A stretch of DNA of 64,000 nt, from assembly GCA_005223185.1 (NCBI GenBank), contig NJBN01000006.1, forward strand, positions 124,001 through 188,000. Reading direction: 5' to 3'. The notes under the pieces were generated by a model. The model saw nothing but the letters and a program-made list of their open reading frames with translations, did not search any database and had not been told where the DNA came from. The translations under genes were made by a program, and so were the position numbers. Positions 1 through 64,000 of this stretch are shown here, in pieces. How positions within the stretch are numbered: the stretch's first letter is position 1; each line of letters opens with the position of its first letter. The stretch comes from a candidate division LCP-89 bacterium B3_LCP (GTDB lineage Bacteria > Electryoneota > B3-LCP).

Positions 1-890
1 CCACTCCTTATTTTTTCAATACGTTCACTAACAATCGCCCAAAGATTCTTTAGACCTTCATCACCAGTACGATTTTCTGCTTTTAAACTCAATATACCCT
101 GATGAAAGTCACGTATACTCCTTCTGACAACAAATGTAATATATTCCTGGATTTGTTTCTCATTTTCTTTCTCTAGAATATCCTCCATTTTTTTTACATC
201 ATTTACTGCAATTCGCTTTAACCTGTTAAATAAAGCACCACTGAGAACAGGCCTATTATTTTTTACCCATTTCTTATGTAGTGAGAGGATGTCTGGAATT
301 TCATTTCCGTATTTTTTAATAGCTTTTTTTTGAATTCTCTCGATAGCTTCTAATCTGTAATCAGGGCATAATTGCCCTACATAAATTATACCTATAACTC
401 TTTTCTGAAAAAATACAGGAAAGACAAGGACTGAGTATCCCAATATTGGACAATTAGTAATACCAATGATGCGACTTTCATATCTTGTAATCACGAATTG
501 GAAATCCTTATCTTCATAAAACTTATCTAATTCTTTACTTTGTTTTATCCTTTCATGTATTTGCACATTGAACTTTGATTCACTTAGATTTCGGAACAGA
601 TTTGCTATTTTATTTTCTACCCGACTACAGTGAACTCCATCGGTTTCATAACGAAACTTCATACATGCTGCGCTTTCCTGATAATCATGGGTTGTTATCC
701 GCGTCCGAAATGGCATCTCCTTCGAATTAACAGGGAATTCCATCATTGAAACTGGCTTTTCTATTTGGTTGGCAAGCGGAGTCAGAATTCCTTTCAGATG
801 ATTACTGGAGATGATCCCAGTTCCCTTTAATATATCCTCTCTATCATTAGTAATATGATCTGGCTTAAATGGCCAGGGATTATCACTCAT
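1..890 (-). CDS. PocR/GAF-like sensor protein, C-terminus cut by window edge
   Basis: A reading frame opens at ATG 890 and stays open to base 1, giving about 296 residues with no stop. The middle part reads like a PocR-type or GAF-like ligand-sensing domain: a Cys-containing region followed by TNCPILGYSVLVFPVFF and then KRVIGIIYVGQL, matching the usual pattern of Cys, hydrophobic strand, G-x-x-(I/V)-G and GQ. The rest is helical and charged. The output domain would lie beyond the window, so regulator or kinase cannot be decided. It is downstream of the ppdK terminator and probably a separate unit. The family call is by eye. Confidence 0.55.
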   Translation of the reverse strand, partial: MSDNPWPFKPDHITNDREDILKGTGIISSNHLKGILTPLANQIEKPVSMMEFPVNSKEMPFRTRITTHDYQESAACMKFRYETDGVHCSRVENKIANLFRNLSESKFNVQIHERIKQSKELDKFYEDKDFQFVITRYESRIIGITNCPILGYSVLVFPVFFQKRVIGIIYVGQLCPDYRLEAIERIQKKAIKKYGNEIPDILSLHKKWVKNNRPVLSGALFNRLKRIAVNDVKKMEDILEKENEKQIQEYITFVVRRSIRDFHQGILSLKAENRTGDEGLKNLWAIVSERIEKIRS

Positions 891-1004
891 CTGTCAGATT
901 GTCCTTTCTAAGTAATCTTGTGTAAATGTGGGCTGATATGAAACCTGAATAAATATAAGAAAAACTATATTCAAAGTCAACAGGAATATCAAAAAAACTT
1001 CTTT

Positions 1005-1034
1005 TAATAAAAATAGGGCACACGGAGTGCCCCA
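1005..1034 (-). terminator. Intrinsic terminator after ppdK
   Basis: On the minus strand a GC-rich stem, GGGGCAC and GTGCCC around a short loop (about 1033-1016), is followed by an interrupted T tract (CTATTTTTATT, to about 1005). It lies about 35 bases after the ppdK stop codon, as expected for rho-independent termination. Confidence 0.7.
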
Positions 1035-1068
1035 TCAATGTAAAAGGTTGTAGATCTAGTTCTTACCC

Positions 1069-3810
1069 TTACTTCGCCTTCAACGCCGCCTGCGCTGCAG
1101 CTAACCGGGCGATAGGTATCCGGAATGGTGAACAGGAAACATAATCCAGCTTCACTTCATGGCAGAATTCCACCGATGAGGGTTCACCGCCGTGTTCACC
1201 ACAGATTCCGACCTTAAGCTTCGGTCTCGTCTGCCTCCCCTTCTTCACTCCTATCTTAATCAACTGCCCCACTCCCTTTCTATCCAACACCTGGAAGGGA
1301 TCATGCCTGAGAATCTTCTTATCTATGTATTCAGGCAGGAACTTACCCGCGTCATCACGGGAAAAACCGAAGGTGGTCTGGGTCAAGTCGTTCGTACCGT
1401 AGCTGAAGAATTCCGCCACGTCGGCGATCTGATCGGCGGTCAGAGCAGCGCGGGGCAGCTCTATCATAGTTCCAACCAGATAGCTAATTTTAACATTCGT
1501 CTCCTTCATTATCTGATCAGCGATTTTTCTGGTTATATCAGCCTGAATCTTTAGTTCATTGACATGACCGACCAGCGGTATCATAATTTCAGGGACTGGC
1601 TTTATCCCTCTCTTCATGACGTTAGCCGCCGCCTCGAAGATAGCTCGCACCTGCATTTCAGTAATTTCCGGATAGACAATTCCCAAACGGCAACCACGAT
1701 GCCCTAACATCGGGTTCATCTCGTGAAGGTTATGAACTTTCACTTTGAGGGTTTCAGCAGATATTCCCGATTTGGCTGCAAGTTCCGCAATTTCCCTGTC
1801 GTCCTGAGGCAGAAATTCATGCAGGGGAGGATCAAGTGTCCTGATGGTAACCGGCAGACCGTCCATAGCTTCGAAGATGCCTTCGAAATCACTACGCTGC
1901 ATGGGTAATAACTTATTTAAAGCAATGCGGCGACCGGTTTCGTCTTCAGCCAGAATCATCTCGCGCACGGCATTTATGCGATCTCCCTCGAAGAACATGT
2001 GTTCGGTGCGGCATAATCCTATACCCTGTGCACCGTAATTCCTGGCAATAACAGAGTCCTTCGGTGTATCCGCATTAGTTCTCACCTTAAGCCTGGCCGA
2101 ACGGTCCGCCCAGGACATCAACTCTTCAAATTCCTTCGAAAGCGAAGGTTTTTCTGTCTTCACTTTTCCCAGTATCACGCGACCTGTAGAACCATCAAGG
2201 GTGATCCAATCGCCTTCCTTTATGACAGTGTCCTTTATTTTAAACTGCCGTTTCTCGTAATTAACCATGACAGCTCCAGCGCCTGCAACGCAGCATTTAC
2301 CCATGCCTCGAGCTACTACGGCAGCGTGAGAGGTCATTCCACCGCGAGCTGTCAAAATCCCCTTCGCCACGTTCATTCCGTGGATATCTTCGGGGCTGGT
2401 CTCATTCCTGACTAATATCACCGCCTTCTTATCATCGTTAGGTGATTCAGACCAGGTGACGGCATCATCGGCAGAAAAAACTACGCGTCCGGTGGCAGCA
2501 CCCGGCGATGCAGGTAACCCCCGCGTCAGATCCTTAACGGGCGCTTTACGGTCAATGGTGGGATGAAGTAACTGATCTAAAGAAGTAGGGTCGATGCGCA
2601 GGATAGCTTCTTCCTTAGTGATCAGACCCTCTTTTACCATGTCAACGGCGATTTTGATGGCTGCTGTCGCTGTGCGTTTCCCGACGCGTGTTTGCAGCAT
2701 CCATAGTTTCTCATTCTGGATGGTGAATTCTATGTCCAGCATATCCCGGTAATGGATTTCCAGTTTCTTATAGACTTCAACGAGCTCATCAAAGGCTTGC
2801 GGCATGACTTCCTGAAGAGGTGGATAATGACCTGCTGTTTTCTTCCCCGCCTTATGATTCTTACTGGCTTTCTCCTTGGATCCTTCAATGGTTAACCTAC
2901 AGGGCGTACGAATTCCGGCGACAACGTCCTCTCCTTGAGCATTTATCAGGTATTCCCCGAAAAACTTCTTCTCACCGGTAGCCGGGTTACGAGTGAAGGC
3001 GACGCCTGTAGCAGAATCGTCTCCCATGTTGCCGAAGACCATGCTTTGTATGTTTACAGCCGTTCCCCATTCCCCCGGGATATCGTGTATCTGGCGATAT
3101 GAGATGGCGCGTTTTCCTTCCCAGGACGTAAAGACTGCTCCGATAGCTCCCCAGAGCTGTTCCTGTGGATTATCAGGAAAAGGTATCCCCAATACTGCAT
3201 GGACGATAGCCTTGAACCGTACTACCAATTCTTTCATATCAGTGGTGGTCAGGTCAGTATCCGATGAGTAACCCCGTTTCTGTTTGAGGATAGCCAACGA
3301 GCGTTCCATTTTCTCCCGCACACCCTGACCTTCCTCAGGTTCGAAGCCGTTGGCTTTCTCCATGACCACGTCGGCATACATCTGGATCAATCTGCGGTAG
3401 GCATCATAGACGAACCGTTCGTTGCCGGTTTTCTTTATTAGACCTGGGATGGTTTTTTCTGTAAGTCCTATATTCAGTACAGTTTCCATCATGCCAGGCA
3501 TGGATACCTTAGCTCCTGAACGAACGGAAATTAGAAGGGGATTTTGGGAATTTCCGAAGCCCATCTTCAAGATTTTCTCGACTCGTTCAAGTGCTTTGCC
3601 GACGTCTTCCTTTAATCCGGCAGGGTATTTCCAGCTATGTTCATAGTAGTAAGTACATACATCTGTTGTGATGGTAAAACCAGGAGGTACAGGCAAACCC
3701 AGATTCGACATTTCAGCTAAACCTGCGCCTTTGCCACCTAAGAGGTCTTTCATACCAGCAGAACCTTCCGCTTTGCCATCGCCAAAGTTGTAGATGAATT
3801 TTTGCGCCAT
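1069..3810 (-). CDS. ppdK: Pyruvate, phosphate dikinase
   Basis: Cytoplasmic enzyme that interconverts pyruvate, ATP and phosphate with PEP, AMP and pyrophosphate. The N-terminal nucleotide-binding domain (LLGGKGAGLAEM) is followed by the phosphohistidine swivelling domain with GGMTSHAAVVARGMG (His about residue 495) and the C-terminal PEP/pyruvate barrel with the CGEHGG motif. A Lys-rich insert of about 20 residues near residue 310 explains why 913 residues is longer than the usual 870-880. The open frame extends to 3870, but ATG 3810 (MAQKFIYNF) is preceded by GGAG at a suitable distance, so I use it. In an anaerobe it can serve glycolysis or gluconeogenesis from acetyl-CoA via pyruvate. 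Confidence 0.96.
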   Translation of the reverse strand: MAQKFIYNFGDGKAEGSAGMKDLLGGKGAGLAEMSNLGLPVPPGFTITTDVCTYYYEHSWKYPAGLKEDVGKALERVEKILKMGFGNSQNPLLISVRSGAKVSMPGMMETVLNIGLTEKTIPGLIKKTGNERFVYDAYRRLIQMYADVVMEKANGFEPEEGQGVREKMERSLAILKQKRGYSSDTDLTTTDMKELVVRFKAIVHAVLGIPFPDNPQEQLWGAIGAVFTSWEGKRAISYRQIHDIPGEWGTAVNIQSMVFGNMGDDSATGVAFTRNPATGEKKFFGEYLINAQGEDVVAGIRTPCRLTIEGSKEKASKNHKAGKKTAGHYPPLQEVMPQAFDELVEVYKKLEIHYRDMLDIEFTIQNEKLWMLQTRVGKRTATAAIKIAVDMVKEGLITKEEAILRIDPTSLDQLLHPTIDRKAPVKDLTRGLPASPGAATGRVVFSADDAVTWSESPNDDKKAVILVRNETSPEDIHGMNVAKGILTARGGMTSHAAVVARGMGKCCVAGAGAVMVNYEKRQFKIKDTVIKEGDWITLDGSTGRVILGKVKTEKPSLSKEFEELMSWADRSARLKVRTNADTPKDSVIARNYGAQGIGLCRTEHMFFEGDRINAVREMILAEDETGRRIALNKLLPMQRSDFEGIFEAMDGLPVTIRTLDPPLHEFLPQDDREIAELAAKSGISAETLKVKVHNLHEMNPMLGHRGCRLGIVYPEITEMQVRAIFEAAANVMKRGIKPVPEIMIPLVGHVNELKIQADITRKIADQIMKETNVKISYLVGTMIELPRAALTADQIADVAEFFSYGTNDLTQTTFGFSRDDAGKFLPEYIDKKILRHDPFQVLDRKGVGQLIKIGVKKGRQTRPKLKVGICGEHGGEPSSVEFCHEVKLDYVSCSPFRIPIARLAAAQAALKAK

Positions 3811-3903
3811 ATATTGCTCCGTGATTTTCCTGATGTGGAAGAATGAAAAAAAACTCGCTGAAAAATGCAAGCTTTATATTAAGTATTCTGCCCCTCTTGC
3901 TTA

Positions 3904-3909
3904 ATTATA
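3904..3909 (-). promoter_or_regulatory. Possible -10 box upstream of ppdK
   Basis: A perfect TATAAT on the minus strand lies 94 bases before the ppdK start. The region at 17-base spacing is a poor -35; a TTGACT is present but 23 bases away. The gap between larC and ppdK (3811-3994) holds no other evident feature. Confidence 0.3.
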
Positions 3910-3994
3910 CGGTGGTTATACCTGGATTGTTGAGTCAAAAAAATCTTTCTATCGACGTAGAAATTTAAAATGAGGCAGAAGGACCGATCGAAAG

Positions 3995-5161
3995 TTAATT
4001 ATCAGAGGACAGTGATGAGAAAAACGCCTGATAAATTTCCCCCAGCGGAACGCCTGCCTTCTCACTGATCTCCTTACAAGATTCAAATTCGGGAGTACGG
4101 CGAATTTTGCCTTTCCAGACGGCTTCTTTACCTTTAATATCTCCGAAAGGCGTTTTTACCACTATCGCCTTTCGGGCGAGTTTCAACCTCTCAACTGAAG
4201 AAATTCGTATGCCCAAGGTACTCGTCTCCGAATATATTATATCAACGATTGTCTCCTTCTCTTCAGGATCACATAAAACGGAAAGAACTAAACCCGGACG
4301 ACCCTTCTTCATTATGACAGGAATTAAGAAAGCATCCATCGCGCCTGCTCCTAAAAGCTTTTCTATGACATACGGATACATTTCCGGATTCATGTCATCT
4401 ATGTTGGTTTCTATCAGGAGCGCTCGGTCTATTTCCCCCTTGCCGACTGATTGAAGCAACAGTGATCGCAGAACATTGGGAATCTGAGCTATCTTTTTAG
4501 ACCCTGCACCATAACCGGTTCCGGACAGAGACAAAGCCTCCGGCAGTGTATCGAAAACAGCTAAAGCTTTGATAATAGCTGAACCGGTGGGTGTAGCTAA
4601 TTCACCCTCTATATCGTGAAACTTTAGCGGGCACGATTCTAAAATCTTCAGCGTAGCGGGAGGAGGTAGCGCCATGGGACCGTGTGCGCTCTTGGAAAGC
4701 CCCTTCCCCACTCCGACAGGGCTAGAATAGATGCGTTTTACCTTCAGCATTTCCAGCGCTATACAGGTTCCCACAATATCCACAATGGCATCGACGGCGC
4801 CCACTTCGTGGAAATGAACTTCTTCAACACCGCAGCCGTGAACCTCAGCTTCAGCATGCGCTAATATTTCAAAGATGTTCAGCGCATTTTCCTTCACATA
4901 ATCAGAAAGGTCACTTGAAGTGATAATCTTCTGCACGTCTGCGAGATGCCGTTTCGGTTGCTTTTCGGTTACCTTGATAATAACCTGCCGGGCTTTAATG
5001 GAATGGCGCTTGGTATTCTTAATATTGACTTTGTAACCGCCAACCGAGAGACCGGATAACTTCTGCTGCCACTGCTTGAAGTCAACCCCTAGGTCAAATA
5101 GGGAGGCCAATATCATGTCTCCAGCTACGCCGGAGTAAGCGTCAAAGTACAGTACTTTCAT
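3995..5161 (-). CDS. larC: LarC-type nickel insertion protein (nickel pincer cofactor biosynthesis)
   Basis: A 388-residue protein of the DUF111/LarC family, recognised by YFDAYSGVAGDMILASLFDLG at the start, the HFHEVGAVDAIVDIVG segment and GTGYGAGSKK. LarC puts nickel into the pyridinium dithiocarboxylic acid nucleotide cofactor used by lactate racemase and related LarA-fold enzymes. It is one continuous frame here, without the programmed frameshift known in Lactobacillus. The start overlaps the waaA stop by four bases (ATGA), so the two are translationally coupled. LarB, LarE and LarA are not in the window, so the client enzyme is unknown. Confidence 0.88.
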   Translation of the reverse strand: MKVLYFDAYSGVAGDMILASLFDLGVDFKQWQQKLSGLSVGGYKVNIKNTKRHSIKARQVIIKVTEKQPKRHLADVQKIITSSDLSDYVKENALNIFEILAHAEAEVHGCGVEEVHFHEVGAVDAIVDIVGTCIALEMLKVKRIYSSPVGVGKGLSKSAHGPMALPPPATLKILESCPLKFHDIEGELATPTGSAIIKALAVFDTLPEALSLSGTGYGAGSKKIAQIPNVLRSLLLQSVGKGEIDRALLIETNIDDMNPEMYPYVIEKLLGAGAMDAFLIPVIMKKGRPGLVLSVLCDPEEKETIVDIIYSETSTLGIRISSVERLKLARKAIVVKTPFGDIKGKEAVWKGKIRRTPEFESCKEISEKAGVPLGEIYQAFFSSLSSDN

Positions 5162-6474
5162 GAGGCTCCCACCTGGTTCTGTAAAGTACTCACCACATAT
5201 CGAACGATCTTATCGGTGGCTCCCAAACCAGCTCTGGTGATTCTATCCGAAATATCCGCTGCCCTCTGCCATGATGACTTATCTTCCAAGAATACGCGAA
5301 GTTGTCTTTCCATTTCATCAGGTGAATTAACCACAGACGCAGCTCCATCCTGCACTAAGGATTCGGCTTCGTAAGACATATAGTACCGCGGACCAAAAAA
5401 CAGGGGAAGACCGTACACCGCTGGTTCGAGCACTGAATGAACGCCTTCACCAAAAGCGCCGCCCACGTAAGCCACCCAGGCAATTCGATAGAGCGCTGCT
5501 AAAATGCCAACTTTATCCACGATGAGAACGTCTGATGAAGACAGGTTTCCGTTCATTTGTGAATACCGCACCGGTCGCAATCCAAATCCGTGAAGGTAGT
5601 ATTCGGTGTCTGCTAAAAAATCCTGATTAGGTTCGTGGGGCACTAAAACTAAATAGAGATCCGCATATTCTTTCTTGAGAGTAGCATAAGCCGGTATGAG
5701 CATCCGTTGATCCGGACCCCAGGTGCTACCACCTATGATCACCCTCTTATTTTCTGTCCAGGATAGTGATAGTCCCTTATCCGCATCGGATTGCGCCTGC
5801 TGCATGCGCTCGGAAGTGCGGTCATAACGCGAATCACCGATAACTTCGATATTTTCAGGGCTGACCAATGTAGCCAACCTACAGGCATGAGCATCCCCAA
5901 CTGTCAGGATGCCGGTTATGCCACTTAAAAAACTGCGGTTCAATCCACGCGCCAATAATCCCAACCGCTTGCTTCTTTCATGCAGGTTGGCATTGATCCA
6001 GACGACAGGCACGTTCTGTTTAGAAGCAGCCCAGACCATATTGGGCCAGACGTCATGCTTGACGATGAGAAAAGCCACAGGCTTTAATATGCTGAAAAAA
6101 CGTTTGGCGGACAGCATATCATCAAAGGGAAGATAGCTGCTGGAATCCACTTCATCAGCTTGGGAAATCGGTTTTCCACCGGATGGAGAAAAATAAGTTA
6201 CGTGGAGATGGACATCGGTAAGTTCCTCGCGCAGTTTCTTTAATACCGGACGAGCAGCCTCGAATTCTCCCGCTGAAGCGCAGTGCATTACCACAACCCG
6301 GCGTCCTGAATCGATTTCGTTCTTAATATCAGCTAACTTCTTAAAAAGCCCTTTATGCTCCTGTATCCCTTTCCTGACCTTGGCGTTAAAGGGACGGGTG
6401 ACCTGAATTGCCACATAGAGTAGCGGGATGACTACTATATTGTAAAAGATGAACCAGAATGGATTAGTCCGCAT
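5158..6474 (-). CDS. waaA: 3-deoxy-D-manno-octulosonic acid transferase
   Basis: A 438-residue GT-B glycosyltransferase of family GT30 that transfers Kdo from CMP-Kdo to lipid A precursor at the inner face of the cytoplasmic membrane. An N-terminal hydrophobic anchor (IVVIPLLYVAIQV) is followed by WINANLHERSKR, GGSTWGPDQ, LVPHEP and the sugar-nucleotide segment GEGVHSVLEPAVYGLP, all typical of the family. Its presence implies LPS and an outer membrane. It follows the ThiF-like gene by 14 bases and overlaps larC, suggesting one operon although the functions are unrelated. Confidence 0.93.
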   Translation of the reverse strand: MRTNPFWFIFYNIVVIPLLYVAIQVTRPFNAKVRKGIQEHKGLFKKLADIKNEIDSGRRVVVMHCASAGEFEAARPVLKKLREELTDVHLHVTYFSPSGGKPISQADEVDSSSYLPFDDMLSAKRFFSILKPVAFLIVKHDVWPNMVWAASKQNVPVVWINANLHERSKRLGLLARGLNRSFLSGITGILTVGDAHACRLATLVSPENIEVIGDSRYDRTSERMQQAQSDADKGLSLSWTENKRVIIGGSTWGPDQRMLIPAYATLKKEYADLYLVLVPHEPNQDFLADTEYYLHGFGLRPVRYSQMNGNLSSSDVLIVDKVGILAALYRIAWVAYVGGAFGEGVHSVLEPAVYGLPLFFGPRYYMSYEAESLVQDGAASVVNSPDEMERQLRVFLEDKSSWQRAADISDRITRAGLGATDKIVRYVVSTLQNQVGAS

Positions 6475-6488
6475 GAGTCAATCTGATG

Positions 6489-7502
6489 TTACATAGAAAT
6501 GTATCTGTTGTAAAGCGCTCGAGCCCGGGCTGGATCTGACGTCCCTTTGACGAAGGCGCGTCCGTCCCTGAAGAGGAAGATTTCGCCTTCCGGGATGTTC
6601 AACTTCAGCAAATCATCCGATACTGCAACGGTATAAGACGACTGCAAGCGTTCGGCAATTGCGAGTAGGTTCAGGTTTTCGTCCTGCTGAGATTCAATAT
6701 GAACGACATCCCGCCCGCATAGTGAAGTCGCCTTATTCTGGATGTGTCCATCCAGGAAGCTGAAATCGTGATTTCCACAAGCAGGGCAATCAGGATTTTT
6801 ATTTACCCTTATCTTCGTCCATTTACCAGTGTCGAGATCAAGTTCCTGCAAAGTGCTGTCAACTTCCCTTTCGGTAGTCAGCTTTACCGCTTCAGTAAGT
6901 CCCACGCCAGCTATTACCTCTGCAGCAGCAATCCAGACACCTTCGGTTTCGCAGGTGGGAAGCTCCCCGGTTTCAGGCGGCTCTTCCATCATACAACGCA
7001 GGCAAGCGGAACGATCCGGCTGGATAAGCATTGTTACACCACGGTAACCGACAACTCCGGTATAGATCCAGGGAATTCCGTACTTCAGGGAAAAATCGTT
7101 TATTAAAAAGCGAGTCTCAAAGTTATCGGTAGCATCGAAGATCAAATCAACATTACCTAACAGTGTTTCCGCATTCTTATATGTCAAGTCAGAAGGGCAG
7201 GCTTCTACCTCGCAATACGGGTTTATCGATTCCAGTCTCTTTTTTGCGATGATCGCTTTCGGCGAAATAACATCCAAATCATCTTCTTGAAAGAGCAGCT
7301 GTGTGGACAGATTATGCTCCTCCACAATATCCCGATCTATCAAGCGAACAAATCCAACGCCCAAACGGACTACACTCAGAGAATATATGCTGCCCAAAGT
7401 ACCACAACCGACAATCGCTATGCGGGTCTGTTTCAGCTTCTCCAATCCCTCATGACTGATCCCTTCAAGCTGGATCAACCGGTTGTAACGTTCCGTTTTC
7501 AC
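6489..7502 (-). CDS. ThiF/MoeB/HesA-family adenylyltransferase (E1-like)
   Basis: A 337-residue E1-like protein. The nucleotide site is IAIVGCGTLGS with downstream R-N and DATDNFETRFLIND. The first zinc pair is CLRC and the second CPAC, and TCETEGVW carries the likely catalytic Cys. A C-terminal extension of about 80 residues resembles the ubiquitin-like or rhodanese-adjacent tails of some MoeB/ThiF proteins. It should adenylate the C-terminus of a sulfur carrier of the ThiS/MoaD type. The start is GTG 7502, overlapping the korC stop (GTGA). A molybdenum enzyme nearby (18.8-23.4 kb) would need a MoeB, but the substrate cannot be assigned. Confidence 0.8.
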   Translation of the reverse strand: MKTERYNRLIQLEGISHEGLEKLKQTRIAIVGCGTLGSIYSLSVVRLGVGFVRLIDRDIVEEHNLSTQLLFQEDDLDVISPKAIIAKKRLESINPYCEVEACPSDLTYKNAETLLGNVDLIFDATDNFETRFLINDFSLKYGIPWIYTGVVGYRGVTMLIQPDRSACLRCMMEEPPETGELPTCETEGVWIAAAEVIAGVGLTEAVKLTTEREVDSTLQELDLDTGKWTKIRVNKNPDCPACGNHDFSFLDGHIQNKATSLCGRDVVHIESQQDENLNLLAIAERLQSSYTVAVSDDLLKLNIPEGEIFLFRDGRAFVKGTSDPARARALYNRYISM

Positions 7503-8017
7503 GGCAGATCAAAACCCAACTGAAAAGCTTTGAGATTATGTTTGTGGGCTTTCTCTGGTAAGCAGCGTTTCATGGCGTTGACCATATCTTTTTGTGAAAT
7601 AACGCCGGTTATTTTCACCAGTGCACCAATTCCGATGATCGTAGCAGCTTCTCGATTGTTGAATTCCTTAAGCGCCATTTTCAGAAAGTGAAATGGCTGT
7701 TTTTTCCCTGGTGAATTTATCTCTTCAGTAACGGTTCCCGGGTCAAAGATTACCAATGTATCCGCATGCACGCCGTTCAGATTTGCCTTCAATCCTTTTT
7801 CAGCCATAATGAGTAACACGTCAGGTTTGCGTACCTCAGGGAAATGTATAGTATCTTTGTCGATAATCACATCAGACGTTGACATACCTCCACGGGATTC
7901 CACTCCGTATGAGGTGGTCATAGCAGCGTGCAACCCGGATTCAATCGCTGCTTCGCCTAAAATCCGTCCGGCAAAACCCAATCCCTGCCCGCCAACTCCG
8001 CATAATTTAATCTCCAT
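7499..8017 (-). CDS. korC: 2-oxoacid:ferredoxin oxidoreductase, gamma subunit
   Basis: A 172-residue gamma subunit of the 2-oxoacid:ferredoxin oxidoreductase family, with GVGGQGLGFAGRIL at the N-terminus and TTSYGVESRGGMSTSDVII, the usual signature. I use ATG 8017: GGGAGG sits about five bases upstream, inside the end of korB, whereas the frame could also open at TTG 8020. It overlaps korB by 11 bases and the ThiF-like gene by four, so the kor genes form a tightly coupled unit. Confidence 0.88.
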   Translation of the reverse strand: MEIKLCGVGGQGLGFAGRILGEAAIESGLHAAMTTSYGVESRGGMSTSDVIIDKDTIHFPEVRKPDVLLIMAEKGLKANLNGVHADTLVIFDPGTVTEEINSPGKKQPFHFLKMALKEFNNREAATIIGIGALVKITGVISQKDMVNAMKRCLPEKAHKHNLKAFQLGFDLP

Positions 8018-8810
8018 CAAAACCTCCCGCTTTGCGGATCACATCGTCATAAGCACGGCAATATTCCTGCATGTCTCTTTCACATAAAATGCCGATGGGA
8101 GATTTATCGGATCCGGGCTTCCATCTGGATACCGGGACGACCTCATCACGTATCTGTTGTACCATATCACCAGCAGAGCCCAATTGATTGAATTTGCCGT
8201 ACATGGTAGGACACGGTTCCATGACTTCAACAAAGGCAAAACCGCCCTTATTTATACCCTTCTTCAGATACTTTACCAGATTTTTATAATGAAAAACGGT
8301 AGTCCTGGCGACGAAGGAAGCTCCTGCTGCCTGTACAAGAGCACTTAAGTCAAATGAAGATTCCGGCAGACCGTACCGCGAAGTCGAACTGCGATCTCCG
8401 AATTGGGAAGTGGGTGAATACTGTCCGCCGGTCATGCCGTAATTGCGGTTGTTGGCGCACAATGCCAGAATGCCTAAATTCCGGCGGGCGGCATGGATCA
8501 GGTGGTTGCCGCCAATGGAAGCGGCGTCTCCATCACCCATCAAGGCTACTACTGTCAATTCAGGATTGGCTAACTTGACGCCGGTAGCGTAGGCAATGGC
8601 GCGACCATGCAAGGTATGCAGCGCGTTGGTCATGAAATAATCATCTGACCTGCCGAAACAGCCGATTCCGGTAACCACCACTATCTCATTCAGCGCTAAC
8701 TCTAACTGGTCGAAAGCATCCGCCAGCGCTTTGATTATCACCCCGTGCCCGCAGCCGGAACACCAGAAGGTTGGCAATTTAGCTTCGTTTATGTAGTTGA
8801 AGATAGACAT
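8007..8810 (-). CDS. korB: 2-oxoacid:ferredoxin oxidoreductase, beta (TPP) subunit
   Basis: The 267-residue beta subunit carries a cluster-binding CSGC near residues 17-20 and the thiamine diphosphate/Mg motif GDGDAASIGGNH followed by NNRNYGMTGGQYSPTS. It decarboxylates a 2-oxoacid, passes electrons to ferredoxin and yields the acyl-CoA. The PTFWCSGCGHG start and overall form resemble KorB (2-oxoglutarate) more than pyruvate enzymes. In Thauera aromatica a 2-oxoglutarate:ferredoxin oxidoreductase supplies low-potential electrons to benzoyl-CoA reductase; the context here fits that use. Confidence 0.9.
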   Translation of the reverse strand: MSIFNYINEAKLPTFWCSGCGHGVIIKALADAFDQLELALNEIVVVTGIGCFGRSDDYFMTNALHTLHGRAIAYATGVKLANPELTVVALMGDGDAASIGGNHLIHAARRNLGILALCANNRNYGMTGGQYSPTSQFGDRSSTSRYGLPESSFDLSALVQAAGASFVARTTVFHYKNLVKYLKKGINKGGFAFVEVMEPCPTMYGKFNQLGSAGDMVQQIRDEVVPVSRWKPGSDKSPIGILCERDMQEYCRAYDDVIRKAGGFDGD

Positions 8811-8833
8811 AGCATTACTTAGTTCAAATCAGT

Positions 8834-9964
8834 TTATGAAGCAGCCGCATCATTCAAGACTTGGATTATCTCTTCAGGGCATATAATGGTTCCATCGGTC
8901 TTATTAACGCGGATCACATTGACGTCAGCCCCCAGAACTCGTTCCACTTCCAGTGCTACCTGTCCCCAGTTCAATTCTGGAACGACAACTTTGTTAACCC
9001 CTCGCGCCGCTTCTGAGATCGCTTCTTCAGGAAAGGGCCAGAGTGTTAGAATTTTCAGGAAATTGACCTTCATCCCGCTCGCTCTGGCTTCCACAACTGC
9101 CTGTTTCCCACTGCGAGCGGATATTCCAAAAGATACCACAAGACTATCCGCGCCGGGCATTAGGTCCGCTTCCCAGCGGCAGATCTCACCTGCTTTATCC
9201 TGAATTTTATGGTACAGACGTGAATTTTTAAAGGTTATCTTTTCCGGATCGGGAGTGGGCACGCCTCGCTGATCATGCGTGGTCGATGAGGCGCGCACAA
9301 CATGAAGCCCTCCATAAGGCGACATGGGCGGAACGTCCGTGAGGTTTTCCGCTCGGTAAGGCAGGAACTCACCATCCGGTGGCGCTACTTTTCTGTTGAT
9401 TATGGGATAGCCGGCAAAGGATTCAAGATCCACGTCCTCGCGCATGTGACCTATCACTTTGTCGGTCATGAGGAATACGGGCACACGGTACTTCTCTGCT
9501 AAGTTGAAAGCTTCGATGGTCATCTCAACCGTTTCGGCTATGGTCGAAGGAGCTAACGCTATGACCGGATAACCACCGTGCGAACCCCAGCGCACCTGGA
9601 ACACGTCTCCCTGTCCGACTTTGGTGGCGAGTCCCGTGGAAGGACCACCCCGCTGGACGTCCACAATAACGCAGGGTACTTCCGCCATGATAGCCATGCC
9701 TACGTTTTCCAGCATCAAGGATAAACCGGGACCGGAAGTGGCAGTCATTACTTTCTCACCGCACAGAGAAGCCCCGATGCACGCTGCAAGAGAGCCGATC
9801 TCATCTTCCATCTGAATGTATTTACCTCCAATCTGCGGCAAGCGCGTGGACAGATGGCCGGCGATTTCGGATGACGGCGTTATGGGGTAACCACCGAAGA
9901 AACGGCAGCCTGCTATCAAGGCGCCTTCAACTACCGCCTCATTTCCCGATATGAATTTACGCAT
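8834..9964 (-). CDS. korA: 2-oxoacid:ferredoxin oxidoreductase, alpha subunit
   Basis: The 376-residue alpha subunit opens with SGNEAVVEGALIAGCRFFGGYPITPSSEI in pieces typical of KorA/VorB, then TSGPGLSLMLENVGMA and QRGGPSTGLATKVGQGD. No ferredoxin domain is fused and no small KorD ferredoxin gene lies beside it, so it must use a separate ferredoxin, for example the bzdM product. The start is ATG 9964 with only a weak ribosome site. It lies 37 bases after the lipoprotein gene above. The exact 2-oxoacid (2-oxoglutarate or a homologue) is inferred. Confidence 0.9.
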   Translation of the reverse strand: MRKFISGNEAVVEGALIAGCRFFGGYPITPSSEIAGHLSTRLPQIGGKYIQMEDEIGSLAACIGASLCGEKVMTATSGPGLSLMLENVGMAIMAEVPCVIVDVQRGGPSTGLATKVGQGDVFQVRWGSHGGYPVIALAPSTIAETVEMTIEAFNLAEKYRVPVFLMTDKVIGHMREDVDLESFAGYPIINRKVAPPDGEFLPYRAENLTDVPPMSPYGGLHVVRASSTTHDQRGVPTPDPEKITFKNSRLYHKIQDKAGEICRWEADLMPGADSLVVSFGISARSGKQAVVEARASGMKVNFLKILTLWPFPEEAISEAARGVNKVVVPELNWGQVALEVERVLGADVNVIRVNKTDGTIICPEEIIQVLNDAAAS

Positions 9965-10001
9965 ATATTTATAATACTTTCTGTGTTCTATATATTTATA
10001 T

Positions 10002-10439
10002 TCAGTCGCTGACCACCTGAATTATGCAGGAATTCCAGGCCAATGTATCGCCAAGATCTGTAGCAACGTGAGCGTAAATTATAACGTCCAGAGTGTCCGG
10101 GGGATTGGGCCCAGCGTAGAAAAACCATGGTTGAGGGTCCAAATACCCCTGTCCGTTAGCCGCGATATCAACATGCACATTTGCAAATGGCGTGAAGCCA
10201 CCGTATTGTGAGTCTGAACTGAACAACGCCCACTTGTTATCAAGTTGTTGAAAATCAAGTGGCAGGGTTTGTATCAGTGATAAAACGGCATTTGTGCTGG
10301 GAGTGATAATCGGTGGACTGACATCCAGATCAAAGGGTGGAATACCCGTGTCAGGACCCACTGTTTCCCTCGCGCCGGTGCACCCTGAAAGCATTACCGT
10401 CATAAGGAACAGAACTATCGGAACTACTGCTTTAGACAT
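10002..10439 (-). CDS. Small lipoprotein, unknown function
   Basis: A 145-residue protein with a lipoprotein signal peptide (hydrophobic VPIVLFLMTVMLSGC; lipobox Cys at residue 20). The mature part is acidic, rich in Pro, Gly and aromatic residues, and ends in a beta-rich segment (HVATDLGDTLAWNSCIIQV) resembling the end of the neighbouring lipoprotein, so the two may be paralogues. It follows that gene by three bases. Likely periplasmic or outer-membrane bound. No function can be assigned. Confidence 0.7.
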   Translation of the reverse strand: MSKAVVPIVLFLMTVMLSGCTGARETVGPDTGIPPFDLDVSPPIITPSTNAVLSLIQTLPLDFQQLDNKWALFSSDSQYGGFTPFANVHVDIAANGQGYLDPQPWFFYAGPNPPDTLDVIIYAHVATDLGDTLAWNSCIIQVVSD

Positions 10440-10442
10440 AGA

Positions 10443-10919
10443 CTAAGGATGAATTATGTTAACAACTGTTGAAGTCCATATAAGGGTATCACCACCTAAG
10501 AAATCCGAAAAAGCAGCGGCGAAAATGGTATCCGTATCCCCGACATAATCGTTGGGATGATAGAAGACGTTCCCTTGCAGACCGTTGGCATTTGAGAACA
10601 ACGAAACTGATGACGAAGTTAAAGTAGAATTTGACGTTGGTTCTGACGCAGCTCGAAATTCTATCGGTTTGCCGTCAAGCGCAAGTCCATCGCTGGTGAG
10701 GAAACAGGAAACCATACCGGTGCCGGTATCTGCGTAAACCGAAGTCGGCGAAATTGACAGGTTAAGACTGTACTGTACGCCTCCTATAGGTCCTCCGGAA
10801 GACCCTTTGGAACAGCCGATAGCCCAGGTCAATGCGAAGGCAGACAATACAATATAGACTGCTACCAATATCACCGAAGGGCTTTCAGCGACCTCGTGTG
10901 ATTCCGGCGCCCTCTTCAT
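10443..10919 (-). CDS. Lipoprotein with Ig-like/big-type beta domain
   Basis: A 158-residue protein with an N-terminal hydrophobic segment ending in WAIGC (Cys about 36), an acceptable lipobox after a longer than usual N-region. The mature part (LNLSISPTSVYADTG, LDGKPIEFRAAS, GDTDTIFAAAFSDF) reads like a bacterial Ig-like or invasin-type beta sandwich, as in many surface lipoproteins. It is the first of a two-gene unit that runs toward korABC, with 79 bases to oah upstream. Function unknown. Confidence 0.68.
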   Translation of the reverse strand: MKRAPESHEVAESPSVILVAVYIVLSAFALTWAIGCSKGSSGGPIGGVQYSLNLSISPTSVYADTGTGMVSCFLTSDGLALDGKPIEFRAASEPTSNSTLTSSSVSLFSNANGLQGNVFYHPNDYVGDTDTIFAAAFSDFLGGDTLIWTSTVVNIIHP

Positions 10920-10998
10920 GGAAACTATTCCTTAAGTTTGCTAAGGACATTGACAAAGCGCTAATAGCCGAGTGAGATTCCGAACTGTGAAAACAACC

Positions 10999-12129
10999 CT
11001 ACTCTTGTGGTTTACCCAAAACAGCCTCGAAGAGTTCCTCGTCCACAGGATGACCTTCAGCCAGCAACTGCCGATACTTGATGAAATCTATAGTACCCTG
11101 ACCGGTGATCTTCTTGGTGTTAAACGCATGGAAGCCTAAGTATGCTTCGCCCTGCATGTTGGCAGCCAACCAGTGCCGGTTCGCCAATTTGGTCTGATCC
11201 CAGAAGAATTTCTTCTTCATGCGGATACCATCTACGGATTTGATCAGGCAGCCGGGGAAGAGATTGGTGAAGGTCCAGCATATTTTGTTTACTTCCTTAT
11301 CAAGCAAAGTAAAATCAATGTTAGCGCTTTTTAGAAATTCACGCGCCGCTTTAGCTTCTTCATCACGCTTGAAATCGCCATAAACAATCTCACCATCATC
11401 CACATATTTATCGATGATGACCGAGGGGTTGGGTAGAAACTTATCACCATCCTTAATTACGCGCGCTACCTTGCTGATCAACCCTAAGCGCTTCATCTTA
11501 TATGCGGACCACATTTCGCATGATATGCAATTCCACATGGCGTCCTCAATGGTGAGAAACCAGGGGAGAAAATCGGTTGATCCGCCATCAGGTGCACTTC
11601 CATGGCGCGGTCCAGCCTGACCGAAAATGGCTGTGTCAGCCGCCACAGCTAAGTCGCAAGCCATGCCAATCTCCTGTCCGCCCGCGACGCGCATACCATT
11701 TACGCGACATATCGTCGGCTTCTTGCAGTTCAAAATAGCGTCCACCATGCCGTTGAACAGATCCATATAAGCACCGTATTCAGCGTTGCGGCTGCTGTAA
11801 TATTCGGCGTATTCCTTGGTGTTACCGCCGGTGCAGAAAGCCTTGTCTCCGGCCGCGGTGAAAACCGCCGCAACAACCCTGCGATCCATAGACGCCTTGT
11901 GGAAGCCCGCGATTACCCCTTTGACCATATCGGTAGTATAGGAATTATACTGTTTGGGGTTATTGAGGATAATCCAGGCGTTGTAAAGCCCTTCAACTTC
12001 ATTACCCTTGGGATCGACAACAGGGCGCAATTCGTAGAGAATGCAGGGCGGCTCCGTCCCAAACCATTCTTCTCCCCACAACTCATGATCTTTCAGCCCA
12101 CCTTCGCGAGGCAGCCATGATAATGACAT
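10999..12129 (-). CDS. oah: 6-oxocyclohex-1-ene-1-carbonyl-CoA hydrolase (ring opening)
   Basis: A 376-residue member of the crotonase superfamily of the Oah/BamA/BzdY type. It hydrates and hydrolytically opens 6-oxocyclohex-1-ene-1-carbonyl-CoA to 3-hydroxypimeloyl-CoA, the step that ends the cyclic part of benzoyl-CoA degradation. Diagnostic stretches are WIILNNPKQYNSYTTDMVKG, AFCTGGNTKEYAEYY, RVNGMRVAGGQEIGMACDLA and GSAPDGGSTDFLPWF. Length and motifs match the family. ATG 12129 is preceded by GGAGG. It is separated from the other ring-pathway genes by the leu-like cluster, but lies between that cluster and kor. Confidence 0.93.
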   Translation of the reverse strand: MSLSWLPREGGLKDHELWGEEWFGTEPPCILYELRPVVDPKGNEVEGLYNAWIILNNPKQYNSYTTDMVKGVIAGFHKASMDRRVVAAVFTAAGDKAFCTGGNTKEYAEYYSSRNAEYGAYMDLFNGMVDAILNCKKPTICRVNGMRVAGGQEIGMACDLAVAADTAIFGQAGPRHGSAPDGGSTDFLPWFLTIEDAMWNCISCEMWSAYKMKRLGLISKVARVIKDGDKFLPNPSVIIDKYVDDGEIVYGDFKRDEEAKAAREFLKSANIDFTLLDKEVNKICWTFTNLFPGCLIKSVDGIRMKKKFFWDQTKLANRHWLAANMQGEAYLGFHAFNTKKITGQGTIDFIKYRQLLAEGHPVDEELFEAVLGKPQE

Positions 12130-12150
12130 GATTCCTCCGTGTATTTTAGA

Positions 12151-13584
12151 TTATTTGTTTCCATCTTCAAACTTCGGTTTGAATAGCCCCTCATTCATCA
12201 GTCTTCCTATCGTAGAAGCTAACTCAACCAGCCTTAGTTCTGATATGCCTAACTGACGATACTCACGGTAGTAAGCTTCAGTAACGTTGGCAAAACTGTC
12301 GGACCTGGTGCGTTTCTGCCGCGCATCTTTAACAAAAAGCGCCACCGCCTCAATCAGTTCCTGATTAAGTTCTACACCATCTCTCTCCAATCCCTCCCGG
12401 TAGATGGTTTTTTCGAGCACCGCCTTTACGGCAGCAACGCCACTGTGTTTTCCGAATACGTAACGTATTTGAGCTCCCACCAGTTCAGGATCGATCACCT
12501 GGTAAATCGACTTGTCAATGAGCATCCCGGCAGTATGGATACCCGATTCATGCGTGAAAACTCCCTCACCAATGATGGGCGCATGAGCGGATACGGGAAT
12601 CCCGGAATTCACTTCCACCAGGCGGCGAAGTTCGCGTAGTTTTCCGTATTTAAAATGTGGCAAATCAACGCCGTACAGCAGTTTGAGTCCAACCACCACT
12701 TCATGCAGAGGTGCATTGCCAGCCCTCTCCCCCATACCGTTCACCGTACATGTGGGCACGTTAATCCCGTGGCTCATGGCACGTATGGTGTTGATACCAG
12801 CTAAGCCAAAATCGTTATGGAAATGAACCACCAGGTCTTTCCCGGGGAATTCCTTGACCATACGCGGAATGTAATAGTCAACGCCTTCGGGAGTAAAACA
12901 ACCGACAGTATCGGGAAAACTGTAGCGCGTTCCACCTGCCGCATAACCCGCTTTGGCAAGTTCTATGGTGTAGTCAAGATTTGCGCGAGAGCCGTCTTCT
13001 CCACCAAATTCGATGGATTTTACACCTTTGTCGCAGGCGTACTTGATGGCATCGGTCATCAATTTCAGATTAGCTTCGCGGTAGAATTCTACCGGCTGAT
13101 CCAGCCATTCCGATTCATCCTTGCCCATAAGTTTCAGCAGGGTCTTCCCAACCTTATATTTCAGATGAAGGTCGGAACCGGAGGTAAATATAAAGAAGGT
13201 AATATCATTTATATCAATGTCGATTTCTTCCAGCGTCTGGATGGTCACATCGATGTCTTTGGGATTGGAACGACACATGACCAGGAGTTCCAGGTCTTCC
13301 CGGATTTCACCATCGCGTTTTCCCCGGGCAATGAGTTGGAGGGCGCGCCTGTCGGACAATGCGGCCATGGGAAATCCAAGATCCATTATGTCCACGCCGA
13401 TGTCAGACATGGCTACAGCGAGTTCGTATTTCTGTCCGGGAGAGAAAGCCACGCCGGGCATCTGTTCACCGTCACGCAGCGTGGAATCGTAGATTTTTAT
13501 GCGTTCGGGAGCAGGGAAATTCTTCTTCTTGGTGAAATATGACGCCTGATGAATCAACTTGTCAATTGGTTCGCGGAATTTCAT
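12151..13584 (-). CDS. DRE-TIM acyl transferase: homocitrate/isopropylmalate/Re-citrate synthase-like
   Basis: A 477-residue protein of the LeuA/NifV/Re-citrate synthase superfamily, which condenses acetyl-CoA with a 2-oxoacid. Visible motifs are STLRDGEQMPG, the metal-binding VHFHNDFGLAG, NGMGERAGNAPLHEVV and THESGIHTAG, then GKHSGVAAV. It is shorter than LeuA with its full regulatory domain and longer than NifV. Neighbours are LeuC-, LeuD- and IDH-type genes, so it starts a chain-elongation or citrate-type series. Leucine biosynthesis, homocitrate formation and Re-citrate formation all remain possible; I cannot decide from sequence. The start ATG is preceded by AAGGGA. Confidence 0.8.
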   Translation of the reverse strand: MKFREPIDKLIHQASYFTKKKNFPAPERIKIYDSTLRDGEQMPGVAFSPGQKYELAVAMSDIGVDIMDLGFPMAALSDRRALQLIARGKRDGEIREDLELLVMCRSNPKDIDVTIQTLEEIDIDINDITFFIFTSGSDLHLKYKVGKTLLKLMGKDESEWLDQPVEFYREANLKLMTDAIKYACDKGVKSIEFGGEDGSRANLDYTIELAKAGYAAGGTRYSFPDTVGCFTPEGVDYYIPRMVKEFPGKDLVVHFHNDFGLAGINTIRAMSHGINVPTCTVNGMGERAGNAPLHEVVVGLKLLYGVDLPHFKYGKLRELRRLVEVNSGIPVSAHAPIIGEGVFTHESGIHTAGMLIDKSIYQVIDPELVGAQIRYVFGKHSGVAAVKAVLEKTIYREGLERDGVELNQELIEAVALFVKDARQKRTRSDSFANVTEAYYREYRQLGISELRLVELASTIGRLMNEGLFKPKFEDGNK

Positions 13585-13647
13585 GATACTATTCCCTTTA
13601 GATTAAAACACAGGAAACTTGATGCCCGTATAAGTTCAAATCCTCTA

Positions 13648-14145
13648 TTACCCGGTCTGCTCTTTAATTCTACCTCGAACGTACTCCTCCAAACCCCCAA
13701 CGTCTATTATCCGCCGGATGCTTTCCGGAAATGGCGAAGCAGTGAAAACTCCACCTTTGGTCAGATTCTCAATCTCCCCTTTCTCCAGGTCGATGGATAG
13801 CACATCACCATCATCAGTTGATTCCACCGCCTGCGGACATTCAAGAATAGGCAGACCCACGTTGATGGAATTACGGTAGAATATCCTGGCGAACGATTGG
13901 GCGACCACCGCTCCCACTCCAGCACCCAGAATAGCTAAAGGCGCATTCTCCCTCGACGAACCGCAGCCGAAATTCCTCCCTGCGACGATTATGTCACCGG
14001 ATTTGACACGAGACGCGAAAGTCTCATCCAGATCTTCCAAGCAGTGAGGAGCCAGTTCATCTTTATGAAAAGATGTGCAATAGCGCGCCGGTATGATGAC
14101 GTCAGTGTCAACGTTATCGCCGTATTTAAAGACTGTGCCTTTCAT
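13648..14145 (-). CDS. leuD: LeuD-type hydro-lyase small subunit
   Basis: A 165-residue small subunit of the isopropylmalate isomerase/homoaconitase family ([25 protein letters not shown]). The loop that sets substrate choice in archaeal homologues (Tyr-Leu-x-x: YLVY in isopropylmalate isomerase, YLRT in homoaconitase) is Y22-C-T-S25 here, unlike either. The partner large subunit is 2.1 kb upstream, and a restriction-modification pair and marR lie between them. AAGGT precedes the ATG. Confidence 0.88.
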
Positions 14146-14216
14146 AGTTTACCTTGATAAATTTCCGATTTGTTTTTTTTATTCATCATTTAAGTAGGAG
14201 TACAGTACTATAAAAT

Positions 14217-15095
14217 TTATATCTCTATTGAGATTTGCTTTGTACTTTTCTCTCCGTTCTTAAGCTTCATATCTGCGACAGGCCATACTGCGTCTAGATT
14301 TTTTGTATGTCGATAATCTTTCCTGAATTTTGAAATGAGATCAGCGTTACGTACATTTGTCAATCTCCTCTTAATGAACTCAACGTTTTCTGGATCGACT
14401 TCAATTCCTATCGCTCTACGATGCAGTTGATTGGCTGCAACCAACGTGGTACCAGTTCCCACAAATGGATCAAATACTAAATCATTCACCTTTGACGAAG
14501 AAATGATTATTCTTGTTAATAATTTAACAGGTGATTGTTGTTTATGAACTCTTTCGCCATTTCTGTGCCTCAATGGTTCATCACCAGCATAATAGCCAGA
14601 TGTCAGTTCACGAATATCGTCCCAAACATCGGTTACAAAAACTCCATTGGGACGAGCTTCCCGTTGCGTCACTAACAAAGGCTTGTCTATACGAAGTTTA
14701 TTAAATATTCTGGGCTTTTTCCCTTTGGTATAGAAGGCGATAACCTGATAATGTTTCCCATATCGCTTAGTTCCAGGCACTGCAGACGTCTTTTTTTGCC
14801 AAATAATTAAGTTCTGAAAAGTCCATCCGCTTTTATCTAAGATACTCAAAATATGTTTTGTGTTTTTCTCTCTTTGCATGAAGTAAATAGCACCACCATC
14901 TGATGTGTGCTTATAAATCAATTTACATATTCTCTCCATCCAAGACCAATATTCACTGGACAACATATCGTCATTATGTAAGGAATATTCCTTCTTCTGA
15001 TTAAAGGGCGGATCTAGAAAAGAGAGGTCGAACAGTGATCCGCTATATGAATCTAGAAAATTATCGCACTTATTACAGTAAACTTTCGGGTCCAT
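14217..15095 (-). CDS. DNA adenine-type methyltransferase, beta class
   Basis: A site-specific DNA methyltransferase of 292 residues. The catalytic motif IV is DPPF (about residues 28-31) near the N-terminus and the AdoMet site DPFVGTGTTLVAANQ is near the C-terminus; this order is the beta class, and DPP(Y/F) usually goes with N6-adenine methylation. The N-terminal YCNKCDNFL may bind metal. The frame opens at TTG 15101, but AGGA is correctly spaced for ATG 15095. It follows the endonuclease gene by about a dozen bases. Recognition sequence unknown. Confidence 0.88.
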   Translation of the reverse strand: MDPKVYCNKCDNFLDSYSGSLFDLSFLDPPFNQKKEYSLHNDDMLSSEYWSWMERICKLIYKHTSDGGAIYFMQREKNTKHILSILDKSGWTFQNLIIWQKKTSAVPGTKRYGKHYQVIAFYTKGKKPRIFNKLRIDKPLLVTQREARPNGVFVTDVWDDIRELTSGYYAGDEPLRHRNGERVHKQQSPVKLLTRIIISSSKVNDLVFDPFVGTGTTLVAANQLHRRAIGIEVDPENVEFIKRRLTNVRNADLISKFRKDYRHTKNLDAVWPVADMKLKNGEKSTKQISIEI

Positions 15096-15107
15096 TTGCA
15101 ATTCCTG

Positions 15108-15755
15108 CTAAGGTTTAATTGGTGGGAATAATCCGACTTTCTCTTCTAAGTCAAATGGTGATTTCTCTGGTTTCTTCTTAGTTTGAATGACAACAAAAAA
15201 ACTGTACGCATAAATTGGCCTTGAATGATGAGTTTTAGCTCGAAGGCGTGCCATTAATACAGGACAAAATTGTGGGACCTGCAAATTAGCAACATCCCTA
15301 GCAAGATAAAAAAATCCAAGACCTTCTACCTGGATGTAGTAACACTCTTTTCGCGCATAATATTCATATAAAATATCCAGGTCGCCTAATTTTATTCCGC
15401 CTTTTTCAAATTGTTTTTGATTGTAGATTTTATCTTTTAAAGTAATTTCTTCCTCTAGAATCGAATGCCTCTTCGGTATAAATTTTGGATTGATGTCGTT
15501 GAGAATTTTATACCTATCATAGAGTCCTGTTACAATATCTTCCTTTGCCCAATACCATCCTTCTTCTTCATTCCACTTAAGTCTTTTTTGACCGAAATCG
15601 GGTGCTGTCTTATTTTTCACTTCCAAATAGTACGCTTCACCATGATGAATAAATCCAGCGTCATTCCCACCAACTTCCTGTGGTAGCAACTTTCTTCTTT
15701 TAAGTATTTTTCGGATATAGTCTTCGTAGATCATACCCTTATTAATATTAGACAT
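15108..15755 (-). CDS. Probable type II restriction endonuclease, PD-(D/E)XK fold
   Basis: A 215-residue protein with no family I can name. D32 followed by AYYLEVK (E45, K47) makes a plausible PD-(D/E)XK active site. It lies directly upstream of a DNA methyltransferase with the same orientation, and its AT-rich codon use differs from the catabolic genes around it. Together they look like a type II restriction-modification pair. The assignment as endonuclease is by motif and context. Confidence 0.7.
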   Translation of the reverse strand: MSNINKGMIYEDYIRKILKRRKLLPQEVGGNDAGFIHHGEAYYLEVKNKTAPDFGQKRLKWNEEEGWYWAKEDIVTGLYDRYKILNDINPKFIPKRHSILEEEITLKDKIYNQKQFEKGGIKLGDLDILYEYYARKECYYIQVEGLGFFYLARDVANLQVPQFCPVLMARLRAKTHHSRPIYAYSFFVVIQTKKKPEKSPFDLEEKVGLFPPIKP

Positions 15756-15810
15756 AACTTTAAGTTATTGTAAGATTATTAGATGGATGATTTAGTTCAA
15801 TAAATGATTC

Positions 15811-16257
15811 CTACTCTATATCAGCCCCATTCAAATTATCAATAATCATCCCCAGCAATTTCAGCAGGCTTCTCTTCTCTACAGGAGAGATGGACTTGGA
15901 AGCGTGTTGATTGATCTTTCTGCCGATGGTGTTCCAGACTTTATAGGCTTCGTGCCCTTTCTCCGTCAGAGAAACATGCTGCGCTCGCCGGTCATCTTTG
16001 TCCTGATTGCGGACGATCAGGCTCATCTCCTGGAGTTTGTCCAGACTGCGCGTAATGGTGGCATTGTCAATATTGACGATCTTGCCTAATTCAGTCTGCA
16101 TCAGATGTTCGTTTTCACCCAACGCCATTATGAGCATCCACTGTGAAGGCGTGATGCCCTCATCGGTCAGTTCCTTTTCAAGAGCGGAACGCATCCAGCG
16201 GGCAGCTAAATTAATCTGGGTTCCTAAGCTTTCTGAAAATTTTTCCATATCCTGCAA
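15811..16257 (-). CDS. MarR-family transcriptional regulator
   Basis: A winged-helix regulator of 148 residues: helical N-terminus, then LGKIVNIDNATITRSLDKLQ as recognition helix and the wing NQDKDDRRAQHVSLTEKG, standard for MarR. It probably starts at TTG 16257, just after GAGAGGG, with ATG 16248 as alternative. It follows leuC by about 33 bases. MarR proteins such as BadR and HbaR-adjacent regulators control aromatic degradation by sensing aromatic ligands, so a role in controlling this cluster is reasonable but inferred. Confidence 0.88.
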   Translation of the reverse strand: MQDMEKFSESLGTQINLAARWMRSALEKELTDEGITPSQWMLIMALGENEHLMQTELGKIVNIDNATITRSLDKLQEMSLIVRNQDKDDRRAQHVSLTEKGHEAYKVWNTIGRKINQHASKSISPVEKRSLLKLLGMIIDNLNGADIE

Positions 16258-16290
16258 TTTTCCCTCTCCTCGCCAGATCTAATCTTTAAA

Positions 16291-17550
16291 TTAAATATCA
16301 TCAGGATGCGCAATTTCACCCGCTATTGCGGTAGCACCCGCTACGGCGGGACCAGCTAAGTACACTTCGCTGGTCTGATGACCATTCCTGCCCACGAAAT
16401 TGCGGTTGGTAGTATATAAACCCACTTCGTTTTCGGCTAAAACCCCCATGTGTCCACCGATGCAGGGTCCGCAAGTGGGTGGACCTACCACGGCGCCTGC
16501 CTCAATGAAAGTCGTAACTAAACCGGCGTCAATCATTTCAAGATATACATCATTCGATGAGGGAATGACTATCAGCTTGGTATCCTTATGTACAGCATTT
16601 CCCTTCATAGCTTCAGCAGCCAATTTGAAGTCGCTCAAGCGTCCGTTGGTGCAGGAACCCAGCACAACCTGATGAACTTTTTTTCCCTTCACTTCATCGA
16701 CCGGTGCGGCATTGGAGGGTAGGTACGGCTTGGCTACCTGCAGCGGGAGATCCGAAACATCGAAGTTGTAAACGGCGCTGTACTCAGCATTATCATCGGG
16801 AACCATAGGTTCGTAAATCAACTCCGGGAAGCTTTGCATAAATTCACCGGTTTTGTCATCCGGAGGGACAATGCCAGCCTTTGCTCCAGCTTCGATAGCC
16901 ATGTTGCACAGCGTAAAGCGTCCGTCCATGGACAGATTATCTATAGTTGATCCGGAAAATTCCATGGCTTTGTAAAGAGCACCTTCAACTCCCAATTTCC
17001 CTATAATATATATGGCAATATCCTTCCCGCCAACCCATTTTGGCGGATTTCCATTAACCTTTAACTTAATGGTATCCGGAACCCGGAACCAGAGTTCGCC
17101 CAATGTCCAGGCTGCCGCCATGTCGGTGCTGCCTATGCCGGTGGAAAAAGCGCCTAACGCTCCGTAAGTGCAGGTATGGCTATCAGCGCCCACAATCAGA
17201 TCACCAGGCTTGACCAGGCCCTCATCAGGGAGCAGAACGTGACAAATCCCCGATCTGCCCACTTCGAAATAGTTGAAGATGCCCATTTCCTGAGCAAATT
17301 CGCGCATGGTTTTGGACAGTTCCGCCGCTTTCAGATCCTTGGCGGGGACAAAATGATCGTTGACCAGTACTATTTTCCGAGGATCGAAGACCTCTTTCGC
17401 TCCCATCCTCCGGAACACTTCCACCGAGAGTGGGACAGTGACGTCAGTACCCAGTATCATATCGACTTTAGCGAAGACCAGTTCGCCAGTTTCTACTGTA
17501 TCTTTACCCGCATGCCGAGCGAATATTTTTTGTGCAATTGTTTGACTCAA
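16291..17550 (-). CDS. leuC: LeuC-type hydro-lyase large subunit
   Basis: The 419-residue large subunit of the isopropylmalate isomerase/homoaconitase family. Cluster cysteines are visible in VLGSCTNGRLSDF and GPPTCGPCIGGHMG, and the GADSHTCTYGALG motif is present. The short archaeal/bacterial-type LeuC form is about 420 residues, as here. It starts with TTG (SQTIAQKIFARHAGK); no in-frame ATG near the usual start fits better. The partner leuD is displaced by the marR gene and a restriction-modification pair. Isopropylmalate, homocitrate or citrate could be the substrate. Confidence 0.88.
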   Translation of the reverse strand: MSQTIAQKIFARHAGKDTVETGELVFAKVDMILGTDVTVPLSVEVFRRMGAKEVFDPRKIVLVNDHFVPAKDLKAAELSKTMREFAQEMGIFNYFEVGRSGICHVLLPDEGLVKPGDLIVGADSHTCTYGALGAFSTGIGSTDMAAAWTLGELWFRVPDTIKLKVNGNPPKWVGGKDIAIYIIGKLGVEGALYKAMEFSGSTIDNLSMDGRFTLCNMAIEAGAKAGIVPPDDKTGEFMQSFPELIYEPMVPDDNAEYSAVYNFDVSDLPLQVAKPYLPSNAAPVDEVKGKKVHQVVLGSCTNGRLSDFKLAAEAMKGNAVHKDTKLIVIPSSNDVYLEMIDAGLVTTFIEAGAVVGPPTCGPCIGGHMGVLAENEVGLYTTNRNFVGRNGHQTSEVYLAGPAVAGATAIAGEIAHPDDI

Positions 17551-17593
17551 AGGAATAACCGTTGTTTATCTTTATTTACGATGTTTTTCAAAT

Positions 17594-18643
17594 TCAACTT
17601 TCCAACAGAGATACAATATAATCACCTGATGCACTGGTTCCCAACGAGCCCCCTAAATCTCGCGGCACGTTGTTGGTTTTCACGGCTTCGATGACGGCAT
17701 TTTCAATGCGTGTATTCCAATCAGGATAACCCAAATGCTCCAGCATGATGCCCACAGTCAAAATAGCAGCCAGAGGATTGGCTATATCTTTGCCGTGGTA
17801 CTTGGGAGCGCTGCCATGAACCGGCTCAAAGAGGGAAGTTCTACCCGGGTGAATGTTGCCCGATCCAGCCAAGCCCATTCCTCCTGCTAATTGAGCTCCT
17901 AAGTCGGTGATAATATCACCGAACATGTTGCAACTTACTATGACTTCAAACTGTTCCGGGCGCTTAACCATCTGCATCAGCAAAGCGTCTATGTACCAGT
18001 GCTGCTTTTCAATATCAGGGTATTCTTCCCCAACTTCCGCGAAGGCACGCTGCCAGAGATCGCCCTCAAAACGCATGGCATTGGATTTATCGGACATGGT
18101 CACGCGCGGGCGTCCGCTCATCTTAGCATATTCAAAGGCATGGCGTATTATCCGTTCGACTCCCTTGCGCGTATTAATGGACGTCTGGATGGCTACTTCA
18201 TCAGGCGTTCCCTGCTTTATGATTCCCCCTGTTCCCGCATATAAACCTTCGGTATTCTCTCGAAATACCACGAAGTCTATATCGTCCATCGTCTTGTTTT
18301 TTAAGGGACATAAAGATTCCTGATAGAGCTTCACCGGACGATAATTGACGTAGAGATCCAGCTTGAAGCGCAAACCCAAGAGAATCTCCTTGGCGTGATG
18401 CATATCCGGGACGCGTGGGTCTCCCACTGCGCCGATGTAAATGGCGTCGTAGTTCTCCCGGAAGTTTTCCACCTCTTCATCGGGTAGAGTTATCCCCGTT
18501 TCCAGATACTTATCGGCGCCGTAATCGAAAGTGTCCCAGTTGATATCCACGCCTGCGGATTTAACCGCTTCCAATACCTTTATAGCTTCTTCAGTAACGT
18601 CAATTCCTATCCCGTCACCGGGAATGACTGCGATTTTTTTCAT
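17594..18643 (-). CDS. Isocitrate/isopropylmalate/homoisocitrate-type dehydrogenase
   Basis: A 349-residue beta-decarboxylating dehydrogenase. The active-site set is intact: FRENTEGLYAG (E129), SDKSNAMR (K186), D219, and NMFGDIITD with D243 and D247, plus EPVHGSAPKYHGKDIANPLA for NAD. RENTEG is the form seen in isocitrate, homoisocitrate and related archaeal-type enzymes rather than classical LeuB. Together with the synthase and LeuCD-type genes it completes a citrate- or homocitrate-type sequence that ends in a 2-oxoacid. The substrate is not determined by sequence alone. Confidence 0.88.
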   Translation of the reverse strand: MKKIAVIPGDGIGIDVTEEAIKVLEAVKSAGVDINWDTFDYGADKYLETGITLPDEEVENFRENYDAIYIGAVGDPRVPDMHHAKEILLGLRFKLDLYVNYRPVKLYQESLCPLKNKTMDDIDFVVFRENTEGLYAGTGGIIKQGTPDEVAIQTSINTRKGVERIIRHAFEYAKMSGRPRVTMSDKSNAMRFEGDLWQRAFAEVGEEYPDIEKQHWYIDALLMQMVKRPEQFEVIVSCNMFGDIITDLGAQLAGGMGLAGSGNIHPGRTSLFEPVHGSAPKYHGKDIANPLAAILTVGIMLEHLGYPDWNTRIENAVIEAVKTNNVPRDLGGSLGTSASGDYIVSLLES

Positions 18644-18725
18644 TTTGATATTATTTCGTTTTATTTAATGTTGAGATTAAGTTCTGTGATATGGGATTGA
18701 TAGTCGTTAATTAATTTTGTTATCA

Positions 18726-18782
18726 GGTAGCGCGGGGGCTTGCCCCCGCTAGTAGCAGGCGGCAGCAAGCTGCCGCGCTACC
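18726..18782. repeat. Two GTAG-headed REP palindromes
   Basis: In the 174-base gap before the IDH-type gene, GGTAGCGCGGGGGCTTGCCC begins a 25-base palindrome, and an inverted copy with a different stem (GGCAGCAAGCTGCC then GCGCTACC) follows. Both belong to the GTAG family linked to the transposase at 48.7-49.2 kb. Nothing else is evident in this gap. Confidence 0.85.
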
Positions 18783-18817
18783 TCTCTGGCCCTCATAGAA
18801 ACGTTCAGTTGATTTAA

Positions 18818-21172
18818 TTATTTATTCACCTTACCTGCTTTACGTAGAGCAGTTCTGATTCTTTCCGGCGTCACTGGAAGTTCATTAATCCGTACGCCGG
18901 TGGCATCATATATAGCATTTAGAATAGCGGGAATGGTGGGCATAATTCCGCCCTCACCCACTTCTTTAGCGCCGAAAGGACCGTTCGGTTCATGGCTCTC
19001 TATGATGATGGATTCCAAAGGCGGCATATCCAACGAAGTGGGGATTTTATATTCGGCTAAGTTAGCGTTAATCACTCTGCCGCATTCGTCGTATTTGATC
19101 TCCTCCATCAGAGCTTCACCCATGCCCATCATCATGGAACCTTGCATCTGTCCTTCGACCTGGGTGCGGTTAATGGCGAAACCACAATCGTGAGCACCCG
19201 TTATCTTTTCGACCGTAACTTCACCGGTATCCAGATTCACGTCAACTTCGGCAATTTGTGCGCTGCAGCCGAAAGCGGGACTGGTACCCACAGCAGCTCC
19301 CTTGAAGGACCCACCAAGTTTAGGTGGACTGTACTTTCCTGTCCCCACGATGCTGCCCTTATCTATAAAGGCGACGCGGGCTGCTTCGTTGAAGGTGAGG
19401 TTGCCGCTCTTTACGATTCCCCGGAAACCGCGATGCTCCATGCGGAAATCGTGGCGAAGTTCTTCTATATTTAAATCGCCTTTAGAATTGATAACTTCCC
19501 CATCTATAACATCAAGATCGTCAATCGATGCGCCAGTTTTGTCAGCAATAACTTCTAGAATCTGTGCTTTAACTGATTCAGCCGCCTCTTTAGCAGCAGT
19601 ACCGGTCATCAACGTGGTGCGGGATGAATAAGCGCCCAAATCTACCGCAAGATCCGAATCGCCGGACATTACTCTGACGTCAGAAAGAGGGATTCCCAGC
19701 ACTTCTGCGGTGATCATCGCCAGCATGGTGTCGCTGCCCTGCCCGATATCCGCCGCACCGGATTCCACAATCACACCACCACCAACTTCGTTAAGCTTAG
19801 TAACGACCGTACAGTGAGGCGTCTTGGAATAATAGATGGGATAACCCGCACCCGAAACGAAAAATCCACAGGCGGCACCAATGCCCTTGCCATCAGGTTG
19901 ATCATCACGCTTATTCTTCCAGGCAGCGCTGTCGCGGACGGCTTCAAGAGCTTCTTTCATCCCGAAACTGGACAGGTATAGTTCATTGCAGGTGGTTTCA
20001 CCGGCTTCGCGGACGTTTTTCAAGCGCAGTTCGACCGGATCCATATTCAGCTCTTCAGCGATTCTGTCAAGCTGTATTTCAAAACAGGCGCGAGCTATGA
20101 CAGCTCCATGACCACGCTGTGCACCACAGGCGGGTTTGTTTGTTACCACCCGGTAGCCATCGTACTTCATATTTTCGAGGCGGTAGGGCCCACCCAGTAG
20201 CGAACCGGCGTAATAGACAGTAGCAATTCCAAAACTGCAATAAGCGCCTCCGTCTAAGAGAGCCTCATGTTCTAAAAAGCAGATAGTGCCGTCTTTTCTT
20301 ACGCCGGTGGTCATTTTATGAAAGAACTGGTGGCGCGCCCGAGAATGCAGAAAAACTTGCTCACGATCGAAAGTGATCTTCACTGGTTTGCCGGTTTTCA
20401 TAGCTAACAGACAGGTGGCCAATTCCATAGAAGAACAGGCGGCTTTGGGACCGAATCCTCCTCCAACGGCGGGCTTTACCACCCTGACTTTATGCAGGGG
20501 CAAGCTCAAAGCCATCGCCAGAGTGCGTTGGATGTAGTGGGGCGCCTGGGTGGAGCTGTACATGGTCAAATAGCCCTGGTCGTATGTTGCCAGTGCAGAT
20601 TGTGGTTCCAGAAAAGCAGCATCCTGCATTTTCGAGGTCAGTTCATCGGTGCGAATGACGTCTGCTTCCTTTTGGGCAGCTTCCACGTCTCCGAAATCCC
20701 AATGCACCTGTTGGACGATGTTGTTCTTGTAGCGTTCATGCAACTGTTCTGCCTCATCATCCATCGCCAGATGGGCATCCAGAACTGATGGCAGTTCTTC
20801 AAATTCGACTTTGATCAGATCTAAAGCCTGACGGGCAATTTCGGGAGTTACCGCTGCCACTGCCGCGATTTCATCACCGACATAGCGGACTCTTTCCGAA
20901 GCAAATATCTGTTCATCGTACCTTGCGGGACTGACACCGAAAGCGATTCCTTCTGTATCTTCACTGGTAATGACGGCTTTTACACCGGGGAGTTTTTTCG
21001 CTTCAGTAGTATCTACCTTGACAATCCTGGCATGTGCTTGTGGACTATGCAGGATAGCTCCGAAAAGCATCTCCGGCATAGATAGGTCATCGGTATACTT
21101 CGCCTTGCCGGTTACCTTATCGAAGGCGTCCACCCGGGGTGCGCGAGTATTCAGGATTCGGTAGTCGCTCAT
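18818..21172 (-). CDS. Molybdenum hydroxylase large (molybdopterin) subunit, xanthine dehydrogenase family
   Basis: A 784-residue molybdopterin cytosine dinucleotide-binding subunit. Recognisable segments are AVGGGFGPKAACSSMELATC, SGAADIGQGSDTMLA, QMQGSMMMGMGEALMEE and the active-site Glu in GAKEVGEGG. The family hydroxylates or reductively dehydroxylates aromatic or heterocyclic substrates; beside benzoyl-CoA genes, a 4-hydroxybenzoyl-CoA reductase-like role is tempting. The FAD subunit, however, lacks the iron-sulfur insert of that enzyme at its known place, so the substrate stays open. It overlaps the 2Fe-2S subunit by four bases. Confidence 0.88.
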   Translation of the reverse strand: MSDYRILNTRAPRVDAFDKVTGKAKYTDDLSMPEMLFGAILHSPQAHARIVKVDTTEAKKLPGVKAVITSEDTEGIAFGVSPARYDEQIFASERVRYVGDEIAAVAAVTPEIARQALDLIKVEFEELPSVLDAHLAMDDEAEQLHERYKNNIVQQVHWDFGDVEAAQKEADVIRTDELTSKMQDAAFLEPQSALATYDQGYLTMYSSTQAPHYIQRTLAMALSLPLHKVRVVKPAVGGGFGPKAACSSMELATCLLAMKTGKPVKITFDREQVFLHSRARHQFFHKMTTGVRKDGTICFLEHEALLDGGAYCSFGIATVYYAGSLLGGPYRLENMKYDGYRVVTNKPACGAQRGHGAVIARACFEIQLDRIAEELNMDPVELRLKNVREAGETTCNELYLSSFGMKEALEAVRDSAAWKNKRDDQPDGKGIGAACGFFVSGAGYPIYYSKTPHCTVVTKLNEVGGGVIVESGAADIGQGSDTMLAMITAEVLGIPLSDVRVMSGDSDLAVDLGAYSSRTTLMTGTAAKEAAESVKAQILEVIADKTGASIDDLDVIDGEVINSKGDLNIEELRHDFRMEHRGFRGIVKSGNLTFNEAARVAFIDKGSIVGTGKYSPPKLGGSFKGAAVGTSPAFGCSAQIAEVDVNLDTGEVTVEKITGAHDCGFAINRTQVEGQMQGSMMMGMGEALMEEIKYDECGRVINANLAEYKIPTSLDMPPLESIIIESHEPNGPFGAKEVGEGGIMPTIPAILNAIYDATGVRINELPVTPERIRTALRKAGKVNK

Positions 21173-21666
21173 TTCGCTTCCTCCGGTTGGGCTTCTTCCT
21201 TCATCATATCCTTAGCGGCGGTCAATACAGCTTCCACTATCTTCTGATATCCGGTGCACCTGCAAAGGTTACCGGAGAGCGCCAAGCGCACGTCCGCTTC
21301 GGAAGGATCCGGGTTTTTATCCAGAAGCGCTAAAGCATTCAGCACCATTCCGGGTGTGCAGAAGCCGCATTGTATGGCGCCAACTTCAACGAAGGCTTTT
21401 TGTACGGGGTGAAGTTCACTGCCTTCGGCGACGCCTTCTATGGTCAAAATGTCAAACCCTTGAGCCTCAACCGCCAACACCAGACAGGAGAAGACGGGCA
21501 CTCCGTCCATGAGCACAGTACAGGCTCCGCAGTCACCGATTCCGCACCCTTTCTTGGTGCCGGTCAAACCTAACTGGTAGCGCAGGACGTCCGCCAGCGA
21601 TACATTCGCTTCAACTGCCAGTTCGTGTTCAAGACTGTTAACTGATAGGGTGATTAGTTTTTTCAT
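21169..21666 (-). CDS. Molybdenum hydroxylase 2Fe-2S subunit
   Basis: A 165-residue subunit with the two 2Fe-2S sites of the family: CGIGDCGACTVLMDG...C for the plant-type cluster, and CGFCTPGM with NLCRCTGYQ for the second. It passes electrons from the molybdenum site to FAD. The stop overlaps the large-subunit start (ATGA). The FAD subunit gene is separated from it by a REP-associated transposase gene. Confidence 0.93.
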   Translation of the reverse strand: MKKLITLSVNSLEHELAVEANVSLADVLRYQLGLTGTKKGCGIGDCGACTVLMDGVPVFSCLVLAVEAQGFDILTIEGVAEGSELHPVQKAFVEVGAIQCGFCTPGMVLNALALLDKNPDPSEADVRLALSGNLCRCTGYQKIVEAVLTAAKDMMKEEAQPEEAK

Positions 21667-21698
21667 TTATAGCAGTTAGTTATTAGCTGTTAGCTATC
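21667..21698. repeat. Short degenerate repeat (AGCAGTTAG type)
   Basis: AGCAGTTAGTTATTAGCTGT followed by TAGC. Related sequence occurs at 32895-32936 and, inverted, at 38484-38527 next to a four-helix-bundle gene. Confidence 0.55.
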
Positions 21699-21701
21699 CC
21701 T

Positions 21702-21793
21702 GTGCTGTCGACTCTCCGCAGTCGATGATCTAGAGTGCCGCTGACTCCCCGTAGTTGGTACACATTGTGCCATCGACTCCCTGTAGTCGATGG
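21702..21793 (+). repeat. Three GTGCC-headed REP palindromes, 3' side of transposase
   Basis: Three units in the same orientation start at about 21702 (GTGCTGTCGACTC...), 21735 (degenerate) and 21767 (GTGCCATCGACTC...GTAGTCGATGG). Each has a conserved five-base head and a hairpin stem with a small loop. They lie directly downstream of the transposase gene. Confidence 0.85.
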
Positions 21794-21798
21794 TTTTT

Positions 21799-22281
21799 CT
21801 ATTCCAACCAAGCAAAATCCCTTGTTAAATTTTCATTTGCCTCATTCAGCTCCCAAAAACCATAACTGGAATAAATCCAATCCTCAGGTTTCTCTACCAG
21901 ATTAGCTTTGACTGGATTATAGTGAATATAATTAAGTTTTATTCTGAATTGTTCCTCAGATGTGATAACCAAATCATCAAATCCTCTTTCCCAAAACCTC
22001 TGGTCCCCAACTATCTTCTTTCTAACTATACCCTTGAATGAGTGAATGAATTTCGATATTCCATGACCACCAACTTTTGAGCCCAACAATAAATGTATAT
22101 GATTGGGCATGATTACATAAGCCATTAAAATACATGATTTAAGTCTAACTGTTTTGTACAGTTCTTGTTGGACAATTATTAATCTTTCTTCATTATTAAA
22201 GTAGTTCACTCTGCCCAAGGTCGAAGTTGTTACAAAGAACAGATTAGGCCCGAATATACTATTTCTATATTTTAAACCCAT
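21799..22281 (-). CDS. REP-associated tyrosine transposase (RAYT), copy 1
   Basis: A 160-residue Y1 (IS200-like) transposase. H61-I-H63 in PNHIHLLLG is the HUH metal site and Y118 in KLNYIHYNPVKANLV is the likely nucleophile. It is bracketed by seven GTGCC-type palindromes (three downstream, four upstream), the hallmark of RAYT genes that act on REP DNA. It sits between two subunit genes of one molybdenum enzyme without destroying either. RAYTs are usually single-copy and domesticated-looking. Confidence 0.9.
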   Translation of the reverse strand: MGLKYRNSIFGPNLFFVTTSTLGRVNYFNNEERLIIVQQELYKTVRLKSCILMAYVIMPNHIHLLLGSKVGGHGISKFIHSFKGIVRKKIVGDQRFWERGFDDLVITSEEQFRIKLNYIHYNPVKANLVEKPEDWIYSSYGFWELNEANENLTRDFAWLE

Positions 22282-22296
22282 AATAGACTTGCTATG

Positions 22297-22442
22297 CGCT
22301 GAGTACAGGGACTCAGCGGCACACCTTATTCGCAGCAGAACGTGCCATCGACTCCTTGAAGTCGATGATCTAGAGTGCCGCCGACTCCCTGCAGTCGGCG
22401 GAACAACCTCTGCAGGCGCTGAGTACAGGGACTCAGCGGCAC
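22297..22442. repeat. Four GTGCC-headed REP palindromes, 5' side of transposase
   Basis: Units at about 22297-22322 and 22417-22442 are in minus orientation (CGCTGAGTACAGGGACTCAG then CGGCAC); units at 22342-22368 and 22375-22401 are in plus orientation (GTGCCATCGACTCC..., GTGCCGCCGACTCC...). Head and loop are conserved while stems vary with compensating changes. Confidence 0.88.
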
Positions 22443-22449
22443 AAACGCA

Positions 22450-23394
22450 CTAACGCGCTCTTTCCAATGCTTTCTGCAATGCGTTTTTCACCAATATCCC
22501 TACCATATCCACCCGGTACAGCGCCGACCCGCGGTGGTCGGTGATCGGTTTACACTCACCGGCGGCGGTTTTGCCTGCTTCCTTGAACAAATCATCCGAT
22601 GGTTTCTCACCAATCAGAGAAGCAGCGGCTTTTTCTGCCAGGACCGGCGTGGGTGCAACAGACCCCAACGCTACCTTAGCCTGGGATATTTTCCCCGCCT
22701 TATCCAGAGTCAAAACTGCAGCGACATTAACTACTGAAATCTCCAGTGCTTTGCGGTTGGCCAGCTTGATGCAGGAACTACCTGACATTTCAGGCAGCGC
22801 CGGAAAGATTACCTTCGATAGCACTTCATCCGCTTTTCGGATTGTTCTTCCCGGGCCGGTTACGAAATCAGATACAGAGACTATTCGCGTTTCATTTACT
22901 GATTGAAGTTCGAGCTGAGCCCCTAACGCCACCGAAGGCACCAGCGCATCAGCCGCCGGGCGAGCATTGCAGATGTTGCCGCCAAGGGTTCCACGATTGC
23001 GCACCAGGGGAGAGCCTAAATTATCTCCCCCTTCTGCTAATGCAGTCAGCTTTTCCCGCACCAATTGCGATTCGCATATCTGCGTAATGGTGGTCATGGA
23101 ACCGATGCTTATATCGCCGTTTTTCGCTTCAGAGATACCACTAAGATCGGGTATGCGTGAAAGCGCTACCATATAAGCAGGTGGTTTCTCGACTGCTTTC
23201 CGGGGCATAAGGGTTTTGGGGTCGCAACCGCTGCAACGAGGTAAGTGTTCCGGAATTATGGGGCGGCGGATATCTACTAATATATCCGTCCCACCCGCCA
23301 GGACGGCTGCTCCTTCAGAAGAATGCTTACCCAACAGTTCGCAGGCTTCCTGCAGAGATTCTGGTTGTAGAACTTCAAATGGCGGTATTGACAT
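22450..23394 (-). CDS. Molybdenum hydroxylase FAD subunit with small Cys insert
   Basis: A 314-residue FAD-binding subunit of the xanthine dehydrogenase family (VLAGGTDILVDIRR, NLGSPLVRNRGTLGGNICNARPAAD in parts, KLANRKALEISVVNVAA). Between the GGTD strand and MVALSRIPDL an insert of about 27 residues (45-71) carries C54-S-G-C57. The 4Fe-4S insert of 4-hydroxybenzoyl-CoA reductase is at a different place and has four cysteines; it is absent. It should pass electrons between the 2Fe-2S subunit and an external carrier. It is separated from its partners by the transposase island. Confidence 0.88.
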   Translation of the reverse strand: MSIPPFEVLQPESLQEACELLGKHSSEGAAVLAGGTDILVDIRRPIIPEHLPRCSGCDPKTLMPRKAVEKPPAYMVALSRIPDLSGISEAKNGDISIGSMTTITQICESQLVREKLTALAEGGDNLGSPLVRNRGTLGGNICNARPAADALVPSVALGAQLELQSVNETRIVSVSDFVTGPGRTIRKADEVLSKVIFPALPEMSGSSCIKLANRKALEISVVNVAAVLTLDKAGKISQAKVALGSVAPTPVLAEKAAASLIGEKPSDDLFKEAGKTAAGECKPITDHRGSALYRVDMVGILVKNALQKALERAR

Positions 23395-23420
23395 TTATAA
23401 TATTCTCAAATTGTTTTTCC

Positions 23421-23491
23421 GTCAGACGAGGGCGTCTTACGGCACGTTCCCTGAGGTAAATTGTGTGGTGTCAAACGCCCTCGTTTGACAC
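23421..23491. repeat. Two REP-like palindromes between FAD subunit and acyl-CoA dehydrogenase
   Basis: The first, read on the minus strand, starts GTGCCGTAAGACGCCCTCGT (23446-23421). The second, GTGTCAAACG CCCT CGTTTGACAC (23468-23491), is a perfect ten-base stem with a four-base loop. The heads GTGCC/GTGTC link them to the family around transposase 1. Confidence 0.75.
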
Positions 23492-23531
23492 TTAAGTCCA
23501 TTTATCATTCTGTTAATACTATTTAATCAGT

Positions 23532-24680
23532 TCAATCAGTTCTGGCTATCACATCCCTCGCTATAACCAGCTTCTGGATTTCGCTCGTTCCCTCATATAA
23601 CCTGGTGATGCGAGCATCACGATAGAATCTCTCGATGGGGTATTCCCGCATATAGCCCATACCGCCGTGTATCTGCACGGCTTTGTCAACTATGCGATCC
23701 AACGCTTCGGAACAGTAGAGCTTGGTCATGGCTGCTTCGCGGGAAAACGGAATCCCGTTATCACACATCCAGGCAGTCCGGTAGAGGATGCTCTCCATAT
23801 TGTAGGTTTCCGTAGCCATTTCCGCCAGCATCCACTGGATAGCCTGCAGTTTAGCTATCGGTTTACCGAACTGCACTCGCTGTTTGGAATGCTGCACGGA
23901 TAGGCTGAGCACTTCTCTGGCGGCTCCCAAACACTGAGCGCCGATTCCTATCCTGCCGACGTCCAGTGTCTTCATGGCAACTCTGAAGCCTCTGTTGACT
24001 TCACCAAGTAGGTTCTCTTCCGGTACTTCCATGTCTTCGAAGAACAGGTCTGTGGTATGCGATCCCCTGATGCCCATCTTCTCTTCCGGCTTGCCAGCGG
24101 AAAACCCTGCCATGGTCTTATCCACTAAAAAGGCTGATATTCCCCTGATTCCAGCTTCGGGATTGGTCAACGCAAAGATGGAATAGACGTCCGCTACGCC
24201 GCCGTTGGTGATGAAGGTCTTCTGCCCGTTGATGATGTAGCGGTCGCCTTTCTTCACTGCCATTGTACGCATGGCAGCAGCATCAGAACCAGCCTGAGGT
24301 TCGGTCAGCGCAAAGGCAGCCAGTTTCTCGCCAGCACACATATCGGGGAGCAGTTTCTTCTTCTGCTCTTCAGTGCCGCCCAAATAAACAGCCATAGCGC
24401 CGATGGATATATGTCCTCCCAAAGCCGCCGCAGTGGACATGCAGGCGCGAGAGACCTCTCCCAGCATTATGCAGTAGCCGGTCTCCCCCATATCTCCGCC
24501 GCCGTATTCTTCGGGAAAGGGGATTCCTAAAAATCCCAGTTCAGCGGCTTTGTCTATTATCTCCCGGGGTACGTCGGCGTTTTTGTCTATATCTTCGGCA
24601 TGCGGGCGGACTTCTTTGTCCGCATATTTGCGCGCTAATTCGCGCAGCATTTCGTGTTCTTCACTAAAGGTGAAATCCAT
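23532..24680 (-). CDS. Acyl-CoA dehydrogenase
   Basis: A 382-residue FAD acyl-CoA dehydrogenase. ALTEPQAGSDAAAMRT and FITNGG form the flavin and substrate site, RVQFGKPI and QIHGGMGYMREYP are family signatures, and the catalytic base lies in YEGTSEIQK. It is 23 bases from had and probably in the same operon. In aromatic clusters such enzymes oxidise pimeloyl-CoA, cyclohexanecarboxyl-CoA-type or butyryl-CoA substrates; the exact substrate is not clear. It is clearly different from the glutaryl-CoA dehydrogenase at 44.5 kb. Confidence 0.9.
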   Translation of the reverse strand: MDFTFSEEHEMLRELARKYADKEVRPHAEDIDKNADVPREIIDKAAELGFLGIPFPEEYGGGDMGETGYCIMLGEVSRACMSTAAALGGHISIGAMAVYLGGTEEQKKKLLPDMCAGEKLAAFALTEPQAGSDAAAMRTMAVKKGDRYIINGQKTFITNGGVADVYSIFALTNPEAGIRGISAFLVDKTMAGFSAGKPEEKMGIRGSHTTDLFFEDMEVPEENLLGEVNRGFRVAMKTLDVGRIGIGAQCLGAAREVLSLSVQHSKQRVQFGKPIAKLQAIQWMLAEMATETYNMESILYRTAWMCDNGIPFSREAAMTKLYCSEALDRIVDKAVQIHGGMGYMREYPIERFYRDARITRLYEGTSEIQKLVIARDVIARTD

Positions 24681-24703
24681 GTTTATCGCTCTGAATTTTA
24701 TAT

Positions 24704-25732
24704 TTAAGGAGTTATAATCGAACGTAACGCATTGGGATCGTTCTTTCGCAGCAGATCGAAAGCGTCATTTATCTTTTCTAACGGAAATTTGCCGGTAACC
24801 AGCTCTTTAAGTTTAATCTTGCCGGTGCGCGCCATTTCTATGATTTTTGGGTAATCGACGGGACGACATCCTAAAGAACCGATGATTTCCTGTTCGAAGA
24901 ACATGATCTTGGACGCAGGTAGTTCCACGTTTTTATGAGTGTACCCTACCACCACCGTTCTGCCACCCTTGCGAATGCAGGCGAAGGCATCCTGTATGGT
25001 TTTAGGATTACCGATGACTTCGAAGGAAACGTCGGCGCCACCGCCGGTCATCTTCTTAACTTCCTTATCGATACGTTCCACTTTGCTGGCGTCGATCACA
25101 CTTTGAGCGCCCAACTTTTTTGCCATCTCCAGTTTTTCGGGGATGATATCGACGGCAATGACCGAAGCACCCACGGCTGCAGCCACCTGTACCGTATTGA
25201 TTCCCACGCCGCCACAGCCGAATACGACCACATTATCACCAGCTTTGACCTCCCCGCGATTGACCACTGCATGATAGGGAGTTGAAATGGCATCGGCAAT
25301 GATGGAACCTTCCTCTAAGGGGACGTCATCAGGCATGTGAAGTGCATCTTTTGCCGGAGCTAAGACATATTCTGCATAAGCGCCGTCCACATGATTGCCG
25401 AACATGACCATATTATCACAGATATTCTCCTTGCCCAAACGGCAATTAGGACAGTATCCACAGGTTAATACCGCTGGCAACAAAACCTTATCGCCCTCCT
25501 TGAAATTGCTGACGTCAGAACCAACTCCGGCGACAGTACCGGAAGGTTCATGCCCCAGGATCATGGGCGGTTCTTTAAACGTGGGAACGCCATGATCGAT
25601 ATAGTGAAGATCGGTATGACAGACGCCGCACGCCGCTACTTTGACCAATATCTGTCCACTTCCGGCTTCCGGAGTGGGGACTTCAGTTACCTCTAAGGGT
25701 TTGCCTGAACCGTGGAATATTGCTGCTTTCAT
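24704..25732 (-). CDS. had: 6-hydroxycyclohex-1-ene-1-carbonyl-CoA dehydrogenase (zinc alcohol dehydrogenase)
   Basis: A 342-residue medium-chain zinc dehydrogenase. CGVCHTDLHY and GHEPSG hold catalytic-zinc ligands, CGYCPNCRLGKENIC the structural zinc, and GCGGVGINTVQVAAAVGA the NAD fold. Class I Had/BzdX enzymes belong to this family, and the gene sits with oah, dch and benzoyl-CoA reductase genes, so I assign oxidation of 6-hydroxycyclohex-1-ene-1-carbonyl-CoA. ATG 25732 (MKAAIFHGSG) has AAGGAG eight bases upstream and shares a base with the stop of the preceding small gene (TAATG), so the longer frame to 25765 is not used. Confidence 0.82.
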   Translation of the reverse strand: MKAAIFHGSGKPLEVTEVPTPEAGSGQILVKVAACGVCHTDLHYIDHGVPTFKEPPMILGHEPSGTVAGVGSDVSNFKEGDKVLLPAVLTCGYCPNCRLGKENICDNMVMFGNHVDGAYAEYVLAPAKDALHMPDDVPLEEGSIIADAISTPYHAVVNRGEVKAGDNVVVFGCGGVGINTVQVAAAVGASVIAVDIIPEKLEMAKKLGAQSVIDASKVERIDKEVKKMTGGGADVSFEVIGNPKTIQDAFACIRKGGRTVVVGYTHKNVELPASKIMFFEQEIIGSLGCRPVDYPKIIEMARTGKIKLKELVTGKFPLEKINDAFDLLRKNDPNALRSIITP

Positions 25733-25959
25733 TATGACTTCTCCTTTGGATTTAACAGGTGCCACACACCGTCTGGAATGAAGCCCCGCGTAATTTTACA
25801 CACTTGGCGCACCAGTTTACGGAATCTACTATTCCGCTTCCTATGCAACTTTTTGATGAGATTATTCAGAATTTCCTCTGGGACTTCCACATCTAAATCC
25901 CTAATACGTACTCTAGCTTTCCGAAAATCATCATTCTGGCTGTGCTGGTGTCCATTCAT
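25732..25959 (-). CDS. Small basic protein, unknown, coupled to had
   Basis: A 75-residue protein with an acidic start and very basic C-terminal half (KKLHRKRNSRFRKLVRQ). ATG 25959 is preceded by TCTGGAGGAATA, a near-perfect ribosome site, and its stop overlaps the had start as TAATG. Both facts argue for a real, translated gene despite the short length. I do not recognise a family. It may bind nucleic acid or a partner protein of the pathway; this is a guess from composition. Confidence 0.7.
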   Translation of the reverse strand: MNGHQHSQNDDFRKARVRIRDLDVEVPEEILNNLIKKLHRKRNSRFRKLVRQVCKITRGFIPDGVWHLLNPKEKS

Positions 25960-26039
25960 TATTCCTCCAGATTTATCAAAGTGTGAAAGATTCACCATGC
26001 ATCTATAATTCTGAATGAGATATATAATTTATTTCTCTT

Positions 26040-26240
26040 TTATGGTAATTCGCTCCTCTTTTTAGTATAAATGATGAAGTACTCTCCTGATGGATCGCCG
26101 TAACACGAATCGCAAGTTTCATCTGACGTTTCCGGCCCCGTAAAGCGATCCACCTTGACCGCATAGCCCAGAGATTCGTAAAGTTCAGTCAGTTCTTCAA
26201 CTCTATCTTTGCCGACTGTGTTTCTCTGCTGCCAGGTCAT
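26040..26240 (-). CDS. Small Cys-pair protein, unknown
   Basis: A 66-residue open frame with ETCDSCYGDPSGEYFIIY, a CxxC-type pair that could bind metal or be redox active, and an N-terminal helix (RVEELTELYESLGYAVKVDRF). It lies in line between the iron-sulfur flavoprotein gene and the small gene before had. No clear ribosome site is seen before ATG 26240, so it is less sure than its neighbour. Confidence 0.5.
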   Translation of the reverse strand: MTWQQRNTVGKDRVEELTELYESLGYAVKVDRFTGPETSDETCDSCYGDPSGEYFIIYTKKRSELP

Positions 26241-26274
26241 TATGCAACTTTATTATGCTTTTAGGTAATACACG

Positions 26275-26300
26275 CATCGAGTACAGGGACTCGATGCCAC
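26275..26300 (-). repeat. Single GTGCC/GTGGC-type REP palindrome
   Basis: On the minus strand GTGGCATCGAGTCCCTGTAC followed by TCGATG; same head, loop and stem logic as the units beside transposase 1, four kilobases away. It lies just after the stop of the flavoprotein gene. Confidence 0.8.
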
Positions 26301-26306
26301 AAAATG

Positions 26307-28844
26307 TCAGAACAAATCATCCAGATCGTCATCGCCACCTCCGCCGGGCATCTCACCGTACTGTTGTAAATGCAACTGGATCAGTTCGCTCTCCCGCTTG
26401 GAATACATCCTATCCTCCTCCCAGCAGAACAGAGTGCCTTGCGGTTGTGAATCGCATTCATCCAGCAGTCCGCCTTTCACATCCGCTGTCCCCACAATCT
26501 TGGTTACTTTCTTTGACGCATCCGCAATCTGATACACTCCTTCACAGACGGGAATATCAGCAACGTTGTCTTCTGTTAAAGGCTGCCATTTATCCGGCGG
26601 CAGAAAAGCAGGGGTGATATTAGCGCGCAGGTGGCAGCGCAGACAGTTCAGTGCAGCGGCTTCGGCATCAGCGGTGGATAGAGTCCCTTCGATCACTCCG
26701 AACGATTTAACCCGCTCTTGCGGTTCAGCCAGAATCGGCCGCACTGGTTTTCTACTGTGGAAATCCTCGTCTATACCCAGGAAAGGATCCAGATTCAATT
26801 CATCGGGGGCAGGCTCCTCTTCAATCCCTCTTCCGCCCAGTTTCCTGTCGATAGAATCAGCAGCCTGGCGACCTGCAGCTATGGCATCGATCACCGAAGT
26901 AGGTCCGGAAACGGCGTCTCCAGCAGCGAAGACTCCGGGGATATCGGTTTCCAAAGTTTCGGGATTAACTGCCAACATACCAGCAGGTAGTAATTTCAGA
27001 TCATTCTGCGAATCCATACCTTCCGCTTCCACTTGTTGACCAATAGCGATGATGATGCGATCGGCTTCAAGCTCTATAGTGTCGTTTTCATCGTATTGAG
27101 GGCTGAACTGCCCCTGGTCATCGAAGACCTGAACGCAGCGTTTGAAAGTTGCTTTTATCGCGTTATCGCCAGATTCAGCAAATTCTTGCGGACCCCAGCC
27201 CGGCTTAATTTTTACACCTTCAGAAGTAGCCTGAGCAATCTCCCACTGGTGCGCGGGCATCTCATCGAGGGCTTCCAGGCAGACCATGGTGACGTCATCC
27301 GCACCTAAGCGTCTGGCACTCATAGCTGCATCGATGGCTACGTTACCGCCACCGATTACGATTATCTTTCCTGATAGCTTCCCACCCTCGCCATGACGAA
27401 TAGCAGAGAGGAAATCGAGCGCTTGTACAATACCCGCTATGTCCTCACCCGGTACGTTCAGCCGCCTCGACCCTGAAGTGCCTATGCTCACGAGCACCGC
27501 ATCGAATTTTTCATTCAGTAGATCTTTTAACTGAAAATCTTGGCCTAATTTTGCATTCAGCTTAAACGTCACACCCAGATCGTGAAGTGGCTGTAGCTCA
27601 TCATCTAAAACCGATTCAGGCAGCCGGTATGTGGGGATGGCGTTACGGAGCATGCCGCCCAGTTTAGCAGTTGCTTCGAAGACTTCCACTCCGTGCCCAG
27701 CTCTGGCTAAGTAATAAGCCGCCGTCAGTCCCGCTGGACCTGATCCTACAATTGCCACTTTTTTACCTGTGGATGCGGCTTTTGTCGGTTTGTCTAAACT
27801 ATCGCGCGGAGCGTTTTCATAGACGAAACGCTTCAGCGCACAAATCGCTAAGCTATCATCCAGATTGTCGCGCTTGCAGACATCTTCACAGGGGTGGAAA
27901 CAGACATAGCCCAAAATCCCGGGGAAGGGAACGCGGTCGTAGATAACCTGCAGCGCTCCTGCATAATCATTAGCGGCGATTCTCCTGATATAAGCCGGTA
28001 TATCTATCCCAGCAGGGCATGCTTCAATACAGGGAGCAGATCCACCATGCTGGACCGGCTTGGAGTCCGGTTTGTCCAGCAGAGCGCCGGTGGGACAGAC
28101 TTCCACGCAGGCTCCGCAGAAGCGGCAGTACGATTCCTGCAGATTCCCTTCTTTAGTCGTTCCGATCCATATTCTACCATCTTTAAGCGTTGCCCCCAAA
28201 ACGTCAACCCCTCGCACGTCCCGGCAGATGCGCACGCAGCGCAGGCAGCCGATGCAGAGATTATAGTCCCGTTCAAAGAAGGGATCGCTGGTGAATTTCG
28301 GTAACCCTTCCGGCTTGTACTTGGGTGTGCCGTCCGGCAGACCGATGAAATCTACAATCTTGCCCAGTTCACAGCGGTTCAGCAGGATACAGCAACGTTC
28401 GTCTTCAGGGACGTTGGAGGAACACTGGGTCAAGGAACAACCTTCACGCTGAGCGCAAGCCAGGCAGGCGTGCGGATGATGCGCTAATATTTTAGAAAGT
28501 GCTTCCTGGCGGGCTCGTTTTACCTCATCGCCCGTGGTGTGCACTATCATGCCTTCTTCTGCTTTAGTCTGACAGGCACGCACCAGCCCATCCATCCCTT
28601 CCACTGACACTAAGCAGAGGTTGCAGTTGCCATCGTCTCCGGTTTTTTCTTCAGAAAAGTCACCGATAATTATCTCTTCCCCTCGGTAAACCTGCTCTGA
28701 CCACTGCACCTCTCGAGCTGGAGGTAGGTCGGGATGACCGCAGATACCGGGGACATAAATCCCGTTCTTCAGCGCTGCTTTACGGACTGGCAGCCCTTCA
28801 GGGACGGTCAGAGTTTTATCGTCTATTTGGATTTGGATGGTCAC
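26307..28844 (-). CDS. bzdV: NuoG/GltD-like iron-sulfur flavoprotein, probable NAD(P)H:ferredoxin oxidoreductase
   Basis: An 845-residue fusion. Residues 1-100: plant-type 2Fe-2S domain (C35, C74, C77, C91). About 120-140: NuoG-like cluster (C127, C130, C136). About 197-250: two 4Fe-4S motifs (CIGCLRCVRIC and CRFCGACVEVCP). From about 270: GltD-type domain with CIEACPAGIDIP, FAD site VAIVGSGPAGLTAAYYLARAG and second nucleotide site VIGGGNVAIDAA. The end is Gly/Asp-rich. The spacing C35-C74 is much longer than in NuoG. It resembles the bzdV product, thought to reduce ferredoxin for benzoyl-CoA reductase; position after bzdM supports this. Electron bifurcation is possible but unproven. Confidence 0.8.
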   Translation of the reverse strand: MTIQIQIDDKTLTVPEGLPVRKAALKNGIYVPGICGHPDLPPAREVQWSEQVYRGEEIIIGDFSEEKTGDDGNCNLCLVSVEGMDGLVRACQTKAEEGMIVHTTGDEVKRARQEALSKILAHHPHACLACAQREGCSLTQCSSNVPEDERCCILLNRCELGKIVDFIGLPDGTPKYKPEGLPKFTSDPFFERDYNLCIGCLRCVRICRDVRGVDVLGATLKDGRIWIGTTKEGNLQESYCRFCGACVEVCPTGALLDKPDSKPVQHGGSAPCIEACPAGIDIPAYIRRIAANDYAGALQVIYDRVPFPGILGYVCFHPCEDVCKRDNLDDSLAICALKRFVYENAPRDSLDKPTKAASTGKKVAIVGSGPAGLTAAYYLARAGHGVEVFEATAKLGGMLRNAIPTYRLPESVLDDELQPLHDLGVTFKLNAKLGQDFQLKDLLNEKFDAVLVSIGTSGSRRLNVPGEDIAGIVQALDFLSAIRHGEGGKLSGKIIVIGGGNVAIDAAMSARRLGADDVTMVCLEALDEMPAHQWEIAQATSEGVKIKPGWGPQEFAESGDNAIKATFKRCVQVFDDQGQFSPQYDENDTIELEADRIIIAIGQQVEAEGMDSQNDLKLLPAGMLAVNPETLETDIPGVFAAGDAVSGPTSVIDAIAAGRQAADSIDRKLGGRGIEEEPAPDELNLDPFLGIDEDFHSRKPVRPILAEPQERVKSFGVIEGTLSTADAEAAALNCLRCHLRANITPAFLPPDKWQPLTEDNVADIPVCEGVYQIADASKKVTKIVGTADVKGGLLDECDSQPQGTLFCWEEDRMYSKRESELIQLHLQQYGEMPGGGGDDDLDDLF

Positions 28845-28845
28845 T

Positions 28846-30633
28846 TTAGTTTAGTGGTGAACTCAGAGCCTTTTCTCTGCTAATAGCCAAATTATCCTTT
28901 GCGCTAATCAAGTCAATTATATCTTCGTCAGCGTCTTTCCATAGTGAATCAACCAGAAAACTATAAGCTTTCTCCGCCTCTTCAAATTCGCTCAGTGCTA
29001 AATAGCAGTCACCTTTCAAGGCATAACTTATAGGATAGTAAATGGCACGCCAGGGGATACCAATACTGGCGTTGCTCTGGTTTAAAGCAGTCAGTGATTG
29101 AAGTTTTTCTAAACTGTTTATTGCTGACTCATAATCGCGTTTCCTGAATTGGCTTTCTGCCAACCAATACAATACAGCAGTCTTAACATCATTGTGAGTG
29201 GATTCCAGCTTTAGTATCGAATCGACCGCTTTCGTGGCTTCCAAAATATTCAATGAATCAGTGGACGATCTAACATCAACAAAGTATCCAATCCACGGGT
29301 GCTGCTCAGAAAGATCTCGATCAATAAAGTGCTTCGAATTGTCCGGTTCAGGCCCGAACATCCACATCTGAATCTTCAGCACCTTATTATCTGTCGAATT
29401 TTCTCCATTCACTATATGAATTTTAGCTTGTTCAAAATGATTATTTAAGAACTGATCGAATTGTATTTTCTCAATTATAAGGAACATTAATCCTATTCTC
29501 CCAAAGGTCCTAGCTATAGGATATTTCTCAGCAGTATTTTTAAAATAAAGGTTTTTAAGAGTATCAGCATATTGTTTGATAAGATCGAACTGCCCAATAT
29601 AAGGAAGTATGTCAACCAGTCTATTATATCCATCACGTTTTACTATGTCCCTTCCTGATTCCCCCGCACTCGACGATAATTGCTCAGTAGCTTTCTTAAA
29701 GTCTCCTCCCTGAACATACAATATCGCAAGTGCGTGGTCTACGTGGTAGTTGTTTCTTGAGATAGAGTGCTGTTTCTCCATATAAAGTATTCCTTCCGCG
29801 ACAGTGTTCGTAATGATATAAGCATGTGCAATTTCAAGATATAAACCGCCTGTTATGTGCTCTTCCTGTTTTTCGTTAACATATCTGGAAATACACTCTT
29901 CAGCTATACTTATAATTGCATTAAAATTTCCATTCTTACGGTAGAGTTTTAGCATCCCTTTTACAGCGGGCAAAAAGTCATGTTTAGAATCATTAAGTGA
30001 GATATCATTTGACCGCTGAAAGTACTCCTCAGCAGTAATAAAATCATCACATTGGACTGAATATTCTCCTACAAGATAATTATATAAATAATCATCAACC
30101 CATAAGGAAGTGTCCAGAAGCTGCAATTGCGATAGGCCAGCATCAAATCCATCTTCAACTCTCTTCTTAATGCTGTTTAACATATTCCAAACTATCGGAG
30201 CTTCTGCCGAATCACATTTATCTATTCCCTTTTTCGCTGCCCATAATGTGGAATCGTCAATAAGAGTCCACTGAAATGCTAATGCAAATTTCAAATATAT
30301 TTCCGTCGAAACAATACCTTGTTCAATTTGCTCATGGAAGGATTTCCTCGCCAAATGCATTAGGCCGGCATTAAAATAATAATCATCAAATTCCACAGTT
30401 CCTATTTCCGGTTTGAGGAATTTTTCTATAGTTTCATTTATCCAATTTCGGAACTCCGGACTAACAATATAGAGAGAAATGATACAAATTATAACACCAA
30501 TAACGATTTCCCTTAGGAATTTTTTTATCCACACTAACAATTTCTTTACCAGTTGCCAAAATATCCCAATTAATCGTTTCTGTGTTTGTTTGTTTGTTTG
30601 TTTGTTTGTTTTCCTTGCTTTGCTTTTTAACAT
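28846..30633 (-). CDS. Membrane-anchored TPR-type protein with possibly phase-variable start
   Basis: A 595-residue protein with one N-terminal membrane segment (IVIGVIICIISLYIV, residues about 45-60) and a long helical region of TPR-like repeats (for example CDDFITAEEYFQRSNDISLN and KGDCYLALSEFEEAEKAYSFL). The frame opens at ATG 30633 after a weak ribosome site, immediately before seven AAAC units (30611-30584). A much stronger site (AGGAGG, 711-706) serves ATG 30697, which is out of frame with 28846-30633 at seven units and comes into frame with six or nine. It breaks the bzdM-bzdV series, is AT-rich, and has no obvious pathway role. Confidence 0.75.
   Translation of the reverse strand: MLKSKARKTNKQTNKQTQKRLIGIFWQLVKKLLVWIKKFLREIVIGVIICIISLYIVSPEFRNWINETIEKFLKPEIGTVEFDDYYFNAGLMHLARKSFHEQIEQGIVSTEIYLKFALAFQWTLIDDSTLWAAKKGIDKCDSAEAPIVWNMLNSIKKRVEDGFDAGLSQLQLLDTSLWVDDYLYNYLVGEYSVQCDDFITAEEYFQRSNDISLNDSKHDFLPAVKGMLKLYRKNGNFNAIISIAEECISRYVNEKQEEHITGGLYLEIAHAYIITNTVAEGILYMEKQHSISRNNYHVDHALAILYVQGGDFKKATEQLSSSAGESGRDIVKRDGYNRLVDILPYIGQFDLIKQYADTLKNLYFKNTAEKYPIARTFGRIGLMFLIIEKIQFDQFLNNHFEQAKIHIVNGENSTDNKVLKIQMWMFGPEPDNSKHFIDRDLSEQHPWIGYFVDVRSSTDSLNILEATKAVDSILKLESTHNDVKTAVLYWLAESQFRKRDYESAINSLEKLQSLTALNQSNASIGIPWRAIYYPISYALKGDCYLALSEFEEAEKAYSFLVDSLWKDADEDIIDLISAKDNLAISREKALSSPLN
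30584..30611. repeat. Tetranucleotide tract, seven GTTT units
   Basis: Seven perfect GTTT units (AAAC on the coding strand) lie between the strong start site at 30697 and the body of the TPR protein, coding for Lys-Gln-Thr-Asn repeats. Unit changes alter the frame, as in contingency loci of host-associated bacteria. Confidence 0.95.
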
Positions 30634-30882
30634 TTCTCACTTCATCCGTTCTGGATTTATTTCTCACAGTAAGTCGTCTATTATTGCTTTTAGTCATGCT
30701 TTTACCCTCCTGTAAAATCGCATAGATGTTACTTAGAGTGATGGTATCTAGAGGAGATAATTTATTGATATACCTCCAGAGAGTAGTCACAACTTAGAAA
30801 TGCAAATTAAACTGAAAGTCTAACCTACTTTGAAGTCAATCACTTCATAATCCTATATAATGATCGGTTTAATAACTTCGTT

Positions 30883-31164
30883 CTACCAACTATGCACAAT
30901 CGCACCTGCCGTACACGCTTCTACGCAAGGAAGCGGCGGTCTGTCCGCGACCGGTTTGCAGTCGGCGCAGTCGTACTTGATTTTCTTGCGGAATTCTCCC
31001 TTGATTTCAGCGACCTCGTCATCGTAATCGTCCGTGATAATGGCGAACATACCTTTAGGGCAGCCTTCCAGACAGCCATGATCTGCACATTCGATGCACA
31101 AGTCTGTGTCGATGGTGATGTAGAATTCACCACTGCCATCCATGTAGCCGTAATTAGCTTTCAT
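30883..31164 (-). CDS. bzdM: Ferredoxin of benzoyl-CoA reductase cluster
   Basis: A 93-residue two-cluster ferredoxin. The first motif is CIECADHGCLEGCP (C-x2-C-x4-C-x3-C); the second is CADC, an 11-residue gap, then CVEAC. The atypical second half matches the ferredoxins coded beside class I benzoyl-CoA reductases, which pass low-potential electrons to the enzyme. It lies 33 bases after bzdQ in the expected order N-O-P-Q-M. Confidence 0.85.
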   Translation of the reverse strand: MKANYGYMDGSGEFYITIDTDLCIECADHGCLEGCPKGMFAIITDDYDDEVAEIKGEFRKKIKYDCADCKPVADRPPLPCVEACTAGAIVHSW

Positions 31165-31197
31165 GATAGGGATTAAGTGTTAGGGATAAGGATTTAG

Positions 31198-32070
31198 TTA
31201 TTTCTTTCTCGACTTTTCCAACAGTGCCTTACCGAATAATGCACCTCCCAAAGCCCCCGCTATCTGAGTATCGCTGTTAGTTTTCAACGCTTCGATGCCC
31301 AGTTCCCCCTCGATCCTCTTGACCACACCCATGTTCTTACCGATGCCTCCGGTGATGGCGAAATCCTTTTCAACGCCTATGCGTTCCAGCAACGAGACAA
31401 CGCGATGTGCCATGGCGTTGCAATAAGCGGCGATCACCTTATTTTTGGGCCAACCCTTACGCAACAGTCCAGATGCTTCCGACTTAGCGAAAACCACGCA
31501 GGTAGATGAGACTGGCGGTGGCTCTTTTTCAACCTGAAAGGACAGATCACCGATATCTTCAATTGGCACCGATAGCAGGTCAGCGAAAACTTCCATGCCT
31601 CTGCCGGTACCAGCGGCACACTTGTCGTTCATCAAGAAGTTAGTCACCTTACCACGCTCATCGCAGTGGATGGCTTTACAATCCTGCCCGCCCATATCCA
31701 AAATGGTGCGAACGGAAGATCCGTACATATGGTTGCCGCCTCTGGCATGGCAAGCGATTTCGGTGATGGCGCGATCGGCAAAAGGGACGTTTACGCGCCC
31801 GTAACCCGTTCCCACCTTATAGTGAATATCGTCCAATGTCATACCCGTATCTTCCAACGCCCATTTCATCGCTTTGTGAGCGCTTTCGGGGCTGTCACTG
31901 CCGGTGCGCGTGCTGGCGAAAGCGTAAAGCTTGCCATCCACCATGATAACCGCTTGTGAACTTACGGAACCGACGTCCACACCAGCGGTAATAGTATCAC
32001 ACCCATTCCAGTCAGTGGATTCATCGTGCCAGTTATATTCTTTCCAGCGCCAGAATTCTTTCTCTGCCAT
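31198..32070 (-). CDS. bzdQ: Benzoyl-CoA reductase, ATPase subunit Q (BcrD/BzdQ type)
   Basis: A 290-residue BadF/BadG/BcrA/BcrD ATPase of the acetate kinase/Hsp70/actin fold: TAGVDVGSVSSQAVIMVDGK, DMGGQDCK, and cluster cysteines in NDKCAAGTGRGMEVFADLL and TCVVFAKSEASGL. With subunit P it forms the ATP-driven activator that holds one bridging 4Fe-4S cluster and pushes electrons into the catalytic subunits. Sizes of the two ATPase subunits (290 and 255) fit the Azoarcus Bzd type; in Thauera one of them is much larger. Confidence 0.9.
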   Translation of the reverse strand: MAEKEFWRWKEYNWHDESTDWNGCDTITAGVDVGSVSSQAVIMVDGKLYAFASTRTGSDSPESAHKAMKWALEDTGMTLDDIHYKVGTGYGRVNVPFADRAITEIACHARGGNHMYGSSVRTILDMGGQDCKAIHCDERGKVTNFLMNDKCAAGTGRGMEVFADLLSVPIEDIGDLSFQVEKEPPPVSSTCVVFAKSEASGLLRKGWPKNKVIAAYCNAMAHRVVSLLERIGVEKDFAITGGIGKNMGVVKRIEGELGIEALKTNSDTQIAGALGGALFGKALLEKSRKK

Positions 32071-32111
32071 TTATTTCTCCAGAATTACTATCTGCAAATT
32101 TCTAATATACA

Positions 32112-32879
32112 CTACCCTTCCGCAGCCACCAGCGCAGCGCCTAAAGCGCCCACAAATTCAGCGTCATCAGGGATGATCACGTCTCTCTCTAACCCACGCT
32201 TAAGTGAATCAACGAAACCAACGTTGCGGGAAACAGCGCCCACCAGGGCAACTTCGGGTTCTATCCCCACGCGCCTGACCATGGAGACAATCCTGTCGGC
32301 GATGGCATCGTGAACGGCGCGGGCAATGTCCTGCTTGGGCGTCTTGGCGTGCAGCAGGGAAACCACTTCCGATTCCGCGAAGACGGCGCACTGAGCGTTC
32401 ATAGGCGTGGTCTGCGATGATTTCAACGAGAGCGGTCCAAACTCTTCCAATTGCACTTCCAGCGCCCGCGACATCGCTTCAGTGAAGGATCCCGCTCCGG
32501 CGGCGCATTTTTCGTTTACAGCAAAATCCATGACTTTTCCTGCCGCATCGGTCTTTATCGCCCGCCCTTCTTCAGCGCCGACGTCAATTATAGTGCGCGC
32601 TTGCGGAATCAACCGGTTGCCGCCTTTGGCAGCAGCGCCCACATCGGTGACGGTTTCCTGCGCTAACGGAGCAGATTCTCTGCCAGCGCCTGTGGCGACA
32701 ATTCTATCGATTTGATCTTTGTTTATACCAGCTTGTCCCAGCGCATTATTGAAGGCGATTTCTGCTGATTCGGCAGTATCGAAGCCAGCCATTTGTTCAG
32801 CTCTGGCGATAACTTCACCATCTTTTAGAATCAGCACCCGGATGTTCTTCGCCCCCATGTCAATTCCGGCTGTGGTCAT
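32112..32879 (-). CDS. bzdP: Benzoyl-CoA reductase, ATPase subunit P (BcrA/BzdP type)
   Basis: A 255-residue paralogue of subunit Q: AGIDMGAKNIRVLILKDGEV, DVGAEEGRAIK, NEKCAAGAGSFTEAMSRALEV and AQCAVFAESEVVSLL. The conserved Cys in the two Cys-containing loops bind the shared 4Fe-4S cluster at the P/Q interface. 41 bases separate it from bzdQ. The gap to bzdO above carries repeats, so transcription of bzdP may depend on read-through. Confidence 0.9.
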   Translation of the reverse strand: MTTAGIDMGAKNIRVLILKDGEVIARAEQMAGFDTAESAEIAFNNALGQAGINKDQIDRIVATGAGRESAPLAQETVTDVGAAAKGGNRLIPQARTIIDVGAEEGRAIKTDAAGKVMDFAVNEKCAAGAGSFTEAMSRALEVQLEEFGPLSLKSSQTTPMNAQCAVFAESEVVSLLHAKTPKQDIARAVHDAIADRIVSMVRRVGIEPEVALVGAVSRNVGFVDSLKRGLERDVIIPDDAEFVGALGAALVAAEG

Positions 32880-32894
32880 TTATTTTCTCCAAAG

Positions 32895-33022
32895 TTGTTG
32901 GTTGATAGCAGTTGGCAGTTGGTTGTTAGCTGTTAGTATGCAAATGTATCGGGGTTGGGGATACCATGGGTACAGGCGACCCCGATTATGGTTAATTAAC
33001 TTGGGCAAGCCCCCGCGCTACC
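32895..33022. repeat. Degenerate repeat and half REP between bzdP and bzdO
   Basis: 32895-32936 reads TTGTTGGTTGATAGCAGTTG and on to GCTGTTAG, related to repeats at 21667 and 38484. 33004-33022 (GGCAAGCCCCCGCGCTACC) is one arm of the GTAG-headed REP. Between them ATCGGGGT and ACCCCGAT (about 32948-32987) can pair. Confidence 0.65.
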
Positions 33023-33037
33023 TTTCCCACGCACATC

Positions 33038-34336
33038 CTAAGATATTTTCTTCAAATCCAACCGTTCCATGAAGGAATCGATGCGGTCCATGGTGCGGGC
33101 TTCGTCGAATTCGCGGGAATCGCCCATGTTGCCTTCGAAACTCATGACGGGAACGCCCATATCGGTCAAACCCCAGTGGTTCTCCATAATACCGCAGGAC
33201 AGACCTTCGCAGCCTCGGTTCAGGTGTAGCATGATACCGTCTAAATCCCATTCATCATAGATGCGTTTCATCATTTTGGTCTTCAACGTGGGATCGTAGA
33301 AGTGCTGCCATTCCGGCTTGGACAGATTCCAGTCAGCTAAAATGCGTAGCGCTTGATCGCGCGTTTCGATCTTTATTCCCGCCTGTTCCGGGGTGGTTCG
33401 AGGACCCCAGGTGCCGTCAGGTTTGTCCTCCCAGATACCCACCAAGGAGAAGGTATATAGCGATCCCACCGAAACAGCGCCGAACTTTTCCAGATAGCGA
33501 AATACACTCAAGAACGCCCAGGGCGGCTGAGTGTCAGAAATCAAGCGGCACCTTTCGGTTGGCAGAGCTGCCACTCCCCGAGCTATGCGATCTTTCATCT
33601 CGTCGCGCACTTCTTCGTAAAAGTCGGCGTACTCCTTCTTCGCTTTGGAAAGAGTGCTGAAAACATAGAGCGAATACATGCTCTTTTCATCCAGCGGCGC
33701 GGGTTTATGCTTGTTCAAAACGCAGATTTCCGCCCAGGTGGAGGTCTGACGGCACTCATCATTGACAGCGGCGATCAGCTTCTCATCGTCATATTCCCTG
33801 CCGGTGGCTTTCTCCAGGAATTCGATGCCTTCATGCATCTGATCGACAACATATAGCAACTTGGGATCATCAAGATCCTTGTGCGGACCGACGGAGACGT
33901 CTATGCAGAAGTAGGGAATGTTCTCATATTCCGCCACATGCTGATCCCATTTACCGTGGCTGCAGCAAATGTGATCCTGCCAGGCGAAATCAGCTTTGGG
34001 AAATTCTCCACCAAAAGCCCACTTGTTCAGGTACATGGAACCCCAGTAATTACGCATATAAGCGCAGAGATCGCGCGCCCAGCCCTTGGCTTCGGTAGCT
34101 TCTAAGCATTCCAAGCTAAAATCCTTCATGAAGGCGATGGAAGCGGCATATGGTTCTCCAGTCAGCGGATATACGTCATCACCCAATCCGTAAGGAATCG
34201 CATCGAAAGACCAAGCACCACCAGTCCAGCGGATACCGCCCCTTTCATGAGCAGTCTGGTAATCCTTGTAGTATTTATCGCGAAGCTCCTTGGCTTTCTG
34301 CCAACATTTTAGGGGTTCGGATTTGTAGTTGGTCAT
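33038..34336 (-). CDS. bzdO: Benzoyl-CoA reductase, catalytic subunit O (BcrB/BzdO type)
   Basis: A 432-residue HgdB/FldBC-fold subunit. With subunit N it binds benzoyl-CoA and reduces the aromatic ring to cyclohexa-1,5-diene-1-carbonyl-CoA by two single-electron steps. Characteristic parts are [24 protein letters not shown] in pieces, [14 protein letters not shown], and the C-terminal [19 protein letters not shown], with cysteines for an Fe-S cluster. Length agrees with BzdO/BcrB. The gene is separated from bzdN by a four-helix-bundle gene within short repeats. Confidence 0.92.
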
Positions 34337-34350
34337 TGTATTACCTCTAA

Positions 34351-34382
34351 AGTTTCGAGTTGCGAGTTGCGAGTTGCGAGTT
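34351..34382. repeat. Heptanucleotide tandem repeat, 3' flank of four-helix-bundle gene
   Basis: AGTTTCGAGTTGCGAGTTGC and two more copies of the GAGTTGC unit end at the stop codon of the four-helix-bundle gene. Its reverse complement, ending AACTCGAAACT, matches the other flank at 34782. Confidence 0.85.
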
Positions 34383-34737
34383 AATCTTGCTTGAGCGATC
34401 TTGCTAGTCCTTCCAATAACTTGCCAACTTCATCGCATTCGAAACTTATTTGATTAAATGATTCCTTGTTTATGTATTTTAAGTCGAAAGATAGCTTTAT
34501 CCAAACTTCCATTTCTGCCATAGACCCTTGAGCAATACGGATAAATCTGCGGAATTCCTTTTTTGAGCGACGCATACTTCCTTCAGCGATATTCACCGGT
34601 ATGGAAGAAGCGGCACGGCGCATTTGTGAAACTAACCCAAACAGCTCTTCTTTTGGGTAATTCCTGGTTATCTCATATACACTTAAAGTGAAGGTATATG
34701 CTTTCTGCCAAGTAGTAAGATCTTTATAAGTACCCAC
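34381..34737 (-). CDS. Four-helix-bundle protein (S23/Avd-type), copy A
   Basis: A 118-residue four-helix-bundle protein of the family first seen in 23S rRNA intervening sequences, related to the Avd protein of diversity-generating retroelements: [39 protein letters not shown] and [18 protein letters not shown]. It starts with GTG 34737. It lies between bzdO and bzdN, flanked on each side by short repeats that form imperfect inverted ends. No reverse transcriptase is nearby. Its function is not known. Confidence 0.88.
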
Positions 34738-34781
34738 TATGTATCTTATTGCGTCTTTTTAGTTCAAGTCTAATATTTTAA

Positions 34782-34805
34782 GTAACTCGAAACTAGAAAC
34801 TAGAA
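34782..34805. repeat. Short repeat, 5' flank of four-helix-bundle gene
   Basis: AGTAACTCGAAACTAGAAAC then TAGA, overlapping the bzdN stop codon. AACTCGAAACT is repeated inverted at 34351-34361, so the four-helix gene lies between imperfect inverted repeats. Confidence 0.75.
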
Positions 34806-35924
34806 CAAATCCTCTGATCCGATCATTTCCAGGAATGCTTCCACCCGCACTTTGAACTGACCGATGGGTACTGTTACGTCGAACTCTAAGAAGAGGCTAG
34901 GTATGTCGCTCTTTACGAAAGCTTCCCGCAGAGGCATGATGTCGCATTCGTGCGGATCGCAGAACTTCTGCTGGATGATGACAGCGCCTTGTACGTCGAA
35001 GTTCTTGCAGAGTTCCAGAATATGCGGGAAGCGCCAGCGTTCCTCCCAATCCTTAGTGGGACAGGGCGGGCGCTTAACGTAACGATCCGCGATTGCCATC
35101 AAACGATCATCATCGGGTACTACGCTATTCCAGAAATATCTTGTGCCGGTACAGTGATCGTCAACAACGACCGTTGCGCCGACAGATTCGATCATGTCTA
35201 TGAAGGATACGTCGTCATCTTCACTGCCCACCAGCATAAGTCTGGCTCCCGTATCGCGAGTAACCTGACGGTCGGGGAGCTGTTCTAACACTTTCTCTAT
35301 TTCAGCGGAATGTTCTTCTTTGTCGATCCAGGTGGAACTGACAGTCATGTACATGGCTTCCAGACCCGTCAATTTGGGCGTATCCCCCTTACGGAATTCA
35401 TAAACCTTATGCATCAGTTCACGGTTGCGATTGACCGCGGCGATGCCGGCATCCAGATCAGCATCAGTCAATTCCCGCCCGTTTATCTCTTCGATGTGCG
35501 CCTTATATTTGACTAATTCCGATTTCAGATAAGGAGTGGCTGCACGTGCCTGCACTTTGTTAGGCATATATAAATAATAGTCAAAGGGAACGCCCACGTG
35601 CTCCCGCCAGGCGACATAGGACTGGCGCAGGTGAATACACGATTGACTAAGCGTTATGCCGTCCAGATAATCATAGCGCCCTTTTAAGCCTTGAGCCAGA
35701 ACGTCACGGCAGAAGGGGCAGTACATGCCGAAGATATACGGTTCGGTTACGTTCTGAGGTTCATGCGATCCTAAGATGCGGACGGGCAGGATGTTACCAG
35801 CCACCAGCATCTCTTCGGGGACATAGGAACAGAAGCAGCCCATGACCTTACCGCCAGTGCGCTGTTTCCAGTCTTTGGCATATTCGTGCCGTTTATCGTA
35901 CCATTCTTGAAATTGTGTGAACAT
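34800..35924 (-). CDS. bzdN: Benzoyl-CoA reductase, catalytic subunit N (BcrC/BzdN type)
   Basis: A 374-residue partner of subunit O in the same HgdB/FldB fold. Marks are MGCFCSYVPEEMLVAGNILP, MYCPFCRDVLAQGLKG, DDHCTGTRYFWN and QQKFCDPHECD, with cysteines likely to bind the catalytic-side cluster. Length is close to BzdN. It is the first reductase subunit in transcription order and follows dch by 42 bases. Its stop codon lies in the repeat that borders the four-helix-bundle gene. Confidence 0.92.
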   Translation of the reverse strand: MFTQFQEWYDKRHEYAKDWKQRTGGKVMGCFCSYVPEEMLVAGNILPVRILGSHEPQNVTEPYIFGMYCPFCRDVLAQGLKGRYDYLDGITLSQSCIHLRQSYVAWREHVGVPFDYYLYMPNKVQARAATPYLKSELVKYKAHIEEINGRELTDADLDAGIAAVNRNRELMHKVYEFRKGDTPKLTGLEAMYMTVSSTWIDKEEHSAEIEKVLEQLPDRQVTRDTGARLMLVGSEDDDVSFIDMIESVGATVVVDDHCTGTRYFWNSVVPDDDRLMAIADRYVKRPPCPTKDWEERWRFPHILELCKNFDVQGAVIIQQKFCDPHECDIMPLREAFVKSDIPSLFLEFDVTVPIGQFKVRVEAFLEMIGSEDLF

Positions 35925-35966
35925 GGTTAGCCTTGTTTTCTATTTTTTCACTACAAACTTATTCTT

Positions 35967-36737
35967 CTACATATTCTTCCACACAGCTTTCCGCTTCTCT
36001 AAGAAAGCCGCCAATCCCTCATGAGCGTCATCGGTGGACATCAGTTCTTCCACGTAGCAGCGGTCCGCCTGGCGCAGTCCTTCCATCACCGGCAAGTACA
36101 TGGACAGATCGAGACTCTTCTTGGTTAGAGAAATAGCCACTGCGCTGAGCGAGGTCAAACTCCCGATAAAGGAACTGACCTTTTCGTCGAATTCCCCCGC
36201 AGGAAACACGTGATTGATCAAGCCGATTCTTTCGGCTTCTACTGCGCCGATGATTTTGCCCGTGGTCAGCAGTTCAATAGCTCTGTTTCTACCGATCAGA
36301 ATGGGGAAGGTTACCACCGCGACGGGTGGAAACACGCCCAACTGAATCTCCGGCTGACCGAATTTCGCCTGATCTGAAGCCAGAACTATATCGCAGAAAG
36401 TCGCCAGCTCACAGCCACCACCCAGCGCCGATCCCTGCACCACAGCGACAGTAACCGCCCCAACTTCAGATATCCTGCGGAACATCCTGCCGAAGGAGTT
36501 GATCATCTCGGCCACTTTATCTTCCTGATGTTCACCAACGTCAGCTCCAGCGGAAAAATGCTTGCCTTCGGCGCGAAACACTAAAGCGCACAGACTGGTG
36601 TCAGTCGCAGCATCATTGACGGCATCGGAGATCTCCTCCATCATGGCAATATTCAGGATATTGACCGGAGGACTGTTTAAGATTATGTCGAGACGACCCG
36701 GGGAAGATTCGACCTTTATCTGTTGATAATCGGACAT
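35967..36737 (-). CDS. dch: Cyclohexa-1,5-diene-1-carbonyl-CoA hydratase
   Basis: A crotonase-family enzyme of 256 residues that adds water to the dienoyl-CoA made by benzoyl-CoA reductase. HFSAGADVGEH, GSALGGGCELATFCD, FGQPEIQLGVFPPVA and the end CYVEELMSTDDAHEGLAAFL agree well with Dch/BzdW and differ from ordinary crotonases, notably Phe-Pro-Pro after GV. The frame opens at GTG 36746, but AAAGGTG is correctly placed for ATG 36737. It is next to bzdN. Confidence 0.88.
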   Translation of the reverse strand: MSDYQQIKVESSPGRLDIILNSPPVNILNIAMMEEISDAVNDAATDTSLCALVFRAEGKHFSAGADVGEHQEDKVAEMINSFGRMFRRISEVGAVTVAVVQGSALGGGCELATFCDIVLASDQAKFGQPEIQLGVFPPVAVVTFPILIGRNRAIELLTTGKIIGAVEAERIGLINHVFPAGEFDEKVSSFIGSLTSLSAVAISLTKKSLDLSMYLPVMEGLRQADRCYVEELMSTDDAHEGLAAFLEKRKAVWKNM

Positions 36738-36765
36738 AATTGTCACCTTTTAATATTGTCCGAAC

Positions 36766-36800
36766 CACGGATACTCACGGATGTCGCGGATTGCACGGAT
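36766..36800. repeat. Four near-tandem (C/G)CGGAT units
   Basis: CACGGATACTCACGGATGTC then GCGGATTGCACGGAT, period about ten bases, in the 118-base gap between dch and the thiolase gene. Purpose unknown; similar low-complexity words occur between genes in many environmental genomes. Confidence 0.7.
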
Positions 36801-36855
36801 ATGTATCTGCGTTATCAGTTTAATCAGTGGTCATCTGTGATTCAGATTTTTTCTA

Positions 36856-38049
36856 TCAACTCTCTCTCTTGATCACCATCGCCATGGTAACACCGCCGCC
36901 GCCACAGATACCCGCAACACCGATCTCTTTGTCGCGGTTCTTCAGGGCATGATACAGGGTTACGACGATACGCGCGCCAGAAATACCGGTGGGGTGACCT
37001 AAAGCGATAGCTCCGCCGTTGACGTTCACTTTATCCACATCCCAGTTCAACATTTTCTGGTTGGCGATCATCTGAGCGGCGAAGGCTTCATTGGCTTCGA
37101 TCAAATCCATATCAGACAAAGTCAAACCAGCATTTTCGAGTGCAGCAGGTATGGACACACCGGGACCTTCACCCATGGTCTCATTATCTACCGCAACCTG
37201 GTTGTAAGCAACCAGTGAGAACAGCGGTGTGGCTCCTAACGCTTTAGCTTTTTCACGAGTTGTGAATATCAACGCGCAGGCACCATCGGACATGCCGCAG
37301 GAATTCCCCGCCGTTACCGAACCATCTTTCTTAAACGCCGCAGGCAGTTTCGCCATTTTTTCCAGGTTAACCGGGTAGCGGATGGTTTCATCCTTGGTGA
37401 ATTCGATCGGTTCAGCTTTTTTGGATGCAGGTGGTACGGTAATGGGTACCACTTCGTCATTGAATAGTCCCTTTTCCCAGGCTGTATGGGCTTTTTCATG
37501 GGATTTGGCTGCGAATTCGTCCATCTCCTGGCGAGTGATATTGTACTTGTCAACCAGATTTTCAGCGGTTACCCCCATACCTTGACCAATAACGCGGTCA
37601 ACGGAATCAGACCAACCGTCTTCCAGAACTTTGTTGCCCATCTTGAATCCACTCCAGCGCGCATTCTTAACCAGATAGGGAATGGTGGACATGGAATCAA
37701 AGCCGCCCACTAAGACGACTTCATGATCGCCCAGGCGAATCTGTTGAGAAGCCATAGCGATAGCTCGCATACCGGACGGGCATGCCATGTTTAAAGTAAT
37801 CGCAGGGACGCTCTTGGGGATACCACCGTGAACTGACGCCGTCCTGGCCGGATTGACTCCATTTCCCGCCTGTCGGCAGGAACCCAGAATAACGTCCTGT
37901 ACTGTATCGGAAGTAATACCCGCTCGTTCCACCGCAGCTTTGACAGCAACAGCGCCAATATCGTAAGCGTCCATATTACGCAGTGTGCCACCAAAATTGC
38001 CCATAGGAGTTCTGCAGGCGGAAATGGCGACGATGTCGGATAGGTTCAT
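36856..38049 (-). CDS. Thiolase (acetyl-CoA C-acyltransferase)
   Basis: A 397-residue thiolase with nucleophile Cys in NMACPSGMRAIAM, GHPTGISGARIV and the active CGGGG near the end. It can cleave 3-oxopimeloyl-CoA to glutaryl-CoA and acetyl-CoA, or acetoacetyl-CoA to two acetyl-CoA. With dch and an SDR reductase around it a pathway role is likely. Chain-length choice cannot be read from sequence. GAGG is placed before ATG 38049. Confidence 0.93.
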   Translation of the reverse strand: MNLSDIVAISACRTPMGNFGGTLRNMDAYDIGAVAVKAAVERAGITSDTVQDVILGSCRQAGNGVNPARTASVHGGIPKSVPAITLNMACPSGMRAIAMASQQIRLGDHEVVLVGGFDSMSTIPYLVKNARWSGFKMGNKVLEDGWSDSVDRVIGQGMGVTAENLVDKYNITRQEMDEFAAKSHEKAHTAWEKGLFNDEVVPITVPPASKKAEPIEFTKDETIRYPVNLEKMAKLPAAFKKDGSVTAGNSCGMSDGACALIFTTREKAKALGATPLFSLVAYNQVAVDNETMGEGPGVSIPAALENAGLTLSDMDLIEANEAFAAQMIANQKMLNWDVDKVNVNGGAIALGHPTGISGARIVVTLYHALKNRDKEIGVAGICGGGGVTMAMVIKRES

Positions 38050-38088
38050 TGTGTCCTCATTTATTTGGATAATTCTGTATTCTTCGAT

Positions 38089-38118
38089 AGGGTTTAGGGA
38101 TTAGGGTTTAGGGATTAG
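38089..38118. repeat. 14-base tandem repeat at the 3' end of four-helix-bundle gene B
   Basis: AGGGTTTAGGGATT is present twice, then AG. The repeat codes for the last residues (LLIPKP) of the four-helix-bundle protein and continues past its stop codon. Confidence 0.88.
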
Positions 38119-38475
38119 TAATTTCTTCGTTAGCGACCGGATCTGTTTCGCTTCATCGTTAAGTAGACGAATGAACGCATCGAATTCATCTTCCTTTAAA
38201 TACCCTAGTTCCTTTGAGATTATCATTTGTGTTTCCAATTCTGCGCAGGATCCCAAAGCGATTCGCAAGAATTGATTGAATTCTTTTCTGCTTGCACGAA
38301 TATGTCCCTCAGCAATATTGGAAGGGATTGATACAGCAGCTCGTTGCATTTGACTGGATAGACCGTACACTTCATTTTTAGGGAAATTGCTGGTTAGTTT
38401 GTAGATAGATTTCACCAACTCGATTCCCAATTTCCATATCCGGAGATCGTGGTAACTTCTTACTTTTACATCCAT
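38101..38475 (-). CDS. Four-helix-bundle protein (S23/Avd-type), copy B
   Basis: A 124-residue paralogue of the protein at 34381: SYHDLRIWKLGIELVKSIYK, LSSQMQRAAVSIPSNIAEGH and EFNQFLRIALGSCAELETQM. ATG 38475 fits the family start; the frame could open at TTG 38499 inside repeat DNA, which is unlikely. It lies between the thiolase and the SDR gene, with tandem repeats at both ends, the same arrangement as copy A. Confidence 0.88.
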   Translation of the reverse strand: MDVKVRSYHDLRIWKLGIELVKSIYKLTSNFPKNEVYGLSSQMQRAAVSIPSNIAEGHIRASRKEFNQFLRIALGSCAELETQMIISKELGYLKEDEFDAFIRLLNDEAKQIRSLTKKLLIPKP

Positions 38476-38480
38476 TTGCC

Positions 38481-38530
38481 TATCACCAACCACCAACAAC
38501 TAACCGCTAACTGCCAACAGCCAACTGCTA
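38481..38530. repeat. Degenerate repeat, 5' flank of four-helix-bundle gene B
   Basis: Read on the minus strand: TATAGCAGTTGGCTGTTGGC, then AGTTAGCGGTTAGTTGTTGG and more. Words AGCAGTT(G/A)G and GTTAG recur at 21667-21698 and 32895-32936, where no four-helix gene follows. Confidence 0.7.
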
Positions 38531-39271
38531 TATATACTGTCCCCCATCCACCTTGATAACTTCACCGGTAATGTGGCGGGCGAGATCGCTGGCTAGAAAG
38601 GAGATCAGAGAGGCGACGTCATCTGGTTCGCCCAAACGTTTCAGAACGGTCTCGTTCAGTGATGCCTGTTTGGCTTCTTCGGGCATTTTAGCCATCATGT
38701 CGGTCATGATCAGACCGGGAGCTACGGCATTGACGGTAACGCCCTTGTTGCCGAGTTCCCTGGCAACGGTTTTGGTCAAACCGATGATGCCGGCTTTAGC
38801 CGCGCTGTAATTGGATTGCCCGAATTTACCGCGCATACCGTTAATCGAAGTCAGGTTGACGATGCGCCCCGATTTCTGTTCCCTGAAAAGCGGCGCAACG
38901 GCGCGGATGTAGTTAAAGTAGCCTTTCAGGTCGATGTTCTGCACGGTATCCCACTGCTCTTCGGTCATCTTCCAGATGACGCCGTCCCAGTTGATTCCAG
39001 CGTTGCAGACAAGAATGTCCACGTTGCCCCATTCGGCGACAACTTTGTCAACCATGCCTTGAGCATCAGCAAAACTGGATACATCAGCTTTGATAGCCAT
39101 GGATTTCTGTCCCATCTCCTGAATTTGCTTGGCGATGGCTTCAGCTTCGTCGGCGTGCTTGCGGTAGTTCAAGGCGACATTTGCGCCGTTCTTCGCCAGG
39201 TCCAGACAGATCGCTGTACCAATTCCCAACGACCCGCCGGTGACTATTGCGTTTTTTGATTGTAGTAGCAT
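38528..39271 (-). CDS. SDR-family 3-oxoacyl reductase/3-hydroxyacyl-CoA dehydrogenase
   Basis: A 247-residue short-chain dehydrogenase of the FabG/PhaB type: TGGSLGIGTAICLDLAKNG, NAGINWDGVIWKM, catalytic YSAAKAG and the end TGEVIKVDGGQYI. NWDG is like acetoacetyl-CoA reductases. It may oxidise 3-hydroxypimeloyl-CoA or interconvert 3-hydroxybutyryl- and acetoacetyl-CoA. It precedes the thiolase, which suggests a beta-oxidation role rather than lipid synthesis; no acyl carrier protein gene is nearby. Confidence 0.88.
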   Translation of the reverse strand: MLLQSKNAIVTGGSLGIGTAICLDLAKNGANVALNYRKHADEAEAIAKQIQEMGQKSMAIKADVSSFADAQGMVDKVVAEWGNVDILVCNAGINWDGVIWKMTEEQWDTVQNIDLKGYFNYIRAVAPLFREQKSGRIVNLTSINGMRGKFGQSNYSAAKAGIIGLTKTVARELGNKGVTVNAVAPGLIMTDMMAKMPEEAKQASLNETVLKRLGEPDDVASLISFLASDLARHITGEVIKVDGGQYI

Positions 39272-39290
39272 TTCAATTATCCCCGTTTAT

Positions 39291-39839
39291 TCAACAATTT
39301 TTGTTGTTCCTTAAATCCTTTATGAATGTATCTATTTCACTAATTATTTCTTCAGTAATTCTTAACACGTTATTACAAGCGTCTCGTTCAGTCTCAATGC
39401 TCCTCGTTAAATCAGGATTTATAAGATTATCCCAACGTCTGTTTATATGGTTATGCTCTTCATACGCATGAACGATACGACCTAATAGTTTTGTACTTTT
39501 CAACCTAAGCGATAAAACATTTACATTATTCTCAGTAAAAACATTTATTAACCTTGGAGATGGAACTAATATATATTCATCATTCGTGCTATTATCTATC
39601 CCTCCTAAGTATTCGGATAACCTGAAGGCATTTCTTTCAAATTGTGCATGGATTGTAGACAGTGCACCAATCAACTCTTCCCTCGCTTGTTGCCTTCTTT
39701 CTTTTTTCTGGTGCCGAACAGATAGTATGTATGGAAGTACTGCAGCAAAGACTATAATGAGACCAGAAATTAATTGCAAAATAAATTGCAATGAATCGTT
39801 ATAATCTAGGCCTGTTATTTCTGCTATTAAATCGATCAT
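39291..39839 (-). CDS. Unknown small membrane protein of a two-gene unit
   Basis: A 182-residue protein with one strong membrane segment (ISGLIIVFAAVLPYILSV, about 28-45) followed by a basic stop (RHQKKERRQQAREEL) and a helical cytoplasmic part. No family is recognised. Its start overlaps the stop of the preceding gene by four bases (ATGA), so the two are co-translated. AT-rich composition and isolation in a catabolic region suggest acquired DNA. Confidence 0.7.
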   Translation of the reverse strand: MIDLIAEITGLDYNDSLQFILQLISGLIIVFAAVLPYILSVRHQKKERRQQAREELIGALSTIHAQFERNAFRLSEYLGGIDNSTNDEYILVPSPRLINVFTENNVNVLSLRLKSTKLLGRIVHAYEEHNHINRRWDNLINPDLTRSIETERDACNNVLRITEEIISEIDTFIKDLRNNKNC

Positions 39840-40741
39840 TTCTTTTTAGATTTTGATCCCCTGCCCCCCTTACGTTCTGCTGTTTGAGGAACAGCTGGCC
39901 CTGGCTCAATCAGTTTGATAGTTTTTTCACCTAATTTATGGGCAAGGCTTGCAAATGTAACATTCTTATCTTTTGCTTCCTTCATCAGTTTCTCAACATC
40001 CTCCCATGCGATTCCCTCCTCACTGGATATTAGAGTCTGAATGTGTACAGTTCCTTTTTGGTCTTTATCTGATGGAACTGCTGTTCTTATCAACTCATCA
40101 GAGTCGGTTGAATCCAATAAGTCCTGCATTCCCTCACCAAAGCTAAACTTGTGTCCAATCACATCTGGGTTGTCCTCGATGATGTTAATCTTAAATAAGT
40201 CTTCATCACCAAAGGGAATGTGAAAATCACGATACTTTATGAAATGTTTATTGTCTACATACATCTGAAAATGATAATGCGGAACTGCTGAAAGACCTTG
40301 CCCGTGTCCTTTAAAATCCGTGTGTGAACATGAAAATGACCAGCGCAAATTACGAAATGAAATCGTAAGGTCAATCTTTTTCTTTCCTGAATGCTCCTCA
40401 ACAAGATCGTTGATGTTCTGAAAATGTATCTCTGTATTTGCTACCCATCTAAGGAAAGCTTGTATTCGGTAAAAACCAAATCTGTTATAAACATCTTTAA
40501 AATGCTTTTTCCTAAAACCAACCGGCGCTAAAAGCCAGTGAACGCATGGAGAATCAGGTTGAAATTCTGATAACTCACTGTCACATATGTAGCATATTCC
40601 TTTCCCAAATTTTTCCTCGAATCCCTTATATTCATTTAATACAGCCTCATGCTGTTTTTTATGTATTTCATCTATTATTTCTTGATCTAGTGATCTGATC
40701 CAATCTAAAAAACTCTGTTGTGATGAATTCTGTGTATTCAT
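39836..40741 (-). CDS. Unknown Cys/His-rich protein of a two-gene unit
   Basis: A 301-residue protein I cannot place. CYICDSELSEFQPDSPCVHW carries a zinc-type CxxC plus a further Cys-x-His, CSHTDFKGHGQGLSAVPHYHF has a His-rich stretch ending HxH, which recalls HIT/GalT or other metal-bound nucleotidyl folds, and the C-terminal third is charged, ending in a Lys-rich tail (GGRGSKSKKK). The pairing with a membrane protein resembles sensor/effector defence cassettes, but this is inference only. Confidence 0.7.
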   Translation of the reverse strand: MNTQNSSQQSFLDWIRSLDQEIIDEIHKKQHEAVLNEYKGFEEKFGKGICYICDSELSEFQPDSPCVHWLLAPVGFRKKHFKDVYNRFGFYRIQAFLRWVANTEIHFQNINDLVEEHSGKKKIDLTISFRNLRWSFSCSHTDFKGHGQGLSAVPHYHFQMYVDNKHFIKYRDFHIPFGDEDLFKINIIEDNPDVIGHKFSFGEGMQDLLDSTDSDELIRTAVPSDKDQKGTVHIQTLISSEEGIAWEDVEKLMKEAKDKNVTFASLAHKLGEKTIKLIEPGPAVPQTAERKGGRGSKSKKK

Positions 40742-40817
40742 TGTAATATTCTTCCTAATTCAGTTCACTCAGTAGGCTTAATTAAACACAGTGCATTCCA
40801 GTAGTTATGTATTCCGA

Positions 40818-41024
40818 TCACTTCAGTGATCTTGGTCGAGTCTAAGCCCCACAATTGATTGTGTGGTTGCGGGGGCGAGCCCCCGCGCTACCTACTCACG
40901 GGTCGACGCAAGATCGACCCCTACGCGCACGATGTTCCTGTTGCGTTAGGTCTTGGACGCCGAAGGCGGGTGTGACCTGACGCTTTTCCCGCAAAGATTC
41001 GTCGGATTCGGGGAATCCGACCTA
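40818..41024. repeat. Array of REP palindromes, mostly GTAG-headed
   Basis: A simple palindrome GATCACTTCAGTGATC (40818-40833) is followed by three units that, on the minus strand, all start GTAG: stem GCGGGGGC (40891-40866), stem GGGTCGA (40923-40899) and stem GTCGGATTC (41024-41000). This fills most of the 288-base gap between two genes of unknown function; nothing else is seen there. Confidence 0.82.
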
Positions 41025-41029
41025 CGTTC

Positions 41030-41335
41030 TCAATCCTCCCCCACCACCCTCTTCAAAACCATCAACACGCCGCCAAAATGCTCCCCAATAGCGCAGATCT
41101 GCCAGCCTTCAGTGGATTTCTCCTGGATGATCTCATCGACCTTGCTGCGGGTCTTCAACATAACCGGAACCACGTCATGTTCATAGCGATGAGAGCCTCT
41201 GGACATCACCAGGATATCACTACCGAATATCTCCCCCATAGCAGCAACACTCCAGCCTTCCTTTTCTTCCTCTTTAATCTGCTTAACCAACGCTTCCCTG
41301 GTCTTCCAGGTGGCGGAGATGGTTTTATGTTCCAT
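41030..41335 (-). CDS. Small protein with internal duplication, unknown
   Basis: A 101-residue protein made of two similar halves: EEEKEGWSVAAMGEIFGSDILVM and KSTEGWQICAIGEHFGGVLMVLKR, each with EGW, (A/C)(A/I)GE.FG and a hydrophobic strand. This looks like two copies of a DUF4177-like beta-alpha unit. It has its own promoter (41390-41418) and AGAGG before the ATG. Function unknown. Confidence 0.75.
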   Translation of the reverse strand: MEHKTISATWKTREALVKQIKEEEKEGWSVAAMGEIFGSDILVMSRGSHRYEHDVVPVMLKTRSKVDEIIQEKSTEGWQICAIGEHFGGVLMVLKRVVGED

Positions 41336-41389
41336 TATAACCTCTATCCGATTTAATATATACAGCAGAGATTAGATTCTATCAGTTTG

Positions 41390-41418
41390 AAATTAGGAAA
41401 ATAATTTGACAAAGTCAA
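41390..41418 (-). promoter_or_regulatory. Sigma-70-type promoter for the duplicated-domain gene
   Basis: TTGACT (41418-41413), 17 bases, TAATTT (41395-41390) on the minus strand, about 55 bases before the start codon at 41335. The rest of the 312-base gap to 41647 shows only a small palindrome, CGGGAATGAATTCCCG (about 41491-41506). Confidence 0.6.
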
Positions 41419-41647
41419 CTAAAAAGCGGGGTTAATTTCAAATGAAAATAGTGTGGTATGCAATGATAAGGGGTATTTCTTTGACGCTGCCCGGGAATGA
41501 ATTCCCGAGTAATCCAGTTGTACCGATTAGGTCAGTTTACTGCTTAATCAGGAGTAATCAGAATGGAGAGAAGGTTAAGGCGAAGGTTCACCTTCACAGT
41601 ACAGGGACAGTTGCTGTGTCTGTTAAAATCCGACCGTTTTGGGATAG

Positions 41648-41818
41648 TCACTCGTCTGTTTCGCTACGCTTCTTAGCTGTTCCACTCTGGATCAAGTAGA
41701 AGATCAGTCCCATTACTAAGCACACACCAAAAGACGACCAGAATGGAAAGCCGATTAACGCCGCAAAAAACGCTACGAGTATCAGCGCGGCAATCAGAAT
41801 GATTTCTTTGGGTAGCAT
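41648..41818 (-). CDS. 56-residue membrane protein, unknown
   Basis: A short frame, ATG 41818 to TGA 41648, codes for MLPKEIILIAALILVAFFAA and continues with a second hydrophobic stretch (FGVCLVMGLIFYLIQ) and a basic/acidic tail. Two membrane spans with a short turn are likely. It follows iorB by about 42 bases in the same direction, with AGG nine bases before the start. Coding potential is suggested by the strongly biased hydrophobic content; no family is known to me. Confidence 0.5.
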   Translation of the reverse strand: MLPKEIILIAALILVAFFAALIGFPFWSSFGVCLVMGLIFYLIQSGTAKKRSETDE

Positions 41819-41860
41819 AATTACCTGATGGTTGATTATTTGGTTGGAAGGGGCAGAGTA

Positions 41861-42454
41861 TTACCGCCCCCGTCCTCTATCAAATGCTTTTAAATTCAAG
41901 TCAATCGTAGCCTTGGGAACCCGGCGGCTGATGACCTCCTTCCAGAGGGATTCATCAATGTCCAGAGCGTTGGAAAGAGCGCCCAATAGCACAGTATTTG
42001 CCAACCGGGGATTGCCCAACTCTTCGCTTATTCCGGCTGCATCTATTACGTTAAGATTCTCAACCTTTCTCTTAAGTTCATCGATGGCTCCGTCGGGATA
42101 AACGTACTTGGGGTCCACAGCGATGGGCGGCATTATTATCTGATCGTTGACGACCATGTAGCCGCCAGGCTTAAGTTCGTGAACCCAACGCAGAGCTTCT
42201 GCGCGCTCGAACGCCAAAATCACGTCCGCCTGCCTGTTGGGAATCAGAGGCGAATACACCTTCTTACCGAAACGTATATGCGACGAGACCACACCGCCGC
42301 GCTGGGCCATTCCGTGCACTTCGCTCTTTTTAACGTCATTACCCACCTGTAAGTTCACATCCGATAGAATCTGTGATGCCAGCAGAACGCCTTGTCCACC
42401 CACACCCACGATGAGAACGTTCATAGTCTGATTGGTAGCTTTCGATTTACTCAT
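41861..42454 (-). CDS. iorB: Indolepyruvate ferredoxin oxidoreductase, beta subunit
   Basis: A 197-residue gamma-type domain: NVLIVGVGGQGVLLASQILSD and KKSEVHGMAQRGGVVSSHIRFG are the signatures. With IorA it oxidises aryl pyruvates (indolepyruvate, phenylpyruvate) to arylacetyl-CoA and reduces ferredoxin. ATG 42454 overlaps the iorA stop (ATGA); the longer frame to 42502 lies within iorA and is not used. Confidence 0.9.
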   Translation of the reverse strand: MSKSKATNQTMNVLIVGVGGQGVLLASQILSDVNLQVGNDVKKSEVHGMAQRGGVVSSHIRFGKKVYSPLIPNRQADVILAFERAEALRWVHELKPGGYMVVNDQIIMPPIAVDPKYVYPDGAIDELKRKVENLNVIDAAGISEELGNPRLANTVLLGALSNALDIDESLWKEVISRRVPKATIDLNLKAFDRGRGR

Positions 42455-44247
42455 GACGTCACCTCCTCTCCCTTCTGCAGTTCTGATACAGGGAAAATAC
42501 AATCAACAGGACATATCTCAGCACACAGGTCACAACCGGTGCAGAGTGTTTCATCTATGACAGGAACCGCCAGATTCTTATCGGTTACATCTCCCGATTT
42601 GGAAATCGCCGGGCAGCCGATCTTAAAGCATACTCCACAGCCGTTGCAATCGGCAGCCAAAATCCGGTAAGATTCATCCTTTATTTTACCGGGGAAAAGC
42701 ATGCAGGGCCGAGTGGTTATCAGGATCTTGACGCCTTCGCGCTTGGTAGCGCTTTTTAAGATTTCCTGGGTTTTGGGATAGTCGTACGGATCGAACTCTT
42801 CAACATATTCAACTCCCAGCGCCTTGGTAAGCGCCACAAAATCCACCGCTTTAGTGTCTTCACCCATCAGCGTTTTACCGGTTGCGGGATGCTGCTGTCC
42901 ACCGGTCATGGCAGTAATGCGATTGTCCAAAATGAGAATGGTGACGTTAGCCTTGTTATAGACTGCATCCAAAACACCGGTGATGCCGGAATGTAGAAAG
43001 GTGGAATCTCCTATCACCGCAAACACGGGGCGCTTGGATCCCTGCACTTGCGAAATTCCGGTCGCCATACCGATGGAAGCGCCCATGCAGACGCAGGCGT
43101 GCAAAGCTTCAAGAGGCGGTAATGCAGCCATAGTATAGCAACCGATATCTCCGAAAACGTGTGCTCCCATGCGTTTCAGAGCGTAAAACACCGAACGATG
43201 GGAACAGCCCGGGCACAGTACCGGCGGTCGGGGCAGCACTTCCACAGGTTCTGCGCCATCATCGGGAATGGCGGTTAAGAATCCTGCTTCCATGAAGCCC
43301 TTTTCGGCTAAAGATGGATTGAGTTCGCCATAAATCGGGAAGTACTTCTTGCCTTCGCAGGGGATGCCAACGTTCTTCAGCGCATCTTCGATGAAAGGCT
43401 CCAACTCCTCAACCACGATTAACTTTTCCACTTTGTCAGTGAAACCGGCAATCTTTTTCAGAGGCATGGGATAGGAAAATCCCAACTTGAAGAAGCTGGC
43501 TTCGGGAAAAGCCTCACGAGCGTGCTGGTATGATACTCCGGAACTGATCACACCGATCTTCTTATCACCCCATTCGATGCGGTTCAATGAGGTTTCCTCG
43601 CTGAACTTTTGCAATCTTTCCAACCGTTTGAGGATAACCTGATGCCTCGGTCTGGCGAAATTGGGCATCATCACGTATTTATCGATGTCCTTCTCAAAGC
43701 CGGTAACTTCAACAGCCTGCCATTCCTTGATGTTCACGGCGGTCATCGAATGAGATATGCGCGTGGTCATGCGCAACAGGACGGGCGTATCGAACCGCTC
43801 GCTGATCTCCAGCGCTTCACCCATAAAATCGTAGCATTCCTGGCTGTCTGATGGTTCCAGCATGGGAATCTTGGCAAATTTAGCGTAGGTGCGATTATCC
43901 TGCTCGTTCTGAGATGAATGCATTTCCGGATCATCGGCAGATACCAATACGAAACCGCCTTTGATGCCCGTATAAGCCAGGGTCATCAGCGGGTCAGCGG
44001 CAACGTTCACACCGACATGCTTCATGCAGACGATGGTACGAGCGCCACCTAACGAGGCACCGATACCCACTTCGAAGGCGACCTTCTCATTGGGTGACCA
44101 CTGGGCGTGGATGTCCGGCAGCTTGGCTATATTTTCCAATATCTCCGTCGAAGGAGTTCCCGGATAAGCTGAGGCAAAACCCACACCAGCAGCACGCGCT
44201 CCCTGAGCTACAGCCTCATTCCCGGAAAGTAGTATCTTTTGGTTCAC
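42451..44247 (-). CDS. iorA: Indolepyruvate ferredoxin oxidoreductase, alpha subunit
   Basis: The large IorA subunit of 598 residues: pyrimidine-binding part (GNEAVAQGARAAGVGFASAYPGTPS in pieces), TPP part (CPGCSHRSVFYAL, GDSTFLHSGITGVLDAVYN, LDNRITAMTGGQQHP) and a C-terminal two-cluster ferredoxin (CNGCGVCFKIGCP and CTGCDLCAEICPVDC). The frame extends to 44310 in the repeat region, but AGGAG at six bases from GTG 44247 marks the likely start. It can supply reduced ferredoxin while making phenylacetyl-CoA, a known precursor of benzoyl-CoA. Confidence 0.93.
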   Translation of the reverse strand: MNQKILLSGNEAVAQGARAAGVGFASAYPGTPSTEILENIAKLPDIHAQWSPNEKVAFEVGIGASLGGARTIVCMKHVGVNVAADPLMTLAYTGIKGGFVLVSADDPEMHSSQNEQDNRTYAKFAKIPMLEPSDSQECYDFMGEALEISERFDTPVLLRMTTRISHSMTAVNIKEWQAVEVTGFEKDIDKYVMMPNFARPRHQVILKRLERLQKFSEETSLNRIEWGDKKIGVISSGVSYQHAREAFPEASFFKLGFSYPMPLKKIAGFTDKVEKLIVVEELEPFIEDALKNVGIPCEGKKYFPIYGELNPSLAEKGFMEAGFLTAIPDDGAEPVEVLPRPPVLCPGCSHRSVFYALKRMGAHVFGDIGCYTMAALPPLEALHACVCMGASIGMATGISQVQGSKRPVFAVIGDSTFLHSGITGVLDAVYNKANVTILILDNRITAMTGGQQHPATGKTLMGEDTKAVDFVALTKALGVEYVEEFDPYDYPKTQEILKSATKREGVKILITTRPCMLFPGKIKDESYRILAADCNGCGVCFKIGCPAISKSGDVTDKNLAVPVIDETLCTGCDLCAEICPVDCIFPVSELQKGEEVTS

Positions 44248-44310
44248 TGGTTGCTCCTGTATTTTCAACTTTATAGACGGAATTGTATTAGATCCCGATG
44301 TATATTTCAT

Positions 44311-44490
44311 ACTTAATGTCGCCCCGCCCTGAAGAACGGGTCTACGAATTCCCCTGAACCCCCATAAATGGGGCTGAATTTAACTACAGCCCGCTTTAGC
44401 GGGGTTTTGTATATCCGTAGCCCAGTGCTTCAGCGCTGGGCATGATCACTGGATTCTGCATCAAGCCCGTAAGGGCTCTTAGTAGTGCGG
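44311..44490. repeat. Third family of REP-like palindromes
   Basis: Hairpins follow one another without a gene: CCCGCCCTGAAGAACGGG (about 44320), ACCCCCATAAATGGGGCT (44364), CAGCCCGCTTTAGCGGGGTT (44386), GTAGCCCAGTGCTTCAGCGC with TGGGC (44417), and AAGCCCGTAAGGGCTCTT (44462). They fill the gap between iorA and gcdH. The stems differ from the two transposase-linked families. Confidence 0.75.
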
Positions 44491-44498
44491 AATAACAA

Positions 44499-45656
44499 TT
44501 ACCCAAACGCCCCAATCCCCGTCAGTTCCTGCCCCAAGATCAGGGTGTGTATATCGTGCGTCCCTTCGTAGGTATATACAGACTCCAGGTTATCCATGTG
44601 GCGCATCACGTGGTAGTCATCCACGATGCCGGCGGCGCCCAAGATATCCCGGCAAGTGCGCGCCACATTCAGCGCCATGTGCACGTTATTTCGCTTCGCC
44701 ATGGAGATGGCAGCGGGTGTAGCTTTGCCCTGATCCATCAACTGCCCTAACCGGTAGCAGAGAAATTGCGCCTTGACAATCTCCGTCCACATCTGCGCGA
44801 ACTTAGCTTGCACCAATTGAAAACTGGCTATCGGCTTGGAAAACTGAATGCGGGTTTTGGCATATTCCAGAGCTTCCTCGAAACAAGCCAGAGCGGCACC
44901 AATAACTCCCCAGGCGATGGAAAAGCGCGCCTGGTTCAGACACATCAAAGCCGCTTTTAAACCCTTAGCTCCAGGCAGGACATTTTCAGCCGAAATCCTG
45001 CAGTTATCGAAAAGCAGCTCGCTGGTTACCGACACACGCAGTGAAAGCTTGCCCTGAATTTCGGGCGCGGTGAATCCCGGCGTACCTTTTTCCACTAAAA
45101 ATCCGTTTACCCCATCATCCGTTTTGGCGAAAACGATTGCTATGTCTGCGATGGACCCGTTGGTGATCCACATCTTGGTGCCGTTCAGGATGTATTCACT
45201 ACCTTGCTTCTTCGCCGTGGTGATCATACCAGAAGGATCTGAACCAAAATCAGGTTCGGTCAGCCCAAAGCAGCCGATTTTTTTACCTCGCGCCATTGGG
45301 GGGAGCCACTTTTCCTTTTGCTCATCCGAACCAAAGGCGTTAATGGGATACATGCAGAGACCGTTCTGCACCGATACGAAACTGCGGAAGCCGGAATCAC
45401 CTCGCTCCAGTTCCTGCATGGCGAAACCGTAGGCGTTATAGCTTATCCCTGGGCAACCGTAGCCGGTCAGATAGGCGCCCAGCAGACCCAAATCAGCGAT
45501 CTCAGGAATGAGCTGTTTCGGGAAAACTGCTTCCCGGTTCCACTGCTTCACCTTAGGCAGAATCTTATCCTGCACGAACAGGCGCACCGAATCCCTCACC
45601 ATCAGTTCATCTTCGGAAAAGAGGGACTCTATATTGTACAAATCTGGAATGGACAT
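44499..45656 (-). CDS. gcdH: Glutaryl-CoA dehydrogenase
   Basis: A 385-residue acyl-CoA dehydrogenase that follows the human and bacterial glutaryl-CoA dehydrogenase closely: YGCPGISYNAYGFAMQELER, DSGFRSFVSVQNGLCMYPI, CFGLTEPDFGSDPSGM, SLRVSVTSEL and NLESVYTYEGTHDIHTLILG. R91 would bind the free carboxylate of glutaryl-CoA and E364 is the base. Y363 before it is the residue found in decarboxylating enzymes, so the product should be crotonyl-CoA plus CO2. This links the thiolase product to the C4 end of the pathway. Confidence 0.94.
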   Translation of the reverse strand: MSIPDLYNIESLFSEDELMVRDSVRLFVQDKILPKVKQWNREAVFPKQLIPEIADLGLLGAYLTGYGCPGISYNAYGFAMQELERGDSGFRSFVSVQNGLCMYPINAFGSDEQKEKWLPPMARGKKIGCFGLTEPDFGSDPSGMITTAKKQGSEYILNGTKMWITNGSIADIAIVFAKTDDGVNGFLVEKGTPGFTAPEIQGKLSLRVSVTSELLFDNCRISAENVLPGAKGLKAALMCLNQARFSIAWGVIGAALACFEEALEYAKTRIQFSKPIASFQLVQAKFAQMWTEIVKAQFLCYRLGQLMDQGKATPAAISMAKRNNVHMALNVARTCRDILGAAGIVDDYHVMRHMDNLESVYTYEGTHDIHTLILGQELTGIGAFG

Positions 45657-45688
45657 GTATTTTGGTTCCTATGTTTGTTAATTCCAAC

Positions 45689-47194
45689 CTACAACCCCAA
45701 CAACGGTATAGCCACCGCATAAGTAATCAATGTAATTATTACTATCCCCATAAAATTCAACCACACGCCAATACGAGCCATCTGAGGAATAGTCACCTGC
45801 CCGGAAGCGAAGATCAAAGCGTTAGGCGGCGTACCCACCGGCAGCATAAAAGCACAGGATGCCGCCATCGCCGCCGGAACCATCAACAGCAGGGGATCCT
45901 GACCGATGGTAACTGCCAGCGCTCCGCATACTGGCAGGATCATGGCGGTGGTAGCCGTGTTTGAGGTAACTTCCGTGAGGAAGATGACCAACGCCACCAG
46001 GACTATTATTATCAAAAGGATAGGGCAGTATTGAAACAGATCCAAACGACCGCCAATCCATAGGTCTAACTGCGTCAGTTTAAATCCTTCTGCCAGCGCC
46101 AAACCGCCCCCAAAGAGCAGTAGAATACCCCAGGGAATGTCCTTCGCTGACGACCAGTCCAGGAGTCTTTTTCCGCTTATTCCTTTGGCGGGTAGTATGA
46201 ATAAAGCCAGAGCGCCACTCATGGCGATAGTGCTGTCGGTGATGCCGGGAAAGAGACTCTTCAGTCCCGGGATGGTGAAAGAACCGAAATTCTTAGCGTC
46301 GGATAAAACCCAGGCTAAGGCAGTCAGGAAGAACACCATAGCCACCCGCCTCTCCTGCACCGACATTTTGCCGATTTTCGATAATTCCTCACGGATTACA
46401 CTGCTGCCCGAAAGTCCTCCACTGCCCCAAACCGGACAGGCGATGCGGGTCAGATAAAACCAGGCAATCGGCAGGAAGACTATCACCAGCGGTAGTCCCA
46501 CCATCATCCAGCGGGTGAAGGATATTGATTGACCATGCATCTCTTCCAGCATGCCAGCTAAGATGATATTGGGCGGCGTACCGATCAGCGTGCCGATACC
46601 TCCGATGGAAGCCGCATAAGCGATCCCGAACATGAGTGCCGATCCGAAATTGCCAATTTTCTTATCCCTGCCATCAGAATCGTCACTCTGAAAATGCTTA
46701 ACGACCGCCAAACCTATGGGAAGCATAATTACTGCAGTCGCGGTATTGGAAATCCACATGGACAGAAAAGCAGTGGCGATCATGAATCCCAACACCAGGC
46801 GAGGCGGTGAGAAGCCTAAGACAGAGATGGTTTTCAGCGCGATGCGTTTGTGAAGCTGCCATTTCTGCACGCCTAAAGCTATGAAGAATCCTCCTAAAAA
46901 GAGGAAGATCAGGTGATTGGCGTATGGTGTTGCAGCCGTCTTAGCGCTGGCGATGCCTAACAGAGGAAAGAGTACCAGTGGCAGTAGTGCAGTAGCCGGA
47001 ATGGGGATCGCTTCGGTGATCCACCAGATTGCCATCCAGATCGTAACCGCAGCCATCCTTTGCGCAGTAGGCGTCATTCCCGCCAGTTCTGGCAGGATCA
47101 GCAATATGACAAAGAACAGTGGACCCAGAACGAAGCCGACGCGGCGGTACATGCTTATTTCTTCTACCTGATCCAAATCGTTATCTCTGGACAT
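45689..47194 (-). CDS. DASS (SLC13) family dicarboxylate or anion:sodium symporter
   Basis: A 501-residue inner-membrane carrier with about 11-12 hydrophobic segments. AFLSMWISNTATAVIMLPIG is the SNT motif of the first half and FLTEVTSNTATTAMILPV the SNT motif of the second; GIGTLIGTPPNIIL and MLPVGTPPNALIF are the paired family signatures. Substrates are usually C4-dicarboxylates, citrate or sulfate. It is 32 bases from gcdH, so it may import or export an organic acid linked to the pathway. Confidence 0.93.
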   Translation of the reverse strand: MSRDNDLDQVEEISMYRRVGFVLGPLFFVILLILPELAGMTPTAQRMAAVTIWMAIWWITEAIPIPATALLPLVLFPLLGIASAKTAATPYANHLIFLFLGGFFIALGVQKWQLHKRIALKTISVLGFSPPRLVLGFMIATAFLSMWISNTATAVIMLPIGLAVVKHFQSDDSDGRDKKIGNFGSALMFGIAYAASIGGIGTLIGTPPNIILAGMLEEMHGQSISFTRWMMVGLPLVIVFLPIAWFYLTRIACPVWGSGGLSGSSVIREELSKIGKMSVQERRVAMVFFLTALAWVLSDAKNFGSFTIPGLKSLFPGITDSTIAMSGALALFILPAKGISGKRLLDWSSAKDIPWGILLLFGGGLALAEGFKLTQLDLWIGGRLDLFQYCPILLIIIVLVALVIFLTEVTSNTATTAMILPVCGALAVTIGQDPLLLMVPAAMAASCAFMLPVGTPPNALIFASGQVTIPQMARIGVWLNFMGIVIITLITYAVAIPLLGL

Positions 47195-47213
47195 TCATTA
47201 AGAAACAGGTAAA

Positions 47214-47238
47214 GGTAGCGCGGGGGCTTGCCCCCGCT
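47214..47238 (+). repeat. GTAG-headed REP palindrome
   Basis: GGTAGCGCGGGGGCTTGCCC then CCGCT, in the 78-base gap between the symporter gene and the next gene. Same family as at 48.6-49.3 kb. Confidence 0.9.
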
Positions 47239-47272
47239 TTAAAAAAGGATAATTGTTCCTTATTAATATGCG

Positions 47273-48040
47273 CTATAACCTTCTTTCTAGTAGTTTTCTC
47301 TGGGTTTCTTCTAAGGCAGTTGTTGGTACATCCATCCAGCTGAATCTATTAAAAAACCATACTACTGTTTCAAGAGCTAACCTTGATGAATTAGCTATCA
47401 GTTCTTGACTAGTATATTGACGGGGTTCTCCAAGTTTATTCGATGTAGCAGGGTAGAATCCGGTGAAAAACCTATGAGGATCAAGTGTAGCTAAAAAATG
47501 GTCTTTAATTCCGTTGAGTTCTATTGATATTTTAATACCGCTCTTAAATAGCCCTTTATTGGCTAAACGTGCAGCGAATTCAAATATCTCAGTAACTCGA
47601 TATAATGTTAAAGTAACATCTAAAAATCCTGAAGGTTTAAAATCATTTGGAATTTCTGTATATGGACGATTTTTTATCTCATTCAGATACTCCGGATATG
47701 AATTTTCCCTGAATTCATTAATGTCAATGAATTGACCACTTTGATAAAAACGCCAGTGTTCCCTATCACTACGACTAGTAATATTAGCCCCAATCCAATC
47801 ATTACCGTTAATTCGCTTAGCTATACGGTTATCAACCATTGGAAAAGTCCAACCGCGTAAATAGACGCTACAGGCTTCCATAATTTGCCACAGCTCTGGA
47901 AGTTTAGATATCAGATTTGGATTAAAACTAACGGGCCTTATCAATACTCGCCAGTGCGGAGAAGACTTAATCAATTCAACGAATTTTTCCTTATCAACCA
48001 CTTTATAGACCATCCAATTGTTGGTTAAATTTATCCTCAT
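47273..48040 (-). CDS. Unknown protein paired with AlbA_2 gene
   Basis: A 255-residue soluble protein I do not recognise. It is rich in aromatic residues (HWRFYQSGQFIDINEF, VVWFFNRFSWMDVP) and has no membrane segment. It overlaps the end of the AlbA_2 gene by 38 bases (or 14 if ATG 48016 is used), so the two are translated together. Codon use is AT-rich, unlike the metabolic genes on either side. Confidence 0.72.
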   Translation of the reverse strand: MRINLTNNWMVYKVVDKEKFVELIKSSPHWRVLIRPVSFNPNLISKLPELWQIMEACSVYLRGWTFPMVDNRIAKRINGNDWIGANITSRSDREHWRFYQSGQFIDINEFRENSYPEYLNEIKNRPYTEIPNDFKPSGFLDVTLTLYRVTEIFEFAARLANKGLFKSGIKISIELNGIKDHFLATLDPHRFFTGFYPATSNKLGEPRQYTSQELIANSSRLALETVVWFFNRFSWMDVPTTALEETQRKLLERRL

Positions 48041-48602
48041 CTGTTTCTATCTTTCCACCTTCCATTTCAATACCAGCACGACGAGCTCTCTGTAGAAATT
48101 TCCTCAATCCCTTCTCCGCCGCTAAATCAAGTATTTCTCTCATTTCTGTTTGTGAAGGAACTTCACACGTTTCAGGCATACGGTGTGACCTTGTATACAT
48201 TGCTCCTTTTCGCAATTCTTTATTTCCTTTATTCCCTTTACAAACAACGGGAATATCATCAAACTCGTGAATGACGATAGCAATAAAATTCATTTGATCA
48301 TCTTCAAACAGAATCACCTCGAGTCGAATATAAGGATCAGCATAGTTATTAATATAGGCCAACATTTCATCGCTGTTGTAAGCCTTTAAGTGCTCTTCAA
48401 GAACACCCTTGCGGACAAACTTATTTCTTTCTACTTCTTCTACACCAACTATAATAATTCCACCATCTCTGATATTTGCCATCCCAAGTGCAGTTTTTGC
48501 ATACTTCTTTTGGTAGTCTTTCCAAGAAACCGATTCCTTATAGTCTAGTGAACGGCTTTCTTGTCCAAGCTTTGACAATTCAATTAATTCTCTCTTTTCC
48601 AT
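48003..48602 (-). CDS. AlbA_2/Schlafen-domain protein
   Basis: A 199-residue protein with an AlbA_2 (divergent AAA-4, Schlafen-like) domain: ESRSLDYKESVSWKDYQK, ALGMANIRDGGIIIVGVEE and the C-terminal KGAMYTRSHRMPETCEVPS. Such domains bind nucleic acid and occur in regulators, helicases and defence proteins. Here the domain is nearly alone and is followed by an overlapping unknown gene. The pair lies between REP repeats and next to a REP transposase, so this is accessory DNA. Confidence 0.8.
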   Translation of the reverse strand: MEKRELIELSKLGQESRSLDYKESVSWKDYQKKYAKTALGMANIRDGGIIIVGVEEVERNKFVRKGVLEEHLKAYNSDEMLAYINNYADPYIRLEVILFEDDQMNFIAIVIHEFDDIPVVCKGNKGNKELRKGAMYTRSHRMPETCEVPSQTEMREILDLAAEKGLRKFLQRARRAGIEMEGGKIETDEDKFNQQLDGL

Positions 48603-48624
48603 AATACTGAATTCTCCCTAACGA

Positions 48625-48699
48625 GGTAGCGCGGGGGCTTGCCCCCGCTGTTGCTGCTGTGAACAATTCCACCATAGCGGGGGCAAGCCCCCGCGCTAC
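48625..48699. repeat. Two GTAG-headed REP palindromes in inverted orientation, 3' side of transposase 2
   Basis: 48625-48649 reads GGTAGCGCGGGGGCTTGCCC..., and 48676-48699 is the same in reverse (AGCGGGGGCAAGCCCCCGCG then CTAC). The head-to-head pair is typical of a BIME. Confidence 0.92.
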
Positions 48700-48705
48700 A
48701 TTTAA

Positions 48706-49182
48706 TCATCTTTTAAAATCGAAAACTTCAGAGCCTGAGAATGAATATTCAGCCATCGATTTAACAATACCTTTTCTAACTGGATTTTCTAAAATATACC
48801 TGGTATGTTTTTCAATATCTTCATCCTTTCGTAGGAAATGATCGTAGAAACTGGTTTGATAGATCTTGCCTGATAGACCAAATTCTCTGCTTTGAATGGT
48901 ACTCTTACTTTTAAATTCCCTAATCAGATCGATAATCGAATAAGTCCCGTTTCCCTGTAACAGTAGATGAATATGATCAGGCATAAAACAGTAAGCAAAT
49001 AGCCTGAATGACCTTTTAATGCTAAGCTCTTTAATCAATTCGATACAATAGGTAGCAAATGACTTATCATTGAAAATCCTCCTCCTGTTTTGAGTACATA
49101 TTGTGATGGAACAGGGATTGTTGGACTCTGAATACGCATCTCTTTCTAAGCGGATTTTTCTATGTAATTTTGTCATTCCCAT
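48706..49182 (-). CDS. REP-associated tyrosine transposase (RAYT), copy 2
   Basis: A 158-residue Y1 transposase. HUH motif H70-I-H72 in MPDHIHLLLQG; nucleophile Y129 in HTRYILENPVRKGIV. It shares only the general fold with copy 1 (D in place of N before HIH, different flanks). It is bracketed by five GTAG-headed palindromes, a different repeat family from the one around copy 1, consistent with each enzyme acting on its own REP. Confidence 0.9.
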   Translation of the reverse strand: MGMTKLHRKIRLERDAYSESNNPCSITICTQNRRRIFNDKSFATYCIELIKELSIKRSFRLFAYCFMPDHIHLLLQGNGTYSIIDLIREFKSKSTIQSREFGLSGKIYQTSFYDHFLRKDEDIEKHTRYILENPVRKGIVKSMAEYSFSGSEVFDFKR

Positions 49183-49190
49183 AATTATGG

Positions 49191-49299
49191 GGCGGGGGCA
49201 AGCCCCCGCGCTACTTTCTTTGGAGTCTCACCAACAGGGGCAAGCCCCTGCGTTATCTTCTTTGATATTTCGCCAGCGGAGGCAAGCCTCCGCGCTACC
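49191..49299 (-). repeat. Three GTAG-headed REP palindromes, 5' side of transposase 2
   Basis: Units 49191-49214 (GGCGGGGGCAAGCCCCCGCG then CTAC), 49235-49255 (CAGGGGCAAGCCCCTGCGTT) and 49275-49299 (AGCGGAGGCAAGCCTCCGCG then CTACC) show paired changes in the stems. They fill the gap up to the ptb gene. Confidence 0.9.
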
Positions 49300-49329
49300 T
49301 CAATTTGGTGTGTCAGCAGCGGACCCCCA

Positions 49330-50253
49330 CTACCTCTCCGCCAACAACACCGCCAACGCAATCGAATTCACCTTGGCATCTGCGGATTCTGACCGGGATG
49401 ACATGATGATGGGCTGCCTGGCGCCTACCACTAATCCTGCCGATCGCGCTCTACCGAAGATGAATACCGACTTACACAGCGTGTTGCCAACTTCGATCTT
49501 GTTGACGACCAGAATATCCGCACGCCCGGCGACGTCTCCGGTAACTTTTTTCTCCCGAGCCGCATCCGGCGAAAGTGCAACATCTAACGATAGTGGACCA
49601 TCCACCAGAGCGTTCTTTATCTGCCCGCGATCAGCCATCTTGGAAATGACGGCACCACCCATAGCCACCGGCATGCTGGGATAGACCGTTTCCACGGCGG
49701 CTAATAGCGCTACCCGTGGTTGTTCAATACCCAGAACACCCGCCACCTGAACAGCATTACTGATTATATGCGGAATCGTTTCCAGATCAGGATCTATAAC
49801 CACACCGCCATCGGTGATCATTATGAAACGGGAGAGCCATTGCGGCCAGTATATACCGATATGAGACCATAAACGCTTATCTTTCTTCAAACCGACGCTA
49901 CTGTGCAGCGCAGCTTGCAGAAACTCGATAGCTCCGACCTTCCCCTTCATCAGAAGTTCCACCTGACCGGAAGCCACCATGTTAGCAGCTTCAGCAGCAG
50001 CCCGGTGCGGCTGTTTCTCTTCGACTATTTCAAAGGGTGAGATATCTATATTATGTTCAGATGCGATCCTTTCGATTTCTGCAGTATCCCCTACCAGGAT
50101 CGGTACAATCAGCTTCATATCAGCAGCTTTGCATAGGGCGCTTAAACCATACGGATCATCAGCGCAGGCTAATGCCAGTTTCAATGGCTCGTGCTGTTTT
50201 GCCTTTTCCACAGCTTTGAGGCACAGTTCATCGAAATCCTTGATCCTGTTCAC
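49330..50253 (-). CDS. ptb: Phosphate butyryltransferase-family protein, copy 1
   Basis: A 307-residue phosphotransacylase of the Ptb/Pta fold: MKGKVGAIEFLQAAL, ITDGGVVIDPDLETIPHIISNAV, and ISKMADRGQIKNALVDGPLSLD. It converts an acyl-CoA and phosphate to acyl phosphate and CoA. The start is GTG 50253, overlapping the stop of the second copy (GTGA), with GGAAG upstream. A second paralogue and butyrate kinase are adjacent, so butyrate or branched-chain acyl groups are likely. Confidence 0.9.
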   Translation of the reverse strand: MNRIKDFDELCLKAVEKAKQHEPLKLALACADDPYGLSALCKAADMKLIVPILVGDTAEIERIASEHNIDISPFEIVEEKQPHRAAAEAANMVASGQVELLMKGKVGAIEFLQAALHSSVGLKKDKRLWSHIGIYWPQWLSRFIMITDGGVVIDPDLETIPHIISNAVQVAGVLGIEQPRVALLAAVETVYPSMPVAMGGAVISKMADRGQIKNALVDGPLSLDVALSPDAAREKKVTGDVAGRADILVVNKIEVGNTLCKSVFIFGRARSAGLVVGARQPIIMSSRSESADAKVNSIALAVLLAER

Positions 50254-51206
50254 GATTGTGCTTCCTGTGCCTGTAAATACTCAGAAAGCACAACTGCAAT
50301 TGCTACGGAAGCCAGTTTATTGCGCGGAGGATCGCTGCGGCTGACCAATGATACCGGCACAGCCGCGCCCACTATCACGCCGCAGAAAACAGCGCCCCCG
50401 AAGAGTATTAGAGACTTGGAGATAATATTACCTTCTTCAATGGAATTGGCAACCAAAACGTCAGCATAACCCGCTACCGGACTCTCAATGTCATAGAGGT
50501 CGGCTACCTTGGGGAGAGTCGCAGCATCGATGGTCAGGGGTCCGTCAACAATGGCATCGCGTATTTGACCTCGATCAGCCATCTTGGCGATGATGGCATC
50601 TTCAACCGCCCGGGGCATTTCCGGATGAACCACGTCGGTGGCTGCCAACAAAGCGATGCGCGGCTTGGTAATCCCCAGCGCCCGGGAAACCGTAACCGCA
50701 TTCTCGATTATCTTCACCTTCTGCTTGAAATCAGGGCTGACAACCATACCGCCATCGGTGACGTTTAGCAACCGGGGGTAATCTGGTGGCGAAAGCACCG
50801 CACAATGCGACAGAACATCCGACCGCCGCAGTCCCTTATCTTTGGCTAATACCGCTTTCAGTAGTGTTGAAGTGGGTAAAAACCCCTTCATGATTATGTC
50901 CGCATCACCTGAGGCAGCCATATCGGCAGCTCTTGCAGCAACCGTTTCGACTTCGGATACCGGTTCTATGTGCAATACCGACAGATCCAAATCCGCCTCA
51001 TCCGCCCGTTTTTTTATCTCATCGCTGTCACCAATCAATACCGCATCAGCGATACCTTGTAAGCGCGCTTCAACCACCGCTTGCAGTACGGCCCCATCGG
51101 CAGCGGCGGCGACAGCTACGCGGCGCATCCGTTTGCTGCTGTATTCCTGCGCCCGATTGACAATTCCCTGCCAATCCGTGATTGGTTCTGTAGTTGTTGT
51201 GTTCAT
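50250..51206 (-). CDS. ptb: Phosphate butyryltransferase-family protein, copy 2
   Basis: A 318-residue paralogue: IMKGFLPTSTLLKAVLAKDKG, NVTDGGMVVSPDFKQKVKIIENAV and IAKMADRGQIRDAIVDGPLTID. The open frame extends to 51284 inside buk, but ATG 51206 (MNTTTTEPI) starts right after the buk stop with a GAAG-type site and gives normal length. Two copies in tandem may act on different acyl-CoA lengths or form a hetero-oligomer. Confidence 0.9.
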   Translation of the reverse strand: MNTTTTEPITDWQGIVNRAQEYSSKRMRRVAVAAAADGAVLQAVVEARLQGIADAVLIGDSDEIKKRADEADLDLSVLHIEPVSEVETVAARAADMAASGDADIIMKGFLPTSTLLKAVLAKDKGLRRSDVLSHCAVLSPPDYPRLLNVTDGGMVVSPDFKQKVKIIENAVTVSRALGITKPRIALLAATDVVHPEMPRAVEDAIIAKMADRGQIRDAIVDGPLTIDAATLPKVADLYDIESPVAGYADVLVANSIEEGNIISKSLILFGGAVFCGVIVGAAVPVSLVSRSDPPRNKLASVAIAVVLSEYLQAQEAQS

Positions 51207-51207
51207 T

Positions 51208-52272
51208 TTAATAAATCTTCGCTTCTTCTTTTCCCTGTAAAACTCGAAAAGTGCCCTGTGCCAATGCCTCCATCTCCATCTCACCCGGAAATGTGAAGAT
51301 TCTACCTAAGAACGATACGTAACTCTTGATTATCTCCACTAAACGCGGGGAATTAACCATCCCGCCGGTCAGGATAACGCCGTCTAAATTACCTCTTAAT
51401 ACTGCAGCCATAGCACCGATCTCCTTAGCGACCTGGTACAGCATAGCTTCATAATAAAGCTTGGCTTTTTCGTCACCTTCATCAATGCGCTTTTCGATCT
51501 CCACCAAATCAGACTCCCCCAAATACGCTTTTAAACCCGATTCATGAGATAGACGATGTATAATCTGTTCTTTCGTATATTCTCCGGAATAGCATAACTC
51601 CACTAAACCGCCAATTGGCATTGCTCCGGCGCGTTCCGGGGAAAATGGACCCATCCCTAAGAGGGCGTCATTGACATCCACAATTTTGCCACCTTTCAAC
51701 GCGCAGATCGAAAGTCCCCCACCCATGTGAGCCACCGCGAAATTGGTCTCTTCCAGAGACTTATTCAGCATGACAGCGGCACGGCGTGAAACAGCTTTGA
51801 TGTTCAAGGCGTGAGAGCGGCATTTGCGTTCAATCTCAGGAAGACCGGAAACGCGCGCTAGAGGCGTGAATTCGTCAACCGTCACCGGGTCAACAACGAA
51901 ACAGGGAATCTCAAGTTCGGATGCTAAGTGATGGGAGATGATCGCTCCCAGATTAGACGCATGATTCGAATACCGGGCGTTGCGCAGGTCTTCCAGCATC
52001 TTATCGTTGATCAGGTAAGTGCCGCCTTCCAACGGACGCAAGGGTCCTCCTCTGCCCACTACGGCAGCAAGTTTATCAACAGTCAGCCATTTCCCCACAG
52101 TTTCTCTAACGGCGCCAAGGCGAAGATCGAACTGATCCACAATCAGGGGAAATTTAGCCAGTTGGTCAGAAAGATGGCGGATTGTCCTCTGGAAAACAAC
52201 GCCGTCCGGAGTCCAGACGGCAGTTTTCGTGGATGTTGATCCGGGATTTACAACGAGTACAGCTTCATTCAT
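51208..52272 (-). CDS. buk: Butyrate kinase
   Basis: A 354-residue acyl kinase of the acetate kinase/Hsp70/actin superfamily: VLVVNPGSTSTKTAVW at the start, GGPLRPLEGGTYLIN, NFAVAHMGGGLSICALKGG and GVILTGGMVNSPRL. It makes ATP from butyryl phosphate (or isobutyryl phosphate) and ADP in the cytoplasm. With ptb it gives substrate-level ATP from the crotonyl/butyryl-CoA end of benzoyl-CoA breakdown, or works in reverse to activate acids. It lies 48 bases after the crotonase gene. Confidence 0.93.
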   Translation of the reverse strand: MNEAVLVVNPGSTSTKTAVWTPDGVVFQRTIRHLSDQLAKFPLIVDQFDLRLGAVRETVGKWLTVDKLAAVVGRGGPLRPLEGGTYLINDKMLEDLRNARYSNHASNLGAIISHHLASELEIPCFVVDPVTVDEFTPLARVSGLPEIERKCRSHALNIKAVSRRAAVMLNKSLEETNFAVAHMGGGLSICALKGGKIVDVNDALLGMGPFSPERAGAMPIGGLVELCYSGEYTKEQIIHRLSHESGLKAYLGESDLVEIEKRIDEGDEKAKLYYEAMLYQVAKEIGAMAAVLRGNLDGVILTGGMVNSPRLVEIIKSYVSFLGRIFTFPGEMEMEALAQGTFRVLQGKEEAKIY

Positions 52273-52320
52273 AGGTTATGCAGATTTAGTTCACCTGTGC
52301 ACAGCTTCCGGTCCAAGAGA

Positions 52321-53103
52321 TTATTTTCCCGTAAATTTAGCCTCTCTCTTTTCCATAAATGCTGCTGTCCCTTCTTTCATATCATCCGTAGCGCAGACCA
52401 GACCGAAGAGGTGAGCTTCCAGTCTCAGTGCATCCGCCAGCGGCATCTCCATTCCGCGGTTCACAGCATGCAGAACAAAGCTGACCGCCTTGGGTCCTTT
52501 GGACATCACGGTTTTGCAGAACTCTTTGGTCTTGGGCAACAGTTCTTCAGGCGAATACAACTGGTTGACCAGACCGATCCGGTAAGCTTCCTGCGCATTG
52601 ATCATATTGCCGCTGATGCACAGCTCCAGAGCTCTGCCAGCGCCGACCAACCGAGCCAGTCTTTGCGTTCCGCCATATCCGGGGATTATCCCCAAGTTCA
52701 CTTCCGGCTGTCCAAAGCGCGCTTTTTCCGAAGCGAAGCGGAGGTGACAGGCCATAGCTATTTCACAACCCCCACCCAGAGCAAAGCCGTTGACCGCCGC
52801 GATGATCGGTTTGCCGCAGTGCTGTATTTGATTTGATACTGACTGACCGTTCAGAGCAAATTCAACTCCGGTTACGGCATTCTTGGTAGATATTTCATTG
52901 ATATCTGCTCCGGCAACAAAAGATTTCTCCCCCGATCCTGTAAGAATAGCGCATTTGATATTGGGATCGTCAGCCACTCTTTTGAAGGTGGCACGCAGTT
53001 CGGTAAGGGTGGCACCATTTAAGGCATTCAATACCTTGGGACGATTGATGGTGACGATTGCAATACCATCGTCAATCTCAAAAAGCAGGTTTTCGTAATC
53101 CAT
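52321..53103 (-). CDS. Enoyl-CoA hydratase (crotonase)
   Basis: A 260-residue crotonase: FVAGADINEISTK, AAVNGFALGGGCEIAMACHLR and FGQPEVNLGIIPGYGGTQRL hold the oxyanion hole and both catalytic Glu positions. It should hydrate crotonyl-CoA to 3-hydroxybutyryl-CoA. Two ATGs are possible; ATG 53103 (MDYENLLF) has GAGG at a good distance, while ATG 53115 would place that site inside the gene. It differs clearly from the dch and oah members of the family in this window. Confidence 0.93.
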   Translation of the reverse strand: MDYENLLFEIDDGIAIVTINRPKVLNALNGATLTELRATFKRVADDPNIKCAILTGSGEKSFVAGADINEISTKNAVTGVEFALNGQSVSNQIQHCGKPIIAAVNGFALGGGCEIAMACHLRFASEKARFGQPEVNLGIIPGYGGTQRLARLVGAGRALELCISGNMINAQEAYRIGLVNQLYSPEELLPKTKEFCKTVMSKGPKAVSFVLHAVNRGMEMPLADALRLEAHLFGLVCATDDMKEGTAAFMEKREAKFTGK

Positions 53104-53115
53104 GAGGACCCTCAT

Positions 53116-53364
53116 TTATTGAACTATTTTGATGGCGACGTAAGCAGCGATAATCATCATCGTCAGGATGAAAGCGATGGATATGACTTCGGTATAGGGA
53201 AAGCTCTTCGATTTGGCTCCCCTTTTCTTACTCCGTTTTTTTCTATTAAAGTCCGTTCGGGTCATTACTTTGGTATTACCCTTACGATCTTTTACCTTTA
53301 TCAGATCTTCACCGGAATTCGGTTCTTCCGATCCGGTGGGTTCGTTCGACATATCTGTATCCAC
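53116..53364 (-). CDS. Small tail-anchored membrane protein, unknown
   Basis: An 82-residue protein (GTG start, or 78 residues from ATG 53352): acidic N-terminus, very basic middle (RKKRSKKRGAKSKS) and one C-terminal membrane helix (VISIAFILTMMIIAAYVAIKIV). It ends 12 bases before the crotonase start and so is likely in that operon. No family recognised. Confidence 0.6.
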   Translation of the reverse strand: MDTDMSNEPTGSEEPNSGEDLIKVKDRKGNTKVMTRTDFNRKKRSKKRGAKSKSFPYTEVISIAFILTMMIIAAYVAIKIVQ

Positions 53365-53423
53365 GTATTTTAATCCGACGACAGGTGTTTACTCGCGCCC
53401 GATGCAGTAGCTAAGTTTCCGTT

Positions 53424-54434
53424 CTATACGGCGGTATAGAAGCGTGGCTCTGCGGGTATCTCCTCATCCAATTTGAATTGGCGATTGACCAGGAAAGAGC
53501 CATTTTCTTCATCGACGCACAACTCGAAGCCGGGAATTTCTTCATCCCAAACCTGAGCGGCAATTCTAACCAAGTCGTACATCAGTTCCTGATCATCTCT
53601 TTTTTCCGGTGAAACCCAAATTCCTAAGCGCCAGTAATCCTCCAGGTCGCCTAAAGTCCAAATCCACAAGACAGCATTAATAGACTGACCTGATTTTTCG
53701 ATAGTTACCTTGCGTACCTGGCTGCGCTGCATAGATCCCCTCATCTCCGGTATCTGTTCAAATTCTTCCCAGAGGGAAGCCCAAAGATATGACGGAACGA
53801 ACGACTGATCCAATGATAACAAATCCCCCATAGGTAAATCAGAATGCGGAATGTCCGTTACACTATGCGGTAATTCTGATGGAGATAATTCCGATCTGGA
53901 TATCCTGTATTTACGGTTTAATGCCAACAACTCCCAACGGCTATCATCTAAGTTGGCGGCGAGTGCTCTGGAACTGAACGGACAAATTGCCAATGTGGAA
54001 AAGCCACGCGATCTGACCTCTTTCTTGGCGAATGCGTACAGCTTGGGGATAGGATCCTCGGTAAACGTGGTGTCAGCTTGAATTATCGTTACCGATCCGG
54101 TTTTACCGATAGGAGATGGCTCTTCGGCACACCAGATTTCGCAAAATGCAACCAACCTCTTCATGACGCCTTCGGTCTCTTCAGCGCCTAAAACGAACCC
54201 GCCATTTCTGGTGAGCCAGTTGAAGTGGTTTTTGTACATCGAAGGATCACACCAAACGCCTCCGTTGAGGTACTTCTGGTACATGGTCAGCCTTTCCCAT
54301 GGCAGCATTTTGGTCTTCTTGACCGGATCGGTGGGCCATTCATCGACTCCAGTGTGTTGCTGCCATAAGCGGCGGTTTGAAAGGGAAACAATAGCGTTAA
54401 TGTCCGATGTTCTTACTGGTCTTAATGTTATCAC
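53424..54434 (-). CDS. GNAT-like acetyltransferase, function unknown
   Basis: A 336-residue protein that starts like a GNAT N-acetyltransferase (ITLRPVRTSDINAIVSLSNRR). A second part (SQVRKVTIEKSGQSINAVLWI and IWVSPEKRDDQELMYDLVRI) may be a further GNAT-like half. The acetyl-CoA loop is not clear enough to claim activity. It starts with GTG 54434, which has AGAGG five bases upstream; the preceding gene ends 48 bases away. Confidence 0.55.
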   Translation of the reverse strand: MITLRPVRTSDINAIVSLSNRRLWQQHTGVDEWPTDPVKKTKMLPWERLTMYQKYLNGGVWCDPSMYKNHFNWLTRNGGFVLGAEETEGVMKRLVAFCEIWCAEEPSPIGKTGSVTIIQADTTFTEDPIPKLYAFAKKEVRSRGFSTLAICPFSSRALAANLDDSRWELLALNRKYRISRSELSPSELPHSVTDIPHSDLPMGDLLSLDQSFVPSYLWASLWEEFEQIPEMRGSMQRSQVRKVTIEKSGQSINAVLWIWTLGDLEDYWRLGIWVSPEKRDDQELMYDLVRIAAQVWDEEIPGFELCVDEENGSFLVNRQFKLDEEIPAEPRFYTAV

Positions 54435-54482
54435 TTTTACCTCTATTTATCTTCTTTTATTTACTTTTAAATATATTCAAAA

Positions 54483-55553
54483 TCACCGATTGTTGGAGCG
54501 TCCGCGCTTGATCTGATCAGTGATGAAATCACCAACCTGACTGCAGTTTAACCGCCCTTTCAGATCGCTGGTGGTGTTGTCCGTTTCCAGAGCGTACTTC
54601 AGAGCTTTGTCAACCCAGCTCGCTTCCTGCTCAAAACCGAAATTATTGAGCATCATCACAGTCGCTGCAATGGAGCCTAACGGATTGGCAACATCATGCT
54701 GAAGACCGCCCGCACAGGAACCGTACGCTGGCATGTAGAGGGACAATTTACCCGGATTCAGATGACCCTCAAAAGCCAATCCCATACCACCCTGAACCTC
54801 AATGCCTAAGTCGGCAATCACGTTGCCAAACATGCTGCAGGGGACCACCACATCCATCTCTTCCGGTCGAGTTAAAACCTGGTGTACGAGATCTTCCAGA
54901 AGTATATTTGTCTTTTCAATATCAGCGTACTCTTGCCCTACTTCATCGAAGATATGGCTCCAGATATTGGTGCCCAGACGCATGTTGCAGCGTCCACTGC
55001 AAATAGTAACCCTCTTTCGTCCCTGTTTGCGCGCATATTCGAACGCATATTGAATGATCTGACGTATCCCTTTACGAGTGATCATACTGTGTTGAAGATG
55101 CTCTTCATCGGGCGTTCCCTTCTTGAAGACGACGTTCAGATCGGGATTCGGTCCTTCTAAGTTGTGCCTGACAACTACGAAATTGACGTCCTCTGGTCTC
55201 TTATCCTTCAGAGGGCAATGCTTGACGTCGTATAAAATCACAGGCATCAAATTTACGTATAGATTCAGTTTTAAACGTAAATTTGACAGAACCTTGCGGG
55301 TATAGAGGTCATCAGGTACACGCGGATCACCTAATGCCCCGATCAAAATACCATCGAAATTCTGCCTCAAATCTTCGATCTGTTCATCGGTAATGGAAAC
55401 TCCGGAGTTGAGAAACTTCTCAGCGCTCAGTTCAAATTCCACTAAACCTAAATCGAGACCGGAACGATCGATAACGGCATTCAGAACCTTCACCGCTTCA
55501 GCGGTAACCTCAACGCCTATACCGTCTCCCGGGATGATTGCTATTTTTCGCAT
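54483..55553 (-). CDS. Degenerate isocitrate/isopropylmalate dehydrogenase homologue
   Basis: A 356-residue protein clearly homologous to the enzyme at 17594 (start RKIAIIPGDGIGVEVTAEA, LIGALGDPRVPD, overall spacing). Key positions differ: the Arg-Glu-Asn-Thr-Glu motif is RHNLEG (H130 for Glu), the catalytic Lys motif DKSN is S-G-R-C (186-189), the Asp of the second subunit is E220, and the first metal Asp is N244; D248 is kept. HGSAP becomes YGSCAG. Loss of several catalytic residues argues against normal oxidative decarboxylation. It precedes the GNAT-like gene and follows hisC. Confidence 0.85.
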   Translation of the reverse strand: MRKIAIIPGDGIGVEVTAEAVKVLNAVIDRSGLDLGLVEFELSAEKFLNSGVSITDEQIEDLRQNFDGILIGALGDPRVPDDLYTRKVLSNLRLKLNLYVNLMPVILYDVKHCPLKDKRPEDVNFVVVRHNLEGPNPDLNVVFKKGTPDEEHLQHSMITRKGIRQIIQYAFEYARKQGRKRVTICSGRCNMRLGTNIWSHIFDEVGQEYADIEKTNILLEDLVHQVLTRPEEMDVVVPCSMFGNVIADLGIEVQGGMGLAFEGHLNPGKLSLYMPAYGSCAGGLQHDVANPLGSIAATVMMLNNFGFEQEASWVDKALKYALETDNTTSDLKGRLNCSQVGDFITDQIKRGRSNNR

Positions 55554-55589
55554 GATGGGTTTTCGCTATTTATTGAGCTCCACTGACTT

Positions 55590-56693
55590 TTAATCTGATA
55601 CTTCAAGTCGTTCTAGCACTTCCCCCAGCGCCCCGAACAACTTCTCATGCTCATCCGGCATACCCACACTGACACGACAGCAGGTAGGCAGCTCGTAAGG
55701 TCCCATGGGACGGATGATTACTCCCCGCTTGAGCAATTCCACGAATATTTCATCGCATGAATGATTGAAATTGGCCAATACGAAATTGGTGATTGAAGGT
55801 ACAACCTCCAGCCCTAACTTCGTCAGACCAGTTTCCAACTGATTCAATCCCTGCCGGTTGTTGCGCATGGTATCCGCTAAATAGTTAACGTCATCCAAAG
55901 CTGCTTCCGCAGCCACCTGCGCTAAGGCATTACAGTTAAAGGCTTCGCGCACCTTATGCATGGAAGCGATAAGATCAGGATGAGCGAAAGCGTAGCCGCA
56001 ACGAATGCCGGCTAACCCGTATGCCTTGGAAAACGTACGCAGGACAATCACCCGTTTCCCCGCCTTGACGTATTCTAACCCATCCGGATAGTTTTGTAGA
56101 TCTACGAACTCATAATAAGCTTCATCGAGAACCAGGATAGCTTCAGGTGGCAACGCTTCTAAAAGGCGATCAACAGCACTTTTATCCAAATAGGTTCCCG
56201 TGGGATTATTGGGATTGGCGATGAAGACCAAGCGCGTTTGGGGATTAATATGGCTGATAATAGCTTCTATATCGTAGGCATAATCGGGCATGGCAACCAT
56301 GACAGGTTGAACACCCATTATCTGACAGGCTATGCGGTACTTGAAAAACGCCTGCGGACCGGTAATGGCTTCCCCACCGGGTTCTAAGAACGCTTCACAG
56401 ATGAGTTCGACAATTTCGGTAGAGCCGTTACCCAGAATGATCCCCCGCGGATCAGCATCGTGATGATCGGATAGCTTATGCACTAATGAGTATCCGCCAG
56501 CATCAGGATAAAGGTGAAGTGAAGCGACCGCTTCCTTCATAGCTTTTATCGCCGATGGCGCTGGTCCCAAAGGGTTCTCATTGGACGCTAACTTGACAAT
56601 ATCCGTAACACCATATTCACGGGCTACTTCCGAAATCGGCTTTCCTGGAATATAAGGATGAATTTCTGACAGAATAGGGCGCGCTAAATCCAT
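55590..56693 (-). CDS. hisC: Histidinol-phosphate/aromatic aminotransferase
   Basis: A 367-residue fold-type I PLP aminotransferase of the HisC family: VKLASNENPLGPAP, NGSTEIVELICEAF, NPNNPTGTYLD, VLDEAYYEF and the Schiff-base Lys in TFSKAYGLAGIRCGY. HisC enzymes often also transaminate aromatic amino acids; with no other his genes here, and iorAB in the window, an aromatic role is conceivable. ATG 56693 is used. It is 36 bases from the dehydrogenase-like gene. Confidence 0.9.
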   Translation of the reverse strand: MDLARPILSEIHPYIPGKPISEVAREYGVTDIVKLASNENPLGPAPSAIKAMKEAVASLHLYPDAGGYSLVHKLSDHHDADPRGIILGNGSTEIVELICEAFLEPGGEAITGPQAFFKYRIACQIMGVQPVMVAMPDYAYDIEAIISHINPQTRLVFIANPNNPTGTYLDKSAVDRLLEALPPEAILVLDEAYYEFVDLQNYPDGLEYVKAGKRVIVLRTFSKAYGLAGIRCGYAFAHPDLIASMHKVREAFNCNALAQVAAEAALDDVNYLADTMRNNRQGLNQLETGLTKLGLEVVPSITNFVLANFNHSCDEIFVELLKRGVIIRPMGPYELPTCCRVSVGMPDEHEKLFGALGEVLERLEVSD

Positions 56694-56725
56694 GTGCGTA
56701 TATCTTTTTTTTAGTTCGATTGAAT

Positions 56726-56764
56726 ATATAAAAACACCTCGCGAAAGGAAAAATTCGCAAGGTG
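56726..56764 (-). terminator. Intrinsic terminator after the M16 peptidase gene
   Basis: On the minus strand CACCTTGCGAA...TTCGCGAGGTG forms a stem with one mismatch (56764-56735), followed by TTTTTATAT. It lies about 60 bases after the peptidase stop and before hisC, which separates the two units. Confidence 0.72.
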
Positions 56765-56823
56765 ATAAATTACTAAAAAAATGCCATTATTGCAAACTGT
56801 TTTTATGCCATTGTCCTTCAAGG

Positions 56824-59493
56824 TCACCGCAGTATGGCAGTCGTCCAACCTTCTGTTGTCATATACTGCTTGGCGACTCTCTTTACGTCTTCAAGCGTTA
56901 CTTCTTTCAACTCATTGATCCAGTTCTGGTGGCGATCCACGCCCTCTCCGTGAAATTCACCCAGCCCCATCAGATAAGCCTGGTTTACGCGAGTGAGCCC
57001 CCGCAGTAACAACCTGCCTAAATAAGCATTGCGCGCCTTGTCTATATCATAAGCGGTTAATTTCGATTTTATTACCTTCTTGAATTCCTGCATAATACCC
57101 TCTTCAGCGCGCTCTAAGTTCTGAGGACCGGTGCCCATACTGGCTGCCCATACCGCCCAGTCATCGTTAAACCCTATGGAACTACCGATTGAATAAGCCA
57201 AACCCTCTCTTTCCCGCAACTGAAATTGGATGCGTTCTGAGATTATGGAATTCAGAATGGTGAGCGGAGCGCGGTCTTTCGGATCGTCAATGCTGAACCT
57301 ATATCCTAATGCCAGATAAGACTGTTCCTTGCCCCCGACCTCATCGACTCTGACCGGCTGTGTGTTCGGTGGAATAGTGCTGATATCAGGTATAGCATCG
57401 CCGTTGTCCCATCCGGAAAATGTAGCTTCAATAACCGAAGCTACCTCCTCAGCATCATGGCCGCTGACTACGGTCAATATCAGATTCTGCGGGCTGAAGT
57501 AAAGCGATGCGAAACCCTGCAGATCCTCCAACGATGTTGACTCAATGTCAGCAGTTGTGCCAGTGATACTGGCGGCGAGAGGATAATCCCCGTAGAGAGT
57601 TCTTCTGAAGAGCGCCCGCCCCTTCTTACTGACTGAAGCTTGACCCCTGGAAGCCAGCCCAATCATCCTGCCCCGCACCGGTTCGACCACTACCGGAGTG
57701 AGATTCGGATTCATCAAGGTCTTCGCCACCAGATCGAAAACCGGGCGGTAATCATCATCCATCGCTTCAATGCGAATGTAGGAGAAACCCGGCCTGGTGT
57801 AATAGTCATCGAAGGGGATGAAGGACATGTCGAAGAATTTTACGCGGGCGCCATGTTTCTGCAGTTCAGCCTTAAATTCATCCTTATTCATCCCTCTGGG
57901 ACCGTGTTCCAGCACATGATGGAGAAAATCCACTGCGCCGTTGTATACCCCCGCTTCTGATTCTAAGAACGACCTGTGTTTAAACAGGAAATGAGCGGCG
58001 AATATGGGTCTCTCGCTATTCTCCTTAACGATAATCGTCATTCCGTTGGGCAACTCACGGCGAACGATCTTCTGAGCAGAAACCTCCGCCGATTTAGCTT
58101 TATCGATGTCCACAGCTTGAAAGATGGCAGTAACGGCGCGGTGTGGATGAAGCATGCGGGAACTTTCGGCAACCTCTTCTGTAGTCACTGCTTCCAATTT
58201 ATCCTGATAGGTAGCAAGGAAGCGAGCTCCGCCAGCGGCGATGTCAGCACTCTTCAGCATCCCGAAGAAATGGGGACGTTCGGAGTTGTAAATATCTTCA
58301 GACAGAAGGGAGGTTATTATCGCTGCCACCTGCGCTGAATCAGGCACTTCTTCACGGAATTGCTCCAGAGAGTGCCGCAAAGCATTCAAGGCAGGTTCGT
58401 GATCTTCACCGGGATTGACCGTCGCGGAAACGTTCAGCCGGGCGAAGTTCCGATCAGAAAACTCTGAAACTGACACACCCGATACCACCAGGACGGGATT
58501 ATCAATCAGTTCGCTTTCTAAATATTCCTGCAGCAATTGCTGCATCACAAGTTGAGCAAACCAGGTTTTGTTATGACGTGATGCACATGAAAAGGAGAGA
58601 CGGATTTCGTGGTGGGAAGCTTTACCCTGCCGGATGATTGTCCTACCGTGGCTGATCCAGTACGGTTTCTTTGGAAAACGGCCGGGACGCTGGTCGCGTT
58701 GCAAATCGGATGGCAGCGCTCTGGGTGGTTCCTGTCCGTATGTCTCTTGGATCAACTTTAGCATATCGGGCGTGTGGAAATCACCTACAATCAGTGCGGT
58801 CATGTTATTGGGTACGTAGCAGGTTTTATAATAATCCCACACCTGATCGCGAGTCATCTGGTTAATGCTGCGGCGGCTGCCCAGGACGGGTCTTTCATAG
58901 GGCGTATCCTCATAAATCACCTGATCGAAAAACAGGTCCATCCGGTAGGATTCGCGGTCTTCATCCATGCCGATCTCTTCGATTATTATGCCCTTCTCCT
59001 TCTCGAACTTTTCCGGTGGCAAGGTGGAATGAAACAGCATATCCCGTTGGATATCCAAACCCTTGACAAAGTTATCCTTACTGATTAAGATCATGAAGTT
59101 GGTATGATCGTAGCGCGTGCTGGCGTTGTTGTAGCCGCCCAGGAAATCCATTTCGTCGTACAATTGCTGCTGAGTGCGCGTTTGGGTGCCGTTGAAGAGC
59201 AGGTGTTCCAGATAGTGTGAGGCGCCGTTTAATTCTATGGTTTCATTGCGCGCGCCAGCTCTGACAACCACGATTGAGGCGATCACCGGACTGGCATGGT
59301 TTTCAATGAACATGACTTCCATGCCGTTATCCAGGGTAACTATCAGCGGTTGATCGGGGGGGGGTAATTCAACGTCAGTTTTATGCTCCTTCATCATACC
59401 CGGAGGCATGTGGGGCATTTGGGCGGAAGCGGTAGAGACAATCACTATGAGATTGACTAATAGCGTAAAGAAGATTATTGATTTTTTTTTCAT
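56824..59493 (-). CDS. M16-family zinc peptidase, exported
   Basis: An 889-residue protein with a signal peptide (KKKSIIFFTLLVNLIVIVSTASA) and two M16-type halves. The first half has the inverted zinc motif H93-Y-L-E-H97 and a downstream EE (172-173). The second half also has H526-V-L-E-H530 with E604 at nearly the same distance, whereas most M16 proteins keep only one. Probably periplasmic, degrading peptides. GGAG precedes the ATG; the gene follows the ATPase/nuclease gene by 12 bases and ends before a terminator. Confidence 0.9.
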   Translation of the reverse strand: MKKKSIIFFTLLVNLIVIVSTASAQMPHMPPGMMKEHKTDVELPPPDQPLIVTLDNGMEVMFIENHASPVIASIVVVRAGARNETIELNGASHYLEHLLFNGTQTRTQQQLYDEMDFLGGYNNASTRYDHTNFMILISKDNFVKGLDIQRDMLFHSTLPPEKFEKEKGIIIEEIGMDEDRESYRMDLFFDQVIYEDTPYERPVLGSRRSINQMTRDQVWDYYKTCYVPNNMTALIVGDFHTPDMLKLIQETYGQEPPRALPSDLQRDQRPGRFPKKPYWISHGRTIIRQGKASHHEIRLSFSCASRHNKTWFAQLVMQQLLQEYLESELIDNPVLVVSGVSVSEFSDRNFARLNVSATVNPGEDHEPALNALRHSLEQFREEVPDSAQVAAIITSLLSEDIYNSERPHFFGMLKSADIAAGGARFLATYQDKLEAVTTEEVAESSRMLHPHRAVTAIFQAVDIDKAKSAEVSAQKIVRRELPNGMTIIVKENSERPIFAAHFLFKHRSFLESEAGVYNGAVDFLHHVLEHGPRGMNKDEFKAELQKHGARVKFFDMSFIPFDDYYTRPGFSYIRIEAMDDDYRPVFDLVAKTLMNPNLTPVVVEPVRGRMIGLASRGQASVSKKGRALFRRTLYGDYPLAASITGTTADIESTSLEDLQGFASLYFSPQNLILTVVSGHDAEEVASVIEATFSGWDNGDAIPDISTIPPNTQPVRVDEVGGKEQSYLALGYRFSIDDPKDRAPLTILNSIISERIQFQLREREGLAYSIGSSIGFNDDWAVWAASMGTGPQNLERAEEGIMQEFKKVIKSKLTAYDIDKARNAYLGRLLLRGLTRVNQAYLMGLGEFHGEGVDRHQNWINELKEVTLEDVKRVAKQYMTTEGWTTAILR

Positions 59494-59505
59494 AATTGCT
59501 CCATA

Positions 59506-61533
59506 CTAGAATTTATCTCTTTCAAGCAGATATTTCTCATGGTCCTTTTTAGTGCCTTCAATTAATTTTGACCACTCATACCTTTTTAGTTTTCCTTTTC
59601 TCTCTAAACTATCTATGGCTTCACTGATAGTAAAATCTACGTTTACAGAATCTGCAATAATAATTGCCATATAACCATTTGGGAAATTCTCAAGAAAAAC
59701 AGGGTTTTCGACTAAAAACATTTGAAGTGCTTCAAGATATTTGTTGAATCTATCCCAATCTGTTTTATTGAAAGTATGTTTTGGAGGTTTTATCTCCACA
59801 ATTACTATGGCACTCTCTACATCTAACATTATAAAGTCAGGTTTTTTAGTCTTATAAATAATAGATGCAGAAGTCACAATATCCTTATGATATTTTTTAT
59901 GAAACCAGGACTCAAAAGCCTCCTGGAAATTTTTTAAATTTCTATTAGCAGTAACTGGTTCCCAGCGTGAATTTATGAGCCAGGGAGCATCCTCTAAAAT
60001 TTTTTGTAACTCCCTTTCGTCAGTTCCAACCTGCCCTATTGCTTCCTGAAGTACATCAATAGTCTTGAGTTTTTCAGTAACTATCTGGCCGAATGAAGCT
60101 AATTGCGCTATTTTAGTGCTTTTTATTAGCTTTAATAAAGCTTTTATGTCTATCTTACCATCAGCTGAAATATTTCCAATTGATCTAAAGGCATCCACTA
60201 AAAGCTTATGTGGTGCAACTGACAAGATTAATTCAGCTAGATCATTAACATAATCATCATTAAATCTTAACTCCTCTTCAGAAGCAAACCCACCCAATTT
60301 TTCGCCAACATCAATAGCAGCCTTTACAATTTCCGAATCAGAAAACCTTTCTTCTGCTTTTTCTTTTAATTTCGAAATTTGTAAAAACAGTAGCTTCGTT
60401 TTTTCGCTCCGGGGCTTTCTGCCCCGTTTAGCGACTTCTTTAACAAGTGACTGTCCCCATTTCTCGAAATCTTTTCCTAAATCTGAACTCCATAAAATGT
60501 CCTGTCTATGGGTTTGAATTAAATCTTCTTCATCGTCTAGCCAATCGGCGTGTATAGCACCAACTAAATAAGATCTCATAACATATTCACCTTCAAAACC
60601 AGATGGTATTCCAAAATCACGTGTCCATGAAACTATTTTACCTCTAGCATATATTCGTATTCCAGCAAAAGGTTCATCCTTATGAGGATCTTTTGCCATT
60701 CCTATCCAACCATTAACAGGTAATTCCAAGCCGCTTTCAGTTTTAACTGGTCTATCGGATACATCTACTCTAGTCGCATCCATAGTAGGAATGTCAATTA
60801 GTTGTATTGTAAAAGCGGGATCTGGTTCCTCTTCCTTGGTATCTACAACATTTACTTCAAAGTCGTGATCTGTTAATCCAAATCTTGAGGCTAGCTGTCT
60901 TTTCAGTATCTCTCTATCGGGTATTTTTTTAAAAGCAAAATTTCTCAGTATAATTCTAGTCCCTCTGGTTTCATCCCAACTATAATCATCATCAAGTGTA
61001 TTTGGACGATAATTCGTATCTTCATTACCTTCAGTTTGTTCAATAATTTTATCGTAATCTAATTCGAAATGAGTTACTCTATATCCATCCTCCGTTTTGG
61101 GTCCTCCTGCGGACCTGATCTCAATAGTTTTACAGATACCGAATGGCGCAAGTTTACCAATTCCCTTACGCCCCATCACTTTTCTTCCCTTTTCTCTTGA
61201 GGTTGAACCCTGATGAGGATTTTTTCTTCTATCTGCACCAACTCGCAAGTAAAGATCATCTGCTTCGTTTGGTGTCATGCCGTGACCATTGTCTTCAACT
61301 TCAATAACATATCCTCTTTGCTCGATAATACCACTTTTTTTTACAGCAAGGAATTTTCCAATGGGTAGTTTAACTGTAACCCTTTCTGCATCAGCATCAT
61401 AAGCATTCGCTATTATTTCAGCAACCACTGCGGATGCCTTATCATACATCTGAAGACCCAGCTTATCGACAATAGTTCTTTCGATCCTTAGAGTATATTG
61501 GACCTGTTCTGAGTTATCCTTCGATTCATTCAT
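59506..61533 (-). CDS. MORC-like GHKL ATPase fused to PD-(D/E)XK nuclease domain, R-M associated
   Basis: A 675-residue protein. N-terminal GHKL ATPase: N-box VVAEIIANAYDAD (E39, N43), G1 EDNGHGM (81-86) and G2 MGRKGIGKLA (120-129). The C-terminus holds a nuclease-like core, PDF (D566), then IVIVEIK (E580, K582), as in PD-(D/E)XK restriction nucleases. GHKL/MORC-type ATPases of this kind are known in restriction-modification loci with Dcm and Vsr. ATG 61533 has AGGTG before it; the frame could open at TTG 61557. It follows dcm by 26 bases, so ATPase, methylase and Vsr form one operon. Confidence 0.82.
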   Translation of the reverse strand: MNESKDNSEQVQYTLRIERTIVDKLGLQMYDKASAVVAEIIANAYDADAERVTVKLPIGKFLAVKKSGIIEQRGYVIEVEDNGHGMTPNEADDLYLRVGADRRKNPHQGSTSREKGRKVMGRKGIGKLAPFGICKTIEIRSAGGPKTEDGYRVTHFELDYDKIIEQTEGNEDTNYRPNTLDDDYSWDETRGTRIILRNFAFKKIPDREILKRQLASRFGLTDHDFEVNVVDTKEEEPDPAFTIQLIDIPTMDATRVDVSDRPVKTESGLELPVNGWIGMAKDPHKDEPFAGIRIYARGKIVSWTRDFGIPSGFEGEYVMRSYLVGAIHADWLDDEEDLIQTHRQDILWSSDLGKDFEKWGQSLVKEVAKRGRKPRSEKTKLLFLQISKLKEKAEERFSDSEIVKAAIDVGEKLGGFASEEELRFNDDYVNDLAELILSVAPHKLLVDAFRSIGNISADGKIDIKALLKLIKSTKIAQLASFGQIVTEKLKTIDVLQEAIGQVGTDERELQKILEDAPWLINSRWEPVTANRNLKNFQEAFESWFHKKYHKDIVTSASIIYKTKKPDFIMLDVESAIVIVEIKPPKHTFNKTDWDRFNKYLEALQMFLVENPVFLENFPNGYMAIIIADSVNVDFTISEAIDSLERKGKLKRYEWSKLIEGTKKDHEKYLLERDKF

Positions 61534-61559
61534 AATTACACCTGTTTTTGTGAACAAAC

Positions 61560-62624
61560 TTATGACTTAAAACACCGCTTGGCCAGAGTAAAAGCAAATT
61601 GTGGTGGCAAGCCATTCCCTACTAAATCAGTCGCTACATCCAAACTATTCGTTTCAAACCTGTAGGAAGATGGAAAAGTTTGGATTTTTGCGGCCTCGAG
61701 AACTGATAACGTTCTAATTTCATCTGGGTGGCCGAACCTGCCTTTGCATGGAGTAGCGAATCCAGTTGTCATTGTGGGTGGCGTTTGATCCCAGCTAATT
61801 CGCCCATAGACGTTGCGGAAACCAGAATTATTCCCCTTATGGCAATTTGGTCTTAGCGTATCCGGCAGATCAAACCTGTTGCACCCTGGTTTAAGTGATC
61901 TATAGCGCTTTCTACTTAACTCAGTTATGTCCCTCACGACGTGCCAGTTGAACTTTTGAGGGCCGCCTTTAGCGTTTGCTTCTGAAATTGTGACTGCTTG
62001 TCCCATTTTCCCAATAATGTCTGAGAGTGTCGGCCAGGGTTTTAATTGTGAGTTCATTTTGTTTGAATGTGTCTTCGGTGGTAAAGGAACACTGAATCCC
62101 TTACCTGCAAGAAGAACGAACCTTCTCCTCGATTGTGGAACTCCATAGTCCGCAAGTTGGAGAACGTCCATATTAATGACGTAATCAAGTTCCTCAAGAC
62201 GAAGGATAAATTCATCTAATATCTCTTTCCCACGCGTTACTATTCCTGAAACATTCTCAAACATGACCATTTTGGGTTGTATTTCTTCGATTAACCTTGC
62301 CATCTCCAATACGAGGTCATTTCGGGGATCGTTTCTGTGGTATTTATCTGTTAGCTTGGAGAATCCTTGGCATGGAGGACAACCTGCAACCAAATCAATA
62401 GTGGAAGTTGGCACTAATTTTAAAAAATCCTTCCCCGAAAGGTTTCGAATATCATCTATAAAAAGCTCCACTTCAGGATGATTGGTTGAATACGTATGGG
62501 CTATCTCCGACTTAAATTCAACACCTGCGATCACGTTGAATCCCGCTCTTTTCAGACCGAGAGTCAACCCACCTGCTCCACAGCATAGATCAATCGCTAC
62601 CGGTTTTACTTTCTTATTGCGCAT
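61560..62624 (-). CDS. dcm: DNA cytosine-5 methyltransferase
   Basis: A 354-residue C5 methyltransferase: motif I DLCCGAGGLTLGLKRAG, motif IV GCPPCQGFS with nucleophile C85, motif VI MFENV, motif VIII PQSRRRF, and motif X LVGNGLPPQFA. All core motifs are present, so it should be active. The target recognition domain lies between VIII and IX; its sequence is not known to me. The start overlaps the vsr stop by about 11 bases. Confidence 0.93.
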   Translation of the reverse strand: MRNKKVKPVAIDLCCGAGGLTLGLKRAGFNVIAGVEFKSEIAHTYSTNHPEVELFIDDIRNLSGKDFLKLVPTSTIDLVAGCPPCQGFSKLTDKYHRNDPRNDLVLEMARLIEEIQPKMVMFENVSGIVTRGKEILDEFILRLEELDYVINMDVLQLADYGVPQSRRRFVLLAGKGFSVPLPPKTHSNKMNSQLKPWPTLSDIIGKMGQAVTISEANAKGGPQKFNWHVVRDITELSRKRYRSLKPGCNRFDLPDTLRPNCHKGNNSGFRNVYGRISWDQTPPTMTTGFATPCKGRFGHPDEIRTLSVLEAAKIQTFPSSYRFETNSLDVATDLVGNGLPPQFAFTLAKRCFKS

Positions 62625-63036
62625 CGATTATCCGTAATAATCGGCTTTTTACCTTTACCTGGTTCTTATTAATGTCAGTGTCCCAAAATCTCCAGACTGA
62701 CCAGCCATCTCTGCGTAACTTACTTCTGATTCTCTCGTCCCGTTTCTTATTATTTTTTAATTTATTCACCCAGTATTCACGATTTTTCCTAAAAGCCTTA
62801 CCGGTGATTTCTTTCTCCCTTCTTCCATGCCAAAAGGAGCTATCGCAAAATATCAGGACGTTTGTACCCTTAATTCTGAAGTCAGGATTACCTTCTAATT
62901 TCGGTTGTCTATGATATTTTATCTTCAATCCCTTTAATAATTTCTCCATTTCTTTTTCGATGCTAGTACCTCGACTCTTAACTTTCCGCATCCTTTCTGT
63001 CGTCTCTATGGTTGGTTTAACGTAGCTCTGCTTCAT
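62614..63036 (-). CDS. vsr: Very short patch repair (Vsr) endonuclease
   Basis: A 140-residue T:G mismatch endonuclease: TERMRKVKSRGTSIEKEM, NPDFRIKGTNVLIFCDSSFWHG (in parts) with D52 and H70 as active-site residues, and WRFWDTDI near the end. It repairs T:G mismatches from deamination of 5-methylcytosine made by the adjacent Dcm. It may instead serve as restriction enzyme of the locus, as proposed for some Vsr-like proteins. It starts 14 bases after glgC. Confidence 0.93.
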   Translation of the reverse strand: MKQSYVKPTIETTERMRKVKSRGTSIEKEMEKLLKGLKIKYHRQPKLEGNPDFRIKGTNVLIFCDSSFWHGRREKEITGKAFRKNREYWVNKLKNNKKRDERIRSKLRRDGWSVWRFWDTDINKNQVKVKSRLLRIIDAQ

Positions 63037-63049
63037 GATGTTTCAAAAC

Positions 63050-64000
63050 CTATATCACCGCGCCATCCGGGATGACGGCGTCCTTTTCGATTACAGTTAT
63101 GCCGTCCTTTACCATATAGCCGTGCCCGGCGTAGTTTTCGTGGGGTTTCTTCGGTGTAATCTTCACGCCTCTGCCTATACGGGCATTCTTGTCAACAATC
63201 GCGCCGGAAATGTCGGTGTCTTCTCCGATGCCGACTGGAGGTAAATCACCTCTGTTTTTTACAGAAGAGGATTCGGGGTCGAACTCGTAGTAATCAGCGC
63301 CCATAACGTACGAATTTTCTATGGATGTGCCCTTTTTGATTATGGTGCGCACACCCAGGATAGCGCTACGAATCTTCACCTTTTCAACGATGCAGCCTTC
63401 GCTTATCTGCGCCGATTGAGCATCGACCGACAGGAGCTTCGAAGGTGGTAAAAAACGAGCGTGCGTATATATGAAGTTCGTCTCTGTGAAGAAATGAAAT
63501 TTAGGGTCAGGTGAAATAAAATCCATATTCGCATTGAAGAAAGAACCAATAGTCCCCACATCCTTCCAATAACCATCGAAGACGTGTATTTGAACTTTAC
63601 CCGATTCGATGGCAGAGGGAATGATATGTTTGCCAAAATCCTGGTGCTCGAGATTCTTCAGTGAGGACTTTAGCGCTCCGACTTTGAATAGGTAAACGCC
63701 CATACTTCCCAGCAGGCACTTTTCCTCATCAAAGAACTTGTATTTATCCCGGATCTTATCGTTAATTTGAAATTTTGTCAGTATGCTGGAATCCTGAGGT
63801 TTTTCCAAAAAATTAGTGACTAACCCTTTAGTACCAACGCTCAAAATACCAAATCCCTTAGCTTCCTGGGTGGTTATGGGAGAAACCGCAACGGTAACAT
63901 CGGCATTTGATTTTCGGTGCGTTTCCAGCATGCTGCGGTAATCCATCTGGTAGATGTGATCGCCTGCTAAAATCAGATAATCATCCGCATGGAAACGCTG
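63050..64000 (-). CDS. glgC: Glucose-1-phosphate adenylyltransferase, N-terminus cut by window edge
   Basis: The frame is open to base 64000 (QRFHADDYLILAGDHIYQMD), so about the C-terminal 316 residues are seen. LAGDHIYQMDYRSML, FGKHIIPSAIESG, DVGTIGSFFNANMDF and the left-handed beta-helix part with RTIIKKGTSIENSYVMGAD and VIEKDAVIPDGAVI are typical of GlgC. It makes ADP-glucose for glycogen storage. Its 3' end is followed directly by the vsr-dcm-ATPase locus. Confidence 0.93.
   Translation of the reverse strand, partial: QRFHADDYLILAGDHIYQMDYRSMLETHRKSNADVTVAVSPITTQEAKGFGILSVGTKGLVTNFLEKPQDSSILTKFQINDKIRDKYKFFDEEKCLLGSMGVYLFKVGALKSSLKNLEHQDFGKHIIPSAIESGKVQIHVFDGYWKDVGTIGSFFNANMDFISPDPKFHFFTETNFIYTHARFLPPSKLLSVDAQSAQISEGCIVEKVKIRSAILGVRTIIKKGTSIENSYVMGADYYEFDPESSSVKNRGDLPPVGIGEDTDISGAIVDKNARIGRGVKITPKKPHENYAGHGYMVKDGITVIEKDAVIPDGAVI

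Follow-up and report, generated by a model that had tools for sequence, protein, structure and literature searches.

In the window, the 64,000-nucleotide stretch of DNA analysed here, a perfect tract of seven AAAC units (minus strand) lies between two start codons of unequal strength and the rest of a tetratricopeptide (TPR) protein gene that has been inserted into a BcrAD/HGD-D operon. We consider the chances about even that this arrangement acts as a translational switch of the licA type, and that it does so at a low rate, since seven units imply a low expected switching frequency. At present the locus stands as a clean and cheaply testable candidate switch. The features on which this reading is based are collected in Table 1.

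Table 1. Features of the TPR gene, its repeat tract and its neighbours in the window.
Feature	Position	Strand	Remarks
845-aa Fer2/Nqo3-type and pyridine-nucleotide oxidoreductase	26307..28844	-	GTG start, without Shine-Dalgarno site
595-aa protein: basic N-terminus, apparent membrane helix, TPR units	28846..30633	-	Pfam TPR_2/TPR_19 above cut-off
Strong-start frame, 78 codons	30461..30697	-	At 7 units, not in the TPR frame
A7 run, downstream of the tract	30520..30526	-	With one A lost, ATG 30697 would also lead into the long frame (sequence)
Degenerate flanking unit(s), GTTTCTGT on + strand	30576..30583	-	Repeat family D1
(AAAC)7+A tract; GTTT on + strand	30583..30611	-	Slippage-prone; TNKQ repeats in every frame
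AGGAGG Shine-Dalgarno site	30706..30711	-	8 nt before ATG 30697; duplex energy -10.8 kcal/mol
93-aa ferredoxin, upstream neighbour	30883..31164	-	Usually adjoins the 845-aa gene in relatives

Read on the minus strand from position 30711, the sequence runs AGGAGG-GTAAAAGC-ATG, with the start codon at 30697. The original prediction had placed this site eight bases from the ATG, had let the frame end in a stop at 30461 and had set seven GTTT units between this start and the TPR frame; all of this was found base for base, the tract consisting of seven perfect units plus one base (29 bases) on the plus strand. The second start codon, ATG 30633, opens the frame of 595 codons, and the tract sits between this codon and the membrane segment. 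When Shine-Dalgarno (SD) strength was scored as duplex energy against the anti-SD sequence ACCUCCUU, only 1.8% of called genes were as strong as ATG 30697, while ATG 30633 scored -3.3 kcal/mol, about the median for first starts as called, a set that includes wrongly called ones. As predicted, with seven units the long frame is entered only from the weaker start. A survey of 449 kb yielded 24 AGGAGG-N4-9-ATG pairs, half of which (12 of 24) fall at gene starts or into the gaps between called genes; nine of these 12 begin genes of at least 100 aa, and ATG 30697 is one of the three exceptions. Because its SD site ranks in the top 2% and most comparable sites begin genes, ATG 30697 probably is, or once was, a true start codon.

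The reading frames were then recomputed for four to ten repeat units. With six or nine units, ATG 30697 is joined to the long frame and the product has 615 or 619 aa, in agreement with the prediction that the loss of one unit or the gain of two would have this effect. With seven, ten or four units, the long frame is opened by ATG 30633 (595, 599 and 591 aa, respectively). With five or eight units, neither ATG is in frame, and just unsupported TTG and GTG starts inside the membrane-anchor region are left. The tract is thus of a non-triplet kind at the 5' end of a reading frame, its unit number sets the frame, and the alternative starts upstream of it differ both in strength and in frame. In the proposed mechanism, slippage would have made the (AAAC)7 tract within the membrane-anchored TPR gene of the operon, and whole-unit slippage during replication would move the gene among three states: strong start (six or nine units), weak start (seven, as assembled) and essentially off (five or eight). 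Slippage in vivo and the resulting differences in expression are what we infer from this geometry. On this reading the TPR gene is currently in its weak-start state, and the switch is possibly incidental.

The tract is exceptional in this genome. In a third-order Markov sequence of the same composition and size (449 kb), 0.2 tetranucleotide runs of at least 15 bases are expected; one was observed, and its 29 bases far exceed the chance expectation from the genome composition. A further 318 kb contained no other run of that class, which makes (GTTT)7 the sole tetranucleotide tract of its length in the 767 kb surveyed, about 20% of the genome. Genome-wide, (AAAC)5 with at most one mismatch was found only at 30583-30611, and at least six AAAC units occur in just three of the 242 genomes searched, most of them from other phyla. 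The degenerate unit or units at its edge are possibly the eroded border of a once longer tract. The original prediction had not mentioned that the tract encodes a TNKQ repeat in all three frames. A GTTT tract of 13 units, a hypermutable length, was seen in a genome of another phylum (G117, L067:1501-1552).

Most known cases of phase variation through repeat slippage come from host-adapted bacteria, and several simple sequence repeat (SSR) loci per genome are usual, though not obligatory, in bacteria with contingency loci. In licA of Haemophilus influenzae and H. haemolyticus, a (CAAT)n tract lies just inside the 5' end with several starts upstream of it; it averages about 15-27 units, its length varies among strains, and phase variants have been isolated (PMC2992063). 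The tract described here resembles licA in that a tetranucleotide repeat near the 5' end picks start and frame through its unit number, with alternative starts upstream. In contrast to licA, it has seven units, is seen in one genome, belongs to an unrelated gene and is preceded by two start codons instead of three. For mod alleles with 5-11 AGTC units, switching has been summarized as "rare, if any" (De Bolle et al., as cited in PMC2992063). Tracts of 3-9 TAAA or 3-12 AGTC units are assigned to a "mutable" class with 1e-7 to 1e-5 changes per division, which is said not to result from selection for mutability, and the hypermutable range of tetranucleotides lies above 9-10 units (PMC4235727 and Table 1 therein). 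Seven units fall within the former ranges and short of the latter, although the repeat unit here is AAAC and the rate is carried over from other units. Considering the 15-27 units of licA, the rare switching of mod alleles with 5-11 units and the mutable class, we accept the geometry and a low rate of switching and regard selection as a contingency locus as unproven. The slipped-strand contingency locus of the original prediction is supported in part: the layout of starts and frames is real, the strong start looks genuine and the logic is that of a slippage switch, but seven units lie in the mutable rather than the hypermutable range, and the fifth of the genome surveyed contained no second tract of this kind.

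The A7 run, overlooked in the original prediction, offers a second site at which a one-base change joins the two frames. In the frame of ATG 30697, the segment 30697-30634 scores -3.7 bits over 21 codons and is not coding-like. Between the tract and the A7 run, the 16 codons score +4.2 bits in this frame and +0.5 bits in the long frame; this slight preference, from a short segment, makes the A7 run a second possible junction and fits, weakly, a junction there rather than at the tract. An unlikely alternative is that ATG 30697 is the true start and that the frame break is a sequence error or a recent lesion, either an extra unit or an extra base in A7. The strength of this start, the A7 run inside the interval and the codon statistics agree with it, but a tract of 29 bp is short enough to be covered by a single read. 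Furthermore, called ORFs of at least 100 aa cover 86% of the sampled genome and the conserved operon genes that were checked are unbroken, which argues against an error-ridden assembly. That the 78-codon frame serves as a regulatory leader peptide or belongs to a programmed frameshift is, in our view, highly improbable. Its strong SD site, its overlap with the TPR frame and the A7 run would suit such a role, but stop-restart coupling does not fit, since the TPR start is 172 nt upstream of the leader stop; a -1 ribosomal shift on A7 would go in the wrong direction, a +1 shift or the loss of a base being required; and no RNA structure beyond chance was detected (z of -0.29 and -0.18).

The TPR protein itself appears to carry its membrane helix at about residues 43-57. 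NCBIfam models gave only generic TPR likeness, with MamA and LapB far under the cut-off, and PADLOC gave no match. Homologues were found neither in 38 other members of the phylum nor in 22 genomes of other phyla, nor in plasmids or viral contigs; one weak TPR match (30%) came from a Gemmatimonadota genome. A peptide-pattern scan of a collection of 85,000 genomes returned no close homologue. A structure predicted from this one sequence was of poor quality (pLDDT of 42). In the literature searched, no paper brought together the terms tetratricopeptide, phase-variable and simple sequence repeat.

The operon encodes two BcrAD/BadFG ATPases, two HGD-D subunits, an enoyl-CoA hydratase, the ferredoxin and the 845-aa Fer2/Nqo3-Pyr_redox protein. 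It appears to be of the BcrAD/HGD-D, benzoyl-CoA-reductase type, and its genes would fit a benzoyl-CoA reductase or a 2-hydroxyacyl-CoA dehydratase alike. In relatives, the ferredoxin and 845-aa genes directly adjoin, often with a spacing of 17 nt (G016, G018, G019, G021 and G027). In other relatives, their junction holds palindromic repeats (G001), an IS200/RAYT-like ORF (G003; Y1_Tnp E=0.0012, below the Pfam cut-off) or a DUF2283 ORF (G033). Since the two genes usually adjoin in relatives, other inserts occur at the same place and the GC content of the TPR gene is low (0.37, compared with 0.49-0.56, about 0.51, in its neighbours), the TPR gene is, judged by sequence and gene order, a low-GC, lineage-specific accessory insertion at a variable spot. 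Together with the TPR gene, these inserts mark the junction as a repeated insertion spot in the phylum (L027, L028, L037 and L026).

This composition also bears on a further explanation, a neutrally evolving microsatellite in an N-terminal tail of low complexity that is rich in Lys, Gln, Asn and Thr, with translation starting at ATG 30633 or further in, ATG 30697 being fortuitous or a relic and changes in the tract playing no selected part. We judge it rather unlikely. The insert is AT-rich with an A-rich flank, the SD site of ATG 30633 is near the median and SD-poor starts occur elsewhere in the operon (ferredoxin, +3.2 kcal/mol), the stretch between the two ATG codons does not look coding, and seven units belong to the class that is not attributed to selection for mutability (PMC4235727). 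However, a top-2% AGGAGG site with good spacing and a frame that stays open through the tract is unlikely by pure chance, and a 29-base tract exactly where two starts of one gene diverge would be a coincidence.

Returning to the preferred low-rate switch, its effect may reach beyond the TPR gene. A single nucleotide separates the TPR stop from GTG 28844, the start of the oxidoreductase gene (28842-28848), and this GTG (SD energy +1.5), like the ferredoxin start, has no SD site. Because of this distance and the missing SD site, translation of the two genes may be coupled, and a knock-on effect on the downstream oxidoreductase would be possible. A scan for promoters and terminators found nothing above shuffled sequences. 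It is doubtful that a functional three-state (strong/weak/off) switch acts on the newly inserted TPR protein and, through GTG 28844, on the oxidoreductase of an environmental aromatic degrader. If it works, it would suggest bet-hedging of membrane or electron-transfer functions beyond host interaction and inside a catabolic operon.

Other repeats were noticed as well. The start of contig 10 (L085:1-91) contains long poly-C runs of 29, 32 and 26 C, which probably arose as an artefact during sequencing or assembly. Short heptanucleotide tandem arrays lie in or near gene spacers of the window (32908-32922, 34351-34382, 34784-34805 and 38088-38118), one of them just upstream of a start at 34336. 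Perfect heptamer arrays of at least 18 bases number five in 449 kb, compared with none expected, and the following 318 kb had none; within gene spacers, a period of 7 did not stand out clearly from other periods. Similar heptamers occur in the ferredoxin-oxidoreductase spacer of a further genome (G006).

Follow-up and report, generated by a model that had tools for sequence, protein, structure and literature searches.

A candidate non-catalytic pseudoenzyme of the isocitrate/isopropylmalate dehydrogenase fold conserved in one family of Electryoneota

What is a dehydrogenase fold kept for once most of its catalytic residues have been replaced? The question is raised by a gene at positions 54483-55553 (minus strand) of the window, by which we mean the whole 64,000-nucleotide stretch of contig NJBN01000006.1 from the bacterium B3_LCP that was analysed; genes are named here by their lower coordinate. 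A first-pass annotation had described the product as a maintained, full-length homologue of isocitrate and isopropylmalate dehydrogenases (IDH/IPMDH), with either altered chemistry or a regulatory role. The frame starts with ATG and is open for 356 codons, and an AlphaFold model of the protein gave a confident fold (pLDDT 91.6, pTM 0.91) in which the cleft is still present, so the reading of a full-length protein with its fold intact stands. Using this model as a Foldseek query, we retrieved M. tuberculosis LeuB and P. putida tartrate dehydrogenase (1w0d and 3flk, TM about 0.9), bacterial 3-isopropylmalate/tartrate/isocitrate dehydrogenases of the PF00180 family that share the same full-length fold at 34% and 32% identity, and from which 54483 differs by the replacement of 13 of 20 substrate, metal, NAD and trans-donated residues. 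The protein belongs to the PF00180 fold family (221.7 bits against a cut-off of 27) and falls under every NCBIfam equivalog cut-off for 3-isopropylmalate, tartrate, homoisocitrate and isocitrate dehydrogenases, its best score being 274 bits for PRK03437 (cut-off 393). It is the lowest scorer of the four PF00180 genes in this 3.79 Mb genome, the others being 17594, an NADP-IDH type gene (C7) and a LeuB/IDH-like gene (C12). Its Pfam score alone would make it resemble an ordinary dehydrogenase, which is a caution for annotation.

To describe the pocket, we chose 20 positions guided by the well-known pocket of Thermus isopropylmalate dehydrogenase. The intact paralogue 17594 (17594-18643, minus strand, 349 aa, outside the pseudoenzyme unit) scores 427 bits with PRK03437 (3-isopropylmalate dehydrogenase), above the cut-off of 393, has all 20 pocket residues, and aligns with 54483 nearly without gaps over almost the whole length at about 45% identity. 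The two proteins differ at 13 of these positions. Every substitution reported earlier was found at the residue named: E129 to H130, D185-K186 to S186-G187, D219 to E220, D243 to N244, and HGSAP to YGSCA (H276 to Y277, A279 to C280, P280 to A281). We identified further losses (R102 to M103, Y135 to N136, N188 to C189, N239 to S240, E273 to M274), and the NAD loop reads EPVHGSAP in the paralogue and MPAYGSCA in 54483. The second pocket Arg is thus Met103, the catalytic Tyr is Asn136, the catalytic Lys is Gly187, and the metal Asp positions hold Glu220 and Asn244, leaving D248 as the one metal ligand kept; the other retained pocket residues are R93, R129, N131, G278, S279 and N290. The same 20 positions show 0-3 differences in 15 active orthologues from the phylum and in 80 relatives from other contigs, so the change in 54483 lies far past ordinary variation. 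These 80 relatives were retained from a profile scan and have an essentially intact pocket in all cases; a single-sequence scan of the genome contigs found no relative. The objection that the residues are merely shifted does not hold, since the motifs align nearly gap-free and the six orthologues described below share none of the replacement residues. On these residues, the protein is probably without catalytic activity. Some pseudoenzymes do prove active.

We searched for orthologues in 39 genomes of the phylum, comprising 6 genomes of the source's own family (G000 and G010-G014, representing six genera) and 33 genomes outside it. A full-length divergent second copy was present in 6/6 family genomes and 0/33 others, and the Pfam search gave exactly these six orthologues as full-length proteins with low scores. 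They form one clade (support 100/99) with long branches of up to 1.7 changes per site, placed outside the phylum's active orthologues. An AU test rejected a recent within-family duplication of 17594 (p about 1e-7, with the long branches as a caution), and likewise a tree joining the pseudoenzymes to the family's 17594-type copies together with G037 and G038 (p about 1e-4). An older paralogue is therefore the likely origin of the clade, the length of its branches keeping this short of certain. With a catalytic motif lost, the fold and the gene kept, and six full-length orthologues in a single clade, 54483 fits by sequence the definition of a pseudoenzyme as a protein that has lost conserved catalytic motifs and kept its fold (PMC10211241).

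The search for relatives with the same substitutions, which had been proposed as a check, thus yielded six orthologues, but each has lost a different set of residues. Substrate, metal, NAD and trans-donated residues are eroded in all six, every orthologue being without 11-14 of the 20 pocket residues. The G010 orthologue, for instance, has kept the Lys and lost the Tyr, the first Arg and the first metal Asp, and the G014 orthologue has kept both metal Asp residues and lost all three Arg and the Lys. Pairwise pocket identity is 0.24 in the pseudoenzyme clade, against 0.41 across the whole protein and 0.99 in active enzymes. Restricting the comparison to columns that are invariant in active enzymes, we obtained pseudoenzyme-clade identities of 0.25 in the pocket versus 0.45 elsewhere (permutation P 0.003). 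No replacement residue is common to the six orthologues, the loop Gly (G278) is the only pocket position of the 20 kept in 6/6, and neither a conserved new active site nor a conserved ligand pocket is visible among them. Such a pattern is what an early loss followed by drift would leave, and not what reconstruction of the active site or a ligand pocket common to the six would.

Other parts of the protein have been retained. Residues 306-350, which form the C-terminal helices, have an identity of 0.61 in the pseudoenzyme clade versus 0.54 in active enzymes, whereas outside this segment the identity of the clade falls 0.41 relative to active enzymes. Of 349 shifted windows of the same length, just 6 matched this retention, and when the same four genomes were used in both groups the identities were 0.63 (pseudoenzyme) and 0.65 (active). 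Residues 12-40 (0.60 in both groups) provide weaker evidence, being matched by 49 of 349 shifted windows. Invariant residues specific to the pseudoenzyme clade include W313, K319, Y320 and R334. Judging from the fold, the retained helices would lie on one face. The retained segments may have been kept for folding instead of binding. Conservation has relaxed most in the small domain that forms the dimer (0.31 versus 0.78 in active enzymes). As synonymous sites are near saturation, we measured selection by setting the identity of fourfold-degenerate sites against that of the protein. Third bases at fourfold sites are 0.29 identical among the six genes, near chance, and amino-acid identity averages 0.41; in the same comparison protein identity is 0.82 for 17594 (four genomes), 0.66 for the adjacent gene 53424 and 0.71 for butyrate kinase. 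The 54483 gene is therefore under purifying selection, which is looser than on its neighbours. Taken with the six full-length orthologues in one clade and the strongly kept C-terminal helices, this supports the proposal of a maintained protein and not one in simple decay.

We then compared gene neighbours, as had also been suggested, and found 53424 (53424-54434, minus strand, 336 aa) directly downstream of the pseudoenzyme gene in 6/6 genomes, followed in all six by 53116 (53116-53364, minus strand), which encodes a small protein with one membrane span and a basic N-terminal segment. Orthologues of 53424 occur in 6/6 family genomes, 0/33 other genomes of the phylum and 0/20 other genomes, and are 62-70% identical across the six genera. 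Presence in the same genomes and constant adjacency make 53424 the leading candidate partner; this co-occurrence is suggestive and not proof, since the six genomes form one clade and represent a single evolutionary event. The 53424 protein matches nothing in Pfam or NCBIfam and nothing convincingly in the PDB, and is a candidate new domain family. The matches returned by a PDB profile search were all short and to designed helical-repeat proteins, and we took them as chance; single-sequence fold prediction gave no usable model (pLDDT 39.5). Its similarity to GNAT proteins is sub-threshold, no acetyl-CoA loop motif was found, and comparison of one half against the other lent no support to a tandem-GNAT arrangement (probability 0.9%); for these reasons we do not call it an acetyltransferase.

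Our best explanation, to which we give about even chances, is that 54483 is a conserved non-catalytic pseudoenzyme of the IDH/IPMDH fold, restricted to one family, whose role is to scaffold or stabilise another protein, most likely 53424. The common ancestor of the six orthologues would have lost dehydrogenase activity, and the pocket would then have drifted. What selection would since have kept is a surface of the large domain that binds another protein, made of the C-terminal helices 308-323 and 337-350 and perhaps helix 12-31. Through this predicted surface the protein may scaffold or stabilise its partner, most probably the 336-aa product of 53424, and it might do so near the membrane by way of the small membrane protein encoded alongside. 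If true, this would be a non-catalytic use of the IDH fold by a route unlike that of IDH3, in which the pocket and the lent residues drift and the C-terminal helices stay, and the analysis of the pseudoenzyme would have named a specific partner candidate, 53424.

The IDH3 subunits of eukaryotes are familiar examples of non-catalytic paralogues of this fold that nevertheless contribute residues to a catalytic partner, and the regulatory role envisaged earlier could take this form, 54483 pairing with 17594 or another IDH and tuning its activity, possibly through an effector bound in the altered pocket. Like IDH3 beta/gamma and yeast IDH1, it is a non-catalytic paralogue of the same fold found beside active members, and a partner is always available, as other intact PF00180 enzymes are encoded in every family genome, including the two without a 17594 orthologue. 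We nevertheless consider this quite unlikely. The active site of human IDH3 combines the catalytic subunit with the regulatory subunit's small domain (PMC6827300), and across eukaryotes NAD-IDH shows largely strict conservation of its allosteric site, active site and interface (PMC5241874). Unlike these regulatory subunits, the 54483 clade keeps neither the lent Lys/Asp nor the pocket: the equivalents of Lys186 and Asp219, which are lent in trans, are each kept in 1/6 orthologues, the putative effector pocket is as variable as described above, and relaxation is greatest in the dimer domain. Also unlike them, a 54483 orthologue occurs without a 17594-type paralogue in two genomes (G013 and G014), which are also without an orthologue of the LeuC-like neighbour 16291. 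An assembly gap is unlikely to explain this, since both operon partners are missing from the same two genomes, which suggests that some members of the family lost the 17594/LeuC-like set in one piece. With the lent residues scarce, the pocket unconserved and 17594 missing in 2/6 genomes, a family-wide regulatory subunit of 17594 is unlikely, and the hetero-oligomer with 17594 put forward in the first-pass annotation is disfavoured, the lent residues being lost in 5/6 orthologues. A regulatory pseudoenzyme in a broad sense is possible; it is the IDH3-type role with 17594 that the lost lent residues speak against. The protein does not descend from the eukaryotic duplication, the eukaryotic subunits having arisen within eukaryotes (PMC8333347), and we found no bacterial pseudoenzyme of the IDH/IPMDH family in the part of the literature that our search covered.

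The 17594 gene itself lies within a LeuABCD-like set (12151 LeuA-like, 13648 LeuD-like, 16291 LeuC-like), in an apparent anaerobic aromatic-degradation region at 10999-21666 that includes genes for a 6-oxocyclohex-1-ene-1-carbonyl-CoA hydratase (10999) and a 4-hydroxybenzoyl-CoA reductase-like protein (18818). The product of this set may be 2-oxoglutarate, or an analogue of it, and not leucine.

The partner of 54483 could instead be another product of the local cluster, namely HisC, enoyl-CoA hydratase, butyrate kinase or the phosphate butyryltransferases, and the layout in the window lends this some appeal: hisC (histidinol-phosphate transaminase; 55590-56693, minus strand; TIGR01141 330 bits, cut-off 276.55) lies directly upstream, and the enoyl-CoA hydratase, butyrate kinase and ptb genes lie downstream on the same strand with close spacing. 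However, hisC adjoins the pseudoenzyme gene in only 4/6 genomes, the butyrate genes are downstream in most genomes but unlinked in some, and 53424 and the gene for the small membrane protein are the only two that come after the pseudoenzyme gene in every genome, which makes a partner other than 53424 improbable.

A titrating, dominant-negative subunit, forming a heterodimer with an active IDH-type enzyme in which neither shared active site can be completed, would follow from the loss of trans-donated residues in a fold whose active sites are shared across the dimer (PMC6827300). It would call for a dimer face that has been maintained; conservation is lowest in the small and clasp domains, however, and 17594, the closest active paralogue, is absent from G013 and G014; we regard it as very unlikely. 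A different active site built from the altered residues is a highly improbable explanation of the data. The fold and cleft do remain in the model and two Arg and one metal Asp are kept in 54483 (R93, R129, D248), but a new chemistry would leave a common catalytic set, and the freely varying pockets of the six orthologues, with G278 alone kept in all, hold no such set, so the earlier suggestion of altered chemistry finds no support. A gene heading for decay and not yet disrupted would account for the much faster evolution of 54483 than of its neighbours and for its long branches, but it is the least credible reading in view of full-length copies in six genera, a protein identity well above what near-saturated fourfold sites would leave in the absence of selection and the retained C-terminal helices.

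Returning to the scaffold or stabilising role with 53424, we also inspected where the pair sits in relation to other families. Weaker relatives of the small membrane protein 53116 occur in families f4, f7 and f8, and a PEGA-domain membrane protein (about 570-600 aa) is paired with such a relative in three loci (L174, 8063-10173; L175, 4210-6428; L176, 6198-8406). Genomes G037 and G038 (families f7 and f8) encode, in this order, hisC, a PEGA-domain membrane protein of about 600 aa and a relative of 53116, and the slot of their PEGA protein is occupied in the source's family by the pseudoenzyme and 53424. That the pair functionally replaces the PEGA protein is speculation. On the strength of the shared slot by hisC and the small-membrane-protein relative in two related families, a doubtful but conceivable extension would be that an IDH-type paralogue, positioned by the tree outside the active copies of the phylum, turned into a structural partner of 53424, and that the two may fill the PEGA protein's place in a membrane-associated complex.

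Elsewhere in the window, genes at 59506-63036 encode a 683-aa ATPase-like protein, a C-5 cytosine DNA methylase (61560) and a 140-aa frame. They separate an M16-type protease gene from glgC, two neighbours in G012 (L026), and appear to be an insertion in the form of a restriction-modification or defence-like island.
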